From Prosthecobacter algae (GTDB lineage: Bacteria; Verrucomicrobiota; Verrucomicrobiia; Verrucomicrobiales; Verrucomicrobiaceae): a stretch of DNA of 64,000 nt. The position numbers were made by a program, and so were the translations under genes. The notes under the pieces were generated by a model that did no database searches, was not told the DNA's origin, and worked only from the letters and a program-made list of their open reading frames with translations. Positions within the stretch are counted from its first letter, which is position 1, and each line of letters starts with the position of its first letter. The stretch lies in NCBI RefSeq assembly GCF_039542385.1, contig NZ_BAABIA010000005.1, forward strand, positions 62,001 through 126,000, in the 5' to 3' direction. Positions 1 to 64,000 of the stretch are shown one piece after another.

Positions 1-1097
1 ATGAACCCCGCCCAGGTTACGACTGGTTTGTCACCCATAAAGGTCAGGGCAAATACTTCGACACCGAATTCAACTTCCACGGCCAGAAGCGCGAAGTCGT
101 CAAAGGCTACTACACCACCGTCGTCACCGACCTGACGCTCGACTGGCTGAAGAAACAAAACGCCGACAAACCCTGGTGCATGTTTCTGGGCCACAAAGCC
201 CCCCACAGTTTTTACACGCCCGAGCCCAAATACGAACACACCTTTGATGACGTGCGTGTGCCTTACCCCGCCACCGCATTCCAACTGGATGACAAGCCAA
301 AGTGGATCAAGGAGCGCCTCTACACCTGGCACGGTATCTACGGCCCTCTCTTTGAGTGGCGCAAAAAATTCCCGGACGACCGCCCCGAAGCCGTCAAAGA
401 CTTCGAAAGTATGGTGCATGGCTACTGGGGTACCATCCTCAGCGTGGATGACAGCCTGGGCCGCCTGCGCACGCATCTGGAAGAAACAGGCCAGCTCGAC
501 AACACCCTCATCGTCTTCATGGGCGACAACGGCCTCCTCGAAGGTGAACATGGCATGGTGGACAAACGTACCGCCCACGAAGCCAGCCTGCGCATCCCCA
601 TCATCGCGCGCTTCCCCAGCCTAACCAAAAACGCTCAAAAGATCACCCAACAAGTCCTCACCATGGACATGGCCCCCAGCGTACTTGAACTTTGCGGTGC
701 CCCCGCCCTGACCAACATCCACGGCAAGTCCTGGACCAAGCTCGTGCGTGAAGGCGATGCCACCTGGCGCAAAAGCTGGTTCTACCATTACAACTACGAA
801 AAGCAGTTCCCCTACACGCCCAACGTCAGGGCCATCCGCACCGATGAATGGAAGTACATCCACTACCCTCACGGCAATGGCAAAGCTGACCGGCATCTGG
901 CCGAATTGTACAACTTGAAAGATGATCCTGGTGAAACAAGGAACCTCATCGGCCAGCCCGACCTCGCGGGCAAAGTCTCCGAACTCCAGGCGGAGCTGGC
1001 CAAGCTCATGGCCGCCACAGGCCTGACGCCGGCCAAGGACAAAATGCCTCTCGATGAAGGCGTGAAGAGCGAATTGCCCGACGCGAAGATCCGCTGA
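1..1097 (+). CDS. Sulfatase, C-terminal part (5' end outside window)
   Basis: The frame is open from base 3 with no start in the window, so the N-terminus, including the CxPSR formylglycine motif, lies upstream. Family features visible are [14 protein letters not shown] near the start, [11 protein letters not shown] (metal-binding DNG/H region of arylsulfatases) and a C-terminal WKYIHYP...[11 protein letters not shown] segment typical of type I sulfatases. The family hydrolyses sulfate esters, often on sulfated polysaccharides, in the periplasm or outside the cell. It lies convergent to the next gene with a gap of about 18 bases. Substrate cannot be told from this part. Confidence 0.93.
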
Positions 1098-1114
1098 CAC
1101 GGCCCGCCAGCCCA

Positions 1115-2710
1115 TCACTTCCAACGCATGCAGCGGAAGGGATGGTCATCAATGAGGTTGCCCTGCACACCGTCCAGTTTCTCGTCGCGGTAAAACTGCA
1201 CGCCTACGTAATAATAAACCGGAATCACCGCCGCCTCATCCCGCACCAGCGTTTGCTCCGCCTGCTGGAAGATGCCATTGCGTCGAGGGATGTCCACCTC
1301 ACGCGCAGCAGCGGCAATGAGACGGTCATACTTCTGGTTAGCCCAGCCGGTGCGGTTGTTCCCATTGCCCGTGGTGAAGAGATCCAGGAAGGTGCTCGGA
1401 TCGTTGTAATCGCCCACCCAACTGGACCGGCACAGGTGGTAGTCCAGCTCGCGCATGGACTTCAGCCACACCTTCTGCTCCTGCTTTGTCAGGTTCACCG
1501 TCACGCCCAGCGTCTCCTGCCACATGGACTGGAGTTCGATGGCGATGTTTCGCTCAATCGGCAGGGGAATGTAAAGATATTCGATCCGAGGAAACCCCTT
1601 GCCGCCAGGGAAACCTGCCTCGGCCAGTAGACGGCGTGCTTCCTCGATATTGTAGTTTAGCCCCTCGGGTGACTCATAGCCCTGGCCAATTCCTGGAGGA
1701 GCGATGCCCTGGGCCGTTGGCTCGCCCAATTGCGTGATTTTTTCCACAATGCGCTTTTTATCCACCGCCAGTGCAAAGGCCTGGCGCACGCGTGGATCCG
1801 TAAAAGGCGGCCTCGTCACATTGATGCGGATGAACCACGTGCCCAGAAATGGCCCAGTGTGGAACCAGGGCTGCTGTTTCAGCTTCTGCGTCAGCGTGGG
1901 TGGCACCATGCCCTTGTCCATCATGAGATCACACTGACCCGTGTGAAAGTAGCTCAGCGCCGTGTTCGCATCCTGCACCGGCTTCACCTCGATGGTCTCC
2001 ATCTTCACATTGGCAGCGTCCCAGTAGGCCGGATTTTTCCGCAGGCGGATGTGGTCATCCAGCAGCCACTCTTCCAGCAGATAGGCGCCGTTGGTAACGA
2101 TGTTCGCCGGCTTGATCCAGGCCGTGCCATGCTGCGCGATGGTCGCCACGGGAACTGGGGCAAGGGTGACAAAAGCGGAAAGGTCCACAAAATAGGGCGT
2201 GGGATTTTCCAGCTCCACCACCAGGGTCTTTGCATCCACCGCCTTCACGCCCACTTTGGCGAAGTCCTTCTCCGTTCCTTCCGTGTAGGCCTTTGCGCCA
2301 CGGATGATGTGCATCAGCGTGGCGTAGTCCGCACCTGTGGTGGGGTCCAGCGCGCGCTGCCAGGAGGCCACAAAATCCTGCGCCGTCACCGGCTGCCCAT
2401 TCGTCCACATCGTACCCGCCCGCAGATGAAAGGTGTAAGTCTTGCGATCTTCCGAAACGTCCCACCGCTCCGCCATGCCCGGCTCCGGTTTGCCTGCCTG
2501 CGTCACGCGGCACAGGCCCTCAAATAGCGAGGTAGAAAGCCGCATGGAAACCTGGTCCGTCGTCAGCGCCGGGTCCAGCGTTTCCGGCTCGGCACTCTGG
2601 ATAAAAACCAAGTCCGCACGCTCCCGCTCCGGGGCACAGGCACCGGGGAAAACAGCACAGGCGGCAAGCAGAAGCAGTCGGGACAGAAATCGCATCGCCC
2701 GAGAGTGCAT
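1115..2710 (-). CDS. Peptide ABC transporter substrate-binding lipoprotein (OppA/DppA family)
   Basis: 531 residues. The N-terminus is a basic, hydrophobic signal ending in FPGACAPE, a plausible lipobox with Cys lipidation. The mature protein begins with the SBP_bac_5 pattern (SAEPETLDPALTTDQVS, then LFEGLCR) and carries family landmarks such as TMWTNGQPVTAQDF and PRVRQAFALAVDK. It should be membrane-anchored and present oligopeptides to an ABC permease, but no permease or ATPase gene is adjacent. A second ATG five codons in (2695) is an equally good start. It is divergent from the 2781 gene across about 70 bases, which must hold both promoters. Confidence 0.9.
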   Translation of the reverse strand: MHSRAMRFLSRLLLLAACAVFPGACAPERERADLVFIQSAEPETLDPALTTDQVSMRLSTSLFEGLCRVTQAGKPEPGMAERWDVSEDRKTYTFHLRAGTMWTNGQPVTAQDFVASWQRALDPTTGADYATLMHIIRGAKAYTEGTEKDFAKVGVKAVDAKTLVVELENPTPYFVDLSAFVTLAPVPVATIAQHGTAWIKPANIVTNGAYLLEEWLLDDHIRLRKNPAYWDAANVKMETIEVKPVQDANTALSYFHTGQCDLMMDKGMVPPTLTQKLKQQPWFHTGPFLGTWFIRINVTRPPFTDPRVRQAFALAVDKKRIVEKITQLGEPTAQGIAPPGIGQGYESPEGLNYNIEEARRLLAEAGFPGGKGFPRIEYLYIPLPIERNIAIELQSMWQETLGVTVNLTKQEQKVWLKSMRELDYHLCRSSWVGDYNDPSTFLDLFTTGNGNNRTGWANQKYDRLIAAAAREVDIPRRNGIFQQAEQTLVRDEAAVIPVYYYVGVQFYRDEKLDGVQGNLIDDHPFRCMRWK

Positions 2711-2780
2711 CGAAGTGCCCCAGGACGCAAGGGATGCAAATCAGCGCAATATCTCCCTAGCACCCACGTTTTCAGCGGCC

Positions 2781-3509
2781 ATGAAAGTTTCCGCCTTCCT
2801 CTTCCTCACGCTTGCCTCCCTGGTCAACGCTGCTGAAAAACCCCTCCTCGCCCTGCCCGGTGCCGTCATTTATGAAAGCAAGCTGGACACCGCCCCTGCC
2901 GCCCCCTGGAAGGCGGCCAAAGGCCAGTGGGAACTGAAGGACGGCGTGCTGCGCGGCAGTGAACTAGAGGCCGACAAACACGGGGCCGTCACCCGCCTGC
3001 CTAACAAACTGAATGACTTCATCATCGAATACGAATTTAAGTTCGAAGGAGCCCGCACCACCAGCCTCTCGATCAATGCCGTGAAAGACCACATGGCCCG
3101 TATCAACATCACCCCTAAAAGTATCACCGTGCAGCGGGATGACAACGACCATGAGGGCCCCGATAAAGCCGTGGTCTTTGCCCGCGTCCCAGCCGATCTC
3201 ACCCCAGGCACCTGGCACAAAGTGCGCCTGGAGATGGTGGGCGACACCCTTCTGGGGCAGGTGGACGACTTCACGGCCTGGGGTAGCAGCGACCTCTTCA
3301 AGAGCGATAAAATGAACCCCGGCTTCACCGTCGGCGGCCAGTCCGTGGACTTCCGCCACCTCACCATCCGCTCCGCCACCTTGAACCCGGAGTGGGAAAG
3401 CGTAAAAGCCACCCTGCCCAAACCCGGTGAAAAAGTCGCCCCGGCAGCTCCGAAGGGAAAAGGCAAAGGTAAGGGCAAAGCCGCTGCAAAGAAGAAAAAG
3501 GCGGATTGA
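2781..3509 (+). CDS. Secreted DUF1080-like (LamG/concanavalin-fold) protein
   Basis: 242 residues starting MKVSAFLFLTLASLVNAA, a clear signal peptide, which is why this ATG is preferred although the frame is open further upstream. The body (GQWELKDGVLRGSE, IIEYEFKFEGA, TPGTWHKVRLEMVGD, DFRHLTIR) matches the beta-sandwich pattern of DUF1080/3-keto-disaccharide hydrolase-type domains that are abundant in Verrucomicrobiota. The tail is a run of Lys/Gly/Ala (about residues 222-242), unusual for the family and likely to bind anions or the cell surface. Catalytic activity is not demonstrated by the sequence. Confidence 0.75.
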   Translation: MKVSAFLFLTLASLVNAAEKPLLALPGAVIYESKLDTAPAAPWKAAKGQWELKDGVLRGSELEADKHGAVTRLPNKLNDFIIEYEFKFEGARTTSLSINAVKDHMARINITPKSITVQRDDNDHEGPDKAVVFARVPADLTPGTWHKVRLEMVGDTLLGQVDDFTAWGSSDLFKSDKMNPGFTVGGQSVDFRHLTIRSATLNPEWESVKATLPKPGEKVAPAAPKGKGKGKGKAAAKKKKAD

Positions 3510-3574
3510 TCCCGTCTGCCGCCCCATCAATCCACTTGCCCATTCCCTGGGCCAGATGAACACGTGGGCAGACC

Positions 3575-4681
3575 ATGTCATTTCCGCTGCCCGCCCTGTC
3601 CCAGATCCCGCCAGAGATCGTCGCGCTGACGGATTACGAGCCGCTCGCCCGCCAACAGTTGGGCGAGCAGGCTTGGGCTTACTTCGCTGGCGGTGCAGCA
3701 GATGAAATCACCCTGCGGGAAAACCGCAGCGGTTACGATCAGCTCAAACTCGTACCACGTGTACTGCGCGACATGACCGGCGGCCACACCCGCATCAACC
3801 TGCTGGGACAGACCTATGATCACCCCATCTTCCTTGCCCCCATTGCCTATCAGCGCATGGCCCATGCCGAGGGAGAGCTGGCCACCGTGCTGGGTGCATC
3901 CGCCTTGAAGGCCGGCATGGTCGTCAGCACCCGTGCCTCCGTGCCACTGGAGGACATTGCCGCCGCTGCCCAGACACACCTGTGGTTTCAGCTTTACATG
4001 CAGCCCGACCGCGCATTCACCCAGCGCCTCGTACAACGTGCCGAGGCCGCCGGTTATCAGGCCCTGGTTCTCACCGTGGATGCGCCTCTCAACGGCATTC
4101 GCAATCGCCAGCAGCGCGCGCAGTTTCGCATGCCAGCAGGGGTGGAGGCCATCAACCTCCGGGGCATGGCCCCGCCTGACATGCGCCCCCGCCAAGCAGG
4201 TGAAAACGTGGCCTTCGGCGCCCTGCTGGATGATGCCCCCACATGGAAGGATGTGGAGTGGCTGCGCTCCATCACCACCCTGCCCATCATTCTCAAAGGC
4301 ATTCTTTCACCCGCCGATGCCGAACTGGCCGTCCAGCACGGTTTTGCCGCCGTCATCGTCTCCAATCACGGTGGCCGCATCCTGGACACCATGCCCGCCA
4401 CCGTGGAGGTGCTGACGCAGATCACCGCCCAGGTCGCAGGCCGCATCCCCGTGCTGGTGGACGGAGGCATCCGCCGCGGCACGGATGTGCTCAAGGCACT
4501 CGCCCTCGGTGCCAGCGCAGTCCTCGTCGGCAGGCCCTACATCTTCGGCCTCAGCGTCGCAGGACCCATCGGCGTTGCCCACGTGCTGAACATTCTCCGG
4601 GCCGAATTCGAAGTCGCCATGGGCCTAACTGGATGTGCAACCGTAAACCAAATCACGCCCGACATCCTTTGGCAACGCTGA
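3575..4681 (+). CDS. FMN-dependent alpha-hydroxy-acid oxidase/dehydrogenase
   Basis: 368 residues, usual family length. It follows the glycolate oxidase/lactate oxidase/LldD pattern: DYEPLARQQLGEQAWAYFAGG near the N-terminus, APIAYQRMAHAEGE, WFQLYMQPDR, LTVDAPLNGIRNRQ, the active-site SNHGGRILD (catalytic His and substrate-binding Arg) and the FMN phosphate site VDGGIRRGTDVLKALALGA followed by GRPYIFGL. It oxidises 2-hydroxy acids to 2-oxo acids in the cytoplasm. Glycolate versus L-lactate, and oxidase versus dehydrogenase, cannot be settled by eye. The next gene starts 92 bases downstream on the same strand. Confidence 0.92.
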   Translation: MSFPLPALSQIPPEIVALTDYEPLARQQLGEQAWAYFAGGAADEITLRENRSGYDQLKLVPRVLRDMTGGHTRINLLGQTYDHPIFLAPIAYQRMAHAEGELATVLGASALKAGMVVSTRASVPLEDIAAAAQTHLWFQLYMQPDRAFTQRLVQRAEAAGYQALVLTVDAPLNGIRNRQQRAQFRMPAGVEAINLRGMAPPDMRPRQAGENVAFGALLDDAPTWKDVEWLRSITTLPIILKGILSPADAELAVQHGFAAVIVSNHGGRILDTMPATVEVLTQITAQVAGRIPVLVDGGIRRGTDVLKALALGASAVLVGRPYIFGLSVAGPIGVAHVLNILRAEFEVAMGLTGCATVNQITPDILWQR

Positions 4682-4773
4682 AGCCGGAGGCAACATCCTC
4701 CCTCTTCAGCACGTTCATTCTCACCGCGAGGCGAATTCATTCCCCGGCACAAACCTCCAAACCTCTCCTTTTC

Positions 4774-5685
4774 ATGAAAGCCCTCCTTGCCCTCTCTTGC
4801 CTGCTGGCCATCGCCAGTTGCAAACCCTCCTCCAGCACTCCCGCAGCCGTTGCCAAAAGCGGCAAGCCCCAGGTCTATGTGGCCAACTACCCGCTGCAGT
4901 ACTTTGCCCAGCGGCTGGGGGCCGATCTGGTGGATGTGCACTTCCCGGCACCGGCGGATGAAGACCCCGCCTTTTGGCAGCCCGATGACGACACCCTGGC
5001 CAAGTATCAGGCCGCCGACCTCATCCTCATGAATGGCGCCAGCTACTCCAAGTGGGTGGATAGCACCACCCTACCCGATGAAAAAGTCATCAATACCGGC
5101 AGCTCCTACTCGAACCAATACATCGAGGTCAAGGATGCCACCACCCATAGCCACGGCCCCGGTGGCGAACACAGCCACAGCGGCACCGCCTTCACTACCT
5201 GGCTCGATTTTCAGCAGGCCATTCTCCAGGCTCAGGAAGTCTCCAAAGCTCTGCAGGCCGTGGCCCCTGCCACCGCAAAGGATACCATCGCCCAGCGTTT
5301 CGAAGCCTTGAAAAAGGACCTCGCCGATCTGGATCAACGTTTGTTAGGCGTGGGCAAACGCATGGGTAAAACCCCGCTAGTCGCCTCCCATCCTGTTTAC
5401 CAATACCTCGCCCGCCGTTACGATCTCAACCTCCAGTCCGTCCTTTGGGAACCGGAGACCGTGCCCGATGACAAAGCCATGGCCAACCTCCAGGCCATCC
5501 TCGCCAAACACCCGGCCAAGCACATGCTCTGGGAAGGCACCCCGGCCTCAGCAAGCGTGACCAAACTCACCGCCCTTGGCATCCAAAGCCTTGTCTATGA
5601 CCCCTGCGGCAACGTCCCGGAAACAGGCGACTTTCTCAGCGTCATGAAGGCAAATATTGAGGCCCTGGATAAAGCCTTTCCATGA
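4774..5685 (+). CDS. Metal ABC transporter substrate-binding lipoprotein (ZnuA-like)
   Basis: 303 residues from MKALLALSCLLAIASC, a lipoprotein signal with Cys16 as anchor; the open frame upstream is not used. The fold pattern is cluster A-I (VYVANYPLQYFAQRLGADLVDV, LMNGASYSKWVD, SHPVYQYLARRYDL, LGIQSLVYDPCG). A His-rich loop at about residues 125-136 (HSHGPGGEHSHS) resembles the zinc-gathering loop of ZnuA. Two of the usual metal ligands look substituted: the first His region reads YPLQYF and the HxWLD motif reads TTWLD. No permease or ATPase partner is nearby, so the metal and even transport are uncertain. Confidence 0.8.
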   Translation: MKALLALSCLLAIASCKPSSSTPAAVAKSGKPQVYVANYPLQYFAQRLGADLVDVHFPAPADEDPAFWQPDDDTLAKYQAADLILMNGASYSKWVDSTTLPDEKVINTGSSYSNQYIEVKDATTHSHGPGGEHSHSGTAFTTWLDFQQAILQAQEVSKALQAVAPATAKDTIAQRFEALKKDLADLDQRLLGVGKRMGKTPLVASHPVYQYLARRYDLNLQSVLWEPETVPDDKAMANLQAILAKHPAKHMLWEGTPASASVTKLTALGIQSLVYDPCGNVPETGDFLSVMKANIEALDKAFP

Positions 5686-5716
5686 GTCTAGGATGACCTA
5701 AGGACAAAAGTTCGAA

Positions 5717-5745
5717 TTGAGTTCACTATCGATAAAAAAAATGAT
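5717..5745 (+). promoter_or_regulatory. Possible sigma-70 promoter before the small gene
   Basis: TTGAGT (5717-5722), 17-base spacer rich in A, then AATGAT (5740-5745). It lies 60-90 bases upstream of the 52-residue reading frame at 5808. The match is moderate and based on the E. coli consensus. Confidence 0.3.
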
Positions 5746-5753
5746 TATTTGAA

Positions 5754-5780
5754 TTTGACGTCTTTGAAGACTGTGTCAAA
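5754..5780. promoter_or_regulatory. Nested inverted repeat (operator or RNA hairpin)
   Basis: TTTGAC (5754-5759) pairs with GTCAAA (5775-5780), and inside it GTCTT (5760-5764) pairs with AAGAC (5767-5771), with a 3-base bulge. There is no T-run after it, so it is a poor terminator. It sits between the ZnuA-like gene and the 5808 reading frame, where it could be an operator or a 5' leader hairpin. Confidence 0.4.
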
Positions 5781-5807
5781 CTCCGCCTACCTTCAGCACG
5801 CACTTCC

Positions 5808-5966
5808 ATGAAACCCATAGCCATCAACTCCTCCAGCCTCAGAGCACTCGCCGAGTGTCGAGCAGGGAGTTTTGGCATCGGATTGGAAGCAGGCATTACA
5901 AGCCTGGGCCATGACGAGATGTATCAAAGCACCCCGAACATGGAGGTCCACGAGCAACGCGGCTAA
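5808..5966 (+). CDS. Candidate 52-residue protein of unknown function
   Basis: ATG at 5808, TAA at 5964-5966. The product begins MKPIAINSSSLRALAECRAG and continues SFGIGLEAGITSLGHDEMYQ, ending VHEQRG; one Cys (residue 17), no membrane segment and no recognised motif. A strong terminator follows 30 bases after the stop, which makes a discrete short transcript likely. No Shine-Dalgarno site is seen, but that is common in this window. The same stretch has RNA-like hairpins (CAGGC/GCCTG around 5890 and GCGGC/GCCGC around 5960), so a small non-coding RNA is the main alternative. Confidence 0.4.
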   Translation: MKPIAINSSSLRALAECRAGSFGIGLEAGITSLGHDEMYQSTPNMEVHEQRG

Positions 5967-5996
5967 GCCGCAGGTTTTACCCAGAACCGGCCTTTT

Positions 5997-6041
5997 AAAA
6001 GCCCTGCTCGCCCTTCGAAAGGCAGCAGGGCTTTTTGTTTT
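5997..6041 (+). terminator. Rho-independent terminator
   Basis: Stem AAAAGCCCTGCT (5997-6008) with AGCAGGGC plus TTTT (6024 onward), the loop itself containing GCC/GGC, followed by TTTTTGTTTT. It ends the transcript that contains the 5808 reading frame. Confidence 0.85.
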
Positions 6042-6134
6042 CACGCAGATCCCGTATCACCCCCATCCACCGGAAGATCTTTCCACCCACCCATTCCCCA
6101 AACAACCCATACCCTTGAGCCCCCGTCACCTGGA

Positions 6135-6195
6135 CGGGGTCGCTAACTCGTCAAAGCTCCGGCGTCTGTCGCCCAGACGCCGGAGTGAGACCCCG
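6135..6195. repeat. Large two-tier palindrome
   Basis: A perfect 12-base arm CTCCGGCGTCTG (6157-6168) pairs with 6174-6185 across a 5-base loop. Outside it CGGGGTC (6135-6141) pairs with GACCCCG (6189-6195). There is no T-run on either side. It may be a REP-like extragenic palindrome or part of a structured RNA. Confidence 0.55.
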
Positions 6196-6487
6196 AATGC
6201 CACTCGCAGATGAGGCCCCGAAACGGCCTGCGCAAGACCCGCTGAAAGCACCTTTTTGTGCACTCTGCGAAGATGAATTTTGGACACTATTAAGCGCGTA
6301 GTATTTCCTAAGCATTCAATCTGAATGCAGGGAGTCCGCGCCCCTTTCCCGACATCACGAAGAGGCTTCCCGGAAGGTGTGCCATAAACACCGAAACATC
6401 CGCCGTGAAATACCCTGCGGGTGCGACGCCAGCGACGAGCTTTACCCCCTCCTCCCGTGCGTGGCAGCGGTGTTCGTTCTATTCAGA
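6196..6487. other. Non-coding stretch before the tRNA array
   Basis: No convincing gene. It holds two short hairpins: GCATTCA/TGAATGC (6312-6328, 3-base loop) and GGTGT/ACACC (6376-6392, 7-base loop). A promoter for the tRNA array is expected here, but I see no sequence with a good -35/-10 match. Confidence 0.4.
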
Positions 6488-6625
6488 CGTGACGTGCCTG
6501 AAACCTAGCCTAACTAAAAGGTGAATTTCACACGTCACGCATGAATGGCCGCAGAAGTTCATCCGTCTCGAATGAGCTTCTGCGGCCATTCCAAAGAGCG
6601 GCGGTGGCAGATAACCACCCGCCGC
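6488..6625 (+). ncRNA. Three consecutive strong hairpins upstream of the tRNA array
   Basis: Hairpin 1: CGTGACGTG (6488-6496) with CACGTCACG (6531-6539). Hairpin 2: a perfect 15-bp stem, 6543-6557 with 6577-6591, 19-base loop. Hairpin 3: GCGGCGGTGG (6598-6607) with 6615-6625, one bulged C and a 7-base loop CAGATAA. None folds as a tRNA. They are spaced like the tRNAs that follow (2-7 bases apart), which suggests they belong to the same precursor RNA. Strand is inferred from the array. Confidence 0.5.
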
Positions 6626-6634
6626 GCCAAACAT

Positions 6635-6745
6635 CATGGAGCGTGGGGACTCGCCGCAGAGGATCGCCCACCACATTCCAGGGGACACAAGATCACCCCG
6701 CCGGAATGTTAGGTCCGGGCAGGCTGCCTGTCCCCACGTTCCATG
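6635..6745 (+). ncRNA. Long hairpin element with internal hairpin
   Basis: A 16-bp closing stem (6635-6650 with 6730-6745, one G-T pair) encloses about 79 bases that contain ACATTCC/GGAATGT (6673-6679 with 6703-6709), itself enclosing GGGG/CCCC (6681-6684 with 6696-6699). The length and long stem recall tRNA-Sec, but no T-arm or anticodon arm can be built. Function unknown; it immediately precedes the first tRNA. Confidence 0.5.
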
Positions 6746-6766
6746 GCCTCGATCCATTTCCCACAA

Positions 6767-6841
6767 GGGCTTGTAGTGTAGAAGTTTGCACGGCTGGCTC
6801 GCATCCAGCAAGTGACGGAGCATTACCGTCCTCGTCCACCA
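6767..6841 (+). tRNA. tRNA-Ala(CGC), rewired elbow
   Basis: Acceptor GGGCTTG/CTCGTCC has mismatches at pairs 5 and 6 but keeps G3-U70 and A73, the alanine identity elements. D-stem GTG/CAC, D-loop AGAAGTTT with AG in place of GG. Anticodon stem GCTGG/CCAGC perfect, loop CTCGCAT. T-stem GACGG/CCGTC perfect, T-loop AGCATTA instead of TTCRANN. CCA is encoded (6839-6841). Confidence 0.8.
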
Positions 6842-6851
6842 TTTTAGTAAT

Positions 6852-6921
6852 AGCAGGGAGAGCCAGTGCTCGGCCCGGTCTCATAAGCCGCGCCCGGCTG
6901 GTGCAACTCCAGCCCCTGCGT
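6852..6921 (+). tRNA. tRNA-Met(CAT)-like, very small D-arm
   Basis: D-arm is GAGC-CAGT-GCTC with a 4-base loop. Anticodon loop CTCATAA on a 4-bp stem. T-stem GCTGG/CCAGC perfect, T-loop TGCAACT. Acceptor AGCAGGG/CCCTGCG has an A1/G72 mismatch and six pairs. It lacks the three G-C pairs expected in an initiator anticodon stem. No CCA is encoded. Confidence 0.6.
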
Positions 6922-6930
6922 CCCTTTCAT

Positions 6931-7013
6931 GCGGCGGTAGTTCGTTAAAGACACGAGCCTGGCTGTAACCCAGGAGTCCCCCGACCGACACGGAGCGTTA
7001 CCGTGACGCCGCA
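6931..7013 (+). tRNA. tRNA-Tyr(GTA), long variable arm
   Basis: Acceptor GCGGCGG/ACGCCGC with a G-A mismatch at pair 7, A73. D-stem GTTC/GAGC, loop with AAAG where GG is expected. Anticodon loop CTGTAAC. A 14-base variable arm (6975-6988) with a GTC/GAC stem fits bacterial tRNA-Tyr. T-stem CACGG/CCGTG, T-loop AGCGTTA. No CCA. Confidence 0.78.
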
Positions 7014-7029
7014 CCCCTTTTTTCATCAA

Positions 7030-7104
7030 GCCCGCAAGGTGTAACAGACTTGCACGCGCTGCTTCTAACGGCCGAGGTTCCAGGTGCAAATCCTGGTGTG
7101 GGCA
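7030..7104 (+). tRNA. tRNA-Arg(TCT), rewired elbow
   Basis: Acceptor GCCCGCA/TGTGGGC (one G-T), A73. D-stem GTG/CAC, D-loop AACAGACTT. Anticodon loop CTTCTAA on a stem with a C/C mismatch at the base. T-stem CCAGG/CCTGG, T-loop TGCAAAT. No CCA. Confidence 0.8.
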
Positions 7105-7119
7105 CTTTCATTTTCTAAC

Positions 7120-7207
7120 GGAGCACGTCCGGAACAGACGAGGAAACGGTCTTGAAAACCGCTGCGCCTAACCAGCGTCCAGAGTGCGATTCTCTGGTGC
7201 TCCGCCA
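7120..7207 (+). tRNA. tRNA-Ser(TGA), class II
   Basis: Acceptor GGAGCAC/GTGCTCC perfect, G73 as expected for serine, encoded CCA (7205-7207). D-loop contains AACAGAC. Anticodon loop CTTGAAA on CGGT/ACCG. A long variable arm with a CTG/CAG stem follows. T-stem CAGAG/CTCTG, T-loop TGCGATT. Confidence 0.85.
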
Positions 7208-7248
7208 ATCTCTCAACCTCATGCAGCCAAAAGTGGCCGCATCACTTT

Positions 7249-7320
7249 CCCCTCCGTAGCTCAACAGCAGAGCACCCGGTTGATAACCGGAAGACCGTGG
7301 AGCGTCACCACGCAGAGGGA
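7249..7320 (+). tRNA. tRNA-Ile(GAT), rewired elbow
   Basis: Acceptor CCCTCCG/CAGAGGG with one C-A mismatch (pair 6), A73. D-stem GCTC/GAGC, 7-base D-loop AACAGCA. Anticodon loop TTGATAA on CCGG/CCGG plus a C-A pair. T-stem CGTGG/CCACG, T-loop AGCGTCA. No CCA. A 41-base spacer precedes it, holding a small GCCA/TGGC hairpin. Confidence 0.8.
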
Positions 7321-7333
7321 CTTCCTTTTAGAA

Positions 7334-7405
7334 CGCTGGATGGCTCAGACAGATGAGCGGCGGATTGAAGCTCCGCACAGGTTGGCGCGCTACCAACTCC
7401 AGCGA
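7334..7405 (+). tRNA. tRNA-Phe(GAA), rewired elbow
   Basis: Acceptor CGCTGGA/TCCAGCG perfect, A73, followed by CCT. D-stem GCTC/GAGC, D-loop AGACAGAT. Anticodon stem GCGGA/TCCGC perfect, loop TTGAAGC. T-stem GTTGG/CCAAC, T-loop CGCGCTA. Confidence 0.85.
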
Positions 7406-7415
7406 CCTTTTCCCC

Positions 7416-7487
7416 GCGGCCTTGATGTAACAGCAAGCATGTCTGTCTTCCAAACAGGGCGCGCCGGGGCAGCACCGGCAGGCCGCA
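7416..7487 (+). tRNA. tRNA-Gly(TCC), rewired elbow
   Basis: Acceptor GCGGCCT/AGGCCGC perfect, A73. D-stem ATG/CAT, D-loop AACAGCAA. Anticodon stem TCTGT/ACAGG, loop CTTCCAA. T-stem GCCGG/CCGGC, T-loop GGCAGCA. No CCA. Elbow changes of this kind (no GG, no TTC) are known in staphylococcal tRNA-Gly used for cell-wall synthesis, but here they occur in most isoacceptors of the array. Confidence 0.85.
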
Positions 7488-7502
7488 CTTTTTTTATTTC
7501 AC

Positions 7503-7574
7503 TCCCTTCATGGTGTAATAGCAGCATTCCTCCCTGTGACGGAGACGGTGCCGGGGCAGATCCGGCTGAGGGAA
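7503..7574 (+). tRNA. tRNA-His(GTG)-like
   Basis: Acceptor TCCCTTC/TGAGGGA with a C/T mismatch at pair 7. D-arm built from GGTG/CATT with two wobble pairs, loop TAATAGCAG. Anticodon loop CTGTGAC on CTCC/GGAG. T-stem GCCGG/CCGGC perfect, T-loop GGCAGAT. It lacks the G-1/C73 pair normally needed for histidylation (-1 is C, 73 is A). No CCA. Confidence 0.65.
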
Positions 7575-7588
7575 CTTTTCTAACCAAC

Positions 7589-7616
7589 GGTGTGTCTAGC
7601 GAAAGACGCCCACACC
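7589..7616 (+). ncRNA. Hairpin between tRNA-His and tRNA-Cys
   Basis: GGTGTG (7589-7594) pairs with CACACC (7611-7616), with an inner TCT/AGA. It occupies the slot where another tRNA or a processing signal might sit. It is not a tRNA. Confidence 0.4.
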
Positions 7617-7621
7617 CCAAC

Positions 7622-7696
7622 CGCGTGCAAGACAAAGAGCCAAGTCAGTGGCCTGCAAAGCCGCCTTACCCAGTGCAAGTCTGGGGCACGCGTCCA
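7622..7696 (+). tRNA. tRNA-Cys(GCA), rewired elbow
   Basis: Acceptor CGCGTGC/GCACGCG perfect, T73 (the cysteine discriminator), encoded CCA (7694-7696). D-stem GAC/GTC, loop with AAGAGCCA. Anticodon stem GTGGC/GCCGC, loop CTGCAAA. T-stem CCCAG/CTGGG, T-loop TGCAAGT. Confidence 0.88.
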
Positions 7697-7704
7697 TTTT
7701 TAAT

Positions 7705-7777
7705 CGGATACGAGAGAGCCAGCGAACTCGCTTGTTTTGGAGACAAGAGGTGCCCGGGGCAGCACCGGGGTATCCGA
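7705..7777 (+). tRNA. tRNA-Pro(TGG), rewired elbow
   Basis: Acceptor CGGATAC/GTATCCG perfect, A73, followed by CCC. D-stem GAG/CTC, loop with GCCAGCGA. Anticodon stem CTTGT/ACAAG perfect, loop TTTGGAG. T-stem CCCGG/CCGGG, T-loop GGCAGCA. Confidence 0.85.
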
Positions 7778-7787
7778 CCCGTTTTTT

Positions 7788-7860
7788 CGGTCAGTCGCTT
7801 AACAGTCAAAGCACCGGGCTCATAACCCGAGAGATGCGGGTGCAACTCCCGCCAGACCGA
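7788..7860 (+). tRNA. tRNA-Met or Ile2 (CAT), rewired elbow
   Basis: Acceptor CGGTCAG/CAGACCG with an A/A mismatch at pair 6, A73. D-stem GCTT/AAGC, D-loop AACAGTCA. Anticodon loop CTCATAA on CGGG/CCCG plus a C-A pair. T-stem GCGGG/CCCGC, T-loop TGCAACT. Second CAT tRNA of the array; elongator Met versus lysidine-modified Ile cannot be told. Confidence 0.82.
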
Positions 7861-7871
7861 TTTTTTGTTAG

Positions 7872-7946
7872 GCCGCACTAGCCCAATCTGGCAGAGGCAC
7901 TGAGCTCAGACCTCAGAGGTTCTTGGTTCGAATCCAAGGTGTGGCA
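7872..7946 (+). tRNA. tRNA-Leu(CAG), class I body, canonical elbow
   Basis: Acceptor GCCGCAC/GTGTGGC, A73, followed by CCT. D-stem GCC/GGC, D-loop with GG. Anticodon stem CTGAG/CTCAG perfect, loop CTCAGAC. T-stem CTTGG/CCAAG, canonical T-loop TTCGAAT. The variable loop has only 5 bases (AGGTT), whereas leucine tRNAs are class II with a long arm. One of two tRNAs here with a standard GG/TTC elbow. Confidence 0.82.
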
Positions 7947-7968
7947 CCTTATGTTAGTCCATTTTTAC

Positions 7969-8041
7969 GTCACCGTAGCTCAGTAGAGAGAGCGGCTGTT
8001 TACGAAGCAGCAGGCCGCAGGTGCAAATCCTGCCGGGGACA
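7969..8041 (+). tRNA. tRNA-Arg(ACG), rewired elbow
   Basis: Acceptor GTCACCG/CGGGGAC with an A-G mismatch at pair 4, A73. D-stem GCTC/GAGC, D-loop AGTAGAGA. Anticodon stem GCTGT/GCAGC, loop TTACGAA; A34 would need TadA deamination to read all CGU/C/A. T-stem GCAGG/CCTGC, T-loop TGCAAAT. No CCA. Confidence 0.83.
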
Positions 8042-8049
8042 CTTTTTCT

Positions 8050-8141
8050 GGAACGTGATCCGGGCGAGGCCCCGGGACTCTTTGCTAAAGAGATCGTGCG
8101 GCTAGGTGCCGCATGGGGAGCATGCCCTCCGCGTTCCGCCA
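8050..8141 (+). tRNA. tRNA-Ser(GCT), class II
   Basis: Acceptor GGAACGT/GCGTTCC, G73, encoded CCA (8139-8141). D-arm CCGGG-CGAGGC-CCCGG. Anticodon loop TTGCTAA on CTCT/AGAG. Variable arm is a perfect TGCGGC/GCCGCA hairpin. T-arm GGGG/CCTC, T-loop AGCATGC. Confidence 0.83.
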
Positions 8142-8144
8142 CTT

Positions 8145-8230
8145 TTGTGGGAGTCAGGTCCCTGCGTTTCAGCCGGGGTGTCGGCCATAGCACTTCGTCT
8201 GTCAGCGCAGAGCGCGCCTGCTCCCACAGA
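8145..8230 (+). tRNA. tRNA-like element, anticodon not assignable
   Basis: Ends pair well in two registers: GTGGGAG/CTCCCAC (8147-8153 with 8221-8227, perfect) or TTGTGGG/CCCACAG (8145-8151 with 8223-8229). In the second, a T-arm CGCAG/CTGCT with loop AGCGCGC matches the NGC pattern of the array, and a minimal D-arm CAG-GTCC-CTG follows. The middle 40 bases form GCCG/CGGC but no 7-base anticodon loop with T33. It may be a decayed class II tRNA or a non-translating tRNA-like RNA. Confidence 0.45.
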
Positions 8231-8233
8231 GAT

Positions 8234-8309
8234 GACCCTGTCGTCTAACGGCTCAGGACATCCGGCTTTCTACCGGATAATACGGGTTCGAATCCCGTCA
8301 GGGTCGCCA
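8234..8309 (+). tRNA. tRNA-Glu(TTC), canonical
   Basis: Acceptor GACCCTG/CAGGGTC perfect, G73, encoded CCA (8307-8309). D-loop contains GG. Anticodon stem TCCGG/CCGGA, loop CTTTCTA. T-stem CGGG/CCCG with standard loop TTCGAAT. The most orthodox tRNA of the array and an internal control for the odd ones. Confidence 0.95.
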
Positions 8310-8317
8310 TTTTTGAA

Positions 8318-8389
8318 CGGTCCAAAGCTTAGACAGCGAAGCAGCCGGCTTTTAACCGGCATAGCGGGGTGCATGTCCCCGTGGGCCGA
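8318..8389 (+). tRNA. tRNA-Lys(TTT), rewired elbow
   Basis: Acceptor CGGTCCA/TGGGCCG (one T-G), A73. D-stem GCTT/AAGC, D-loop AGACAGCG. Anticodon stem GCCGG/CCGGC perfect, loop CTTTTAA. T-stem CGGGG/CCCCG, T-loop TGCATGT. No CCA. Last tRNA, 81 bases before rtcB with no terminator between. Confidence 0.85.
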
Positions 8390-8470
8390 CTTTTGCATTC
8401 GTAATACGCGGATCCAGACAAACTCCGCCTCTCATTTTCACCTCTTTAGTTTCTCATTCTAACCAATTTT

Positions 8471-9889
8471 ATGAACTCTCAATCACTCACCCGCCTCGGC
8501 ATTCCTGATGGCCCGGCGCTGGGCTTCGGCCTAGCGTTCGTCGCCAATCAGGCCAGTGCTGGCGGCGACCCTTCCAGGCTGGAGGAAGACATCTGTGCGA
8601 TCGTCGCAGATCCAGCCGCTTTTCTAGGCGATCCTTTGCGCGAGTCTTTGGCTCGCGCTCTTTATGCGCCCGCTTACACGCAGCGCGATGCCCTGGCTCC
8701 CTGGCACCAGTGGGGATCTGGCCTCGAAGCCGGGGCCGCGCAGCAGCTGGCCAATGCCTGCGCGCTGCCGGTCGCTGTGGCCGGTGCGCTGATGCCGGAT
8801 GCGCATCAGGGTTATGGACTGCCCATCGGTGGTGTGCTCGCGACGGACAATTGCGTCATCCCCTATGCAGTGGGTGTGGACATCGCCTGTCGCATGAGGT
8901 TGAGCGTTTATGACCGCAAGGCCAATATCATTCCAGGCCAAAAAGGTCGCCTGGCCAACATCCTCGAACGTGAAACCAACTTCGGCATGGGAGGTGCGTT
9001 TAAAGACAAGCGGCACCACGAGGTCATGGACGAGGACTGGAATGTCTCGCCCATCACCCGACGCTTCAAGGACAAAGCCTGGGCTCAACTTGGCACGAGC
9101 GGTTCGGGGAATCACTTCGTCGAATTCGGTGCCTTTGAGGTCAAGGCAGACCAAGTGGAGGCGCTGAAAGAATCCGGTTTTGACATTCCGCCTGGTGAAT
9201 ACCTAGCCCTGCTCTCCCACAGTGGATCACGCGGCGCAGGGGCCCAAGTGTGCCAGCACTACAGCCACATCGCCATGGAGAGACGCTACGACCTGCCGAA
9301 GGACATGAAGCACCTGTCCTGGCTGACTTTTGAGGAAGAGGCGGGCCAGGAATACTGGGCCGCCATGAACCTCATGGGACGATACGCAGCGGCTAACCAT
9401 GCGTTGATTCACAAAACCATCGCCAAGAAGGTGGGTGCCCATGTCATCCTCGATATTGAGAACCATCACAACTTCGCCTGGAAGGAGACGCACGTCATCC
9501 AGGGCCAGGAGCGCGAGGTGGTGGTGCATCGCAAGGGGGCCACACCCGCTGCGGTGGGAGAGCTGGGCGTCATTCCCGGTTCCATGGCGACCCCCGGATT
9601 TGTCGTTAGGGGCCGGGGCAAACCAGGCTCCCTGAACAGCGCCTCCCACGGTGCCGGACGAGTGATGAGCCGGGCAGAGGCCAAGCAAAGCTTCACCTGG
9701 GGCGTTGTGAAAAAGCAGCTCACAGCGGCTGGGATTGAGCTCCTCAGCGCCGGCATCGACGAAGTGCCTGGAGTCTATAAAGACATTCACAGCGTCATGG
9801 CAGCCCAGCAAGATCTGGTGGAGGTGCTGGGGCAGTTCCAGCCGCGCATCGTCAAAATGTGTCCGGCTGGAGACAAGGCAGAGGATTAA
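8471..9889 (+). CDS. rtcB: RtcB-family RNA ligase
   Basis: 472 residues, full family length. RtcB joins RNA 3'-phosphate or 2',3'-cyclic phosphate ends to 5'-OH ends using GTP and Mn2+, repairing RNAs cut by ribotoxins or splicing tRNA. Metal and catalytic motifs are all present: GVDIACRM (Asp137, Cys140), GSGNHFVEF (Asn214, His215), LLSHSGSRG (His250), ENHHNFAWKE (about His332-333), HRKGATPA (His353) and SASHGAGR (His393, the residue guanylylated in known RtcBs). The ATG follows the last tRNA by 81 bases on the same strand, so co-transcription is likely. No rtcA, rtcR or prfH gene is adjacent. Confidence 0.95.
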   Translation: MNSQSLTRLGIPDGPALGFGLAFVANQASAGGDPSRLEEDICAIVADPAAFLGDPLRESLARALYAPAYTQRDALAPWHQWGSGLEAGAAQQLANACALPVAVAGALMPDAHQGYGLPIGGVLATDNCVIPYAVGVDIACRMRLSVYDRKANIIPGQKGRLANILERETNFGMGGAFKDKRHHEVMDEDWNVSPITRRFKDKAWAQLGTSGSGNHFVEFGAFEVKADQVEALKESGFDIPPGEYLALLSHSGSRGAGAQVCQHYSHIAMERRYDLPKDMKHLSWLTFEEEAGQEYWAAMNLMGRYAAANHALIHKTIAKKVGAHVILDIENHHNFAWKETHVIQGQEREVVVHRKGATPAAVGELGVIPGSMATPGFVVRGRGKPGSLNSASHGAGRVMSRAEAKQSFTWGVVKKQLTAAGIELLSAGIDEVPGVYKDIHSVMAAQQDLVEVLGQFQPRIVKMCPAGDKAED

Positions 9890-9999
9890 ATATGGCCACC
9901 CCGAATTCGCGGCCCACGTACGTGAATCCGCACTTTGCAGATGCCCTAACCTTGCCTTTGTCAGAGATCCCCTGGCAGGCGTAACTATAAAGCTGACAA

Positions 10000-10017
10000 A
10001 TTTGCCACTTGGCAAAT
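10000..10017. repeat. Perfect hairpin between rtcB and the HNH gene
   Basis: ATTTGCC (10000-10006), loop ACTT, GGCAAAT (10011-10017), not followed by a T-run. It lies in the 222-base gap between rtcB and the HNH gene and may be a processing site or weak terminator. The rest of the gap shows nothing clear. Confidence 0.5.
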
Positions 10018-10111
10018 GCCTAAGTTGCTGCACGATAAGTGCCCAACATAGAGGAACGAACACCGCGTCGTCCCTTCGTGCCGTCAATTCCCGTCAATAA
10101 GGAGCCGAAGC

Positions 10112-10729
10112 ATGAATGATGTGTTGAACAAATCTACTGTCCTAGTTTTGAACCGAAACTGGCAAGCCATCGGTGTGAAATCACCTGCCGATGCCTTTAG
10201 CATGATGGCCGCAGGCAATGCGACAGCGCTGAACATCTCTGCTGAAGATGACATGACACCCGTCACCTGGGAGGACTGGATGCGCCTGCCGGTGAACGAG
10301 GGCGACAACGCCATCGGCACTGTCCACGGTCCCGTGCGCGTGCCCACCGTCCTCGTCCTGGCCCGCTTCGACAGAGTGCCAAAGCGCAGGCCCAAATTCT
10401 GTGCCAAAGCCATCTGGGAACGCGATGGCGGCGTATGCCAATACACCGGGCGCAAGCTGAAGCCTAACGAGGGGAACATCGACCACATCGTCCCCGTTTC
10501 TCGCGGTGGCAAAAGCACCTGGGACAACTGCGTGCTGGCCGATAAAAAGGTGAATAGCAAAAAAGGCAGCAAGCTGCCCGAAGAAGCGGGGCTGAAACTC
10601 CTACGTCGCCCTTCCGCGCCGCGTGAGGTACCAGTGACCCAGCTCATTCGCAATACCTACCAAGTGCGCGACTGGGAGGTCTTCCTCGCCCACGCCGGCA
10701 TCTTCCAGACCGACCGTGCAGTCAGCTAA
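10112..10729 (+). CDS. HNH endonuclease family protein
   Basis: 205 residues. N-terminal VLVLNRNWQAIGVKSPADAF belongs to a bacterial HNH subfamily; the nuclease motif is GNIDHIVPVSRGGKSTWDNC (Asp124-His125 and Asn139) followed by KKVNSKKG with Asn148, after CQYTGRKL as a putative zinc/structural element. AAGGAG at 10099-10104, 7 bases before the ATG, is one of the better Shine-Dalgarno sites in the window and fixes the start. It follows rtcB on the same strand after 222 bases. This subfamily occurs as a stand-alone gene in related bacteria, so a functional tie to rtcB is uncertain. Confidence 0.85.
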   Translation: MNDVLNKSTVLVLNRNWQAIGVKSPADAFSMMAAGNATALNISAEDDMTPVTWEDWMRLPVNEGDNAIGTVHGPVRVPTVLVLARFDRVPKRRPKFCAKAIWERDGGVCQYTGRKLKPNEGNIDHIVPVSRGGKSTWDNCVLADKKVNSKKGSKLPEEAGLKLLRRPSAPREVPVTQLIRNTYQVRDWEVFLAHAGIFQTDRAVS

Positions 10730-10840
10730 AGCTGGCTGTCGCGGTTTTGCCGCGTCGACTAGCCTTGAGCCGCCTAACAAAAAATTGGGCCGCAATCCCC
10801 TCTATGAGGAAAACTGCGGGCCTTGAGTTTCCTTTGACGC

Positions 10841-11224
10841 TCAGATCTCCCCAAAATATTTCTCTCGCACGCGGACAATGGCGTCGAGCATGCCGTCGGC
10901 TTCTTCGCGGATCTTCGCATCCAGACTTGAGGCACTGCGATTGTAGCGGCGGTACAGCAACTTCAGTTGCGCCTGGATCTGGTCTTTCGGCATCTTCGGC
11001 GTGATCTCGCACATCTCCTCCGCACTGAGGGGAGCGGCGGCGATGTTAGCAGCTAGCACAGGCTTGGCGGCCTTTGGCAGCACCACTCCTTGCTTCGAAG
11101 GTTCTGACTTCGGGGCTTCGGGTCTGAGGGGCTGAGGCGAGGCTTTGGCCACAGGGGCAGGGGCTGCCGCAGGCTGCTTGGCCGCTTGTGACTTCGACAG
11201 CGATTGAAGGATCTTTTTGAACAT
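10841..11224 (-). CDS. Small protein of unknown function, third gene of FHA/Hsp70 operon
   Basis: 127 residues from MFKKILQSLSKSQAAKQ; an ATG 17 codons upstream would overlap the Hsp70 gene, so 11224 is preferred. Residues about 15-70 are Ala/Pro/Lys-rich and probably disordered. The C-terminal half (LSAEEMCEITPKMPKDQIQA ... LLYRRYNRSASSLDAKIREE ... IVRVREKYFG) looks helical and conserved. It starts 43 bases after the Hsp70 gene ends, so it may be a partner or adaptor of that chaperone. Not recognised as a named family. Confidence 0.65.
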   Translation of the reverse strand: MFKKILQSLSKSQAAKQPAAAPAPVAKASPQPLRPEAPKSEPSKQGVVLPKAAKPVLAANIAAAPLSAEEMCEITPKMPKDQIQAQLKLLYRRYNRSASSLDAKIREEADGMLDAIVRVREKYFGEI

Positions 11225-11267
11225 GACGTTGGGCGTTCGGGGTTCGGAGGCGGGGCGTGCGTACAGG

Positions 11268-12758
11268 TTACTCAATGCGCATCGTGCGCAGGTGGGCTGT
11301 CTTGCGCTTCAGATCTTCATCGGACAAAACACCGGCTCCTTTATAGCTCACCGCCACCTCGCGGCTGCGGCCCGACTGCTTGTCCATCACCAAGGCGCGT
11401 ACCCGTTGGTTTTCATCATAGCTGAAGGTGACGGCCACCTCGCAGCCCTTCGGTCGGTTGGGCGGCACCTCCAAGGTGATGCGACCGATGACATCCACGA
11501 ATTTTGAGTCCTCATCTTCTCCTTGAGTGATGTCCACCTCGATCACTCTCTCATTGTCTTCGCTGGTCTGGTAGATCTGCGTACGGGAGCAAGGGATCGG
11601 GGTGTTTTTCGGAATCACCACGGAATTCATCAGCTTCTCCTCACCCGTCTTGGCATTGTAAACCATGGCCACTGTGCCGTAGCTGGCGTTGCATACTTCC
11701 TGGATGCGTGCGGATTTCTTGGCAAACAGGGCCGCGCCCAGCGCCACGCACTCATCGACATTGCCACAGGACTTCGGCGTCTTGCCAAACATCTTGTCCA
11801 GCATCGTCTTCACCTTGGGAATGCGGGTGGAGCCGCCCACGAGCACCACGTGGTCGATGTCGCTCACCTTCAGCTTGGCAGAGTCCAGTGCCTGCTCCAC
11901 TAGCATCACCGTGCGGGTCAGCATGTGGCGGATCATTTTCTCAAACGTCTCGCGCGTGAGGTCGATACGGGCCAGGCCATCGTTCTTGTCATTCGCCACC
12001 GTGTCATTCACACGCTGCAGCTTCGAGAGCATCTTCTTGGCATCTTCCGTGGCCAGCAGTACACGACGGCGATGGCGCTCATCATTGAAAAGGGGTGCCC
12101 CGGTCTGCTTCGTGTATTGCTCCCCGTAGGCAGCCAGCAGCATGTCATCAAAATTGCTGCCACCTAGATGACGCGCTCCTTCGCTGGTCAGGATTCGGAT
12201 GTTGTCCCCTTCCACATCGAGGATGGTCACATCCAGCGTGCCGCCGCCCAGGTCATACACCAGGATGCGTCCCTTCACCCCCTGGCTGTGCGCATAATAC
12301 ACGGCCGCAGCCGTGGGCTCATTCACCAGCCGCCGCACCTTCATCCCGGCCATCTCCGCCGCCGCGATGGTGCTTTTGCGCGCCAGTTCATTGAAGTTCG
12401 CTGGCACAGTGATGACGACCTCGTTGATGTCGCCAATGATCTTCGAACAATCGCGCCTCAGCTTGGCAAGGATCAGCGCAGAAATTTCGGCAGGCGTCCA
12501 TTTCTTGCCGTCGATCTCCACCAGGTGCTCCGGGTCATCCATGTAACGCTTAATCTGGAAGATCGTGCGGTCCGGCTCCCCCCCGTCGCGGGCCGGGCTG
12601 CCCACCAGCTTCACATCCTCGTGCGCCTCGAAGAACACCACCGAAGGAGTCAGGCGCTCACCGTCAGCGTTGGGCACGATCTCCGGGTTGCCGTCAGGTT
12701 TCAGATATGCCAAGCCCGAGAGCGTGGTGCCAAGATCAATGCCAACGTATTCAGCCAT
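11268..12758 (-). CDS. Hsp70-family protein with no C-terminal lid
   Basis: 496 residues. A complete actin-like ATPase domain is seen: YVGIDLGTTLSGLAYL (phosphate 1), VVITVPANFNELARKST, RLVNEPTAAAVYYA, ILVYDLGGGTLDVTI (phosphate 2) and HVVLVGGSTRIPKV (adenosine site). About 110 residues of beta substrate-binding domain follow, then the protein stops near DEDLKRKTAHLRTMRIE; the alpha-helical lid of DnaK (638 residues in E. coli) is missing. Such short Hsp70s are usually specialised. It lies between the FHA protein gene (36-base gap upstream) and a small gene (43-base gap downstream), implying one operon. Confidence 0.9.
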   Translation of the reverse strand: MAEYVGIDLGTTLSGLAYLKPDGNPEIVPNADGERLTPSVVFFEAHEDVKLVGSPARDGGEPDRTIFQIKRYMDDPEHLVEIDGKKWTPAEISALILAKLRRDCSKIIGDINEVVITVPANFNELARKSTIAAAEMAGMKVRRLVNEPTAAAVYYAHSQGVKGRILVYDLGGGTLDVTILDVEGDNIRILTSEGARHLGGSNFDDMLLAAYGEQYTKQTGAPLFNDERHRRRVLLATEDAKKMLSKLQRVNDTVANDKNDGLARIDLTRETFEKMIRHMLTRTVMLVEQALDSAKLKVSDIDHVVLVGGSTRIPKVKTMLDKMFGKTPKSCGNVDECVALGAALFAKKSARIQEVCNASYGTVAMVYNAKTGEEKLMNSVVIPKNTPIPCSRTQIYQTSEDNERVIEVDITQGEDEDSKFVDVIGRITLEVPPNRPKGCEVAVTFSYDENQRVRALVMDKQSGRSREVAVSYKGAGVLSDEDLKRKTAHLRTMRIE

Positions 12759-12794
12759 AACAGAGGATAGAATGAAAAAATGAAAAGACGACTA

Positions 12795-15700
12795 CTACTG
12801 GCTGGAGGTTCTCACCTCCACTTTGCGAAGGATGAATTCGTGACCCTCCTCACGGGAGTAGGCAAACCCTGAGCGGCAGCTTTCCACCACCCGAGGTTTG
12901 TTTTTTCCAGGCACGGACTCCACCACTGTGATGCGCTTGCGCAACTCCACATCCACTTCGGTACCACTGCCAATGTCAAATTCGCTGATGCCGTGCTGAA
13001 GGAGGATATCCTCAAACGAATGCCGCAGGGTGCGAAGCTGCGCCACCACATCCCCGCCATTGTAGCCCGCATACCGGGAACTGAGCGCATCAATGAGATC
13101 AATCCGCTTGATGATGTCATTGGCGAACATCACCACCGTGGCCTCCTCGGCAGGCAGGCCACGCCGCAGAATTTCGTGCTTCTCCTCCAGTTCCAAAAGC
13201 TGGCCACGCAGGCGGGCATCGATCTCTTTCCAGTGGTTCAACTGTGCCTCCGCCTGGGCAAACTCCGCTCGGCGGTCACTCAGCGTCGTCAGCTCCGCTT
13301 TCAGATGGGTCACGGCAGCGGCCTGCTCATGCAGTTGTGCATCCAGGTCTGCCAGCCGCTTCCGCTGCTCGCTCTCCTGGGCCTGGAGGGAGGCCGCTAG
13401 TTTCTCGGCCTGTTGCGTAAAGGTGGCCAGCTCCGTCTCCACAGCCGTCCGTTCCTTCCGTGCTTGCTCCGCACGTGCGGAGTCACGGTTCAGGGACTCT
13501 TGCAGGGCATTGATCTTCACCTGCAGCGCCAGCTCACGCTCCGCCGCATCCCTCAGGTTTTTGCTGGCTTCAGCCTGCCGGGTTTCCAGGCTGGCCAGGG
13601 CAGCCCCCAGGGAAAGGATCTGACCACCGACCTGGGTAAAGTCGCCCAGGCGGGTTTCCTCATGCCGGATTTTGTCCTGCAACTCGGCCATCACGGCAGT
13701 CCGGCCCTGGATTTCCTGGGTTTGCGTTTCCAGTTCCTTGGTCAGGCGGGTCTCTTCCAGCTTCAGCTTCTCCACCCGGTCCAGCCGCGTGCCCAGCTCC
13801 GTCTCCAGACCGTTCGCCTGAGTCCGGGCGGCATCAGCACGCTGGCGGGCTTCCTTCACCTCTTTTTCCAGATCTTGCTGGGCCTGCTCAGCAGCGCGGC
13901 TACCTTCCTGCGCAGCCTTCAGGCGTGCGGCTTCTTTGTCCACCTCCTCCTGGGCTTTCATCAGCCGCTCCTCACGCATTTTGTGGGCTTCTTCCAGTTG
14001 GGAAATCTGCTGCTGCAGCTCAGCGAGCTTTTTGTTAGAATTTTCAGTGGTGACGTTCAGGCGGGTGACGAATTGCGAGGCCTCTTCACGCTCCTTGGTC
14101 AGGCTCGTCATCATGGCCTGCAGACCTGCCAGCTCCGTGGTCAGGCCCGGGATCTGCTTGCGTAGCACCTTCTCCTCCTCGCGGGCACGAGTGGCCACGG
14201 CCTCGGCCTCCAGCCGCTTCGCCTCCACCACCTGCGCAGCCGCAGTGGCCTTTTGGAGGCGATTTTCCCAGTCTGCCGCCCGGGCTTCCTCCGCCTTGGC
14301 CTTTTTCGTCTGTTCGGAAATCTGGGTGTTCCATGCCTTGGATTCTGCCTCCAGTTTGGCGATGTCTTTGCGCAGTCCCTCCTGCTGCCGGGCCAGTTCG
14401 CCCAGGGCTTTTTCTTCGGTCAGGCGCTGCTTTTCAGCCTCTTTCACACCCTGGGTGGCACTCGCGAGTTTTTGCTGCACTTCCGCCAATTCAAGTAAAC
14501 GCTTTTCATCGGCTTCAATCTTCGTTTGCAGCTCGCGCAGGCGCGTCTCCGCAGCCGCAGCCTCAGCCAGCTTGGCTTTGGTTTCAGCCTCCAGATTGCT
14601 ACGCTTGTCGTTTAGCAGTTTCTCCAGGTTCGCCGTCTCCGCGCGCAGACTTTCCGTCTGGTCAAAGGCAGCGCGGCGATCAGCCTGGGCTTTTTCCAAA
14701 GCGGCGGCTGTCGACTGCTTGTCGCGCAGCAGCGTGGTCATCTCCGCCCGCAAGCTTTCGATCTCCGTCTTCAGGCCGGGCAATACTTTTTCATGCTCCT
14801 CACGCGCAGCCGCCAGCGGCGGCACCTGAGTGGAAAGTTTCTCATGCTTGGCCGTGATCTCGGCCAGCTCCGTGCGCCCCTTTGTCAGCCTGGATTCCAC
14901 GCTGGCCAGCTCCTGGGCCCGGGCCTCAAGTTGCGCAGTCTGCTGCGTCAGGGCAGCCACACGGGATTCGCTGGCAGCCAGATTATGCAGCTTCGCGGCC
15001 AGCTCCGCCTGCATTTTCTCGGCCTCGGCACGCAGGCCAGGGGTACGGGCTTCGTAGCCTTCAACCTCAGCTTGCAAGCGCTTGGCTTCCGCCTGGGCTT
15101 TGTCCCGGCTCTGTTCCGCAGACAGCAGGGCAGACTGGGCCTCCTTGGCGGACTCCAGGTTGGCTTTGATCTCCGCCCCAGCCTGCTCATTAGCCTTCTG
15201 GGCAGCGGCCAGCTTTTCCTGCTGCTGCTGCACATCTGCCTGCACTGCGCTGAGCTGCGCGGCGACGCTGGCAGCCTGCGCCTGCAATTGTGAGACTTTT
15301 TGTTCGGCAGCGGCCACATCCTGCACTTTCCCCGTCTGAGCAGCAGCCAATGTCACCAGCAGAGCTTCCAAACCTGTGATCTTCCCCTGCAATTCACCGG
15401 CCTGGGCACGTAGCTTTTGCTCCTCCACCGTAGCCGTGATGGCAGCCTGCTTTTGTGCTGCAGCTTCGCCCGTCGCCTTGTCCAGCTCCATTCGCGCGGC
15501 CTGGGCTTCCGCCCGCAAAGTGGTGATCTCCTTTTGCAGCGCGGCATGCTGGGCCACCACCTCACTGGCCTTGGTGGTGAATTCCTCGGTCTTCGCCTCC
15601 GCCGCCTTGGCCTCCTGCTGACGCTCAGCCAGCGCGGTTTCCGCCTGGCGCAGACTCTCACGAGCCTTCGCCACATCCGCAGTCAGCATCTCTTTCTGCT

Positions 15701-17516
15701 CCTCAATGCTGCGCACCTCTTTTTCCAAGGACTCCCGCCGCATCATCAGCGTTTGCGTGAGGCCATGCTGCGCCTTCCCCTTTTCCGTCGCGGCTAAAAG
15801 TTCCCGGGTCAACGCATCGCGCTCCTGGGACAGTTGGGAAATCGCCGTCGTCAGTTCCGCCTTGTGGGCCTCCACTGCTTTCAGTGCCTCGCTGGCACTG
15901 CTGAGCTGCGTATCCGTAGCCGCAAGATCATCCAGCTTATTTGTTAGGTCGCCCGAGCGTGTCTCAAGGGCTTTCAGCTCTTCGGCCTTCTGGCGCAGCC
16001 GCCCTTCCAGTGTGACCAGCTTTTGTGAAGCCTCCTCTTCCGCCTTCTTTTGATTGGAAATCAGATGCTCAGTTTGCTGGCGCAGATCCTGGATATGTGT
16101 TTCCAGCTTCAGCTTGGTCGCATTCAGAGACTCATGCTCAGAGGTCGCCTTGGCGTGATCGCCGGAAAGATCCTGAAGCCGCGCACTGGCCACAGCGCAT
16201 TGTTGGTCCAAATCGGCCAGCTTCGTCTCCAGCGCCGTTTGGTTGCCCGTCAGACCGGCCAGGGCAGCATCCAGCAGACGGCGTTTATTTTCTAGCTCCG
16301 CCAGGGCACCGGTGGTCTGAGTCAGGCTGGTTTCTTTGACCACCAATGTTTGCACCTGGGCCGTGAGTTGGTCTTCTTCCTGACGCAGCCTTTCCAGCGT
16401 CTTTTTCACCTCCTCCACTTCCGCCTGCCGCTGTGCCACCTGCGCGTCCAACGCCGCCAGCTCCGCACTGCGCTCACCCAAGGAAGCCTCATCCACTTCT
16501 GGAGAAACAGCCGCCAAGACAGCGGCAGCGGGCAATGAGGCCTCACTGAGATCCTGCTTCAGACGGGCCAGTTCTGCCGCGACCGTCTCCTTTTCTTTCA
16601 GGCTAGCGCTGCGGTCCGCACTCGCTTTGTCTGCCTCGGCATGCAGCGCCTGCAAACTCTTGCTCGCCACGGCAATGTCATCCTGCACCTTGGCCAGTGC
16701 ACTGCGGCTGGACTCCACCTGACTGTCCAAATTTGCAGCTTCACGTCGTTTGATAGCCAGCTTTGCCAGCTCATCTTCCGAATTGATCAGGCTGCTCTTG
16801 ATCTCCACGGTCCGGCTTTCCAGGTCAGCCAAGGTTTTGCGGCCCTCTTCGACCTGCCTTTCCAGCACCCGCAGTTCCTCCCGCCGCAGCGTCTCCTTTT
16901 CATTTTCACGGCGCAGCAGATCACGCTCCTTTTGCAGCCTGCTCACTTCCTCTCTCAGTTCATCCGCCTGCTTTTGCTGCGCGGTGTCTACAGGAGCAAC
17001 CCGCTGGATCAACATGCCGTGCGCGGCTGCCACAGAAGGCCCTTTGATGCCCATGTCAGGTCTGCCCAGGGGCGTCTTCGTGGGCTCCACCTGGCTCGTT
17101 TCAGACTTTGGCTCCACATCCTTTGCAGGCACGGACTCCGTGTCCCCACGTTTGCCATCCGTTCGGAAGGGCTGGCCCTTCGCTGCCACATTTTTGGCCT
17201 CAGTCGATGGTGCCATCCCTTTGGGGGCTCGTTCACGAAACCTCGAGTCAAGCTGGCCAAAACGAATTTTGTCCCCCCCCTTCACCCTCATACGGTCGAT
17301 CCGCTTCCCATTCACGAAAGTACCGTTCGATGACTTCAAATCCACCAGCTCATACACCCCATCCGCCTGACGGATGAACTCGGCGTGAAACCCCGAAATG
17401 TACGTGTTATCAATGACGATGTCGTTCTTCGCATCCCTGCCGATGGAAAGACGCTCTTCGAGGATATCGAAGACGAATTCATTTCCGTCGTTGAGGTTAA
17501 AGGCCAAATAAGGCAT
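12795..17516 (-). CDS. FHA-domain protein with giant coiled coil
   Basis: 1573 residues. The N-terminal FHA domain (about residues 20-95) has the phosphothreonine-binding signature: LSIGRDAKND, TYISGFHAEF and LKSSNGTFVNGKRI. A Pro/Lys-rich linker follows to about residue 165, then more than 1300 residues of heptad-type Ala/Leu/Glu/Lys/Gln sequence predicted to form a very long coiled coil. The last 100 residues (DIIKRIDLIDALSSRYAGYN ... VVAQLRTLRHSFEDILLQHG) look like a small folded end. No transmembrane segment is seen. A scaffold or filament controlled by Ser/Thr phosphorylation is plausible; it heads an operon with the Hsp70 gene. Confidence 0.88.
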   Translation of the reverse strand: MPYLAFNLNDGNEFVFDILEERLSIGRDAKNDIVIDNTYISGFHAEFIRQADGVYELVDLKSSNGTFVNGKRIDRMRVKGGDKIRFGQLDSRFRERAPKGMAPSTEAKNVAAKGQPFRTDGKRGDTESVPAKDVEPKSETSQVEPTKTPLGRPDMGIKGPSVAAAHGMLIQRVAPVDTAQQKQADELREEVSRLQKERDLLRRENEKETLRREELRVLERQVEEGRKTLADLESRTVEIKSSLINSEDELAKLAIKRREAANLDSQVESSRSALAKVQDDIAVASKSLQALHAEADKASADRSASLKEKETVAAELARLKQDLSEASLPAAAVLAAVSPEVDEASLGERSAELAALDAQVAQRQAEVEEVKKTLERLRQEEDQLTAQVQTLVVKETSLTQTTGALAELENKRRLLDAALAGLTGNQTALETKLADLDQQCAVASARLQDLSGDHAKATSEHESLNATKLKLETHIQDLRQQTEHLISNQKKAEEEASQKLVTLEGRLRQKAEELKALETRSGDLTNKLDDLAATDTQLSSASEALKAVEAHKAELTTAISQLSQERDALTRELLAATEKGKAQHGLTQTLMMRRESLEKEVRSIEEQKEMLTADVAKARESLRQAETALAERQQEAKAAEAKTEEFTTKASEVVAQHAALQKEITTLRAEAQAARMELDKATGEAAAQKQAAITATVEEQKLRAQAGELQGKITGLEALLVTLAAAQTGKVQDVAAAEQKVSQLQAQAASVAAQLSAVQADVQQQQEKLAAAQKANEQAGAEIKANLESAKEAQSALLSAEQSRDKAQAEAKRLQAEVEGYEARTPGLRAEAEKMQAELAAKLHNLAASESRVAALTQQTAQLEARAQELASVESRLTKGRTELAEITAKHEKLSTQVPPLAAAREEHEKVLPGLKTEIESLRAEMTTLLRDKQSTAAALEKAQADRRAAFDQTESLRAETANLEKLLNDKRSNLEAETKAKLAEAAAAETRLRELQTKIEADEKRLLELAEVQQKLASATQGVKEAEKQRLTEEKALGELARQQEGLRKDIAKLEAESKAWNTQISEQTKKAKAEEARAADWENRLQKATAAAQVVEAKRLEAEAVATRAREEEKVLRKQIPGLTTELAGLQAMMTSLTKEREEASQFVTRLNVTTENSNKKLAELQQQISQLEEAHKMREERLMKAQEEVDKEAARLKAAQEGSRAAEQAQQDLEKEVKEARQRADAARTQANGLETELGTRLDRVEKLKLEETRLTKELETQTQEIQGRTAVMAELQDKIRHEETRLGDFTQVGGQILSLGAALASLETRQAEASKNLRDAAERELALQVKINALQESLNRDSARAEQARKERTAVETELATFTQQAEKLAASLQAQESEQRKRLADLDAQLHEQAAAVTHLKAELTTLSDRRAEFAQAEAQLNHWKEIDARLRGQLLELEEKHEILRRGLPAEEATVVMFANDIIKRIDLIDALSSRYAGYNGGDVVAQLRTLRHSFEDILLQHGISEFDIGSGTEVDVELRKRITVVESVPGKNKPRVVESCRSGFAYSREEGHEFILRKVEVRTSSQ

Positions 17517-17669
17517 GCAGAAAGCGGGGCAGCGGGTGCGGCTCGGAGATTAATTTTGGAAAATCATTGAATCAATCTTAATAAACTGGGGAGATCTCAT
17601 CAAACGATGCAGAATGCCATCATTTTAGCGCCTGTCAGAAAAGCCAGATACATTTAAGTTTATTAAAAT
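17517..17669. promoter_or_regulatory. Divergent intergenic region
   Basis: AT-rich 153 bases between the FHA operon (minus) and the secreted-protein gene (plus), so it should hold both promoters. On the minus strand TTGATT followed 17 bases later by TAATCT is a weak candidate. On the plus strand AT-rich hexamers precede the ATG but none is convincing. Confidence 0.35.
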
Positions 17670-18455
17670 ATGAATCCCCGCAGATTTTTAAAACTTTTTA
17701 GCCTCGCCGTCACCCTCACGGCTTCTTTTTCGCCATTAAACGCCTTCAGCGCCGCCGTTGAACTCTCTCCGGCCCAGCTCCAGCGAGTGGGACAGCGCAT
17801 CTGGCAAAACGAATGCGCAGGCACGGTGGCAGGACTGACAAGCTGGAACTCGGGCGAAGATTTTGCATCGTTAGGGATCGGTCATTTTATTTGGTATCCT
17901 GCAGGCAAGAAAGGACCGTTTGAAGAAAGTTTCCCCCCCCTCGCCACCTTTTTGCAGAGCCGGGGAGTAGAAATGCCAGACTGGACCACTGGCCCCTGCC
18001 CCTGGACCAGCAAGGCCAACTTCGAAGCGGACAAAGACGGCCCGCGTCAGACCGCCCTCCGGGCCATCCTGGTCAAAACCGTCTCCCTACAGACCGAATT
18101 CATCATCGCTCGGCTTCAGCGTGCCCTGCCCAAGATGAAAGCCAGCTCCAAAAAACCTGCCCTCGTCCAGGCCCACTTCGATGCTCTCCTGGCCAGCCCC
18201 GAAGGTGCCTTCTGCCTCATTGATTACGTCAATTTTAAAGGCGAAGGCACCGCCCCAACCGAGCGTTACAACGGCCAGGGCTGGGGCCTCCTTCAAGTCC
18301 TCGAAGGCATGAAGCAACCCACCCCCGCCGCCTTTGCCGAAGCCTCCAAAACCGTCCTCAGCCGCCGTGTGCAAAACGCGCCCGCAGCCCGCAAGGAACA
18401 GCGCTGGCTCGCTGGCTGGCACAACCGCTGCGACGGATACAAACGGAAGCTGTAA
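17670..18455 (+). CDS. Secreted protein of unknown function
   Basis: 261 residues with an N-terminal signal peptide (RRFLKLFSLAVTLTASFSPL, cleavage likely after AFSAA). The mature part begins with a conserved-looking block: IWQNECAGTVAGLTSWNSGE, DFASLGIGHFIWYPAG and FEESFPPLATFLQ. Three Cys are spread along it. The spacing of Glu, Trp and Gly residues hints at a glycan-acting or lysozyme-like fold, but I do not recognise a catalytic motif and do not assign one. Confidence 0.75.
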   Translation: MNPRRFLKLFSLAVTLTASFSPLNAFSAAVELSPAQLQRVGQRIWQNECAGTVAGLTSWNSGEDFASLGIGHFIWYPAGKKGPFEESFPPLATFLQSRGVEMPDWTTGPCPWTSKANFEADKDGPRQTALRAILVKTVSLQTEFIIARLQRALPKMKASSKKPALVQAHFDALLASPEGAFCLIDYVNFKGEGTAPTERYNGQGWGLLQVLEGMKQPTPAAFAEASKTVLSRRVQNAPAARKEQRWLAGWHNRCDGYKRKL

Positions 18456-18471
18456 CGGCCCCTTCCCCGCC

Positions 18472-18903
18472 ATGCTCTCCCCAAGCCGATGGACCGTGGC
18501 CCTACTCACCTGGCTACCGCTCTTCATCGTCACAATCCTGGGTAGCTCCTGGGGCGCGGCACGGATCACCCACGCATGGACCCAGGGCATGGACTACTAC
18601 CGTTCCCAGCATCCCGTCCAAGACGCCGGATGGACGGCCCTCCTCATCGCCGCCATCGCTTCCATCCTTTTCATCGTCATTCTCCCCTTTCGCTTGCGGG
18701 ATCCTCTCCGGGAGACCCGTCTCTGGCAAACCTCCACCCTGGTCGCCCTCGGCCAAATGGCCATACTTGTCCTTAGCGGTCTGCTGGCCATCAGCCTCAC
18801 CTTCCATTCTGGCATCCCCACACACGGTCGCATCCCTCCTCTAGGACGCGAACCCGGCCCCCAGTCTCTCCAGTGGACGCCACGACAGTCTAACGTACGA
18901 TGA
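18472..18903 (+). CDS. Small integral membrane protein, unknown function
   Basis: 143 residues from MLSPSRWTVALLTWLPLFIV; the frame is open further upstream inside the previous gene, but this ATG gives a proper N-terminal membrane helix. Three hydrophobic segments are visible (about residues 8-27, 56-75 and 88-112), followed by a polar C-terminus. It starts 17 bases after the secreted-protein gene and ends 5 bases before the potassium channel gene, so it is probably in their operon. Confidence 0.6.
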   Translation: MLSPSRWTVALLTWLPLFIVTILGSSWGAARITHAWTQGMDYYRSQHPVQDAGWTALLIAAIASILFIVILPFRLRDPLRETRLWQTSTLVALGQMAILVLSGLLAISLTFHSGIPTHGRIPPLGREPGPQSLQWTPRQSNVR

Positions 18904-18907
18904 TGAA

Positions 18908-19759
18908 ATGGACCGCATGAGTGCCGCCCCACCCGACCCCTCTCCCAAACGGGAACGCCTCTGGCGGATCATCTTTCTTTCCGATACTCCGGTAGGCCGG
19001 GCCTTTGATGTCGTGCTCCTCTGGCTCATTGCGCTCAGCGTGGTCACCATCATCCTAGAAAGCGTGGATGAAATCCGCCTGCCTCACGCCAATCTTTTCT
19101 GGACGCTCGAGTGGATCTTCACGGTCCTTTTCACCACCGAATACCTCGCCCGTCTCTGGTCCGTCCGCCGTCCCTTGCGCTATGCCCTCAGCTTCTTTGG
19201 CCTGCTGGACCTCATCTCCATCCTGCCCGCCTACCTGGAGTTGCTCATTCCTGGCACCCACTACCTGATGGCCCTCCGCGTGCTGCGCCTCATGCGCATG
19301 TTCCGTGTCCTGAAAATGGCCGAATACCTGGGCGAGGCCAGCATCCTCCTCGCCGCCCTGCGCGCCAGCCGGCGAAAGATCACTCTCTTCCTCACCACCG
19401 TCATCGGCATCGTCTTGGTGGAAGGCACCGTCGTTTACGTGCTCGAGCATGAGGCCAACCCGGACTTTGCCAACATCCCCCAGGCCATCTACTGGGCCAT
19501 CGTCACCATCACCACCGTCGGTTATGGCGATGTCGCCCCCATCACTGTTCCTGGTAAAATGATGGCCTCCATCATCATGCTGACGGGCTTTGCCATCATC
19601 GCCGTGCCCACCGGCATCGTCACCAGCGAGCTGGGCCGCGCCATGGGCAAGCCCCTCGCACCCCGTCGTTGCTGCAACGAATGCGGCTGGGAAGATCACG
19701 ATCCTCTCGCCCTCCACTGCCAGCACTGTGGCACCAAACTCTCCTCTTCCGCCGAATAG
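18908..19759 (+). CDS. Voltage-gated potassium channel with C-terminal zinc ribbon
   Basis: 283 residues (277-280 if the second ATG at 18917 is used). Six-helix Kv layout: S1 (FDVVLLWLIALSVVTIILES), acidic S2/S3, S4 with regularly spaced Arg (ALRVLRLMRMFRVLKM), S5, then the pore helix with selectivity filter TTVGYGD and S6 (IIMLTGFAIIAVPTGIVTSE). The C-terminus carries CNECGWEDHDPLALHCQHCG, two CxxC pairs that form a likely zinc ribbon. Expected to conduct K+ across the inner membrane in response to voltage. Confidence 0.93.
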   Translation: MDRMSAAPPDPSPKRERLWRIIFLSDTPVGRAFDVVLLWLIALSVVTIILESVDEIRLPHANLFWTLEWIFTVLFTTEYLARLWSVRRPLRYALSFFGLLDLISILPAYLELLIPGTHYLMALRVLRLMRMFRVLKMAEYLGEASILLAALRASRRKITLFLTTVIGIVLVEGTVVYVLEHEANPDFANIPQAIYWAIVTITTVGYGDVAPITVPGKMMASIIMLTGFAIIAVPTGIVTSELGRAMGKPLAPRRCCNECGWEDHDPLALHCQHCGTKLSSSAE

Positions 19760-19803
19760 ACCCAATATCGACCCAGGGGAAAGAGATCCCTCAGGGGGCA
19801 ATC

Positions 19804-20544
19804 TCACGCCAAACAACGACGGAAAAAATCCACCGTCATGCCCAGCGCCTGACGCCCCAGCTCCGCATCATAGCGCAGACCCTCATCGCGGAGGAAAGCA
19901 TGGGCCGCATTGAACTCGTGCCAGGTGAAGTTCACCCCGGCCGCCGTCAGCGTCTGGTAGATCAGCGCCCGCCCTTCCGCCGGCACATGCGGGTCCTGAC
20001 GGCCAAAGACCATCATCAGTTCCCCCTTGATCTCCGCCGCCCGCGCCAGGGAATCGTCATTCATGCCCGCCCCCAGGCTGCGCTTATGCAGATCCGTCGG
20101 GTAAAAACAGGCCGCTGCTGCCACGTCCGGCTGCAAGGCTGCGCGATACGTCAGATGCCCGCCGATGCACGGGCCAAAGGAGCCCAGACTCCCCGTGCAA
20201 GCCTCATGCCTCTTGAGGTAATCCAGCACCGCCCGGTTATCTCCATCATAGGCCGCCACTGGCTTCTCCGTTTTCAGCCGGTTCCCCACATCCGAGCCCG
20301 CCTGATCATACGCCAGCACTGTCCCCGCCGTCAGGTATTCATGGTAGATCTCCGGCAGCGCCACCACAAACCCATGCCCCGCCAGAAACGCCGCCGTGCG
20401 CACGATGGGCCCCGTCAGTTGAAAAATCTCCGAGTGAAACAACAACCCCGGATATCTCCCCGCCCCCGCAGGCCGCAGCACCAAAGCCCGCATAGGCCCC
20501 GTAGCCGTGGAAAGTTCAACAATTTCAGGATCGCGGAGGGTCAT
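19804..20544 (-). CDS. Dienelactone hydrolase family protein
   Basis: 246 residues, alpha/beta hydrolase. The nucleophile elbow reads SFGPCIGGHL, with Cys as in dienelactone hydrolase (usual GFCIGG); acid and base are in FGRQDPHVP (Asp) and FNAAHAF (His). No signal peptide, so cytoplasmic. Real substrates of this family are often unknown, and no aromatic-degradation genes are nearby. It is convergent with the channel gene. Confidence 0.88.
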   Translation of the reverse strand: MTLRDPEIVELSTATGPMRALVLRPAGAGRYPGLLFHSEIFQLTGPIVRTAAFLAGHGFVVALPEIYHEYLTAGTVLAYDQAGSDVGNRLKTEKPVAAYDGDNRAVLDYLKRHEACTGSLGSFGPCIGGHLTYRAALQPDVAAAACFYPTDLHKRSLGAGMNDDSLARAAEIKGELMMVFGRQDPHVPAEGRALIYQTLTAAGVNFTWHEFNAAHAFLRDEGLRYDAELGRQALGMTVDFFRRCLA

Positions 20545-20985
20545 GGTCAGAGGAAAAGCCAGTCGTTCGCCGCCAAAGTGGCAGGAGATACCCGAACTGA
20601 CAAGCCCTCCGTGCGTTGCAGTCCCGGCTTCAGCAAGTGCTGGGCACCGATCTCACAGGAACACGCGTCGCCCGTTCGCCGCACAGTACTCATCACTCTC
20701 CGAGTGATGCATCCGCCCCCACCCAGCCCCGTCCGCCCCCTTGCCCCCCTTGAAGGGCGAAAGAAGGTAACCGGGGGTGCAGCGAGGCACGAGCGCCCCT
20801 GGACCCACACCTAACAAAAGATATCGCAATAGATACACCCCTCCAAGTCGCTTCTGCTTGAAGATGTCTTTTCGCCATCATTCACAGAAGATCAAACTCC
20901 ACTTCCTGTTAGGCCCCGACCCGCGCGCGCCCATCTCCATCGCGTGAAGTCCGTCTAAAAAACGCACCCCAAACCCAGTCCCCCA
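20545..20985. other. Intergenic stretch upstream of the dienelactone hydrolase gene
   Basis: About 440 bases with no convincing gene on either strand. It should include the promoter of the minus-strand hydrolase gene. Nothing else is evident apart from GC-rich short repeats near 20740. Confidence 0.4.
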
Positions 20986-21012
20986 AAGAAAAAGGGCACC
21001 CGCAGGTGCCCC
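20986..21012 (-). terminator. Rho-independent terminator of guaA
   Basis: GGGCACC (20994-21000), loop CGCA, GGTGCCC (21005-21011). Read on the minus strand it is followed by TTTTTCTTT. It lies 15 bases past the guaA stop codon. Confidence 0.85.
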
Positions 21013-21026
21013 GTCTCCTTCCCGCA

Positions 21027-22547
21027 TCATTCCCACTCGATGCTCGCTGGTGGTTTCGTGCTGATGTCATACAGCACGCGGTTCACACCCTTCACGCTGT
21101 TGAGGATTTTGTTAGACGTGTTGCGCAGCACTTCATACGGCAGCTCCACCCAGTCGGCCGTCATCGCATCTTCGCTGATGACCGCGCGCAGAGAGATGGC
21201 CTGCTCGTAGCTTCGTTCGTCGCCCTTCACGCCCACGGTTTTCACCGGTAGCAGCGCCGCATAGGCCTGCCACACGTGCTGGTACCAGCCACTGCGATGC
21301 AGCTCCGCGATGAAGATGGCATCCGCCTGCTGCGTGGCCACGATGCGCTCCGGCGTAATCTCACCCGGGATACGCACGGCCAGGCCGGGGCCTGGGAAAG
21401 GATGCCGCCACAGGGCGCGATGGGGGATGCCCAGGCTGGCGCCCAGCGCTCGCACTTCGTCCTTAAACAGCTCGGCCAGAGGCTCCAGCACCTTGCCCTG
21501 TGCCTTCAGTTCCATGATGCGATCCACCCGGTTGTGGTGGGTCTTGATCTTGCTGGCGATGGAGCCGCTCGTAGCGCTCTCGATCACGTCTGGGTACAGC
21601 GTGCCCTGGGCCAGCAGTTCCACATCGTCCGCCAGCTTCCAGAATTCCTCCACAAACAGCGTGCCGATGATGCGGCGCTTTTGCTCAGGGTCCGTCACTC
21701 CTTTCAGTGCACCCAGGAAGACCTCGCTCGCATCAATCTGCTCAATGGGCACACCCACTTCTTCAAACAGCACTTTGACCTCGGCCGATTCATTCAGGCG
21801 CATCAGCCCGGTATCAATGAAGATGCAGCGCACCTTCACGCCCGCGCGTGCCAGCAGCACCGCCAGCACCGTGCTATCCACACCGCCGGATACGCCGCAG
21901 ATGACTTCGCGGTCACCCACGTCCGTCTTGATCTGGGCGATCATCTGGTCCTTGAACTCTTGGATGTCGAACTTCGCCAGCTTCGCACCGCTTTCCGTGA
22001 GGAAGTTTTTCAAAATGGCCGTGCCCTCGTGCGAGTGCGTCACCTCCGGGTGAAACTGGATGCCCCAGCAGCGGTCGCTCCACTTCAGCGCCACCGGCAC
22101 CGCATCTTCATTCGTGGCGATGACCTGCGTGGTCGCCGCCAGATTCGCGCAGGTATCGCTGTGGCTCATCCACACCTGAGACTCATGGGAGATGCCCTTG
22201 AAAAGATCTGCATGCTCCGTCACCACCAGCTTCGCCGGGCCATACTCGCGCGTGACCCCTGGCTTCACCGTGCCGCCGTGTTTGATGTTCAGGAGCTGCA
22301 TGCCATAGCACACGCCCAGCACCGGCACGCCAAAGGCCAGCAGCTTTTCAAAGTCCACGTCCGGTGCATCTACCTCGGAGGTGCTGCGCGGGCCACCAGA
22401 AAGGATGATCGCTCCGGGGTTCTTCAGGTTCGCCAGTTCTGCCGGCGGGTACAGGTGGGAAACGAAGCCCAGCTCGCGAACGCGGCGGACGATGAGCTGA
22501 GAGTACTGGGAACCGTAATCGAGTACGGCAACTTCGTGGTCGGTCAT
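21027..22547 (-). CDS. guaA: GMP synthase (glutamine-hydrolysing)
   Basis: 506 residues from MTDHEVAVLDYGSQYSQLIV; a start 9 codons upstream is less likely. It aminates XMP to GMP with ATP and glutamine. The N-terminal class I glutamine amidotransferase has VLGVCYGMQ (nucleophilic Cys) and IQFHPEVTHS (His/Glu); the ATP-pyrophosphatase domain has the PP-loop GVSGGVDSTVLA; the C-terminal dimerisation domain ends KPPASIEWE, typical of GuaA. It lies directly after guaB in the same direction. Confidence 0.97.
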   Translation of the reverse strand: MTDHEVAVLDYGSQYSQLIVRRVRELGFVSHLYPPAELANLKNPGAIILSGGPRSTSEVDAPDVDFEKLLAFGVPVLGVCYGMQLLNIKHGGTVKPGVTREYGPAKLVVTEHADLFKGISHESQVWMSHSDTCANLAATTQVIATNEDAVPVALKWSDRCWGIQFHPEVTHSHEGTAILKNFLTESGAKLAKFDIQEFKDQMIAQIKTDVGDREVICGVSGGVDSTVLAVLLARAGVKVRCIFIDTGLMRLNESAEVKVLFEEVGVPIEQIDASEVFLGALKGVTDPEQKRRIIGTLFVEEFWKLADDVELLAQGTLYPDVIESATSGSIASKIKTHHNRVDRIMELKAQGKVLEPLAELFKDEVRALGASLGIPHRALWRHPFPGPGLAVRIPGEITPERIVATQQADAIFIAELHRSGWYQHVWQAYAALLPVKTVGVKGDERSYEQAISLRAVISEDAMTADWVELPYEVLRNTSNKILNSVKGVNRVLYDISTKPPASIEWE

Positions 22548-22571
22548 GGAATATAAATCGAAAAAGAGAAT

Positions 22572-22601
22572 CAAAAAACGCGGTCACCAGGGCGACCGCG
22601 A
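22572..22601 (-). terminator. Terminator between guaB and guaA
   Basis: On the plus strand CGCGGTC (22579-22585) pairs with GACCGCG (22594-22600); on the minus strand the hairpin is followed by GTTTTTTGATT. It lies in the 73-base gap after guaB and before guaA, so guaA is expressed by read-through or from its own promoter. Confidence 0.75.
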
Positions 22602-22620
22602 AAGGTCAGAAACAGGGAGA

Positions 22621-24081
22621 TTAAGACGGCTCGTAATTCACTGGCTCTTCCGTGATCACCACGTCATGCGGGTGGCTTTCCTTCAGCCCGCCAGCGGTGA
22701 TGCGGACAAAGCGCGCCTTTGCCCGCAGCTCATCCAGATTATCCGCGCCCACATAGCCCATTCCAGAGCGCAGACCGCCCATGAGCTGGAACACCACATC
22801 CGCCAAAGGTCCCTTGAACGGCACGCGAGCCTCCACCCCTTCCGGCACCAGTTTGCCCGAGCTATTTTGCCCGTAGCGGTCCCCAGCGCCCTTGCGCATG
22901 GCCTTCAGGCTGCCCATGCCCCGGTATTCCTTAAAGGTGCGGCCCTGCCACTTCACCATGTTGCCCGGGCTTTCCGCCGTGCCTGCCAGGAGAGAGCCCA
23001 GCATCACGCAGTCCGCCCCGCCGGCCAGTGCCTTCACGATATCGCCGGAGTAACGGATGCCGCCATCCGCGATCACCGTCACGCCGCGCGGGCGGCACAC
23101 TTCAGCCACCTCCTGCACCGCCGTGAACTGGGCCATGCCTACGCCCGAAATGATGCGCGTGGTGCAGATGGACCCCGGGCCCACCCCCACCTTGATGGCG
23201 GAGGCACCCGCCTCGACGAGATGCAGCGCCCCGTCCTGGGTCACCACGTTCCCCGCCACGATCGGGATGCTGCCGCCCACGCGATCGCGCAAGCGGCGGA
23301 TCACATCTGCCACACGGGTGGTGTGGCCTGTGGCCGCATCAATGAAAAGTGCATCTGCACCCGCAGCCACCAGGGCCGCTCCGCGATCTGCACAATCATC
23401 ACCCACACCTACGGCCGCGCCCACGCGCAGTTGGCCATTCGCATCCTTCGCGGCACTGGTAAACATCTGGCGCTTCACCACGTCCTGCTTGGTGATCAGC
23501 CCGGCCAGTTTGCCATTCGCATCCACCAGCGGCAGCTTTTCAATTCGGTGCGTGTAGAGGATCTTAAGCGCCTCATCAAAGCTCGTCGTCGGAGTGCCGA
23601 TAGCTAGGCGGTCGCGCGGCGTCATGATCGTCGAGACCGGCGTGTTTTCGTCCTCGATGTACCAGAGGTCACGGCTCGTCACCATGCCCACCAGCGTGCC
23701 ATCCGGCTCCACTACAGGGAATCCGCTCACGCCTTTTTCATGCATCAGGCGCTGCAGCGCGCCCAGCGTCGTCTCCGGGCGCACCGTGTGCGGCGTCTGG
23801 ATGACGGTGTTTTCAGAGCGCTTTACCTTCGCCACCTGCTCCGCTTGATAATCAATCGGGATGTTGCGGTGGATGACTCCCAGGCCACCCTCGCGTGCCA
23901 GGGCGATCGCCAGCTCGGCCTCCGTCACCGTATCCATCGCCGAGGATAGGACCGGGATGTTCAACTGGATGCTGTTGCCAAAAACCGTGCCCAGATTTAC
24001 CTCTCCAGGCAGAACCTGGCTCAGTCCAGGCAGGACCAATACGTCATCAAAACTCAGTGCAAGGGAAGGAATATCGCCCAT
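22621..24081 (-). CDS. guaB: IMP dehydrogenase
   Basis: 486 residues from MGDIPSLALSFDDVLVLPG, the usual IMPDH length; a start 6 codons earlier is possible. It oxidises IMP to XMP with NAD+, the first step to GMP. The (beta/alpha)8 barrel has DTVTEAELAIALAREGGLGV, the catalytic loop GVGPGSICTTRIISGVG (active Cys) and the flap region GAGDRYGQ; two CBS domains (about residues 90-200) are inserted. It precedes guaA, giving a two-gene guanine-nucleotide unit separated by a terminator. Confidence 0.97.
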   Translation of the reverse strand: MGDIPSLALSFDDVLVLPGLSQVLPGEVNLGTVFGNSIQLNIPVLSSAMDTVTEAELAIALAREGGLGVIHRNIPIDYQAEQVAKVKRSENTVIQTPHTVRPETTLGALQRLMHEKGVSGFPVVEPDGTLVGMVTSRDLWYIEDENTPVSTIMTPRDRLAIGTPTTSFDEALKILYTHRIEKLPLVDANGKLAGLITKQDVVKRQMFTSAAKDANGQLRVGAAVGVGDDCADRGAALVAAGADALFIDAATGHTTRVADVIRRLRDRVGGSIPIVAGNVVTQDGALHLVEAGASAIKVGVGPGSICTTRIISGVGMAQFTAVQEVAEVCRPRGVTVIADGGIRYSGDIVKALAGGADCVMLGSLLAGTAESPGNMVKWQGRTFKEYRGMGSLKAMRKGAGDRYGQNSSGKLVPEGVEARVPFKGPLADVVFQLMGGLRSGMGYVGADNLDELRAKARFVRITAGGLKESHPHDVVITEEPVNYEPS

Positions 24082-24139
24082 GTGCCATCTAAGCGGCACT
24101 CAGACGAGTGTCACGCAGAAAGTGACTTCTGAATGCAAA

Positions 24140-24841
24140 TCACGGACGATAAACGCGGGTTCTGCCCGTGTAGGAGTCAATCTGCACACAATAATAGTTT
24201 GTCGGTGCCTCGTTACTTTGAGAATCCCTCGACTCGATCACCATGATGAAGCTTTTATTAAATTCTGGGATTGTGTAGGCTCGGGCGACATCGTTGGCAT
24301 TCGCATCGGCATTTGTTGCAGAGGTCAGCATCCGCATGCTGCCATCTGGGTAGAAGCGCATGGCGGCATAAGAAACATCGCCAGCCGTGGCATTCCCTGG
24401 TGGAGTGAAAAGGTACTGCCCAGTCTGCCCTTCCACTTGCTGGACGACCGTCTGCAAGAGGGGTGACATCCTTTCTTGGGCAGACAAAATGATGCCAGAC
24501 TCCAAGTAATATGGGTCGGAAATGGCTTTCTGTCCCCCACTCGGCAGGCTCTGCACCACCTGATAGGCATAAAAAGAGTTGTCGCTTGGATTGTCCGCCG
24601 TGCTGTCCACATAGCGGTAAAAACGCACTTCCACCTCGGATGATAACGAGACGGCGCTCTGTTGAGCAAGGCTGATGCGGTTGATCAGCGCATCACCCGC
24701 CGAATTCAGCCGGGTAGAGCGCACCACATCAATCAAGGCCGGAGCAGCCAAAGCGATCAAAATGGAGATGATGCCCACGACGGTGAGCATTTCGATGAGC
24801 GTGAAGGCCGACCTTCTGCGGCGCTGAGAAAAAGTTGTCAT
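24140..24841 (-). CDS. Verru_Chthon cassette protein D (prepilin-like)
   Basis: 233 residues. After a short basic leader comes SAFTLIEMLTVVGIISILIA, the prepilin cleavage motif and hydrophobic stem (F at the +1 position, Glu at +5). The rest resembles GspH-type minor pseudopilins: LISLAQQSAVSLSSEVEV-like region and MRFYPDGSMRM. Within TIGRFAM the group is called Verru_Chthon cassette protein D. Last gene of the run A-C-D, 22 bases after C. Probably assembled in the envelope by a type II secretion/type IV pilus-like machine encoded elsewhere. Confidence 0.85.
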   Translation of the reverse strand: MTTFSQRRRRSAFTLIEMLTVVGIISILIALAAPALIDVVRSTRLNSAGDALINRISLAQQSAVSLSSEVEVRFYRYVDSTADNPSDNSFYAYQVVQSLPSGGQKAISDPYYLESGIILSAQERMSPLLQTVVQQVEGQTGQYLFTPPGNATAGDVSYAAMRFYPDGSMRMLTSATNADANANDVARAYTIPEFNKSFIMVIESRDSQSNEAPTNYYCVQIDSYTGRTRVYRP

Positions 24842-24863
24842 GTCTCAAAGGGAAAGATTTGGA

Positions 24864-25973
24864 CTAGCTGCCCCACTTAGCTCCACGCATGGATACCGTG
24901 GCTGAAAAGATGCGGTAATTGACACGCCTGTCGGCCATAATATTGGCCACCTTCGTCATCGTGTCATTGAGGTTTTGCGCAGCATCCTGACCTTCAAGCG
25001 CTTGAGAAATAAGTGTGTCGAAGGGCGGGCTTTCGGGTGAGCTATTCTGGCTGAGCCTGTCGGCGCTTCCTTCATCAATGGCGATCAAAATCACTTTCAC
25101 CAGCGAAGGCAGACGGTGCTGGTTTCCCTGCTTGGTCGGGGAAGCTTCCGTATCAACTGCAGAATCATAATTGAATACGGACTGGAATTGATTGCCAGCA
25201 CCCGCACCCGGAACTTCCACCTGTGGGGCCACGATCAAAGCGACAATGTTGTCGGCAATGGGGCGGGTGAGGTTTTGGTTGATCGTTGTCGCGTTGGTAT
25301 CCATCTCCACGCCTGCCTGTTCATACCAAGCAATGCTGGTATTAGCACCCGTCGGGGCTGCCGCCGCTGCGGGGTAGATGAGGTTCTTTTCGGCTGGGGG
25401 AGAGAACTCCATGAGGCGGTAGCGGAAACGCGGAATTCCTGGAGGCAGGATCTCTGGTCGGAAAAATTCATCCGATGTGTATTGCACAAAATAACCGCGA
25501 CCACACAACAGACGGTCCAGACCCACATAGGAGGGATCATGGGCAACTCCCAGGGGTGCCTGGAAAAACACGGCATGTCCTGGTGAATTGGCCGCACTTG
25601 CCCCCTGCTGCAGGATGCCCTCGGCTGGACCACAGACAAAACGCAGATCCGATTTCCGCAGGTAATTCTGTGGAGCCGTGTTGCTCACGGTGTTTACCGA
25701 ATCAGACAAGTACGAGTTGTCATAATCCACGTAAGAATTCAGCGTCGCTTGGCTGAGGTTTCTTGTGATGATGTCAAAGGCGATACGCGCCTCCCGGAAC
25801 TGGCTGACCCGGGCATTGGACTTCGTCCATGTGCTCTGGACCGTCCCGATGACCTGAGCGCTGACCAGCAGCAGGATGATCAGGATGGTCATGGAGACGA
25901 GAACCTCCACCAGGGTGAATGCAGCCCTCCCTTTCCGGAGGGAGGCTAAAGATTGCGAATGTCGAAAGCTCAT
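24864..25973 (-). CDS. Verru_Chthon cassette protein C (prepilin-like)
   Basis: About 369 residues from ATG at 25973; a TTG two codons upstream also opens the frame. Leader MSFRHSQSLASLRKGR then AAFTLVEVLVSMTILIILLL, a prepilin motif with Glu at +5. The long C-terminal part (PEILPPGIPRFRYRLMEFSP, LPSLVKVILIAIDEGSADRL, RVNYRIFSATVSMRGAKW) is typical of the PulJ-like cassette C protein. It sits 24 bases after gene A and 22 before D, a tight operon. Confidence 0.85.
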   Translation of the reverse strand: MSFRHSQSLASLRKGRAAFTLVEVLVSMTILIILLLVSAQVIGTVQSTWTKSNARVSQFREARIAFDIITRNLSQATLNSYVDYDNSYLSDSVNTVSNTAPQNYLRKSDLRFVCGPAEGILQQGASAANSPGHAVFFQAPLGVAHDPSYVGLDRLLCGRGYFVQYTSDEFFRPEILPPGIPRFRYRLMEFSPPAEKNLIYPAAAAAPTGANTSIAWYEQAGVEMDTNATTINQNLTRPIADNIVALIVAPQVEVPGAGAGNQFQSVFNYDSAVDTEASPTKQGNQHRLPSLVKVILIAIDEGSADRLSQNSSPESPPFDTLISQALEGQDAAQNLNDTMTKVANIMADRRVNYRIFSATVSMRGAKWGS

Positions 25974-25997
25974 GGCCAATGGGGGGTAAGAAACAGA

Positions 25998-28900
25998 TTA
26001 GGGAGCAAAACGTTTGGATTCGAGAACGCGGAAGCGGTAGTAGCTCTCAAGCGGCTTCAAGCTAAACGGATTGGCTGCCGAAGCATAATCCACATCGAGT
26101 CCCGCTTCCTGCATGTCCGTCTGGTCAATGTAACGCTCGACCAGGAAAGATCCGCGGAACTCGCCGACGGGGAGGTCCAGGGCAGGATCAAACTGATTGG
26201 CGGCCACAGAACGACGGGCTTTGCGGATGGCCTGGGCCCGCACATGCACCCGGAAGGTGTTCGAGCGGGTGGTGAACTTGGAATACAAGTTTGCGTAAGG
26301 CTTCTCACGGGTGTTGTCGCCCGTGGAGCAATGGGCACTCCAGAACCGAGCCATGGCGTCCCTGCGTTTCGTCGGAGTATCGACCGCAGAGGCCGAGACA
26401 TTACCCTCAGCCGGCACGCCCGGAACCTCGCTAGGAATCAGGTGAATCTCGCAAAGTTGGGAAGCTGTGCGGAAAAGCCCACCACGGAAACCATCCCCCA
26501 AGTTCGGCGAGAAGTTAAATCGCTCCTCAAACTGGCGAAGTGTACCCTGAACCAAGTTGTCCTTGGTATTGGCGGGGTCCCACCAAAGCCTAGCACCAGC
26601 CCGGAACTGATCCACCACGATGGACCGGTGCCAATATTTGTTGTCAGCCTCACTGCGGAAGATCGGTGCAGAAGAGCCATTGGTACCCCAGCCTGTGCGG
26701 ACACTTTTCGACTGCTCATAGTCCCCATTAGGCAAGGCCGCCATGATTTCACCCTTCATGGCTGCATGGACGGCGGTAGCACGGCGAATGTGCGTGAAGG
26801 GCATCATCTGGTAGTTCAGGTTGATCTTGCCCGCCGTGGATAGAGACTCGCTGATTGCGTAAGGCTCGACCACCGGCATCCAGAAAAGGTCCAGGAGGTA
26901 ATGATCGGGCGGAGACGTGGCACCTGGATGTGTCGGGGCTGCATTGGAAATGCCTCCCGTCACAGGGTTGAGGTAGGTTACGTAAGGTCGGAACAGGAGG
27001 TTCGTCCATGCACCGTTGCCATTCGCATCCCAGATACGTGATGGCAGAGAACCCATGACCACTGGTGAGGGAACCATGCGGTTCGGCGAGAAGTAGTTGC
27101 CCTGACCGCTGGCAAAACGGGCCGACTGGCTGTTTGACCGGAAGTAAGTGGACCGCCATTTCTTGGCATCTGGCCAGCCGGTAAGCCTGAAATCACCCAC
27201 CGAGTAGTTGCCTTCATCCACTTTGTTGATGAAGGGGCCAATGCGTCCACCTGGATCGGAATCATCAAAGTCATAATAACGCTGGATCGAATCAGCGGCC
27301 AGCCGGGTATGAGGCAAATCCGGCGTGCGGCCTGCACCCAAGCCATTGGTACCATCCAGAACTACACTTTTTGGCAATCCCCGTACATCGGTGTTCACGG
27401 CACTGTCCGTCACGCTGGCTGAACCGCGATCAAATCCTGGCTCAGTCCCGGCTGTGTAGGAGGAGAAGTTATGGGCCGTGTAAACATCTTCATTGTTCCA
27501 ATAGCGGTGGGGCGTCCAATCCGTAGCAGGAACGATCTTCTTGGCCGCAATGATACGCGGATCGCCCTGAGCGGGCATTAGGGTGCGCACGACATCCGAA
27601 CCAAAGTGCCATGGCCGGTCCCAGTTAACCAATTCGCGCGCGTCTTCATTGCGCAATTGAATGTCTTGAACGCCGTTTTGAGGATCATTGAGCGGCCCGT
27701 AACCAATGGCAGCCAAACGGTTGGTGCGGATGAGTTCATTTTGCTGAAGCTCCACACCGATGTAGTTAGCGGCATCTTTGCCGTAGATAAGGGCGACCGC
27801 TCCTGGCACACTCTGATTATTGTTACCAGCCACGCGTGGATCATAAGCACGGGTATTGGTCTGAATGTTAACGTTATCCCAACGGTAGAAACGGCCTCTA
27901 ATGCCACGGGTGGTCGTTGCTTGTTCAACGTCGATGCGATTACCAGCATCATCAAAACGGGCCAAGGCACCATCCCGGCTGAAGCTCCACCAGCGTGGTG
28001 CCTGGATGGCTGGGTGGTTGTAAGTGCTGCCGTCGGTATTGGTGTAGTTGACGGTATAGGAGCCTGCCGTGACAATGTCAGGAGTCGGGGAAGACCCTTC
28101 ACTCAGCCGGAAATTGATGATCTGCACGGGCTCCTCATTGGTATTGGCCTGAACATGGTGGTCGTAAATCCTAATCGTCATTTCTGAGGATGAGAAAGTG
28201 AGCTTCTGGTTGTGATTGACGGTGAAGAAGCCGGAAACCAAGTCCATGTTGACCAGCCCAGAATGCACCTGGCTCGTCGCGTTTTCATCATAACCTCCAT
28301 CTGCAGGCATGGTGGAACGACTGCTCACACGGCGTCCCAGGGCCACGTTGCGGAAACTGGCGAAACCACCGATTTCCGGGTGGCCATCTGTCTCATACAA
28401 AGGACGCTCACTGCGAAGGGCCACGGCATCATTGGTGGGGAAAATGGCGCGACCATTGACTTCAATGCTGTTCAGATTTGTAACCACAATGGTGTAATCT
28501 GGATTGATCTCCGTGTAGGCGGCCGAAGGGCAGAAGAACTCAAGCTGCAGAAGAGCCTGCACGCGTTTTTGATTGATGGCCAGTGGCGTATCAAAATCCA
28601 AGGTCCAGTTCCAGTTGCGCCAGTCATACCCTGGATGCAGGCGGTAATAACGGCCATAGTTAGGGCTGGTTTCCGGTGCGGCAACGCCTGTCGTTCCATA
28701 AAATCCGGCCTGCTGAGGGTTACGCAGGGGGGGGTAATTGGAATAATAACGTTCCTTGATCATGTTGGCGGCTGGCGTGACGCCATCCGGCTGGGTAGTG
28801 CCATTTCTCCAGTGGACAGCATCCACATTGGTGAGGCGAGCTGTGCCGCCATCAAAACCGTTCGGGAAGCCATGCAAGATGTGGAACCCTTCCAGATCTT

Positions 28901-31247
28901 CTTCACGAACGCGGAGGGCTGTGCGGCCACCGCTGACCACTGGAATGGCCGCCTGGGCAGCGGCATCCAGATTGCCAGGAGCAATGGCCGGAATTCTGAA
29001 ATCACCTGGCTTTGCCGTCGGACCGGTCTCAAGGGCAGGAATTCTCCAACTATACATGTCGGGCTGGCCATCGGCGGTACAAATGAACTGAAGCCCGATT
29101 TCACTCAGAGAGATGAAGCGGCCAAAACCCCGAATAGCCTCAGGGGGCACCGTGGGACTTTTCCAAGTGGGGTGCTCCGAAGGTGTCACCTGACCGTGAC
29201 CAGGCAGAAAGCGATCTGCAAAAGGATCCGCCAAGTTCGTGGCGTTGGAGGCATTCCGGACGACTCCAGGCGTGAATGTTTTGAACTGACCCTGTTGCGT
29301 ATCCCGTATTTTGTAAAGATTTGTCCAAGCCATGTCGTTGCTCTGAAGCCAGTTGCTGCGGCTCTGGGGCACCATGAAGCTATCATAAAGATTGGTGCTG
29401 CGGATGTAGTCAAACATGCTCACCAGAAGCTGGCGCGCATTGTCCACTCCGAGTTTTTCGCTGCTCTTGAAAGACTTGGCCGTGGCATTGCCTTCCTCTG
29501 AAGCGGTTGGGAAAGGCTGGTCCAGAATCTTGTCGAGCATGCTCAACAGCTTGCCGTTCCGAGACAGATTGATGTCAGACTTGGCACCACTAGCCGAGCC
29601 GACGATCGTCGCAGAATTTTCCCGCTGAAAGATGTAGCTGTTGCCAGTGTCGGGATTGCCATTGGTCCCCAGGCGGGAACAAAATTCCATGAGTTTGTCG
29701 AAGCCAGTGCGTTTGTCGATCGAGTGAGACACGGGCCACATGGCGATGCGTGGAAGGCCGAAAAGGTTGATCTCACTGCCTCGGCTCTGAGCTGTGAGGA
29801 AGGCGCTCGAACGCTCCAGACTGGTCTTGTTAAACAAAGTCACGCGGTCATTGACCTGGGCGGAGTTGAGGATACGACGTCCGGCATTAGCCCCCTGGGC
29901 AAAGAGCAGCTCATCCACGCTGGAGTAAAGACGCTCTCCCATGGCCACGGCAATCGCAGAGGCATTATTGGTATCTCCGGTGACCGTTCGATAGTCATCC
30001 TGCTCGAAGGTGGTGGTCCCCGCCTTGCTGCCGCCGGTGTGAATGCGCGGCATGATTTCATAAAGCCGCTCTTTGACAGCAAGGATAGTTGACTGCTCTG
30101 TGCCGGAGACCGGACCCCGAAGGCCATAGGTATCCAGGCTGCGATTTTCATCCTGAAGTGGGTTCGGGTAGAATACGCTGCTGAGGGCAACAGTCGCAGG
30201 ATGGCCAGGGAAACGTTGATATTCGCTGCGTGCAGGTGGAAAGTCGGCCCAGCGGTGGTCACGCTCATGGTAATAGATCGGCAGACCGGCATAGGTCGGC
30301 TCAGCAGCGGTGTTGATGTTGATCTTGCTGGTTTCGTCGTCCGTCCAGAATGCGACACGACCGACGATGGGATTGGCTTCGGAAGGGACGCCATACTGCT
30401 CATTGGCATCCACCGAAGGCCCCTGACCCAGGCCACCTTCCGCGCTATTGAGCACGCGGAACTCCAACGAGTCTTCCAGCAGGTATCCGACAGCGCCGTC
30501 TTTCAGCACATACAGCCACTGGACGGGCATCGCCAAACGCAGTTGGTCAATCCCGGCGCCAGCGCCGGTAGGCTTGATAATGGGCTGTAAAGCATCGCCC
30601 ACGGCACCGTCGCCAATGTTGTTAGAGTTGATCTGCGTATTGGTGTCGTAAGAGAAGCCTTCCACCGGCACCTCGGCGTTGGTTGGGTCAATGTCCTGAC
30701 CAGCGCGCGGATCAATGATCGGGAAAAAAATCTGGGCATTGTCCTGGTTCGTCTGGGCTCCCGTGACCACGCCTTTGATGACGGGATCATTCATGTCCAC
30801 GTATCGGGCGGCATTTCTGACGTCGTTCCAATTGCTGGGTGGCTCTGACTGGCTCACAAACTCGCGTTCCCGGACATTCAGACCACCGCCCGCACCTCGA
30901 AAGATCATGTCCTTGTCAGAGAAGAGCTTGTAGCCAGCCAGGAATGCGCCACTGGCAGCGTATTTACGGACGGCACCGGGCTGGGTGGCATGGATCACTG
31001 GCACGCCCTCGCTTTCACGGGCTGCACCAGAACGAATCTGGGCGATGACCATGTTCACAGCCGTATCCGCAAAGCGGCGCGAAGCCTGGGAAGCGGAGTA
31101 AATGTTCGTGGCCTTGTTCTCAGTGTCTGCAACACTCAAGAAGGCCAGGATAACGATGGTAGCCAAGGCGAGCATCGAAAGAACGATGATCAAGGCTAAC
31201 CCTTGGTGACGCCGGGCGTCTGCAAGGAAGAGGCGGATGTGTTTCAT
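25998..31247 (-). CDS. Verru_Chthon cassette protein A, very large
   Basis: 1749 residues. N-terminal HQGLALIIVLSMLALATIVI is a GspK/PilX-like membrane stem and is followed by SVADTENKATNIYSASQASR, a pattern of the cassette A family. The bulk is periplasmic, rich in Asn/Arg/Tyr, with segments about a display of dates of assembly not recognisable as enzymes. It likely forms the tip or core of the pseudopilus-like structure made with B, C and D. A promoter-like sequence and the terminator of the giant gene lie just upstream, so A-C-D probably form their own transcription unit. Confidence 0.85.
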   Translation of the reverse strand: MKHIRLFLADARRHQGLALIIVLSMLALATIVILAFLSVADTENKATNIYSASQASRRFADTAVNMVIAQIRSGAARESEGVPVIHATQPGAVRKYAASGAFLAGYKLFSDKDMIFRGAGGGLNVREREFVSQSEPPSNWNDVRNAARYVDMNDPVIKGVVTGAQTNQDNAQIFFPIIDPRAGQDIDPTNAEVPVEGFSYDTNTQINSNNIGDGAVGDALQPIIKPTGAGAGIDQLRLAMPVQWLYVLKDGAVGYLLEDSLEFRVLNSAEGGLGQGPSVDANEQYGVPSEANPIVGRVAFWTDDETSKININTAAEPTYAGLPIYYHERDHRWADFPPARSEYQRFPGHPATVALSSVFYPNPLQDENRSLDTYGLRGPVSGTEQSTILAVKERLYEIMPRIHTGGSKAGTTTFEQDDYRTVTGDTNNASAIAVAMGERLYSSVDELLFAQGANAGRRILNSAQVNDRVTLFNKTSLERSSAFLTAQSRGSEINLFGLPRIAMWPVSHSIDKRTGFDKLMEFCSRLGTNGNPDTGNSYIFQRENSATIVGSASGAKSDINLSRNGKLLSMLDKILDQPFPTASEEGNATAKSFKSSEKLGVDNARQLLVSMFDYIRSTNLYDSFMVPQSRSNWLQSNDMAWTNLYKIRDTQQGQFKTFTPGVVRNASNATNLADPFADRFLPGHGQVTPSEHPTWKSPTVPPEAIRGFGRFISLSEIGLQFICTADGQPDMYSWRIPALETGPTAKPGDFRIPAIAPGNLDAAAQAAIPVVSGGRTALRVREEDLEGFHILHGFPNGFDGGTARLTNVDAVHWRNGTTQPDGVTPAANMIKERYYSNYPPLRNPQQAGFYGTTGVAAPETSPNYGRYYRLHPGYDWRNWNWTLDFDTPLAINQKRVQALLQLEFFCPSAAYTEINPDYTIVVTNLNSIEVNGRAIFPTNDAVALRSERPLYETDGHPEIGGFASFRNVALGRRVSSRSTMPADGGYDENATSQVHSGLVNMDLVSGFFTVNHNQKLTFSSSEMTIRIYDHHVQANTNEEPVQIINFRLSEGSSPTPDIVTAGSYTVNYTNTDGSTYNHPAIQAPRWWSFSRDGALARFDDAGNRIDVEQATTTRGIRGRFYRWDNVNIQTNTRAYDPRVAGNNNQSVPGAVALIYGKDAANYIGVELQQNELIRTNRLAAIGYGPLNDPQNGVQDIQLRNEDARELVNWDRPWHFGSDVVRTLMPAQGDPRIIAAKKIVPATDWTPHRYWNNEDVYTAHNFSSYTAGTEPGFDRGSASVTDSAVNTDVRGLPKSVVLDGTNGLGAGRTPDLPHTRLAADSIQRYYDFDDSDPGGRIGPFINKVDEGNYSVGDFRLTGWPDAKKWRSTYFRSNSQSARFASGQGNYFSPNRMVPSPVVMGSLPSRIWDANGNGAWTNLLFRPYVTYLNPVTGGISNAAPTHPGATSPPDHYLLDLFWMPVVEPYAISESLSTAGKINLNYQMMPFTHIRRATAVHAAMKGEIMAALPNGDYEQSKSVRTGWGTNGSSAPIFRSEADNKYWHRSIVVDQFRAGARLWWDPANTKDNLVQGTLRQFEERFNFSPNLGDGFRGGLFRTASQLCEIHLIPSEVPGVPAEGNVSASAVDTPTKRRDAMARFWSAHCSTGDNTREKPYANLYSKFTTRSNTFRVHVRAQAIRKARRSVAANQFDPALDLPVGEFRGSFLVERYIDQTDMQEAGLDVDYASAANPFSLKPLESYYRFRVLESKRFAP

Positions 31248-31283
31248 GGCAGTAAAAGGGGGGAAATTTATTTCTTTTTTTCG

Positions 31284-31312
31284 ATTAAATCGGAAACACG
31301 AAATCTTTTCAA
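31284..31312 (-). promoter_or_regulatory. Promoter for cassette genes A-C-D
   Basis: On the minus strand TTGAAA (31312-31307), a 17-base spacer and TTTAAT (31289-31284), about 37 bases before the A start codon. It lies after the terminator of the giant gene, in the correct place to restart transcription. Confidence 0.55.
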
Positions 31313-31357
31313 GTCATTGCTCAGTATATACTTCGTTATTACAGTCGATTTTTGCCC

Positions 31358-31391
31358 AAAAAAAGCCCCTGGAGGATTATTCCTCCAGGGG
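31358..31391 (-). terminator. Strong terminator after the giant repeat gene
   Basis: Perfect 11-bp stem CCCCTGGAGGA (31366-31376) with TCCTCCAGGGG (31381-31391), loop TTAT; on the minus strand followed by C then seven T. It ends 8 bases downstream of the stop codon. Confidence 0.92.
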
Positions 31392-31398
31392 AAGGGGT

Positions 31399-34300
31399 TT
31401 AAGGAGCAGGTGAAAACAGCACCTGATTGGAAATCAGCGGCACTTTTTCATTCGAGCGTTTCACCATCAGGTAGTAACCGACGCCACGTAGCCCTTCGTC
31501 CGTCCTGACGATGAGACCCTGGTAGGCCGCCGTGCGTTTGACCAGCTTGCCCAGGAGAAGCTGCTGGACCATCACCGTGCCTCTGATGGCCCCGGTCTTG
31601 GCCGTGACAGTCAGTGTTGTCCCGTAAGGGTTCACATTGATTCCACCCGAGATTTGCTTCGGCACGACCACCGTGTTTTTCGCGGTCACATCCACCTTGT
31701 CCGTGCTGCCGGGGTACGGCAGGTTGGGGGTCATCAGCGGCCCGATGCCTTCGATGCCATCCTGAGAGAACAACAACGTGGCATTGTCTTTGTTATCAGC
31801 CTCTACCAGAGTCCGGGCAATGCCCAGAATCAGCGGGAACGGACCGACATCATCACTGTGGACCGGTTTGCGCGTCGGATCTTCGTAGGCACCGCCAGTC
31901 ACCGTCAGGGTGATGGGGCCGAAGCCTGCCAGATAGCTGGTGGCCTTTGGATTCGGCGGGCAACTCCAGGTCGGCGCCGTCCCAGGGCTGGCGGAGATGA
32001 TGTTATCGGCGTATTTGCCGTCATCCACCTTATTAAGGGTGATCTGGCCCACCAGCGATCCGCGAAGAGGCGCTTTGTAAAGAGCCTGATACATCACAAT
32101 CTCTCCATTCGGGCCCACAAACTGAGCCCCGGTGATGGTCTGGCCATCCGCAGTTCTGCCGACCATGCTAAGGCCACCCAACGCATTCACCGTGAAGGAA
32201 GCATAGCTGTCTCCCTGCGGAATAGTATCAGCCGACGCGTCCGGAGGCATGAGGGCAAAGGTGTAGTAACCGGAAACAGGGGGTTTTTCGACCGGTGAAT
32301 CAGACACAGCCAGCTCGTTTAGATACGGATTGGCAGGCAGGTTCTTGGACCACTTGTTGCGCCAGCCCGTGAAGGCGACCTCCAGGTCCACAAATTCGAT
32401 CTGACCGTCCACTTCCTGCTGGACCGTCGTGCTCAGGGAAGCCGAAGCCAGGCGATTCTGGTCAGGATTCAAAGCGAAAGTCAGCGTAAGCGGTGGCGGC
32501 ACAGGCTTGCCCGTGCGTGCAATCGTGATCGTGGCATTGGGTGACTGTGGGACACCCGTGTCAGGATCGAGATCAATATCGAGGATACCTTTGAAGGCGT
32601 GAATATTGCCCCCGAGCGTGACTCTGCCGGAGAAGGTTCCCAGGGCGGTGACCGTCATGTCGAAGCGACCGCCGAGTTCGCCATTGAGTTCATCCCGTGG
32701 AATCCAGCCTGCGAAGACACCCACTGCCCCTTCAGGAATGGCCTGGACGGTCAGAACTGGATTGATCGGATCGGTTTTGGAGGTGCCCAAAGCATTGATG
32801 GCCGAAACCTTGACCGCGAATGCGCCAGCCTTGGTAGGGCGACCGGTAATTTTGCCAGTCTTGGCATCCAGTTTCAGACCCGCAGGCAGACCTGCGGCCG
32901 CATAGCTAACAGGGGTTTTGGAACCGTCCACACCGAAGTCCACAGGGATCTGGTACTCGAAATCTGACCCAACCATGGCGAATGGGAATTCGATCTCTTC
33001 CAGGTCTGCGCCTTCCGTGTAAACCTTCAGGTGATGAGTACCTGCCATGCGAACAGCAGGATCTCCGACACCCGTGATCTCGCAGGCATAGGTGCCGCGG
33101 TCTGCCACTTCGACGTTGTTGATGGTCAGGGTCTTGGTCGTGACGCCAGTGAAGTCCAGCAGATCTTCTGCAGGGATGTCCACAAAGACACTGTTCACCA
33201 ATCTCTTCCATTTGTAACCGATGGTCACTCCCTTCGGTCCCATGGCAAGGACCGTCATGGTGGCCTTCGTTTTGGGTTTATTGGAAGCTGGCAGATTGAC
33301 GTCAGGATTGGAGGCCACCACCACCTGTCCAGTTCCAGGAACCGAGAGGGTAGGTTTGGTGACGTTCACGTTTTTGGCCTCGACGGTGAATTCCCCGGCG
33401 AGCGCTGGGGTGATGTTTTCGATCCGCAGGGTGGAAACCAGCACGGTGCCATCCAGCTCTTCCGTGACGGAGATCTTCGAGGTGACGCCGCCAACTACAG
33501 TGTCGCCCAGTTTGATAGCGCCTTTGTTGCGCTTCCACACCACGGTGCGGCCCGTCTGGGCACCGCCCACGCGGGTGATGAGTTCCAGATTTTCACCCTG
33601 AACCAGCGTGTAAGATTCAGGCTGAAGCTGGATGTTTGGCACACCTTCCACCACCGAGATGGAGGCGACAGCACTAGGAACAGTGCCGACCGAGTTGGTG
33701 ACTTCCACCCGCACTTCGTCACCGTTGTCATTATTGGTGATGCCCGCGATCCTCAAGGTGCTGGCCGTCTCGCCAGGGATGTTTGCAAACACACCACCTG
33801 CCTCGCGGCGCTGCCATTGGTAGGTCAGCGTCGGCGTGCCTGTGGCAATCACACGGAAGAAGGCGATATCGCCCGTGCTCACCTGCACCGAAGTAGGGGG
33901 AGATGTGATGACCACCGGATTGTTAACGGTGAGTGACACCAGGTTGCTCACAGGGCCGTTGCCAGCAAGATTGCTCGGGACGACGTTGTAGTTGCTGTCC
34001 TCATCACTTTCCAGCAAGCCCGTGATGGTCAGGGTGGAGAAGCCCGTCTGAGCATCCGAGGTCACGGAGAAACGACCGCCAGAGTTGATGTTCGTCGTAC
34101 CGCGTCTCCATTGGAAAGCGTAAGGAGGCGGGCCGCCGTTGATCAAATCAAGCTGCACGGTGAAGCTGACAGAGCCATTCGGATTGGCCGACTGAGGCAG
34201 AGGCTGCACCGCGATGACCGGAGGATCGTTGACGGTCAAAAGCACTGGGTTGCTGGTTGCCGTGAAGGCACCTTCACCATTCGTCACCACCACACGATAC

Positions 34301-37300
34301 AGACCTTGATCTGCCTCAAAGATGCCGGTCTTCGAGAAGGTGTTGGTGAGCTGACTGCTGCGGACAGGATCGCCGATGTTCTCAAACGCACCGCCATTAA
34401 TGCTTCTCTGCCACTGATAGACAAACTGAGGGCTGCCAGCGACGGTGACACTGAAGTTCGCGATGGTACCAAGACCAGGGTTGACGGCGATAGCCACAGG
34501 CTGGGCCGTGATTTCCACATCGTCGGTCAGGCCGGTGATGCGAATCACACCCTGGCTGAGCAAGGTGGAAGTATCCCACAGATACTGTCCAGGAAGCCTC
34601 ACGTAATCCGAGAGGTTTCCAGGACCGAAGGTGAGAGATCCTGTCAGATCCAGAATATCAAACGAAGTGTTGATTGCAGGGTTGTAGCCGGCAGCCAACT
34701 GCACTAGCAGGCGTCCGGTTTCCGTGATGTTCACGGAAGTGCCCGCAAGCTTGGTAAGATTGTTGGCACCGAGGGTGAATTCGACCACGGAATTGGCGCC
34801 CACGGTGAGAGGGCCACCGAGAGTCAGTTTTTCCTCAGGAGAGGTGACAGTCGGATCACCGATGCGCAGGGTGGCGCGGGTTTCAATCCCCGTGCCTGTG
34901 CCTACCAGTTCCACAGGTCCACCGATGCGGCCAATGCCACCCAGGACTGCGCCCGCATTGACACGGACAGTGCCAGAACCGGTGGCAGAGCCCGTAGTCA
35001 CATTGGTGTTCATCACCAACAGAGTGCCTTCATTGACGCTAACGCCACCATGGAAGGTGCTGTTGTTGCCACGCAAGGTGACGACGCCTGTGCCGGTCTT
35101 CACCAGGGAGAGAGAATCGGCTGGCAGCGGATTATTATTGCTGTCCAAACCAGCCGTGCCACGAGCTTCCGTGATGTTGCCATTGATGCTGACTCCATAG
35201 CCAGAGAGGATGTTGGAATCGAGATTCAGCTTCTGGATTTCAGCGATCTGCGCCTGATTATCACGGAGGGTGATGTCACCTGTGAAGGTGGCATTGCCGG
35301 TGGTCATGGAAGTGGCAGAGCCAAGGCTCATGCTGCCAGCACCCTGACGGGCATTGACATCAATGGCTTGGGAAATGGTCAGGCCGCTGACGGCAGTGCG
35401 GAGGGAGAGATCTCCATCGGCGACATCACGAGTCCAAAGGACTGGCGAATTGTTCAGATCACTGACTTGGCTGGCAATAAAGTAGGCTTCACCAGCATGC
35501 GTGCCGTTGGTGACACGGGCCTGAGTGCCATAAGTCAGTTCGGCCAACTGATCGAGCTCAGGTGCGCGGACAAGGTTCATCGTGCCGTCAAGCTGAAGGC
35601 CCGCGCTGTAAATGACTTGGTAAACTCCGTTCCAAGCGGGGTTTTCCAGTTCGTCTTTGACCAAGATCAGGGTGCCGACGTCGGCTTCCGTGAAAGTGCG
35701 ACCATCAATGGTGGTGTCGATTTCCACAAAAGCTCCAGGACCGCCAGCGTTGCTGAAAAGTCCGTTATGAGTGGCGTCGAAACGGCCTTTGTCACGGGTC
35801 AGACTAAAGCCTGTCGTGGCGCGATCCACCGTGAGCGTCTGGGCCCATAGCACAGGCGAAGTGTTCACCGTCTTCACCAAGCTAGCGAGGAAGTAAATCT
35901 CATTGGCTTTACTGCCTGTCTGGACACCCACCTTGGTGCCATAGACAAATTCGTTCAATGCATCCAGGGCGGGTGCACGGACAAGATTCATCGTGCCTGC
36001 AGGCTGCCCATTGGGGATGCTCACAAGGTAAACGCCGTTGCGCTCAGGATGGGCTAGCTCATCCTTCACCAGGACGAGGCTGTTAATATCACTGGTGGTG
36101 AAGGTGAAGCCGTCCACCACATTGGCCACATTCACAAAGGTGCCCGCGCCCAGCCCGGCATCAAAGGAGCCGCCGCCAGCCAGCACGCTGGTGCCGGAGG
36201 TCGCCCGCAGAACGGAGACCTGCGGATTGGTGAGGAAAGGGTTGCCATTTCTGTCACCCAGATCCACCCGGCCATGCCAGGCAGGATTGTTAATGCCGCT
36301 GGTATTGATGCCCAGCGCGGTGCTGCTGCCCAGCAGGAGATTACCTGTGCGAATGACCACGCGTGCACTGCCGTTGTCCTGCTCGCCCAGTCCACCGCCA
36401 AAGTTGTTGTTCGAGCTGTTGATGACCAGCGTGCCGTCAGTATTCAGGCGGAAGCCGCCCGAACCTGTAAGGGCACCCGTGACCGTGACCGTGCTGCCAT
36501 TTTCAGGAGAGACAATGGCCATGCCGTCCAGGTTCATCCCACCAGACAGGGTGGTGTCGCCAGTGAAGGTCAGTTTGGAATAGCCTGAAGCATCCGTCAG
36601 ATGGACAAATTTCAAACGTCGCTCGTCGAGTTCCTCATTGAAATCCTGGTAGCTGATGCCGGGAACTCCATCTGTCATGATCATGCTGGTGTAACGGCCG
36701 ACGTCGTTTGCCGAATTCACGACAATGATCGGCTGGCCCCAACTGCCGGTGGGCATGCCCGAGGCCGTGTTGGCCCGCACGTATTTGAGGTCCTTGCGCG
36801 TGGCATCATAGTAGGCCACAGCGGGTGTGCCTGCAGCCGTGGTAGGCTGGCCGTTGACGACGGTAAGGCTAGGATATTGACCAACGATGTCCTGGCCAGG
36901 CGATGCTGCATTGCCACTGTCCAGCAATTGAGGAGCTCCAAAGGCTGACTCGAAAGAAACGCCAACGATAGGCTGCGTCACGCCAGCGCCAAAGTTGCTG
37001 GTAAGCCCACCGACATGGGTGGCGTGAATATAATAGAGACCACGGGGAGCCGTTGGAGGATTATTTGTGTTCTTGTAGTAAGCGATGCCGGGGAACCCAT
37101 TGACGATTTCCAATGAGAGATGGCCACCGCCAGTGCCGATGTTCTCCAGGATTTCTGGCGTACTCCAGGCATCACCAGCAGAGTCATAGGAGAGGATGTA
37201 TTTCAGGTTGCCATTTTGCTGATCGTAGTAAGCGATGGCAGGGTTGCCCAGGTTCGAAAGCGTGGTGATGGTGGCCGTGCCATTGGTCGGGTTTTCCACA

Positions 37301-40300
37301 ATGATGTCACCACCGATGTTGGCGATCTTCATGGATGTGCCCTCGCCAACATTAAGACCTCCTGCACCATCCAGCCGCCGGGAAGGAACCCAGTCGTTGC
37401 CATTGACATCCACGGCACGAACGTAACGAAGATCGCTCTGGGCGACATCGTAGTAAGCAATGGCAGGAACCCCGTTCACAGGAGAACCGGTGTTTGCTGA
37501 TGCAAGGGAGGTGAACTGGCCGCGGTCATTGACTTTGCGAAGGAAGCTCACATCCTGCGTTCCATTCACATTGAGACGGCCCAGCATGTGCTGCGTGCCT
37601 CCACCGATATTGCTGAACAAACCGCCGACGACCAGCTTGCCATCCGTCTGCTGGGCAATGGCCCGGACTTCATAGTCGGGGTTGGGCGCGAAAGACGTGT
37701 CCACCGAGCCGTCTGGATTAAGATTGGCGAGGAAATTGACCGAAGTCTGGCCAACCCCAGAGAAGATACCGAGCACAGCGATCTTGCCACTAGCCAAGAG
37801 ACGCATGCTGCGGATTTCGGCATTCACTTCCACCCCATAGGTGAAGTCCACTTTGCCATCAGGCAGCAGACGGGCCAAACGGTTGCGCGTAAAAGTGGTG
37901 CCAGAGCCTGTGCCGACCAGGGTGCTGAAAAGGCCACCGACATAGATGTTGCCGTCCCCGGCCACCACGATGCCACGCACGACGTTGTTGGCATTCGGGT
38001 TAAAGGCCTGAAGGACGCCGGCCGAGTTGACTCGAGCCAACCGATTGCGGGACTGGCCACTGACGTTCAGAAAGCTACCGCCCAGAAGCACGCTGCCATC
38101 GGCTTCGAGAGCCAAGGCGAAAATTTCACCGTCCACGTTCGGGTTGAAGGCATCTGCGATGCCTGCGCTCGTAAGACGAGCCAGACGGTTGCGACCGCTA
38201 CCACCAATATTAGAGAACACGCCTCCTACCAGCAAGCTACCATCCGGCTGCAGAAGCAGGGTGCGCACGGTGTTGTCAGCATTTGGATTGTAACCAGCAT
38301 CCAGCGCTCCAGAACTGGAGAGGCGTGCGATGTTGTTACGATCGGTTTCGGTCTGCCCCGCACCGCTGCCTTTCACTTTGGTGAAAGCACCGGCAATGAT
38401 GATGCTGTCATCCGACTGAATGACAATCGCACGGACCTCACCACTCACCGTAACATTGAATCCAGTGTCCAGCACGCCTGTGCTGCTGAAACGTGCGAGA
38501 CGGGTCTGCGCCACACCATCAAATTCCGTGAAGGTGCCGCCCACGACTATCTTGCCATCGGACTGGATGCCGATGGCGCTGACAGGACTGGAATCCGCAA
38601 TGACGCTGGCAGCCCAGAAGACCCCGCTGCTGTCTGTGGAACGAATGTAGCAGAGAGTGCCATTGGTAGCGTCATAGTAGCTCACGGCTGGAGTGCCGTT
38701 GATCACCGAGAGGGATGGATATTTGCCCACATCGCCACGGGAGGCGAGAGTCACAGGCGGAAGCCACGTGTTCCCACGAGCGTCGGCCGCGCGGACATAT
38801 TTCAGATCCTGCGTACTCGCATCGTAATAAGCAATGGCAGGATTGCCATTCACCAGTGCCATGGAGGAGTGAGTCCCCAAGTCGCTGGCGGAAGTGTCCA
38901 CCGTGCCACGAGCTAGCCAGTTTGGGCCGCGGGAATTGACATTGCCCACGTTGATGTTTTTGCTCACATTACCGCCTTCAACAGCCAGCTCAATGGCGGC
39001 ATTTTTCGAGGTGTTGGTGTTGCTGGTACCCAGAGATACTGCGCCAGCGCCGAGTCCCAAGACATTCGGCACATTGGCCACCACCAGACGACCGTCGGAG
39101 ATCTCAATGCCGCCCGTGTGGGTGCTCTGACCACTGAGACGCAGGGTGCCCTGGCCAAATTTGATGAGCTTGCCCACCCCGGAAAGTGTGCCGGACAGCT
39201 CGCCTTCGATGTCAGCAGGACCATTGTTGACCCGCACGACTTGGCTGAAGCTTCCGAGGTCAATTGGATTGACGATGGTCACTTTGTGAGTGGCATCCGA
39301 CGCGCCCAAAATCAGGGAGGAGCCGTCCGTGACGAATCCATCATTACCAAATCGCAGACGGGCACCCGCACCGCCGAAATTCACCAACCGATTAGAACCG
39401 TAAGCAGCAAAACCGCCGCTTCCTTTGAACTCGATCTGATTCGCCGCCGTGCCGAGGTTACGGGTGAAATCTCCTGACCCCAGACCGATGACGCCATCCT
39501 TGACGATGATGTGGCTGGATGTTGCAAGGGGAGCCGAAGTGGAAATGCCACCAGGAAGGGCCGTGGCCGAATCCAGGCGCAGAACACCGCCATGAACAAA
39601 GGTGTTGCCCGTATAAATATTCGTACCAGACAGGACTGTGGTGCCTGTGCCGCTCTGGACGAAGTTGGTCGTGGAACGGAAAATGTAGGTTGCGTCAATA
39701 TGGGTGGTGAGCGCCGGCTTGCTGAGCACAATCTGATTCAGCAAGGTAACCGTGGCGACCACGAAGGTATCTGTCTGTAGGCCGGGACCAGTCACTTCCA
39801 TCCCTGGATGGATGCGGTTGAAGATTTGAAAGGCCCGTCCATTGGAGTTCAGGGTCGTCTGACCTGCTTCAATGCTGCCTGCACCGAGGGCGGGCAACCC
39901 AGCCCTTGGCAATTCCAAGCGCAGAACGTTATCTACAATGTTGGCTCCAATGGTGAAGTCTGAAGACGGATTGTAGTTATGGACGATAAAATCACTGCTG
40001 TCACCTGCGGCGGCCACGCCAGTGATGTTGCCGGGGCCAACGATGTTTTTGCTGCCACCGCGGACGTTGGAGGCAACCAGGATAGCCCCCGAGGTGAGTC
40101 TCATCGTACTATCTTCATCAATGGTGATCGTGCTGTCCGCATCGCTGTAATAACGCAGCGTATTAAGCTCACGATCGCGGCCAAACTCTACATTCACAGA
40201 ATCATCCTCTGGCTTGTTCGGATCTACAAGACCCACACGGCCAAAAAAGGTGCGCTTCTGCTCAAAGAGATAGGCTGTATCGGAAAAGTCTCCGGTGCTT

Positions 40301-43300
40301 TCCTTCGTCAGAGTGATGGTGAAAGTAATGGGATCCAGGGATTCAATCTGCGTATCGGCAGGAATACCGAGACCAAAAACGCTCATGCCCACCAGCAGTC
40401 TGTTAAAATTGACCGTCTGGACTGGAGAGACCAGCAGGACTTTGCTGCCAGTAGTTGCCGTGATGCCAGAGGTGAAGTTGACCTGCAAAGTGCCGCCTTC
40501 AGAAGCATCCACCGCAGTACCTGGCTCGACGGTGCCCCAATTGTTGGCATTCATGAAGAAGCTGCCAAGATCGTGCAGGAAGAGGGAGTCTGCCGAGACC
40601 ACACCAGCGCTGGTCAAAGAAATAGAAGCGAAGTTGTTCACTCCAGGCGTGCCGGTATCGGCCGTGTTCTGGTAAACTGCCCATGGCAGAATCTGCGCAC
40701 GATCAAAAAGATTGGTATTCAAGATGATGTTGGCGGCACCGGAATTGGTTTCCGGATTTTCCACAAAATGCACCGTGCCTCCCGAAGCACGAAGGACACG
40801 GGTCGTTTCCTCCCCACCCATGAGGGTCAGAGTGGTGGTGCGCGCCTGGGCCCCGATTCTCAGGTTGTTAGGATCAAACCCAGAAACGCTTGTGGCGATG
40901 ACTTTGGAGGCCCCTTCATCTACAAAGAGAGACCCCCCGAAAGTCTGGCCCGAATTGGTCTCAGCCGCGCCGCGCACTTCGAAGATACCCCCTGCGAGAC
41001 GCAGGCTAGCCAGACCATTTTGGCCCAAGTTGGAAATGTTGCCTGAACCAGGTGCTGGATTGAGATCCACCAATTGGACCCGTAGCTTACCTTCATCCAC
41101 CTTGATTTCGTTGAGGCTGCCACCGCCGCGCATTTCCAGTGTCCCTGAACCGGTTTTTTCCAATCGGTCAGAGGCCCCGATGGTTCCGGAAAGAGAGATA
41201 GAACCATTAAAAATAGAGGTGGTCTTTTCATGACCAATGTCAATGCGAGCAAAGTCAGTGATGGTGAAGTTGCGGTTGTTTGAATTGTTTTCACCGATGT
41301 ACTGAAGAGTACCACCATTGAAGACCAAATTAGCTGCGGTATTGGTCGAGGCACCCAAGCTGCCAGCGATGCCTCCGTCCGTCAGATTTTGCGCCCGGAG
41401 CACCCCGTCTGCAATGAAAGTGACCCCATTGTAAGTGTTGTTCCCGCTGAGGATCAACGTACCGCCACCCAGTTTCTGAACACCCACGGAAGGGGTGAGC
41501 GTAAACTCAGAGACAATGCCCTCAGGTTCCGCATTGAAAAAGTGGTTGGTATTGAGGGTGATGTCCGATTCATTGACGATGCTACCCACCAGAGCACCCG
41601 CTGGGATACCGGGGCCGGAGATCGGCATGTTAATGTAAATGTCGGAGGTGGAAAGAGCCCCAGTGATTGGGTTGACCACGCCATTGATGCGGTTCTGGGT
41701 TGTCGAGCTCTGAGTAGTGCCGAAACGTTTGATCTGATTGCCTGCCACCGTGAAGGTCAGCTCCACACGCGTGTCGCTGTTGGGTCCTTCATTGTTAAGA
41801 CGCACGGTGTTGCTATCCAAAATCGCAGCGATGACGGTGCTCCCAGGAATACCAGGGCCAGCGACAGTGGCGCCGACTTCCAGACCGGCCGTGGTCGTCA
41901 GACCGCTGATGATACGACGGTTGCCACTGGTGAGGCGACCGCGACGAACGACGGGATCGCGATTGAGAAGAGGCACACCAATCACAAGGTCCCCCTGCTC
42001 ATTATACTGATGGATCATGAAGTCGCGCAGGTTGCCCTCATTGAGAGTGGCAAGGCTGCCGCTACCGATGATGCTGGAATCATTCGCACCGACAGTCGGA
42101 GAAACCAGGATGGCCCCCGTCTGCAAGGTGCTGATGCCGCCAAACTCATTGCCACCACCCAAGGTGACAGCGATCGGGGCGCTAGAGGCAAATCGCAGTG
42201 TGTAGGTGGAGCTGCCTTCCTGCACATCCGTATTGCTCACCATGTTGGTGTTGGCATTTTCCTGCCAAGAGTTGGCGGAATAGACGCTGTTGACCTGCAC
42301 CAGGCCGTCCAAGCTGTTGGAACCATTGCGGGCCCAGCCGAGTTCTTGGCTACCATTGTCGTTGGTGCCACCCTGAAGCAATTGGGGGCCATAATCGCCG
42401 GGATCCAAAATGAGGTCACTGCCCGAAGACGTGACGCTCAGGTAATTCCGCACAACTATATCGGTGCCATTCACAAAAGCCACGATGTCATTGGCGCTGC
42501 TCTTGGTGGTGGTGGTGATGATCCGGTAGATCAGGGGCGTGGCGGGCGTGATTTCCGGGGGTACCGTGAGCTGAGAGGTGATGTTTCCAGCGACGCCTGA
42601 ATTATCGATTTCAACACGGAAAATGTCGTTGCCCAGAGCACCGGGATAGATGTCTGGATTGGCCATGAAGACCAGGGTGGATGGACCTGCACGCTGTGGC
42701 TGGTAGGACGCCACTGTGTGCACATCTCCACCAGCACCTCCTGTGGTCAAAATATCAATAGGAGGGCCAGCAGGTGTTTCTGAAAGCTTGAACCGGATGG
42801 CAGACGCGCTGACCACGTAATAGGTTTTGTTTGGAAGCAGCGGCGATGGCAGACTGCCTGTAGTTGTCAGCCGGACGGGGCTGCCATTGGCCAGATAATG
42901 CACCCCAACCGGCGTAGGCGTCAGCAAATCCGTGGAGACGTTGGCGGTAAAATTACGGCTAACCGTCCCACGAAGGGTCCAGCTTGCATTGACCACGGCA
43001 TCCCGGATGATGGCCCAACCGCCGAGAATATTGTTGATGTTGAGATTGTCCACCGTCGCGATGCGAGCGAGGTCAAAGTAGAGGGACGAACCCTCTGCTC
43101 TTGAAATTGTATTGAGACGGATCGTGCTGGTGCCGCTGTCCCGATAGATCTGGTTGGCTCCGGGCTGGATGCTCAAATTGTTAACCACCTCCTCGTGGCT
43201 GCCGCCTTGCAGTCTCAGAATGCCCCCACGGCGACCGCCACCGAGAACGAGTGTGGCAACATCCACAAGCTTAGAATTGTTGTTGATACCGTAATCCAGA

Positions 43301-46300
43301 ATCAAGGTCCCAGCCTGAACCGAGTATGTGCGACGATTGCTGTCCAGTTCCGCAAGGCTTGCATCCGGCTGGGTGGGCGTAATAGTTTCACCCCGCATGC
43401 GGATGATCCCTTCACCCAACTGGGTCAGGGACCGTGTGCCGATGACGTTGCCATTCAGGACAAGTTCCGAATTCGCACCAACCGTAAACGTGGTGTTGGC
43501 CTGGACGTCCAGATTGCCAGCCCAAGTCGCCGTTGTTTTTGCGGGCACGGATAGGGCACCACCCTGAAAAGTGAGCGTCTCATGGGTCATGTAGTCCACA
43601 TTGCGCAGTTCCAGACGACCGCCGATGATGTTGACTCCCGAAGTGGAAATGCCAGGACCTGAGGCAGTGTAGATGATGTTGCCGGTGGAATTGCTAGTCA
43701 GATTAAGCGCGGTTCCCCCAGGTGTCGGGGCAACTTTGAAAGTCGTGCCTGTGGCATTGACGACGTAGTAAGTCTCATAAGTAGTGATACCCCCAGGCAG
43801 CGTCGCGCCCGTCTGCGCGTTGGTGATAGTTGCGCGGTTTGGAAGACCGTAGCTAAAGACGACAGCAGTGCCGTTGATGAGATTGCCGCTGAAGGTATCG
43901 GACGCATCCAGACCGACCGTTGAGGCCACAGACTGAATGTTCGGAACAAAAACCACATTGGCCGGATAGATGGGGATCTCTTCGAAATCCTCGTTGAACG
44001 TTTTCAGAGCAGTCAGCTTGACGGCGGTTGTGCTGCCAGGAGATGTCGCCACCTGGAAAGTGGTGCCATTGGACGCGATGACGTAGTAGCGTCTGTTTGC
44101 CTGGAGCCCCACAGGAAGGATGGTCTCATAAAATTTCGGGAAGGTCACTTCCGTGCCATTCGGGATATCACCCGTCAGAGTATTCGCTGGATCAAGGCCC
44201 ACTGTGGTCGGAATACCGTTGCTGGTGCCGAGAGTGTCGTTGCCAAGAACGGCGAGAACGCCTTCCTGCTGAGTCACCGCGCCGCTGAAGTTCGCAGCCG
44301 TGCCGAGAGCCCAGGTTCCAGGGCCTGCCTTGAGCAAAGAAGTGGCTTCAGTGGCAGACTTGTCTGAAAGCTGAAGCTGGAATTCATTATCCCCTGTATT
44401 GACCCCGCTGAGGGTCAGAGTGCGTGAACCTGCACCGACGAGACCAACAGGCTGGCTGAGGTAACTTTCCTCAAACTGGGTGCCTGGGTAGAGAGTGAAG
44501 GCGGAACCCAAAATCACACGGGCGGCCTGGTTCAGACCGTTGGCCACCAAGGTGGCGGCATCGATGCCAGCACCCATCGAGAAAGAACGGTTGGTGAACT
44601 GCTGGCCACGGGGAGAAAACGAGAGGGCACCTCCATCAATGAAGATTTCAGAGGCGTTTCCACGGCTGCCTTTGCCAAGAGCCGACTGCCCACCGGCAAA
44701 GGTGATGGTCGTCACATCAATCACACCTTCGAGGATGCTTACATCGCCGGTAAAGTCGCTGTCATTGCTGGTGAGGGCCAGACGGCCGGGGCCCGTTTTG
44801 ACGAGGTTCAACTTGCTGCTGCCACCGTTATTGAGCCGACCGTTGTAGGTCTCATTGATGGGCAGTTGTACGGTCAGCGTCGAAGGATTGTCTTGCTCTG
44901 TCCCGGTGCCTGTAGGGCGGCTATGACCATTGCTGATGGTCGAACTGGCAGTCCCAGCGAGGCTGAGCAGCGTTTGGTTCGTTCCTTGGAAACGCAACTG
45001 AGCGTTGTCGGTCATGTTCACCTTGATGCCGGCCGTGCCCAAGGCACTTTCAGAGAGGAGATTCACCGTCGCCGAGTTGATGGTGATCGTGTCGGTGAAA
45101 GCAGAGGTGTTGTTGTAAGTGTTATTGCCGTACAAAGTGAGCTGACCGCTCAAGATGCGGATATCACTGCTAAAATTGTTATTGCCAAAGAACTCCACTC
45201 GGCCGCCTTCCATGAAAAGGCCGTTCACGTAGTTATTACCATAGATCAGGGCCTTACCGTCATAAGTACCTTCGGTCTTGATACCGCCGCCGTAGTAGTT
45301 TTCGGAATCTTCATCGCCCAGAACCAGGGAGTTGAATTCGCTGATTCCCACATTTGAGCGCACAGCCAACTCAACCACGCCCGTGGCATAAATCGGGTTG
45401 GTGATGGTGACGTTCACCACCTGGGTGATGTTGCCAGCAGTCTCAAGCCGGGGACTAGGATTGATGTGGCCAATTTCAAGACGGCCACCCGCATCACCAA
45501 AAGTGATGCCGCGATTGCCATCGGTAATCATGTAGTCGTTAAAGTCGGGCGAACGCACTCCGGCAGTCCCAGCGATAGAATCGCGGCCAAACTGCAACGT
45601 ACCGCCATTGATCTGAAGATGGGCGGCCTGGAAGGTCGATGGATCCGTGCCCAGGTTGGTATTGGCACGCAGACGAAGGATGCCGTTGTTGACCACCGTA
45701 GGACCCGTGTAGGTATTTTGAAAAGTCAGCGGCATGACCAGAGTCCCTGGCCCGGATTTAACGAGGCCCACGCTGCCGCCTTTGAACGCCACCGGATTGG
45801 CGTTCGAGGCCGCCAAAGCTGCCGTAGGCTTCTTGTTGAGGGTTATCGTCGTCACACCTGCCTGGGTGCGGTCCACCGCCGTGATGACGGTGCCTGGAGG
45901 CAGGTTGGCATGGGTGACTTCCATGCCGACCTGAAGCACCGTGGCCGTGTTGATCGGCACCGTCATGGTAAAGCTGTCTGCTGGCATCGTCACCACGTCA
46001 GGCGCTCCCTGGCCGCGGAATTCCAGGATGAAGTCGCGCACCGCCGTATTCAGGGTCAGCGCACTGGCCGTCGTGGAATTGGCAGTCGTGCCCGTGGTGA
46101 CAAAAAGCTCGGCAGGAGTGCCGATCGGAGAACCAACCGTGAGATACCCCGTGGAGCCGGAGCCAGTGATGGTATGGCTGCCGTGGTTGGCCAGCAAGCC
46201 TCCCGATTCGATGGAGAGAATGTTGGTGCCTAGAGTCACCGCACGGTTGGCGGCAGCCGCCCCATCCGCTGTGGTGGCCTGGATGTTCAGAGAGTTGATA

Positions 46301-49047
46301 GCCCTTCTAGCACTGAGAGTCAGGGTGGTGAAGTTAGACGCACCCGTCATTTTAACATTTCTGTCGAAAAACCACTGATTGGCCTGGTCGGTGGCGGCAA
46401 GCGTTACCGCATAGTCCGTTTCAAGAAGGCGGGTCACCCCATTGGCCCCATATTTGACGAATTCATTGTTGGCCCAGGCCCAGCCGCCAATGATGCCATT
46501 GTCCAGCGTCACTCCGCCATTGATCAGGATCTGATTGCGGGTGTTGGTACCCAAGGTGTTGGTCACGGTGCTGGTGACGGTGCCCACAAGTTCACGGCCA
46601 GAAAATTCGACGGTGCTGCCATAGTTGCGAGCCAAGGAGGAAAACCGGAGGGCCGAAGTACCCCCGGCACCTGCTTGGTAAGCATTGATCTGCGACTGCC
46701 CCTGGTTGAGGGTCAGTGCGCCCAACTGCTCAGAAAAGGTATTGGTCGTGCCGTCGTTGATGAATTCGATCACCCCACCCTTGAGGTTGATGTTGGTGCC
46801 ATCTGGCAGGCGGTTGGTGTTGTTTGAGTAACGGTTATTGACCAGATAAAGACCGCCGGCAACGGGCGTCGCACCGACAGTCGCTGGGCGGCCAACGATG
46901 GTCAGATTTGGCAGGGTGCCGTTGATGACACCATCCGTATGGCTCGAGTAAGCGAAGTTAAGGCCCGAGCCAGCAGGAATGTTGGCCGACTTGCTGAGAG
47001 TCACCACACGGTCCACCGGATCAATGGCGGTCACGACAGTATCGGCCTGAATGCCACTACCAGTCACCCGCATGCCCACCACGATGGAGGAACTGTTGGT
47101 GATGGTGACTGTGGAACCGGATGACGTTGGTCCAGAGGTTTTGGCAATCGCAAAATCGCTTTCCAAACGGAGATCCATGTAACGCAGCTTGACGTCGCCA
47201 TTGATGGTGGCCAAACCATCCTGAAAGAACGATGTTTCCTTATCGCCACCGGTGAGGACGGTACCGCGGACGCTGATGGTGCTGCCTGTATTGGCGTAAC
47301 GACCTGTGGCATCAATGCCTCCGACGATCGTGGTGCGGCCCAGCAAGCTGACATTTCGGTTCAGGCCCGAGTCGCCGGCCACGACAAGCGAACCGCCAAT
47401 CTTGCCTCCATCTGTCGCCCCAGCTCCCATGAAATTAAGCGTGCCGTTACGTACGGTGAAAGATCCACCGATGAGGTGGTTTTCAGATGCGCTTCCGCCG
47501 AGGTTCAGGATGCCATTGCCCATTTTTTCCACATTGCCGCTGCCTGAGATGGTCAGGTTCTGGGGCACCGGGGCGCGAACGGGGCCCGAGCCGTCGGGGT
47601 CATCAAAGGTCTTGGTAAAACCCCAGGTTCCCGTGTTGTCGAAAATCAGGGTTCCATTGTTCACCACATCACTGCGGAAGTTGGTAGCCTGACGAAGGAT
47701 GGTCGTGCCGCCGGTCACGGTGAGACCACCCGTGAAGATCATGTTGCCACCCTGAAGGGTCAGCGTACCGGCACCTTCTTTGGTAATGCCAAGCCCGCGT
47801 GTGCCTGCAGTGCCGTCAGCATCCGCCTGCTGAAAGTTGTTGCCGCTGTTGTCGCGGATGAAACCAGTGACATAGGAGTCTGCATTGCCAGCGATTGTCA
47901 GCCTGGAGGCCGTGAAGATCCCTTCCGATTCACGGTTTTCAATGACCGCCAGACTGCCGAGGTCCAAAAGGCGACCCACCGTTTCATTGACGCCCATCAG
48001 CTTGAAATAATTATTGCGACCGCTGCCAGCAAAGCTGTCAAACGTGAGGGTGGCCGTGTCCAGGATCTGATCGTCGTTGCTGCGGCCTGCAAGTAGCTGA
48101 AGCACGGCATGACCGGAGGTGCCGCGGGAGGCATTACCGATGGTGATGTTTCCTCCCACCGCACGACCAGAGCTGGCACCCAGCTCCACCTGGGCTCCCG
48201 TATTCGTGGTGCCACGGTTCCACAACACAAGGTCAAAGTTGCTCCCAGTATTGTTCCCCGTCAGGGACAAAGTGCCGTTGCCATAACTGGTGATGGTATT
48301 GCCATTGCCCGTGATCGTGTTGCTCAGCGTCAGCCGTGAAATCGTCGCTCGGATGTTTAGCTGGTCGTTGAGCGTAACGGGTGCCGTGATGGAATCTGTG
48401 ATACCAGTGATTTTATTGACAAACGCCCCACCCCCATCGCCGCGGTTGTTAAAAGTCAGGCTGCCCCCGGTTCCAGACGCGAAAGTGTAGGTGTTACTGT
48501 TATTAAAAAGGTCCCCCAAAACCATTTTCCCAATGGTGCGATTGCCATCCAAATTAATGGTGCTGTTGACGCCCAAGTCCGTGTGAAAATTCACGGTGGA
48601 GCCTATTCCGCCAGGAGCCGGAGGAGAAATGGTGACTGTAGGAGTCCCAGTGTAACCTGACCCCTGGTTAGTTATCGTGATAAGATCCACGCGCCCGTCC
48701 GCAGTAATAGTAGCAGTCGCAGTAGCGCCAGTGCCACCACCAAGGGTGATCGAGACCGTTGGCACAGCCAGATAACCCGCCCCATTTTTTTGGATGCTAA
48801 TCGCTGTAATCTTATCACCAACTCGTGTGGCAGTTGCCACCGCCTGAATCATCTGCGTCTGCGTGTATCCAGCAACAGCCTGCTGCCAACTGGTGGTCGC
48901 TGTGTTGGTGTTGGAGGAGGCATCCACCTTGGTCAATGAGGCACCCTGCCCGAAAACGGGCCCTTGAGCCATCAAGACCAGACTCAGGGCTGGCACCAGC
49001 CTGAGGGCTGCACGCAGGACTCCAGAGGAAGCGGGGTTAGTTTTCAT
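31399..49047 (-). CDS. Giant autotransporter-repeat surface protein, about 5880 residues
   Basis: Start taken at ATG 49047 (MKTNPASSGV...), with a signal peptide ending near VFGQG. Numerous autotransporter-associated beta-strand repeats are visible, e.g. GAGTLTLQGGNMIFTGGLTV (about residue 424), GGGTLILSGNNTYNGVTFI (2527), GTGTTVLSGTNIYTGNTFV (3135) and GTGVVTLRGNNSTFHGGVSV (4651), predicting a long right-handed beta-helix. A block of delta-60 repeats (IQSDGKIVVGGTF type, about 3490-3830) is embedded in a series of PAIAYYDA...LKYVRA repeats (about 3395-4130). Ig-like domains (VYQWQRS type) span about 4850-5350, then a putative Ig/cadherin-like domain (LPAGLKLDAKTGKITG) and a unique C-terminal 450 residues. 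No beta-barrel translocator is seen at the C-terminus, so export is not by a classical autotransporter. Frame is intact throughout. Confidence 0.92.
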   Translation of the reverse strand: MKTNPASSGVLRAALRLVPALSLVLMAQGPVFGQGASLTKVDASSNTNTATTSWQQAVAGYTQTQMIQAVATATRVGDKITAISIQKNGAGYLAVPTVSITLGGGTGATATATITADGRVDLITITNQGSGYTGTPTVTISPPAPGGIGSTVNFHTDLGVNSTINLDGNRTIGKMVLGDLFNNSNTYTFASGTGGSLTFNNRGDGGGAFVNKITGITDSITAPVTLNDQLNIRATISRLTLSNTITGNGNTITSYGNGTLSLTGNNTGSNFDLVLWNRGTTNTGAQVELGASSGRAVGGNITIGNASRGTSGHAVLQLLAGRSNDDQILDTATLTFDSFAGSGRNNYFKLMGVNETVGRLLDLGSLAVIENRESEGIFTASRLTIAGNADSYVTGFIRDNSGNNFQQADADGTAGTRGLGITKEGAGTLTLQGGNMIFTGGLTVTGGTTILRQATNFRSDVVNNGTLIFDNTGTWGFTKTFDDPDGSGPVRAPVPQNLTISGSGNVEKMGNGILNLGGSASENHLIGGSFTVRNGTLNFMGAGATDGGKIGGSLVVAGDSGLNRNVSLLGRTTIVGGIDATGRYANTGSTISVRGTVLTGGDKETSFFQDGLATINGDVKLRYMDLRLESDFAIAKTSGPTSSGSTVTITNSSSIVVGMRVTGSGIQADTVVTAIDPVDRVVTLSKSANIPAGSGLNFAYSSHTDGVINGTLPNLTIVGRPATVGATPVAGGLYLVNNRYSNNTNRLPDGTNINLKGGVIEFINDGTTNTFSEQLGALTLNQGQSQINAYQAGAGGTSALRFSSLARNYGSTVEFSGRELVGTVTSTVTNTLGTNTRNQILINGGVTLDNGIIGGWAWANNEFVKYGANGVTRLLETDYAVTLAATDQANQWFFDRNVKMTGASNFTTLTLSARRAINSLNIQATTADGAAAANRAVTLGTNILSIESGGLLANHGSHTITGSGSTGYLTVGSPIGTPAELFVTTGTTANSTTASALTLNTAVRDFILEFRGQGAPDVVTMPADSFTMTVPINTATVLQVGMEVTHANLPPGTVITAVDRTQAGVTTITLNKKPTAALAASNANPVAFKGGSVGLVKSGPGTLVMPLTFQNTYTGPTVVNNGILRLRANTNLGTDPSTFQAAHLQINGGTLQFGRDSIAGTAGVRSPDFNDYMITDGNRGITFGDAGGRLEIGHINPSPRLETAGNITQVVNVTITNPIYATGVVELAVRSNVGISEFNSLVLGDEDSENYYGGGIKTEGTYDGKALIYGNNYVNGLFMEGGRVEFFGNNNFSSDIRILSGQLTLYGNNTYNNTSAFTDTITINSATVNLLSESALGTAGIKVNMTDNAQLRFQGTNQTLLSLAGTASSTISNGHSRPTGTGTEQDNPSTLTVQLPINETYNGRLNNGGSSKLNLVKTGPGRLALTSNDSDFTGDVSILEGVIDVTTITFAGGQSALGKGSRGNASEIFIDGGALSFSPRGQQFTNRSFSMGAGIDAATLVANGLNQAARVILGSAFTLYPGTQFEESYLSQPVGLVGAGSRTLTLSGVNTGDNEFQLQLSDKSATEATSLLKAGPGTWALGTAANFSGAVTQQEGVLAVLGNDTLGTSNGIPTTVGLDPANTLTGDIPNGTEVTFPKFYETILPVGLQANRRYYVIASNGTTFQVATSPGSTTAVKLTALKTFNEDFEEIPIYPANVVFVPNIQSVASTVGLDASDTFSGNLINGTAVVFSYGLPNRATITNAQTGATLPGGITTYETYYVVNATGTTFKVAPTPGGTALNLTSNSTGNIIYTASGPGISTSGVNIIGGRLELRNVDYMTHETLTFQGGALSVPAKTTATWAGNLDVQANTTFTVGANSELVLNGNVIGTRSLTQLGEGIIRMRGETITPTQPDASLAELDSNRRTYSVQAGTLILDYGINNNSKLVDVATLVLGGGRRGGILRLQGGSHEEVVNNLSIQPGANQIYRDSGTSTIRLNTISRAEGSSLYFDLARIATVDNLNINNILGGWAIIRDAVVNASWTLRGTVSRNFTANVSTDLLTPTPVGVHYLANGSPVRLTTTGSLPSPLLPNKTYYVVSASAIRFKLSETPAGPPIDILTTGGAGGDVHTVASYQPQRAGPSTLVFMANPDIYPGALGNDIFRVEIDNSGVAGNITSQLTVPPEITPATPLIYRIITTTTKSSANDIVAFVNGTDIVVRNYLSVTSSGSDLILDPGDYGPQLLQGGTNDNGSQELGWARNGSNSLDGLVQVNSVYSANSWQENANTNMVSNTDVQEGSSTYTLRFASSAPIAVTLGGGNEFGGISTLQTGAILVSPTVGANDSSIIGSGSLATLNEGNLRDFMIHQYNEQGDLVIGVPLLNRDPVVRRGRLTSGNRRIISGLTTTAGLEVGATVAGPGIPGSTVIAAILDSNTVRLNNEGPNSDTRVELTFTVAGNQIKRFGTTQSSTTQNRINGVVNPITGALSTSDIYINMPISGPGIPAGALVGSIVNESDITLNTNHFFNAEPEGIVSEFTLTPSVGVQKLGGGTLILSGNNTYNGVTFIADGVLRAQNLTDGGIAGSLGASTNTAANLVFNGGTLQYIGENNSNNRNFTITDFARIDIGHEKTTSIFNGSISLSGTIGASDRLEKTGSGTLEMRGGGSLNEIKVDEGKLRVQLVDLNPAPGSGNISNLGQNGLASLRLAGGIFEVRGAAETNSGQTFGGSLFVDEGASKVIATSVSGFDPNNLRIGAQARTTTLTLMGGEETTRVLRASGGTVHFVENPETNSGAANIILNTNLFDRAQILPWAVYQNTADTGTPGVNNFASISLTSAGVVSADSLFLHDLGSFFMNANNWGTVEPGTAVDASEGGTLQVNFTSGITATTGSKVLLVSPVQTVNFNRLLVGMSVFGLGIPADTQIESLDPITFTITLTKESTGDFSDTAYLFEQKRTFFGRVGLVDPNKPEDDSVNVEFGRDRELNTLRYYSDADSTITIDEDSTMRLTSGAILVASNVRGGSKNIVGPGNITGVAAAGDSSDFIVHNYNPSSDFTIGANIVDNVLRLELPRAGLPALGAGSIEAGQTTLNSNGRAFQIFNRIHPGMEVTGPGLQTDTFVVATVTLLNQIVLSKPALTTHIDATYIFRSTTNFVQSGTGTTVLSGTNIYTGNTFVHGGVLRLDSATALPGGISTSAPLATSSHIIVKDGVIGLGSGDFTRNLGTAANQIEFKGSGGFAAYGSNRLVNFGGAGARLRFGNDGFVTDGSSLILGASDATHKVTIVNPIDLGSFSQVVRVNNGPADIEGELSGTLSGVGKLIKFGQGTLRLSGQSTHTGGIEISDGRLVVANVPNVLGLGAGAVSLGTSNTNTSKNAAIELAVEGGNVSKNINVGNVNSRGPNWLARGTVDTSASDLGTHSSMALVNGNPAIAYYDASTQDLKYVRAADARGNTWLPPVTLASRGDVGKYPSLSVINGTPAVSYYDATNGTLCYIRSTDSSGVFWAASVIADSSPVSAIGIQSDGKIVVGGTFTEFDGVAQTRLARFSSTGVLDTGFNVTVSGEVRAIVIQSDDSIIIAGAFTKVKGSGAGQTETDRNNIARLSSSGALDAGYNPNADNTVRTLLLQPDGSLLVGGVFSNIGGSGRNRLARLTSAGIADAFNPNVDGEIFALALEADGSVLLGGSFLNVSGQSRNRLARVNSAGVLQAFNPNANNVVRGIVVAGDGNIYVGGLFSTLVGTGSGTTFTRNRLARLLPDGKVDFTYGVEVNAEIRSMRLLASGKIAVLGIFSGVGQTSVNFLANLNPDGSVDTSFAPNPDYEVRAIAQQTDGKLVVGGLFSNIGGGTQHMLGRLNVNGTQDVSFLRKVNDRGQFTSLASANTGSPVNGVPAIAYYDVAQSDLRYVRAVDVNGNDWVPSRRLDGAGGLNVGEGTSMKIANIGGDIIVENPTNGTATITTLSNLGNPAIAYYDQQNGNLKYILSYDSAGDAWSTPEILENIGTGGGHLSLEIVNGFPGIAYYKNTNNPPTAPRGLYYIHATHVGGLTSNFGAGVTQPIVGVSFESAFGAPQLLDSGNAASPGQDIVGQYPSLTVVNGQPTTAAGTPAVAYYDATRKDLKYVRANTASGMPTGSWGQPIIVVNSANDVGRYTSMIMTDGVPGISYQDFNEELDERRLKFVHLTDASGYSKLTFTGDTTLSGGMNLDGMAIVSPENGSTVTVTGALTGSGGFRLNTDGTLVINSSNNNFGGGLGEQDNGSARVVIRTGNLLLGSSTALGINTSGINNPAWHGRVDLGDRNGNPFLTNPQVSVLRATSGTSVLAGGGSFDAGLGAGTFVNVANVVDGFTFTTSDINSLVLVKDELAHPERNGVYLVSIPNGQPAGTMNLVRAPALDALNEFVYGTKVGVQTGSKANEIYFLASLVKTVNTSPVLWAQTLTVDRATTGFSLTRDKGRFDATHNGLFSNAGGPGAFVEIDTTIDGRTFTEADVGTLILVKDELENPAWNGVYQVIYSAGLQLDGTMNLVRAPELDQLAELTYGTQARVTNGTHAGEAYFIASQVSDLNNSPVLWTRDVADGDLSLRTAVSGLTISQAIDVNARQGAGSMSLGSATSMTTGNATFTGDITLRDNQAQIAEIQKLNLDSNILSGYGVSINGNITEARGTAGLDSNNNPLPADSLSLVKTGTGVVTLRGNNSTFHGGVSVNEGTLLVMNTNVTTGSATGSGTVRVNAGAVLGGIGRIGGPVELVGTGTGIETRATLRIGDPTVTSPEEKLTLGGPLTVGANSVVEFTLGANNLTKLAGTSVNITETGRLLVQLAAGYNPAINTSFDILDLTGSLTFGPGNLSDYVRLPGQYLWDTSTLLSQGVIRITGLTDDVEITAQPVAIAVNPGLGTIANFSVTVAGSPQFVYQWQRSINGGAFENIGDPVRSSQLTNTFSKTGIFEADQGLYRVVVTNGEGAFTATSNPVLLTVNDPPVIAVQPLPQSANPNGSVSFTVQLDLINGGPPPYAFQWRRGTTNINSGGRFSVTSDAQTGFSTLTITGLLESDEDSNYNVVPSNLAGNGPVSNLVSLTVNNPVVITSPPTSVQVSTGDIAFFRVIATGTPTLTYQWQRREAGGVFANIPGETASTLRIAGITNNDNGDEVRVEVTNSVGTVPSAVASISVVEGVPNIQLQPESYTLVQGENLELITRVGGAQTGRTVVWKRNKGAIKLGDTVVGGVTSKISVTEELDGTVLVSTLRIENITPALAGEFTVEAKNVNVTKPTLSVPGTGQVVVASNPDVNLPASNKPKTKATMTVLAMGPKGVTIGYKWKRLVNSVFVDIPAEDLLDFTGVTTKTLTINNVEVADRGTYACEITGVGDPAVRMAGTHHLKVYTEGADLEEIEFPFAMVGSDFEYQIPVDFGVDGSKTPVSYAAAGLPAGLKLDAKTGKITGRPTKAGAFAVKVSAINALGTSKTDPINPVLTVQAIPEGAVGVFAGWIPRDELNGELGGRFDMTVTALGTFSGRVTLGGNIHAFKGILDIDLDPDTGVPQSPNATITIARTGKPVPPPLTLTFALNPDQNRLASASLSTTVQQEVDGQIEFVDLEVAFTGWRNKWSKNLPANPYLNELAVSDSPVEKPPVSGYYTFALMPPDASADTIPQGDSYASFTVNALGGLSMVGRTADGQTITGAQFVGPNGEIVMYQALYKAPLRGSLVGQITLNKVDDGKYADNIISASPGTAPTWSCPPNPKATSYLAGFGPITLTVTGGAYEDPTRKPVHSDDVGPFPLILGIARTLVEADNKDNATLLFSQDGIEGIGPLMTPNLPYPGSTDKVDVTAKNTVVVPKQISGGINVNPYGTTLTVTAKTGAIRGTVMVQQLLLGKLVKRTAAYQGLIVRTDEGLRGVGYYLMVKRSNEKVPLISNQVLFSPAP

Positions 49048-49130
49048 AAGCAAGGAGGGGGGGGAACTGAAAGGTTGGTTACGGCCAATTGTCCTGGCAA
49101 ACGGGGGGGAGACAATTACACAAACGAAGG

Positions 49131-49658
49131 CTAATTATTCGCCAGACCCGTGTTGGCGACCAACTGGGTGAAGACTTTGACCGGAATCGTTGAGGCAGGG
49201 GCATCAAAATTAAAATCCCGCAGCGGGGCAGCGATCATTTTGATCATCACGCGGCGGAGGTTCTGATTGGGGGTCATGCTCCCATCATTGTTAGGCAAGC
49301 GCACATCAAGCGGGGGAATGTTCACCTGAACGACGTAGCTGAGCATGATGCTGAAATCGCCGCCTCCTGCCTCGCCTTCCACCAGCTCCAGGCCTTGATC
49401 GTCAAAATAACGGACCTGTTTAGGGGTGAGATCCAGTGTGGCCCAGTCAGCCGACTGCATTTCGCCGACGATGAGGTCCACAATGCGGGTCTCCGCTTGT
49501 TCATTGGCCGTCTTGCGGGACATTTCCAGCCCGTGTGGCAAGAGGCCCAGGATCGTCACCACGCCAAGAGCCATGATGCCGACGGCCATGACCACTTCGA
49601 CCAAGGAAAACCCGCGACGTAGAGACTGACGGGATGGGAGAGAGAGAGAGGTGTTCAT
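49131..49658 (-). CDS. Verru_Chthon cassette protein B (prepilin-like)
   Basis: 175 residues. Leader with SLRR then GFSLVEVVMAVGIMALGVVT, a prepilin motif (G/F cleavage, Glu at +5) like PilV/GspI. The rest (ILGLLPHGLEMSRKTANEQA, ETRIVDLIVGEMQSADW) matches cassette protein B. It is the first gene of the locus and lies 84 bases before the giant gene, separated by that gene from its partners A, C and D. Confidence 0.85.
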   Translation of the reverse strand: MNTSLSLPSRQSLRRGFSLVEVVMAVGIMALGVVTILGLLPHGLEMSRKTANEQAETRIVDLIVGEMQSADWATLDLTPKQVRYFDDQGLELVEGEAGGGDFSIMLSYVVQVNIPPLDVRLPNNDGSMTPNQNLRRVMIKMIAAPLRDFNFDAPASTIPVKVFTQLVANTGLANN

Positions 49659-49712
49659 GGTGGGAGAGACTCCGGGCTAGTATGAAGGACTGATATTTCC
49701 GGTATTTTGTTC

Positions 49713-49742
49713 AGAATAGCGGAAGGGGCCATGTAGCGTCAA
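49713..49742 (-). promoter_or_regulatory. Promoter for cassette B and the giant gene
   Basis: Minus strand TTGACG (49742-49737), an 18-base spacer and TATTCT (49718-49713), 55 bases before the B start codon. Good -35, moderate -10. Confidence 0.45.
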
Positions 49743-50158
49743 TTCAAATACATGGTAAATACCAACTTGCGAAGACCCCATGCTGTTGAGATTTTGTTGC
49801 AAAATGCGCCAAAAGAGCCGTTCCCTGGGGGATTTTGCCGCCAAATGGCCCTTTTTTGCCGTGCAGTTGTAACTTGGCCGCTAATTCGGCGATGCGAGGC
49901 TCCGTGGCCGTGACCGTTTCATTTGGGGCTCAAATGGGTCAAAAATGGGATATAGGATCAGTTCACCCCAGACCTTTTCCCAGGCCGTGATCTACGAATG
50001 GACGAGAGAGGCTGAATACAGATTATACCCGATCCACCTGGAGTATTTTCACCTGACTACCAGCGCTTTCTGGCTGATGCAGGCTAGCTTTAAAGCGGAG
50101 CTTTAGTCGCAAGCGAATCGCATCAAGGCGATGCCCTTCTCCATCAGAGCCAACGTAC
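49743..50158. other. Intergenic stretch between the surface locus and the L,D-transpeptidase gene
   Basis: About 415 bases. No reading frame of note, no clear terminator for the transpeptidase gene and no tRNA. It may hold upstream regulatory DNA for the surface locus; I see nothing specific. Confidence 0.4.
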
Positions 50159-51259
50159 TTATTTCTTCCAGAAAAACAGCCGCAAGCCGCGCTTGGGTTC
50201 CGTTGCAGGCGGCTCCACCACCTCGGCAGCCCGCACTTCCTCCGCCTTCACCGCCTTGGCATACACCGGCGGGCGCGGCACGGGCGCGGGGCCCTCAATG
50301 ATGACCGTCATGCCCTGCGTGATCATTTTCACCAAGCGCACCACGTCCCAATTGGCCGTGCGCATGCAGCCGTGGCTGGCGCTGCGACCGATGGTCTGCG
50401 GCTGATTGGTGCCGTGAATGCCGATGCCAGGCTTGTTCAGGCCGATCCACATCACCCCCACCGGGTTGTTTGGCCCCAGGGGGAGCTGGAAGTAGCTGCT
50501 GCTGCGCACCCCATACTCCAGCACACTCTTATCCCAGCGGAAGGTGGGCATCTGCGCGATGCCTGAAATGCGCCACGTGCCCGGTGGTGTCGCCAAGTGT
50601 CCACTCCCTGGAGTGATCGGCAGCGTGGCCAGCAGCTTTTCCCCTTCATACAGGCGCAGGCGCTTTTCCCGCGTGTCGATCTTGATCACCCGCGTGAGAA
50701 ATTCCGGCACCTCGGGCAGCTTGGCGATCTGCGTCAGCTCCTCGATGAGGAAAGGCTGCACGCTTGGCACCTTCACCGCATCCCCTGGCTTCAGGGCCGC
50801 CATCTTCATGGGTCGATTGACATATTCAATCAATTCGGGCGAGCAGTGAAAGCGCTCCGTCAAAAACTCCAGCAGCGAATCGTACGGCAGGTACTTCTTC
50901 TTGCTCTGGGCGGAGGGCTGGCTGGGCAGATCCCCCACGTATTTCAGGTCCTCCGGGCGGATGGTGTAGGTGGTGTACACCTCTGGCACGCTGCTGAGAT
51001 CCAGCGTGTGCGCCGCCACCTCCGTCTCTGGCAGGCCCTGCGTGCGCTGGTAAAGCTTCAGCGCCTGGGTGGTGATGTCCCCCGGCCGCCCATCCACCTT
51101 CCCCGGGCCGAAAAGCTGCGTATCGAGGAAAATCTGCAGCCGTAGGATGTCCTCCACCGGCTCCGGTGCCGCAGGCAGCGGGTCCGGGATCACCGCCCAG
51201 GCAGGCAAAACGAGCGCCAGGACGAGCGTGGGAACCAAGGAAGAAAACAGCTTTTTCAT
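50159..51259 (-). CDS. L,D-transpeptidase (YkuD domain)
   Basis: 366 residues from MKKLFSSLVPTLVLALVLPA, a clean signal peptide; GGAG 6-9 bases upstream supports ATG 51259 over a start 8 codons earlier. Order: a peptidoglycan-binding-like region (LFGPGKVDGRPGDITTQALK), a LysM-like segment (LTERFHCSPELIEYVNRPMK) and the YkuD catalytic domain with IGIHGTNQPQTIGRSASHGC followed by MR, giving catalytic Cys and two His. The C-terminus is Pro/Glu/Lys-rich. It makes 3-3 cross-links or attaches proteins to peptidoglycan in the periplasm. Confidence 0.92.
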   Translation of the reverse strand: MKKLFSSLVPTLVLALVLPAWAVIPDPLPAAPEPVEDILRLQIFLDTQLFGPGKVDGRPGDITTQALKLYQRTQGLPETEVAAHTLDLSSVPEVYTTYTIRPEDLKYVGDLPSQPSAQSKKKYLPYDSLLEFLTERFHCSPELIEYVNRPMKMAALKPGDAVKVPSVQPFLIEELTQIAKLPEVPEFLTRVIKIDTREKRLRLYEGEKLLATLPITPGSGHLATPPGTWRISGIAQMPTFRWDKSVLEYGVRSSSYFQLPLGPNNPVGVMWIGLNKPGIGIHGTNQPQTIGRSASHGCMRTANWDVVRLVKMITQGMTVIIEGPAPVPRPPVYAKAVKAEEVRAAEVVEPPATEPKRGLRLFFWKK

Positions 51260-51483
51260 AAGAAACTCCAGAAATGAGCTCAAGGGATGCCATAAGGCCC
51301 CCTTTCAATCTCGCATTCATCAAGGGTTTCCAGAGGCTGGTCAAGTGACTGTACAAGACGATGACATGGAGACCCGCCTATAGCTGAAAAATGAAATAGT
51401 TCGCTGATTCGGGGCTGTTTTGAGCGTAATTAGCTTCCCAGTTGCAGGCGTGCGCCGCTGCCGCGAAGCTGGGTCCCCCAACC

Positions 51484-52260
51484 ATGACTCCAGACCGGAT
51501 CGCGCTCCTTCTTTCCACCTTCGCCTTTTTGGCGGCGGTGGTACCAGCGTTGCGCGCGCTGCAGACCGGGGACTGGCGCCGGGGAATGGCCCAAAAGCTG
51601 ACCATGGCCCTGGGTTTTGTCTTTCAAACCGGGGCTATTTACCTGCGGGGGCAGGTGGTGGGGCAGTGCCCGATGAAAAGTGTCTCGGATATCCTGGTCT
51701 TCATCGCCTGGAGTGTGGTGCTGCTGTATTTCCTGGTGGGTACGACGTACCGGGTGTCCCTCCTGGGCATGTTCACCGCGCCTCTAGTCGCGGCCATGCA
51801 CGGGCTGGCCTTTGCCCTGCCGGGTGCGTTTCCAGACTATGCGGCGAAGCCGAAGATTGATGCGTGGGTGGAGCTTCATGCCGCCCTGGCCCTGGTGGCC
51901 TACGCCGCCTTTGCCCTGGCCTGCGTCACAGGCGTGATGTACCTGCTTCAAGAGCGCTTCCTGAAGCGCCACCTCATCGGCGGCCTGTTTTATCAATTGC
52001 CGCCCATCCAGGGCCTGGCGAAGGCCATCCAGCGCCAGGTGCTGCTGGGGCTGATCCTGCTGAGCGCCAGCCTGGCCATCACCTTCAAGCTGGACACGCC
52101 CATCACGAATCCGAAGCTCATTTTCGCCTGGGGGGTCTGGGGCCTGTACGCCGTCATGGGCTTCATCGCCTGGCGGCACGCGCTTTCCCCCCGGCAGACG
52201 GCCTGGCTAGCTGCGGTGGGGTTTGTCATCCCCTTCATTTCCCTCTGGCTCGTCACCTGA
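51484..52260 (+). CDS. CcsA/HemX-like cytochrome c assembly membrane protein
   Basis: 258 residues from MTPDRIALLLSTFAFLAAVV (an upstream in-frame ATG is less likely). Eight or so hydrophobic segments and the pattern WVELHAALALVAYAAFALAC ... GVMYLLQERFLKRH match the CcsA/HemX family, whose members handle heme in cytochrome c maturation or influence HemA levels. It ends 2 bases before hemA, an arrangement known from hemX-hemA loci, so translational coupling is likely. Confidence 0.8.
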   Translation: MTPDRIALLLSTFAFLAAVVPALRALQTGDWRRGMAQKLTMALGFVFQTGAIYLRGQVVGQCPMKSVSDILVFIAWSVVLLYFLVGTTYRVSLLGMFTAPLVAAMHGLAFALPGAFPDYAAKPKIDAWVELHAALALVAYAAFALACVTGVMYLLQERFLKRHLIGGLFYQLPPIQGLAKAIQRQVLLGLILLSASLAITFKLDTPITNPKLIFAWGVWGLYAVMGFIAWRHALSPRQTAWLAAVGFVIPFISLWLVT

Positions 52261-52262
52261 CC

Positions 52263-53339
52263 ATGACCCCACCACCCGCCACCCGCGAGCATCTGGTCTG
52301 CCTGGGCCTGAACTACCGCACCACTCCGGTGGAGGTGCGTGAGCGCGTGGCTTTCCCCGAGGCGAAGGTGCCGGATGCCGTGCAGGAGATCCGCCAACTG
52401 CCTGGCTTTGAAGAAAGCGTGGTGCTGAGCACCTGCAATCGCGTGGAGCTGTACGCCACCCACACGCTGGATGATGCCCGCGTGGCCCATGATGCCCTGG
52501 TGGACTACCTGGTGCGCCGTTTTGAACTGCCCCAGGAACAGGCCGAGGCCCTGGTGACCTACCGCCTGCGGTCCGATGACGCTGCCCGCCACCTCTTTCG
52601 CGTCGTCAGCGGGCTGGACAGCATGGTGCTGGGGGAGACGGAGATCTTCGGCCAGGTGAAACAGGCCTACAAAGTGGCCCTGGAAACCGGCAGCACCGGC
52701 CGCGCCCTGAATAAACTTTTCCAGCAAGCCTTCACCGTCGGCAAAAAGGTCCGCAACGACACCACCATCCAGCGCGGCTCCACCAGCGTGGGCTCCGTGG
52801 CTGTGGATCTGGCGGAAAAGGTGCATGACCTGAAACAGTGCCGCGTGATGCTCGTCGGCGCGGGCGAGATGAGCCGCACCTGCGCGCAGAGCCTGCTCTC
52901 ACGCGGCGCGCGCAGCATTATCGTCTCCAACCGCAGCTATGACCGCGCCGTGGAACTGGCCACCGAGATGAAGGGCACGGCCATGAAATTCGACGAATGG
53001 GAACACGCCCTGCATGAGGTGGACGTCATCATCTCCAGCACCAGTGCGCCACATTTTGTCATCAAGCCCGAGCTCATCCAGCAGGTCATGCGCAAACGCC
53101 GCTGGGACCCGCTGCTGATCATCGACATCGCCGTGCCGCGCGATGTGGACCCCGCCGTCAACGAGATCGAAGGCGTGTACCTTTACGACATCGATGCCCT
53201 GCAAGCCATCGCGGATGAAGGCCGCCGCGAACGCGAACGCCAGCTCAGCGCCTGCGAGCGCATCATTGAGGACAGCTTGGAAAAGTACGGCTTCCTGCCA
53301 CCGCCTCCCCTCAGTCCGCAGAAACACGCGGCAACTTAG
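52263..53339 (+). CDS. hemA: Glutamyl-tRNA reductase
   Basis: 358 residues. First committed step of C5 heme synthesis: NADPH-dependent reduction of glutamyl-tRNA(Glu) to glutamate-1-semialdehyde. Catalytic VVLSTCNRVELYA holds Cys58; LGETEIFGQVKQAY and GSTSVGSVAVDLAEK are family signatures; VMLVGAGEMSRTCAQSLLSR is the NADPH site. The dimerisation tail is shorter than in E. coli (418 residues) and ends SPQKHAAT. It follows the CcsA/HemX-like gene by two bases. Confidence 0.96.
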   Translation: MTPPPATREHLVCLGLNYRTTPVEVRERVAFPEAKVPDAVQEIRQLPGFEESVVLSTCNRVELYATHTLDDARVAHDALVDYLVRRFELPQEQAEALVTYRLRSDDAARHLFRVVSGLDSMVLGETEIFGQVKQAYKVALETGSTGRALNKLFQQAFTVGKKVRNDTTIQRGSTSVGSVAVDLAEKVHDLKQCRVMLVGAGEMSRTCAQSLLSRGARSIIVSNRSYDRAVELATEMKGTAMKFDEWEHALHEVDVIISSTSAPHFVIKPELIQQVMRKRRWDPLLIIDIAVPRDVDPAVNEIEGVYLYDIDALQAIADEGRRERERQLSACERIIEDSLEKYGFLPPPPLSPQKHAAT

Positions 53340-53353
53340 GAAAGGTCAATGTG

Positions 53354-53950
53354 CTATTTTGACTCGTCCTCAGTCTCTGCCACAAGTTGCCATCCCTTGC
53401 TGTTTGGATGCGCATTCAGCCACTCCTGATAGTTTGCGTAACCCTTGCACTTCATGAGTCGCAAATGAGCAGACCCTGGAATCAGGACGATTTGAAATTC
53501 CATGTTAAAATGAGATTCGTCTGGTGGATCGTTATCCGATAATAAAATACTCAACACGCCAAAATTCAATCCACCAACATCAGGAGATTCGGGATCAGGT
53601 GTGAAATTTATTGAGGCGAGTGCAAACTCAGTTTCCGTTAGGTCAAGGAAATCCGATTTCACCTCAATGGCATTATATCCCAAGGATTTATCCAATAGGT
53701 AAAAAGATGACTCTCTCCTGTTTTTAAAATGAAGGATGCACAAACGAGATCCATCTGGGCTGCCAAGTACCGTGCAACGATCTCCTCGATAATGCTCACT
53801 GCCAGGAAACAGCTTTTTCGTTTGCCCGCCACTCACTAAGCACCAGAACTCCCGGTCATTGATCATCAACTTTTTCACGCTCATTTCAGCATTCGCGATG
53901 ACTGCTGAAAGCACAAAAAGAGTGAGCAAAACGAGATTCATAAATTTCAC
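53354..53950 (-). CDS. Small secreted protein of unknown function
   Basis: 198 residues from GTG 53950, which overlaps the TGA of the lipid kinase gene; ATG 53941 is the alternative. Signal peptide FMNLVLLTLFVLSAVIANAE. Mature part has SGGQTKKLFPGSEHYRGDRC, then beta-rich sequence; ends YANYQEWLNAHPNSKGW. The gene is visibly more AT-rich than its neighbours, which may indicate recent gain. Family not recognised. Confidence 0.7.
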   Translation of the reverse strand: MKFMNLVLLTLFVLSAVIANAEMSVKKLMINDREFWCLVSGGQTKKLFPGSEHYRGDRCTVLGSPDGSRLCILHFKNRRESSFYLLDKSLGYNAIEVKSDFLDLTETEFALASINFTPDPESPDVGGLNFGVLSILLSDNDPPDESHFNMEFQIVLIPGSAHLRLMKCKGYANYQEWLNAHPNSKGWQLVAETEDESK

Positions 53951-54837
53951 ACCGCCACCTGTAGCTTGAAAGGTGCGGCCCTGAAGTGCACCGGGGTGCC
54001 CTCGCTGGCCAGCTCCCCATCCACCTCCAGTGGTGCACCAGGCATAGAAGTCACCGTGAACTCCCGGAGCTGCAGGTAATCGATGTCTTCGGCAGGCTCA
54101 TACCCATCTACCAAAATGGCGCGCAGCATCTGGGCGAATTCCCAGCCTCCCAGACCGCGAAAGACCAGGACATCCAGCAGGCCATCCTGATTGGACGCAC
54201 GACGGAAGACCGGCACAGGGCCGCCATAGTGCTTCCCTGCCCCGACAAGGACCACCGAGCCGTGCATGGAGGGGCGCCCCTCAATGTGGACGGAAAGCAC
54301 AGGCGGCTGCCTTGTTAGCACCTGCATGGCAGACATGACGTAGCTCAGCGGGCCAAAGCGTTTTTTGCTCTCCCAAGAAGTCTCCTGGATGATTTCGGCA
54401 TCAAAACCCACGCCGGCTAGCTGCACAAAATACTGGTCATTCGCCATCCAGAGATCCAGCTCCCGGAAACGGCCCTGGGAAATCTGCGCCCAGCACGCGG
54501 GCAGATCCGCGCTGGGCAGGCCCAGCTCCAGCGAAAACACGTTCATCGTCCCCACAGGCAGTACGCCCAAGGCGGTGTGTTTTTCCCCCGATGGCCTCGC
54601 CGCATTCACCCGGCTGAGCCCCTGGAGGACCTCATTCATGGTGCCGTCTCCGCCTGCTGCGACAATGAGGGGATGCCCCTCCAGGGCCAGTTTTTCCGCC
54701 AGATCCGTGGCCTGGCCGGGACCTTCCGTGAGGATGAGTTCTGGCGCTGGAGTGAGGGCGCGAATGGCCTTTTCACGCGCAGCCGCCTGGGTGCTGCGGG
54801 CGGCCGGATTCAGAATGACGGGGATTCTTTCGGGCAT
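53947..54837 (-). CDS. Diacylglycerol kinase-family lipid kinase (YegS/BmrU type)
   Basis: 296 residues. IPVILNPAARST at the N-terminus and the nucleotide-binding AAGGDGTMNEVLQGLSRVN are diagnostic; LGVLPVGTMNVFSLELGLP is the second conserved block and VTSMPGAPLEVDGEL the C-terminal one. Family members phosphorylate diacylglycerol or related lipids at the inner membrane. Its stop overlaps the next gene start by 4 bases. Confidence 0.92.
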   Translation of the reverse strand: MPERIPVILNPAARSTQAAAREKAIRALTPAPELILTEGPGQATDLAEKLALEGHPLIVAAGGDGTMNEVLQGLSRVNAARPSGEKHTALGVLPVGTMNVFSLELGLPSADLPACWAQISQGRFRELDLWMANDQYFVQLAGVGFDAEIIQETSWESKKRFGPLSYVMSAMQVLTRQPPVLSVHIEGRPSMHGSVVLVGAGKHYGGPVPVFRRASNQDGLLDVLVFRGLGGWEFAQMLRAILVDGYEPAEDIDYLQLREFTVTSMPGAPLEVDGELASEGTPVHFRAAPFKLQVAV

Positions 54838-54946
54838 GAGGGGCAGCGCTTATGTCCCAGAATGCGGGTAAGCTCAAGCAACAGTTCCCTACCCCAAGCG
54901 GCTGAGGAGGCTAGGCTTCCGATCAACGGCGTTACCAACCCAGGAA

Positions 54947-55447
54947 TCAGGGATACTTAGCCAGCAGTTCAGCGGCCTTGGCGGGCTCCACCTTCTCAAA
55001 GAAGTCGTCCTCCACCATGCAAACAGGGCCAAAGCCGCAACTGGCGAGGCACTCGGCGAATTCGATGCTGTATTTGCCATCTTCGCTCACCGCGATGGGG
55101 TGATGGTGATCGCAGTGGCTACGGTCGATCTTGGCCTCTTTGCAGAGGGCGTCCATCAGCTCGTAACTGCCCGTCATCGCACAGGAAAGCGTGCGGCAAA
55201 CACGGATGTGATATTTCCCAGGCGCGCTCTGGCGGAACCCGGGATAAAAAGTCACCACTTCCAGCACCTGAATGGGCTCCAGCCCCAGCTTCGCCGCCAC
55301 CCAGTTGACGATGTCATCACTGATGAAACGGTAATGCTCCTGCATCAGATGCAGGAGGGGCAAAACGGCACTGCGCTTGGAAACGGGGTAATGCGTGATC
55401 ACCTCGTCCATCTTGCTCTCCAACTCTGCGGGGACTGTGAATGCCAT
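54947..55447 (-). CDS. nuoE: NADH-quinone oxidoreductase subunit E
   Basis: 166 residues, thioredoxin-like 2Fe-2S subunit of complex I. Cluster ligands fit the family spacing: Cys84-x4-Cys89 (VCRTLSCAM) and Cys133-x3-Cys137 (ECLASCGFG). The N-terminal LPLLHLMQEHYRFISDDIVN and EVVTFYPGF blocks are typical. It follows nuoD by 48 bases; no nuoF follows, the lipid kinase gene comes next. Confidence 0.95.
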   Translation of the reverse strand: MAFTVPAELESKMDEVITHYPVSKRSAVLPLLHLMQEHYRFISDDIVNWVAAKLGLEPIQVLEVVTFYPGFRQSAPGKYHIRVCRTLSCAMTGSYELMDALCKEAKIDRSHCDHHHPIAVSEDGKYSIEFAECLASCGFGPVCMVEDDFFEKVEPAKAAELLAKYP

Positions 55448-55495
55448 CTTGAAGTTCAGGTATTAAAGGTTGCTAGATTCAGCGCGTGCAGGCTG

Positions 55496-56755
55496 TTAGC
55501 GGTCGCACTCGCCCATCACAAAGTCGAGGCTGCCCAGCACGGAAGGAATGTCGCTGAGCATGTGACCTGGCATGATCTTCGAAAGGATGCTGAGGTTCAC
55601 AAACGAGGGGCTGCGGATCTTCAGACGGTAAGGGACGCCGCCGCCCTTGCTGTGGATATAGAAACCCAGCTCGCCCTTAGGATTCTCTGCACCAAAGTAA
55701 ACTTCTCCGGCCGGCGCATCAATGCCCTGAGTGGCAATGATGAAGTGGTGGATCAGCTCCTCCATCTTCATCAGCACGCGGTCCTTGTTTGGCAGCAGGT
55801 TCTTGGCATCGGCCACATTGATAGGGCCGCCAGGAAGATTGGCGAAAACTTGGCGCAGGATGCGGACGCTTTGGCGCATTTCTTCCATGCGAACGAGGTA
55901 ACGGTCGTAACAGTCGCCTTTGGTGCCGATGGGGATATCGAACTCGTACTTCTCGTAATCCAGGTACGGGTTCGTCTTGCGCAGGTCATGCTCCACACCG
56001 GAACCGCGAAGGTTCGGCCCGGAGATGCCGTAGGCAATGGCATCCGCCTTGGTGATGACCCCAATGTCCTGCGTACGGGCAATGAAAATCGCATTGCGGG
56101 TCAGCAACTTGTCGATCTCGTCAATGACGGGCTCCACCTCAGCCAGGAATTTCAGCACCGCTTCTGTGAAACCTTCTGGCAGATCGCGAATCTGGCCACC
56201 CACGCGGGTGTAGCTGGTGGTGAAACGGGCACCCGTGAGCTGCTCGCAGAGGTTATAAATCTTTTCACGTTCCGTGAACGTGTAGAGGAAGACCGTCATG
56301 GCCCCGACATCCATGGCAAACACGCCCACGCCCAGCAGGTGGGCAGAGATGCGGGCCAACTCACAGCAGATCACGCGGATGGCGCGGCCCCGTTCTGGCA
56401 CTTCCCAGCCCATGAGTTTTTCCACCGCGAGGGCGTAGGCCACATTGTTGGCCAGGGGTGCCAAGTAATCCAACCGGTCCGTATAAGGCACGAACTGGTT
56501 GTAATGCATGTTTTCGGCGATCTTCTCATCCCCACGGTGCAGGTAACCGACATCCGGCTCCGCTTTCGTGATGGTCTCGCCATCCAGTTCCAAAATCATC
56601 CGCAGCACGCCGTGCGTGGCCGGGTGGGAGGGGCCCATGTTCAGGACCAGCTTTTCGCCCACGATGTCGCTGGTCGTCTCTTCGAGGCTGTCCAGGTGCA
56701 GCGCCACCTTGGCGGCGGTGTCCGGGGACTCGTATTCACGGGTAACAGCAGGCAT
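55496..56755 (-). CDS. nuoD: NADH-quinone oxidoreductase subunit D
   Basis: 419 residues, the 49-kDa subunit lining the quinone site of complex I. Signatures: LNMGPSHPATHGVLRMILEL, VGYLHRGDEKIAE (quinone-site His/Tyr region), GPNLRGSGVEHDLRK and the C-terminal LDFVMGECDR. Cytoplasmic arm, membrane-associated. In this window only nuoD and nuoE are together; the other subunits must be elsewhere. Confidence 0.97.
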   Translation of the reverse strand: MPAVTREYESPDTAAKVALHLDSLEETTSDIVGEKLVLNMGPSHPATHGVLRMILELDGETITKAEPDVGYLHRGDEKIAENMHYNQFVPYTDRLDYLAPLANNVAYALAVEKLMGWEVPERGRAIRVICCELARISAHLLGVGVFAMDVGAMTVFLYTFTEREKIYNLCEQLTGARFTTSYTRVGGQIRDLPEGFTEAVLKFLAEVEPVIDEIDKLLTRNAIFIARTQDIGVITKADAIAYGISGPNLRGSGVEHDLRKTNPYLDYEKYEFDIPIGTKGDCYDRYLVRMEEMRQSVRILRQVFANLPGGPINVADAKNLLPNKDRVLMKMEELIHHFIIATQGIDAPAGEVYFGAENPKGELGFYIHSKGGGVPYRLKIRSPSFVNLSILSKIMPGHMLSDIPSVLGSLDFVMGECDR

Positions 56756-56865
56756 AATGGGGTAAAGATGACTATTCTACGCTGGCCAAACAGCGGCAAC
56801 ACGAATTTGTGAAAAATTTCACAAGCTCACTACAAGATGCCCTGAAACAAGGGGTAGGACAAACA

Positions 56866-56899
56866 AAAAGGCTGTCTGAAAACAGACAGCCTTTCCGAG
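56866..56899 (-). terminator. Terminator of rpsU
   Basis: AGGCTGTCTG, loop AAAA (plus strand), CAGACAGCCT; on the minus strand followed by TTTTTGTTTG. The plus-strand side also has T, so it might act in both directions. It lies about 35 bases past the S21 stop. Confidence 0.88.
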
Positions 56900-56932
56900 G
56901 TTGGAAATCCGGACAACGAGCCAGGAAATAAA

Positions 56933-57160
56933 TCAGGCCGTCGGGGCAGCGCCCTCAGGAGCCTTCGGCAGCGTGAAACGAAAACGGATCTTACCACGCT
57001 TGGCAGCAGCACGAGCCTTGCGCTTGGTGCGCTCTTTCGGGTTTTCGTGGGCGCGCAGGCGGCGCATTTCTTCGAGAATGCCTTCCATCTCGAGCTTGGT
57101 TTTCAGACGCTTGAGAGCGCGGTCAACAGGCTCACCTTTGCGGATTTGGACTTCGGGCAT
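56933..57160 (-). CDS. rpsU: Small ribosomal subunit protein bS21
   Basis: 75 residues. VQIRKGEPVDRALKRLKTKL and the basic ERTKRKARAAAKRGK stretch are typical of bS21; the C-terminal RFRFTLPKAPEGAAPTA is slightly longer than usual. bS21 sits near the 3' end of 16S rRNA and affects start-site selection. Own terminator downstream. Confidence 0.96.
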   Translation of the reverse strand: MPEVQIRKGEPVDRALKRLKTKLEMEGILEEMRRLRAHENPKERTKRKARAAAKRGKIRFRFTLPKAPEGAAPTA

Positions 57161-57224
57161 ACAGTTTCAGAGAAATGGTTTAGAAAAGGGGTGACGACTC
57201 TAGAGGCACACAGCCATTCGTCAA

Positions 57225-57689
57225 ATGGAAAGATGGTTTGCAGATAAGGATATTTCCATCCCCGCAGTGTCCTCCTGCGGTTCATCTGCCGCCACCGGAC
57301 TCTACACTGGCCACTACCTGGAAAAAAGCACTGGCCGCAAAGCAGAGCCCTCCGCCCCGCACTGGAAGAATACTCCACTAGGCGAAGTCATACTGACCGA
57401 CATCGCCCCAAAAAATGAGGGTAAAAGGGGGCCGCGACAACTGGCTGCTCATCCACCACCCAAGCGCCGCCTTGTGAAACAACAGTTCTTCCAAGACCGC
57501 TCCGTGCACCGGCCCGAAGGCTGGGCCATCCGCGATCTTTTCGCTATGCTGGAAGAAACCGCCCTCACCGCCGAGACCACCACCGCTTGGCTAGAAACAC
57601 TCCTCGAGGAAAACGCAGCCCATGCTTTTCACAATAATAGGTGCAGTTCCTGGTGTTTCGATGCAGTCCGAGCCCATTCGGAATCTTGA
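57225..57689 (+). pseudogene. Doubtful reading frame in decayed DNA
   Basis: 154 codons open from ATG 57225. Part of it (GWAIRDLFAMLEETALTAET, then TTAWLETLLEENA) looks protein-like and helical, but the N-terminal part is of mixed composition and the end is abrupt. On the minus strand the stretch 57629-57900 also looks partly coding (PHWAADALRRQDKVLREFEA). I read the region 57165-57957 as remnants of at least two genes; no family recognised. Confidence 0.3.
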
Positions 57690-57957
57690 CGTTCAGGGCG
57701 CTTCAGACATCGGGCAACAACAGGTGGTGCCCAGAGTAGCCTAGAACGACTGGCGGTGACTAGCGGAGGGATGAACGCCTCGAACTCTCGCAACACCTTG
57801 TCCTGCCGTCGCAATGCGTCTGCTGCCCAGTGAGGTATTGGATTTTGACCAACACCCCGAACGATCAAGTCGCCCAGGTTTACAACCGAATGTCGGCGAT
57901 CTTGCCTGCGGAGTCTTGGCAAGGTTGGCTCGATGGGAGAACGCCGACGGCCGTTAC

Positions 57958-60348
57958 TTACTGATTGAAGATGAACTGCTGGGTATTGATCAGTGCGTAG
58001 ATCAGGTCCTCCACGGTGCTGAGGCCCTTTTCCTGGGCCTGAAGGCAAAGGCCCTTTTCCCTGGCGGTGGGTTTGCGGGAAAGCACGGCCATGTAAGCGG
58101 CGTCGATTCTTTCGTCGGCAGACCGGGCCTTGCCCACGGAGAGCATGAGCTGGCTGTAGCGGTGAACGATCTGCGGCAGGAGCTCTCCATTCATCAATGC
58201 CAGAGCCTGGGGAACGGAGGCTTCATTGTTGCTGTTCTCAATGATTTCCCGGTCGCTCTGGCCAAATTCGCGCAGGTAATGACCGCGCGGGGCAGGGCTT
58301 TCGATTTCCGCTGCCCGCAGCCACTGCCGAGACTGCTGGGCCCGCGAACGGAAGTAGTCCCGCCAATGTTTCCGGGGGATGGCATAGTACATGGCCTCTT
58401 CGCTCCAGGCCCTTATCTCAGCTTCGGCGACCTCCGCCTTGGTCGGCTTGGTCGTTTTGATCTTGCCATCCTCAGGGGCCATCTTGAGCCCGCCGTTCGC
58501 AGCACCGGTCGCCTGCATGTCGGCACTGGGGGCGGCTTGAATTGGAACCTCCTGATTGGGTTCATAAGCAATGATCTCAAAGGGCTTGCCGGTGACCTTC
58601 TCGAACAGCTTTTTTTGGCCAGGAATGATCACTTCCGTCATGACGGTGCGGCGGGCATTGGTATAAAGAGCAGTGATCTCCCGGCTGATGGTTTTGATTT
58701 TCACATGGCACTCAGCAGCGTGGGCGGCGGCAGCCTGTTTTTCAGGTCCGGTGGCTGTGGCGGCGATGGATTGGTATTTTTTGGCCTCCTCGCGGGCCTC
58801 CACTAACCGTTTCTGCAGGGCCTCCACACCTTCCGGCTGCTCCTGGAACTTCTTGGCGGCCATTTGAATGCTCTTAAGCGTCTCAGCCGGATCGGCGACC
58901 TTTTCCACGGCCAACCTGCGTTGCTCAAAGAATTCGTGGGAGGCCATGTTTAGCATGTCGGGATTGGGGTTGATCAGCGTCACAAAGCTGTCCCACAGTT
59001 GCTCAGCAGTCATGCGGCGCAGCAGCGGGCCTGTGAAGTGGCTGGCAGTCCCCAGTGCCACCTCCTCGTGGGAGGCCTGGCGCTGGTAGGTGCTCGTGTT
59101 GAAAAGGATGCGCAGATACGCCTTCATATCGTAATTCAGGCTCACCATCAGCTTTTCAAGATGGCTCAATAGTTCAGGATTCACTGCCACGGTAGTGTCC
59201 GTGAGATCGTCGAGCGGCTCGATCAGGGCGAGTCCGAATACCTTTTTCCACAGGCGATTGACCACGACCTTGTTGAAGCGGTCATTATCGGGATTCGCCA
59301 GCCAGCGTGCGTAGGCCTGGACCCGTGTTTCACCTGGCAGAGGAGTACATGCATGACCCATGATGGCAGCCGGTTTCACGACGGATTTGGGCTTCGCATC
59401 GTCATACTGGTAATCCGGTGGCAGGGTGACCTTGCGCTTCTCGTCAAAGGTCACCTTGGGGTAGCGCCCGATGCCACGAGGCCCGCTCATGGCCTGATTG
59501 TATAAACGCTCAGCCTTGAGCAAGTAGTCCTCAGCCGCCCGGCGTGCCCGCCCCACTTTCTCCAACTCCGCCCAGAAAGCGAGGCGGTCGGCCTCGGTGG
59601 TCGAGTTTTTGGGCCATTCAGGCTGCTTGAACGTGGTGCGAATGGCCATGCCTTGATCACGCAGAAGGTCGCTGATACCGCCCGTGAAACTGCCGCCGGA
59701 GTCTCTGATCTCCACGCCAAAGGTGAAGGCCGCCATCTCGTAGAACTGCATCTGGGTCCACTTGTCAAAGGGGTGATTGTGGCACTGGGCGCATTCGATG
59801 CGGGTGCCCAGGAAGATGCGCAACGTGCTCGCCATGTTGTCCAAGGGCATGCCACGATCACGTGTGTAGTAGCCAATCGCCCCATCGGACCAGGCCTTGC
59901 CATCTCCGGCGACCATCTCCCGCACGAACATGTCGTACGGCTTGTTGCTGCGCAGCGCATCCTTGATGAAATGAACATACGCGGGGCCTGCTCGCTGGCC
60001 CTTGGATTGCACACGCAACACATCCGCCCAGTAATGAAAGTAGTTCTGCACATAGCCCTCGGAATCGAGGAGCTTGTCGATCAGTGCGGCCCTCTTTCCA
60101 TCTTCTTTGGAAGCCAGAAACTCCTCAGCCTCACGCGTGGTGGGAATGCGGCCCACCACATCCAAATAAATGCGGCGCACGAAAACACTGTCATCCGCCG
60201 GGGCGTTGGGTGTCAACTTGTTCGCTGCCCAGTCCCTCGCCAAAAACGCGTCAATTTCATCGGCGGAGGAGGAAACTTCTGGATCGGCCCGGGCGATCGG
60301 CCCAAGGCAAAACGTGACGATAATTGAACACGCCAGGAGGCTTTTCAT
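57958..60348 (-). CDS. DUF1549/DUF1553 domain protein with heme-type CxxCH motif
   Basis: 796 residues with signal peptide MKSLLACSIIVTFCLGPIARA. N-terminal DUF1549 (VFVRRIYLDVVGRIPTTREA, DMFVREMVAGDG) contains LGTRIECAQCHNHPFDKWTQ, a CAQCH c-type heme motif. A Lys/Glu/Ala-rich helical segment (about 470-560) precedes DUF1553 (LFNTSTYQRQASHE type and ALALMNGELLPQIVHRYSQL). These secreted proteins are expanded in Planctomycetes and Verrucomicrobiota, usually next to a DUF1501 gene or sulfatases; here it stands alone between decayed regions. Confidence 0.9.
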   Translation of the reverse strand: MKSLLACSIIVTFCLGPIARADPEVSSSADEIDAFLARDWAANKLTPNAPADDSVFVRRIYLDVVGRIPTTREAEEFLASKEDGKRAALIDKLLDSEGYVQNYFHYWADVLRVQSKGQRAGPAYVHFIKDALRSNKPYDMFVREMVAGDGKAWSDGAIGYYTRDRGMPLDNMASTLRIFLGTRIECAQCHNHPFDKWTQMQFYEMAAFTFGVEIRDSGGSFTGGISDLLRDQGMAIRTTFKQPEWPKNSTTEADRLAFWAELEKVGRARRAAEDYLLKAERLYNQAMSGPRGIGRYPKVTFDEKRKVTLPPDYQYDDAKPKSVVKPAAIMGHACTPLPGETRVQAYARWLANPDNDRFNKVVVNRLWKKVFGLALIEPLDDLTDTTVAVNPELLSHLEKLMVSLNYDMKAYLRILFNTSTYQRQASHEEVALGTASHFTGPLLRRMTAEQLWDSFVTLINPNPDMLNMASHEFFEQRRLAVEKVADPAETLKSIQMAAKKFQEQPEGVEALQKRLVEAREEAKKYQSIAATATGPEKQAAAAHAAECHVKIKTISREITALYTNARRTVMTEVIIPGQKKLFEKVTGKPFEIIAYEPNQEVPIQAAPSADMQATGAANGGLKMAPEDGKIKTTKPTKAEVAEAEIRAWSEEAMYYAIPRKHWRDYFRSRAQQSRQWLRAAEIESPAPRGHYLREFGQSDREIIENSNNEASVPQALALMNGELLPQIVHRYSQLMLSVGKARSADERIDAAYMAVLSRKPTAREKGLCLQAQEKGLSTVEDLIYALINTQQFIFNQ

Positions 60349-60485
60349 GCAAGGTGAAACGCAGGATCAAACCTGGGTTTTGCAGATGTTTGCGTCGTCC
60401 CACATCTTGAGGAGCGGCACTCCCCCGACTACCGCAGCCGCCACGCCGACAACCTAGGCAAAGAACTTACGAGGTGACGATCCAA

Positions 60486-60646
60486 GGGAGCGCGGGCCTC
60501 CGAGCCCGCAGCACACCGCCAGCAGGAAACACTCCGGATCAACCAGCCAACGCCGCAAGCACGCCGACAAGCCTGAGTTCTGGCAATTCCGCATCCAACG
60601 CTCCGACGCTCCGACGACCCGCAGCGGACTCGGAGGTCCGCGCTCC
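60486..60646. repeat. Imperfect GC-rich inverted repeat pair
   Basis: 60486-60512 (GGGAGCGCGGGCCTCCGAGC...) and 60621-60646 (...GGAGGTCCGCGCTCC) are inverted copies with a few differences, 108 bases apart. The right copy ends exactly where the truncated restriction-enzyme frame begins. It resembles extragenic palindromes or ends of a small mobile element; no transposase remains between them. Confidence 0.55.
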
Positions 60647-61009
60647 ATCACCGCAGAGGACTATCGGGTGACGAAGATGAAATTCGCGAAAACCCGCGAC
60701 CCGGCGACGAATAAGAACATCAACGACAAGACCACCATTATCTACAACGACTATGTCACGATCCGCGACATCCCGCTGGAGGCTTACCACTACGTCGTCA
60801 ACGGCAAACCCGCCCTCGAATGGGTCATGGAACGCCAGTCCGTCACCACCGACAAAGACAGCGGCATCATCAAAGACGCCAATCTCTGGGCCACCGAAAC
60901 CATGGACAACCCCAAGTATCCCCTAGAACTCTTCCTCCGCGTCATCACCGTCAGCTTGGAAACGATGAAGATCGTCAAGGCATTGCCTCCACTTGAACTC
61001 AATCAGTAA
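60647..61009 (+). pseudogene. C-terminal fragment of a type ISP-like restriction-modification enzyme
   Basis: About 113-120 codons ending at TAA 61009. IIYNDYVTIRDIPLEAYHYV, VNGKPALEWVMERQSVTTDK and YPLELFLRVITVSLETMKIV are the characteristic C-terminal block of large helicase/methyltransferase-type single-polypeptide restriction enzymes (normally over 1000 residues). Everything upstream is gone; the fragment begins right after the inverted repeat at 60646. Non-functional remnant. Confidence 0.75.
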
Positions 61010-61180
61010 CGTCTTCTTCGTTTTTGCTTTGCCCTCGAGTACGCCCGCAATGTGCAGCACAAGGTCATCCTCATCAGCGGTCAGCGGCTCGCGGAGCTGA
61101 TGATCGAATACGGCGTCGGAGTCTCCACCGTGCGCAGTATCGCCCTGAAGCGGGTGGACTCAGACTACTTTGAGGATTGA
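61010..61180 (+). pseudogene. C-terminal fragment of an Mrr-type restriction endonuclease
   Basis: In the same frame after TAA 61009 the DNA reads FALEYARNVQHKVILISGQR, then LAELMIEYGVGVSTVRSIAL and KRVDSDYFED before TGA 61178-61180. This is the conserved end of Mrr (usual form VVLIDGERLAELMI...GVGVS...RIDSDYF). No start codon or catalytic core remains. Adjacent to the type ISP remnant, so a former restriction island. Confidence 0.7.
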
Positions 61181-61204
61181 GGGAGTCCCCAGACAGCCGC
61201 TTTT

Positions 61205-61738
61205 TTACACCTCCTCGTCCTGGACCCAGGCCTTCCCGATCCGGTAGTAACGGCGGCTGGGCAAGCCGAAGATGAAGCGGTAGAGCAGGTAGAGGAAGAG
61301 TGAAAACAGGACCACTGGGATCCCCACATCCAAGACGAAAGGGAAGGTGTTTTCGACGTCCCCATACGTTCGCAGTTGTAGATAGCTATGGGTCACCCCA
61401 TCACAAAACAAGACGACCAAGGCCGAACTCGCCAGAGCATAGGCCACGCGCGAGCGATGGGTAAAGACCAGCAGGACCAATCCGAGGAAACTCAAGACAG
61501 GGGCCGCTAAACTGCCCAGTTGAACTGCATAAGCATTCCAAAGTTCCTCAAAACCACTCTCTTGGATGATGCCCCAGTGGATCCAATGGATCACAACGAC
61601 TTTCAGCAAAAGAATGAAAATTGCCCACTTCGTGGACCGAGGCCGGAGCAAGGGCTGTGGTGGCAAGCCCTCAGCCCCCAGCACATCCACCTGCGGCGGT
61701 GCATACGGATTCACATCGCTGCCGGGTAATTCAGACAT
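61205..61738 (-). CDS. Membrane protein with NPYAPP motif
   Basis: 177 residues. VNPYAPPQV near the N-terminus is common in small membrane proteins of Planctomycetes and Verrucomicrobiota. Four hydrophobic segments: WAIFILLLKVVVIHWIHWG, LAAPVLSFLGLVLLVFTH, VAYALASSALVVLFC and IPVVLFSLFLYLLYRFIFGL. Function unknown. It lies 24 bases downstream of accC and may be co-transcribed. Confidence 0.7.
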   Translation of the reverse strand: MSELPGSDVNPYAPPQVDVLGAEGLPPQPLLRPRSTKWAIFILLLKVVVIHWIHWGIIQESGFEELWNAYAVQLGSLAAPVLSFLGLVLLVFTHRSRVAYALASSALVVLFCDGVTHSYLQLRTYGDVENTFPFVLDVGIPVVLFSLFLYLLYRFIFGLPSRRYYRIGKAWVQDEEV

Positions 61739-61762
61739 GGCAGCACCTCAAGCGCCATAAGA

Positions 61763-63124
<1,362 letters not shown>

Positions 63125-63234
63125 GAGGGACGGGAGAGGAAAAGGAGGTGCGTATCTTGACTTTCTGACGGCTGACCCCTTGACCCGCCTGACCATCAGG
63201 GGTCAGGGGTCAAGCATAGCGACGGTCAACTGTC

Positions 63235-63765
63235 CTAGGCTTTCAATTCGAAGAGGGGCTGGCCGTATTGGACCGGCTTGCCGTCTTCGACGAGGACGCG
63301 GGCGATGGTGCCACGTATCTCGGCCTTGATCTCATTCATGACCTTCATGGCCTCAATGATGCAAACGTTGGAGTTTTCATCCACGGAGTCACCAATGTTG
63401 GCAAAGGCTTTTTCGCCTGGGGCGGAGGAGCGGTAGAAGGTGCCGACCATCGGGCTGTTGATGGTAGGGCCCGCAGGCTCGGCGGCGACAGCGGCGGGCG
63501 CTGCTGCGGCAGTGGCCGCTGGAGCTGCTGCGACCGGTGCGGCGGAGGCCATGGCAACCGGGGCGGCGGCCGAGGCGACGGGGAGGTGCTTCAGCAGCTC
63601 TTTGGCCGCCTGGAAGTCAGATCCACGTCGCAGTTCGACCTTGGATCCTTGGTTTTCGAAATGAAAGTAACTGAGGTCGTTTTCGGCCATGAGGGCCACG
63701 ATCTGCTTGATCTGCTTCAGGTCCAAAGCTGTGGCCTCCTTCTCGTTAGATTTTGTGTCGTCCAT
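63235..63765 (-). CDS. accB: Biotin carboxyl carrier protein of acetyl-CoA carboxylase
   Basis: 176 residues. N-terminal LKQIKQIVALMAENDLSYFH matches AccB; an Ala/Pro-rich linker (about 70-100) joins the biotinyl domain with IIEAMKVMNEIKAE, where the Lys of EAMKVM carries biotin, and the thumb-bearing SAPGEKAFANIGDSV. First gene of the accB-accC pair. Confidence 0.96.
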   Translation of the reverse strand: MDDTKSNEKEATALDLKQIKQIVALMAENDLSYFHFENQGSKVELRRGSDFQAAKELLKHLPVASAAAPVAMASAAPVAAAPAATAAAAPAAVAAEPAGPTINSPMVGTFYRSSAPGEKAFANIGDSVDENSNVCIIEAMKVMNEIKAEIRGTIARVLVEDGKPVQYGQPLFELKA

Positions 63766-63843
63766 TAATGGGATGTGAGTGCGATTAGAGGTGTCGAGGT
63801 TAGCCCCTCTGACTGCCGTGGCAAGAATAAAGACAATCCCAGT

Positions 63844-64000
63844 TTAGGGACGGCCGCGAGGGCCTTTTTTTCCGGGGGCGCGTTTCACCGAGGCGCGCGG
63901 GGGCCTGCTGGGGGAGTCCCCACGGGTGGAACGTGGCTTTCCGGCACCGCCGCTGCTGCGGGGTTTGCGGTCGCCATCCGGGCGTTTCCCACGGGGACGA
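63844..64000 (-). CDS. 3' end of a gene with Arg/Lys/Gly/Pro-rich tail
   Basis: The last 52 codons before TAA (63844-63846) read as a low-complexity basic tail, e.g. KRPDGDRKPRSSGGAGKPRS and RAPGKKGPRGRP. Such tails occur on RNA-binding proteins such as pseudouridine synthases and DEAD-box helicases. The body lies outside the window, so the protein is not identified. About 78 bases separate it from accB. Confidence 0.6.
   Translation of the reverse strand, partial: RPRGKRPDGDRKPRSSGGAGKPRSTRGDSPSRPPRASVKRAPGKKGPRGRP

Follow-up and report, generated by a model that had tools for sequence, protein, structure and literature searches.

We found that three neighbouring genes in a 64,000-nucleotide stretch of Prosthecobacter algae DNA (the window) form a real and conserved operon encoding an FHA-coiled-coil protein, a lidless Hsp70 and a small protein, and that the giant coiled coil ends in a domain that is GrpE-like in sequence and predicted structure. 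We give a probability of roughly 0.5 to the reading that the operon encodes a dedicated Hsp70 machine, in which a tethered, probably phosphothreonine-anchored exchange factor would work with a degenerate J-like partner. The features of the locus, in window positions, are as follows.

12795..17516, minus strand: coding sequence of the giant protein (1573 aa), with FHA domain, linker, long coiled coil and GrpE-like C-terminal domain
17256..17447, minus strand: FHA domain, residues 24-87, with GR, S..H and SSNGT motifs (Pfam PF00498, E 1e-19)
17127..17147, minus strand: GDTESVP, residues 124-130, in the linker after the FHA domain; candidate phosphothreonine site, from the pattern in relatives
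13302..16991, minus strand: long coiled coil at approximately residues 176-1405 (from composition, and from periodicity compared with shuffles)
12858..13289, minus strand: GrpE-like domain, residues 1410-1553 (Pfam, predicted structure, Foldseek, VIA-align)
11268..12758, minus strand: coding sequence of the lidless Hsp70 (496 aa)
11682..11696, minus strand: VCNAS as interdomain linker where DnaK has VLLLD (seen on alignment with the DnaK proteins of this genome)
10841..11224, minus strand: coding sequence of the small protein (127 aa from its ATG), with amphipathic N-terminal helix, disordered linker and putative J-like C-terminal domain
11189..11221, minus strand: amphipathic N-terminal helix FKKILQSLSKS, possible membrane anchor (hydrophobic moment, model)
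10853..11029, minus strand: putative J-like domain, residues 66-124, with helices 68-71, 80-98 and 103-124 (predicted model, fold and profile comparison)
10934..10942, minus strand: NRS at the place of the J-domain HPD motif (register from hhalign)

All three genes lie on the minus strand as open reading frames of the window, with gaps of 36 bases between the FHA-coil gene and the Hsp70 gene and 43 bases between the Hsp70 gene and the small gene. The latter figure takes the ATG at 11224 as the start of the small gene, a choice backed by relatives; with it, the coordinates and spacing given in an earlier reading of this DNA (the sequence-only reading) are right. The genes and their order are firmly established, and the arrangement is not due to chance because it recurs in many genomes. 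Of 189 genomes of the window organism's order, 86 contain both the Hsp70 and the small protein, which are adjacent (starts within 2.5 kb on one contig) in 84, and 81 contain both the Hsp70 and the GrpE-like domain, which are adjacent in 71, so the gene-neighbourhood conservation on which the sequence-only reading had staked its case was largely borne out. The ten non-adjacent Hsp70/GrpE-like pairs lie on different contigs: one (G099) looks like a true separation, judging by the lengths of its contigs, another (G481, locus L097) probably is one, and the others may be contig breaks. Two sets of loci were inspected, each of which overstates the marker by which its loci were chosen. Among 20 loci picked via the small protein, the Hsp70 and the small protein were present in all, the GrpE-like domain in 19 and the FHA domain in 17, the other three being cut by a contig end. 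Among 37 loci picked via the GrpE-like domain, 33 had the Hsp70, which is broken in L096, and 31 had the small protein; L115 and L123 stop just after the GrpE-like domain, L102 and L111 stop inside the Hsp70 gene, and in L097 and L121 the sequence continues but has no Hsp70. A phylum-wide draw (n = 387) yielded 9 members with the small protein and 9 with the Hsp70 (E<=1e-95), and the system is therefore concentrated in the order, where it also occurs in the named strain Brevifollis gellanilyticus NBRC 108608 (L103). A mobile-element or phage origin was rejected: the small protein had no match in plasmid records, and the 36 phage records that match the Hsp70 are all below 60% identity, with the ten listed at 33-35%.

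The FHA domain, already proposed by the sequence-only reading, is firmly assigned by its Pfam match and by the usual GR, S..H and N-G residues. In the linker that follows, the strict GDTESVP pattern was found in 27 of 33 distinct genus-type proteins, the other six comprising three close variants and three proteins without it. Near-heptad periodicity extends over about residues 180-1400 (best period 3.41-3.52, z 1.1 to 4.7 against shuffles, in a scan confined to periods 3.40-3.65). The long coil thus stands as first described, but its length does not: instead of more than 1300 residues, periodicity gives about 1230, roughly 180 nm by length arithmetic if the coil is continuous. Among frames in which both the FHA and the GrpE-like ends were seen, the whole protein ranges from 276 to 2161 aa, with short forms of 477 aa (L043) and 276 aa (L225); the two ends are kept and the length of the coil varies freely.

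At its C-terminus the giant protein is GrpE-like, as judged from profile matches and a predicted structure. Pfam GrpE matched the window domain with an E value of 6e-5 and 23.2 bits, below the curated cut-off of 25.8, and matched 13 of 14 aligned members at the lax limit of E<=10 (best 5.4e-9). The curated cut-off was exceeded in 18 of 23 same-genus genomes, by frames of 263-2097 aa; the window genome's own GrpE-like end is absent from this listing, which we take as a miss of the loose first pass. The AlphaFold2 model of the domain (pLDDT 87.9) has the long helix, helical bundle and beta domain of the GrpE fold. With this model, all nine Foldseek matches at E<=0.001 were GrpE or GrpEL1, and superpositions on GrpE over the whole length gave TM 0.40-0.50. 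VIA-align returned several GrpE entries at Z 9.5-10.2 (rmsd 2.5-2.8 over 103-105 residues); unrelated helical bundles reached up to Z 11.2 among the listed matches, and beyond model residue 166 only GrpE entries reached among the 50 matches listed. Comparison of the domain profile with PDB sequences found no GrpE, and NCBIfam gave nothing useful for the isolated domain. A coiled-coil artefact as the source of the match was rejected, as the matches extend into the beta domain and those at E<=0.001 are all to GrpE proteins. The window genome also encodes an ordinary GrpE and an ordinary DnaJ. The GrpE-like end of the coil is the key feature absent from the sequence-only reading.

That reading had proposed a phosphorylation-controlled filament assembled by the Hsp70. 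With a GrpE-like domain at the end of the coil, the simpler view is that the giant protein serves the Hsp70 as a co-chaperone. On that view the coil is part of a chaperone machine, and the evidence does not support a filament dependent on a chaperone. In its general form, with the giant protein as a structural filament or scaffold whose assembly is served by the Hsp70 and the small protein, the idea gains from the very long near-heptad coil, from an FHA domain that could control assembly, and from two loci (L044, L212) where an FHA coil protein without a GrpE-like end lies beside the Hsp70 and the small protein. We consider it quite improbable and set it aside: a GrpE-like end is found on the coil protein in nearly all relatives seen (19 of the 20 small-protein loci), and a filament could hardly tolerate a coil that varies freely, down to the shortest forms above, with both ends kept. 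Against it also stand four loci (L218-L221) with the Hsp70 and the small protein and without an FHA or GrpE-like match in the upstream stretch examined (upstream genes were read for L219, L220 and part of L221).

The 496-aa Hsp70 was matched by Pfam with an E value of 1.1e-101, and it lacks the lid, as had been claimed, because the profile match stops at 509 of 599; its 496 residues finish in a conserved tail and include no alpha-helical lid. Its ATPase motifs (the phosphate and adenosine motifs of the nucleotide-binding domain) are intact. Relatives are 495-569 aa long in 55 of 57 frames, the other two being cut, and a truncated pseudogene was rejected on the ground that relatives keep both the short form and the tail. 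Two full DnaK proteins of 623 and 650 aa are encoded in the same genome. The operon Hsp70 misses the curated NCBIfam cut-offs for DnaK (361 against 648 bits) and HscA (296 against 709 bits). The VLLLD linker was found in none of 57 distinct relatives, and V-C/A-N in all 57. The arginine that contacts HPD is retained in 56 of these 57, which would be unexpected if the machine never encountered HPD.

Occurrence across genomes bears on which Hsp70 the exchange factor serves. Of 103 genomes with a GrpE-like match, 22 had no lidless Hsp70, and of 88 with this Hsp70, 7 had no GrpE-like match; the two partners are therefore separable. The FHA-GrpE protein might thus be a tethered exchange factor for ordinary DnaK, besides or instead of the operon Hsp70, with adjacency reflecting co-regulation. 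Those 22 genomes fit this alternative, as do FHA-GrpE proteins of 467 to 1885 aa with no Hsp70 in the stretch examined (L132, L135, L136, L138, L139, L144-L147). We regard it as unlikely, given that the two genes are adjacent in 71 of the 81 genomes having both and that their association exceeds chance (Fisher p 3e-24, relatedness ignored).

For the small protein, the best reading is a J-like co-chaperone in which HPD is missing, an assignment weaker than the GrpE-like one; it resembles such a protein more than the filament adaptor previously suggested. The J reading was noted before the Foldseek search, in which the first five matches of the small-protein model were J domains at E 0.6 or worse and no match had E<=0.001. 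In VIA-align, J domains scored up to Z 5.8, mixed with ribosomal chains and a designed repeat, all at Z 6.0 or less. Alignment of the small-protein profile with the J domain by hhalign scored 20.99 (probability 18.6%; reversed alignment 10.9) in the register predicted beforehand by eye. With two distant hand-added relatives included, this score was reached by 0 of 300 column shuffles; the match is weaker without them, as their omission lowers the score to 17.77, which 3 of 300 shuffles reach and which beats the other 297. An L29 control (an alignment of 6 of 18 sequences) scored 9.2. N-x-x rather than the HPD motif occupies the HPD position in 44 of 44 rows and 41 of 41 distinct aligned members. 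Pfam DnaJ matched none of 15 small-protein members, and neither PDB sequences searched with the profile nor NCBIfam gave anything useful for this protein. The profile matches L141 and not L142, a distant relative whose protein has an N-terminal hydrophobic stretch, a TerB domain (E 4.6e-12) and a similar stretch at its end, and adjoins two Hsp70 genes and a GrpE-like gene. A search for further TerB-type relatives in the class of G291 found G291 itself only (1 of 146). At the other end of the small protein, the hydrophobic moment of FKKILQSLSKS was matched by 0.05% of 2000 shuffles, and the model places a helix at residues 3-11.

Several of these results would equally suit an unrelated helical-hairpin adaptor, in which case the operon would consist of an Hsp70, a tethered exchange factor and their own adaptor. 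The missing Pfam DnaJ matches, the Foldseek E values, the equal VIA-align scores of other hairpins and the 3 of 300 shuffles all lean that way. Set against them are the 0 of 300 shuffles with the hand-added relatives, in a register foreseen by eye, the low L29 control and the TerB protein with its similar tail. We give this alternative a real though lesser chance and tentatively prefer the J-like reading.

In the dedicated Hsp70 machine that we favour, the lidless Hsp70 would be the motor and the GrpE-like end of the giant protein its nucleotide exchange factor, probably as a parallel dimer on the coil. Through its FHA end, the giant protein would bind a partner phosphorylated on threonine and so keep the exchange factor within about 0.2 micrometres of it. 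The small protein, as a J-like partner that lacks HPD and probably sits on the membrane through its amphipathic helix, would position the Hsp70 or restrain its ATPase in the manner of Pam16, with no DnaJ-type stimulation. Lacking the lid and having a changed linker, the Hsp70 would hold its clients for a short time, so that clients would be released wherever the exchange factor sits. A more speculative extension, which we rate as somewhat unlikely, is that HPD and VLLLD were lost together and that the position of the exchange factor took over control from J-stimulated hydrolysis: FHA would pin GrpE to a phosphorylated site, the J-like partner would hold the Hsp70 at the membrane and coil length would set the distance, leaving a cycle ruled by geometry and phosphorylation. 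If true, a component commonly seen as soluble and in charge of timing, the nucleotide exchange factor, would here be a positioned, kinase-addressable part. A natural Hsp70 lacking the lid and the standard linker, with a J-like partner lacking HPD, would also make directly testable which parts an Hsp70 needs.

The sequence-only reading knew of no described system with this set, and among the matches listed from the open-access literature we likewise found neither an FHA-GrpE protein nor an account of this operon. If the small protein is indeed J-like, the operon would fill the same three roles as bacterial DnaK-GrpE-DnaJ: Hsp70, exchange factor of GrpE type and J-like partner. It differs in lacking the lid, the VLLLD linker and HPD and in fusing the exchange factor through a long coil to FHA, and the ordinary DnaK, GrpE and DnaJ are present besides in the window genome. 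DjlA is laid out as a transmembrane segment, TerB and a J domain; the L142 relative resembles it in its N-terminal hydrophobic stretch, TerB and J-like tail, whereas that tail has no HPD and the window small protein has no TerB. In Myxococcus xanthus, the second Hsp70 SglK (MXAN_6671) and the GrpE homologue GrpS (Mxan_6672) have consecutive locus tags, and passages of the two sources describe SglK as a PRK00290 protein that acts in extracellular fibrils and social motility and rescues growth of an E. coli dnaK mutant (PMC8265645, PMC10313047). The operon likewise has an additional Hsp70 beside a GrpE-like gene; in contrast, SglK restores growth of the E. coli mutant and belongs to PRK00290, and GrpS is described in those passages just as containing a GrpE domain. 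HSP70 and GrpE genes also neighbour each other in the GTPase-centred GAP1-N2 conflict systems, found mostly in Actinobacteria and Firmicutes, where a subset has a second HSP70 without the peptide-binding domain and FNIII proteins are fused to DnaJ or TPR, according to passages of PMC7159879. The neighbouring HSP70 and GrpE-type genes are shared with our operon, whereas the operon has no GTPase and those passages describe no FHA-GrpE fusion for GAP1-N2 (PMC7159879). The mitochondrial import motor (mtHsp70, Mge1, Pam18, Pam16) differs in including the HPD protein Pam18, a kind of partner that the operon lacks, and in having neither FHA nor coil. According to PMC12953747, its Pam16 has no HPD and blocks stimulation by Pam18; common to the motor and the operon are a dedicated Hsp70, its exchange factor and a protein, putatively J-like in the operon, that lacks HPD.

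The three-gene unit proposed in the sequence-only reading was confirmed on the minus strand of the window, with the positions given there and intergenic gaps of 36 and 43 bases:

12795-17516, minus strand: FHA-coil protein, 1573 aa
11268-12758, minus strand: lidless Hsp70, 496 aa
10841-11224, minus strand: small protein, 127 aa

The first protein carries an FHA domain (Pfam E 1e-19), and its residues ~180-1400 show a periodicity near 3.5 residues (3.41-3.52, with only 3.40-3.65 tried; z 1.1 to 4.7), while z is below 1 at both ends. By length arithmetic, a coil of 1230 residues would span ~180 nm if continuous. The earlier reading had missed a Pfam GrpE match at residues 1410-1553 (E 7e-4 with the whole protein, 6e-5 with the domain alone). 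This domain scores below the curated Pfam cut-off (23.2 vs 25.8 bits); among 23 same-genus genomes, 18 have frames (263-2097 aa) that pass it, and at E<=10 all but one of the 14 aligned members give a match (best 5.4e-9). The predicted structure of the domain (pLDDT 87.9) comprises three helices, one long and two shorter, together with a beta domain. When this model was searched with Foldseek, all nine matches at E<=0.001 were GrpE or GrpEL1, with TM scores of only 0.40-0.50, which we attribute to differently placed long helices (rmsd 18-24). VIA-align returned five GrpE entries at Z 9.5-10.2 (rmsd 2.5-2.8, 103-105 residues) and the M. tuberculosis GrpE entry at Z 7.8, in a list where unrelated helical bundles reached Z 11.2. 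Among the 50 rows listed, only GrpE rows extended beyond model residue 166 and therefore only those cover the beta domain. Taken together, the Pfam match, the predicted structure and the fold searches indicate that the giant protein consists of FHA, coil and GrpE-like parts.

Both ends were found in 50 distinct frames of 335-2161 aa at the fetched loci, counting frames of at least 300 residues, some of which stop at a contig end. The 335 aa frame (L227) appears broken, the frame at L225 has 276 aa, and a further open frame of 2396 aa, listed in the order-wide GrpE-like search, lies outside the 50. The FHA and GrpE-like ends are thus constant and the spacer between them is variable. Just after the FHA domain, a GDTES-I/V-P stretch occurs in 27 of 33 distinct proteins by a strict pattern; three of the other six have close variants and three have none. 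FHA proteins such as GarA have a phosphorylated self-ligand, and by this likeness the stretch could be a phosphorylated self-ligand of the FHA domain. No kinase was found among the six window proteins scanned with Pfam.

The second protein is an Hsp70 (Pfam E 1.1e-101) whose match stops at position 509 of the 599 in the profile. In an alignment with both DnaK proteins encoded by this genome, its phosphate, adenosine and NEP motifs are retained, as is the IKR lysine; the beta substrate-binding domain is present, and the protein ends where the lid would begin. Its linker reads VCNAS instead of VLLLD, which was absent from all 57 distinct Hsp70 relatives, each of which has V-C/A-N. The arginine that contacts HPD (R167 in DnaK; PMC8215388) is retained in 56 of the 57. 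The same review names three bacterial Hsp70 types, DnaK, HscA and HscC; the operon protein is far from the NCBIfam cut-offs of the DnaK and HscA models.

The small protein has conserved ends and a variable middle, and is modelled as an N-terminal helix, a disordered stretch and helices at 68-71, 80-98 and 103-124 (confidence ~90). Its C-terminal part was marked as J-like before the fold-search results were known, because RRYNRS occupies the place of KYHPD. Foldseek ranked J domains 1-5 (E 0.6 to 1.2). In VIA-align, J domains reached Z 5.8 and a Tim14-Tim16 complex entry 5.6, beside a designed repeat at 5.7 and ribosomal chains, the highest at 6.0; the tool cautions that values of this size may reflect no more than a common arrangement. 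The ribosomal chains are presumably L29-type proteins. Profile comparison of a first small-protein set with 27 J domains gave P 0.0066. With 44 rows, including members of greater divergence as well as two tails chosen by eye, those of L141 and L142 (loci of distant relatives), it gave P 0.0013 and a probability of 18.6% in the same register. None of 300 column shuffles reached this score (best 19.44 vs 20.99); the reversed alignment scored 10.9 and six L29 sequences 9.2. Without L141 and L142 the score was 17.77 (P 0.0068), reached by 3 of 300 shuffles. Pfam DnaJ matched none of the 15 members scanned. The HPD place reads N-x-x in all 44 rows (41 of 41 distinct). According to PMC8215388, no tested system keeps ATPase stimulation once the histidine or aspartate of HPD is changed; the small protein should therefore not stimulate its partner in the usual way.

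Distant relatives also bear on the J-like reading. In genome G291, of the same phylum, consecutive genes encode a GrpE-like protein (Pfam E 5.5e-4), two Hsp70 and a protein that combines a hydrophobic N-terminal stretch with TerB (E 4.6e-12) and a J-like tail; the two Hsp70 genes (L142:5191-8359, minus strand) are tandem duplicates, flanked by the other two. In genome G208, the consecutive genes are those for a GrpE-like protein (E 0.01), for an Hsp70 and for a protein of 326 aa whose N-terminus is hydrophobic and whose tail is J-like. Both GrpE matches are below the Pfam cut-off. The small-protein profile matched the L141 tail (6e-9) and gave no match to the L142 tail. The layout of hydrophobic N-terminus, TerB and J-like tail resembles DjlA, and we regard this likeness as the best independent support for what may be a J-like domain.

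To examine conservation, 189 genomes were drawn from the order of the window genome. Of these, 88 have the lidless Hsp70 (E<=1e-130), 92 have the small protein and 103 have a GrpE-like match. Hsp70 and small protein co-occurred in 86 genomes, adjacent in 84, and Hsp70 and GrpE-like match in 81, adjacent in 71. Seven genomes had the Hsp70 without a GrpE-like match and 22 the reverse; the stretches fetched at L136, L138, L144, L146 and L147, for example, encode an FHA-GrpE protein and no Hsp70, and two broken copies (L216 and L227) are also among these cases. The coil protein and the Hsp70-small protein pair lie at separate places in genome G099, the coil protein lacks the GrpE-like end at L044 and L212, and at L218-L221 the sequence retrieved upstream of the Hsp70 (1.3 to 3.9 kb) contains neither an FHA nor a GrpE-like match. 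Therefore, Hsp70 and small protein form the firmest unit. Across a phylum draw of 387 genomes, 9 have the Hsp70 at E<=1e-95 and 9 have the small protein.

Several further observations were made around these genes. Genome G421 has the Hsp70-small protein pair twice (contigs C79 and C99), and the C99 copy (L226) has an apparent ammonium-transporter gene upstream in place of the FHA-GrpE gene. Proteins of 189 and 177 aa (L130:4805-5371 and L134:6505-7035, both minus strand), next to what we read as housekeeping genes, combine a hydrophobic N-terminus with a match to the GrpE-like profile and are possibly membrane-anchored GrpE-like proteins; a Pfam scan of the L130 protein gave no GrpE match. In part of the genus, a second FHA protein (214-273 aa) lies upstream of the operon, beyond the divergent neighbour gene in the loci inspected. 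Neighbouring features are:

Window 17670-18455, plus strand: divergent neighbour, 261 aa, no Pfam match; of 37 loci, at least 14 have a similar frame next to the operon
Window 8471-10729, plus strand: RtcB ligase and HNH endonuclease genes, convergent with the operon
Window 31399-49053 (minus strand) and 25998-31247: adjoining open frames for very large proteins, 5884 and 1749 aa
L036:209-853, L037:207-854, L033:11067-11714, L039:11087-11734, L040:11408-12229: second FHA protein

The components are of known kinds; among the open-access papers listed by our searches, we found no description of the FHA-GrpE fusion or of an Hsp70 system in which lid, linker motif and HPD have all been lost. The FHA-coil-GrpE protein together with the lidless Hsp70 is firm, and the J-like role of the small protein is tentative. 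We propose that the operon encodes a private Hsp70 machine, in which the J-like protein would fix the position of the Hsp70. The GrpE-like end would reset the Hsp70 and would itself be tethered, through the FHA end, to a site with phosphothreonine. The J-like protein would probably act at the membrane via its amphipathic N-terminal helix, because the hydrophobic moment of this helix is reached by 0.05% of 2000 shuffles and two distant relatives have hydrophobic N-termini. The small protein's proposed domain, J-like and without HPD, would resemble Pam16, which is also J-like without HPD and blocks the stimulation by Pam18 (PMC12953747).
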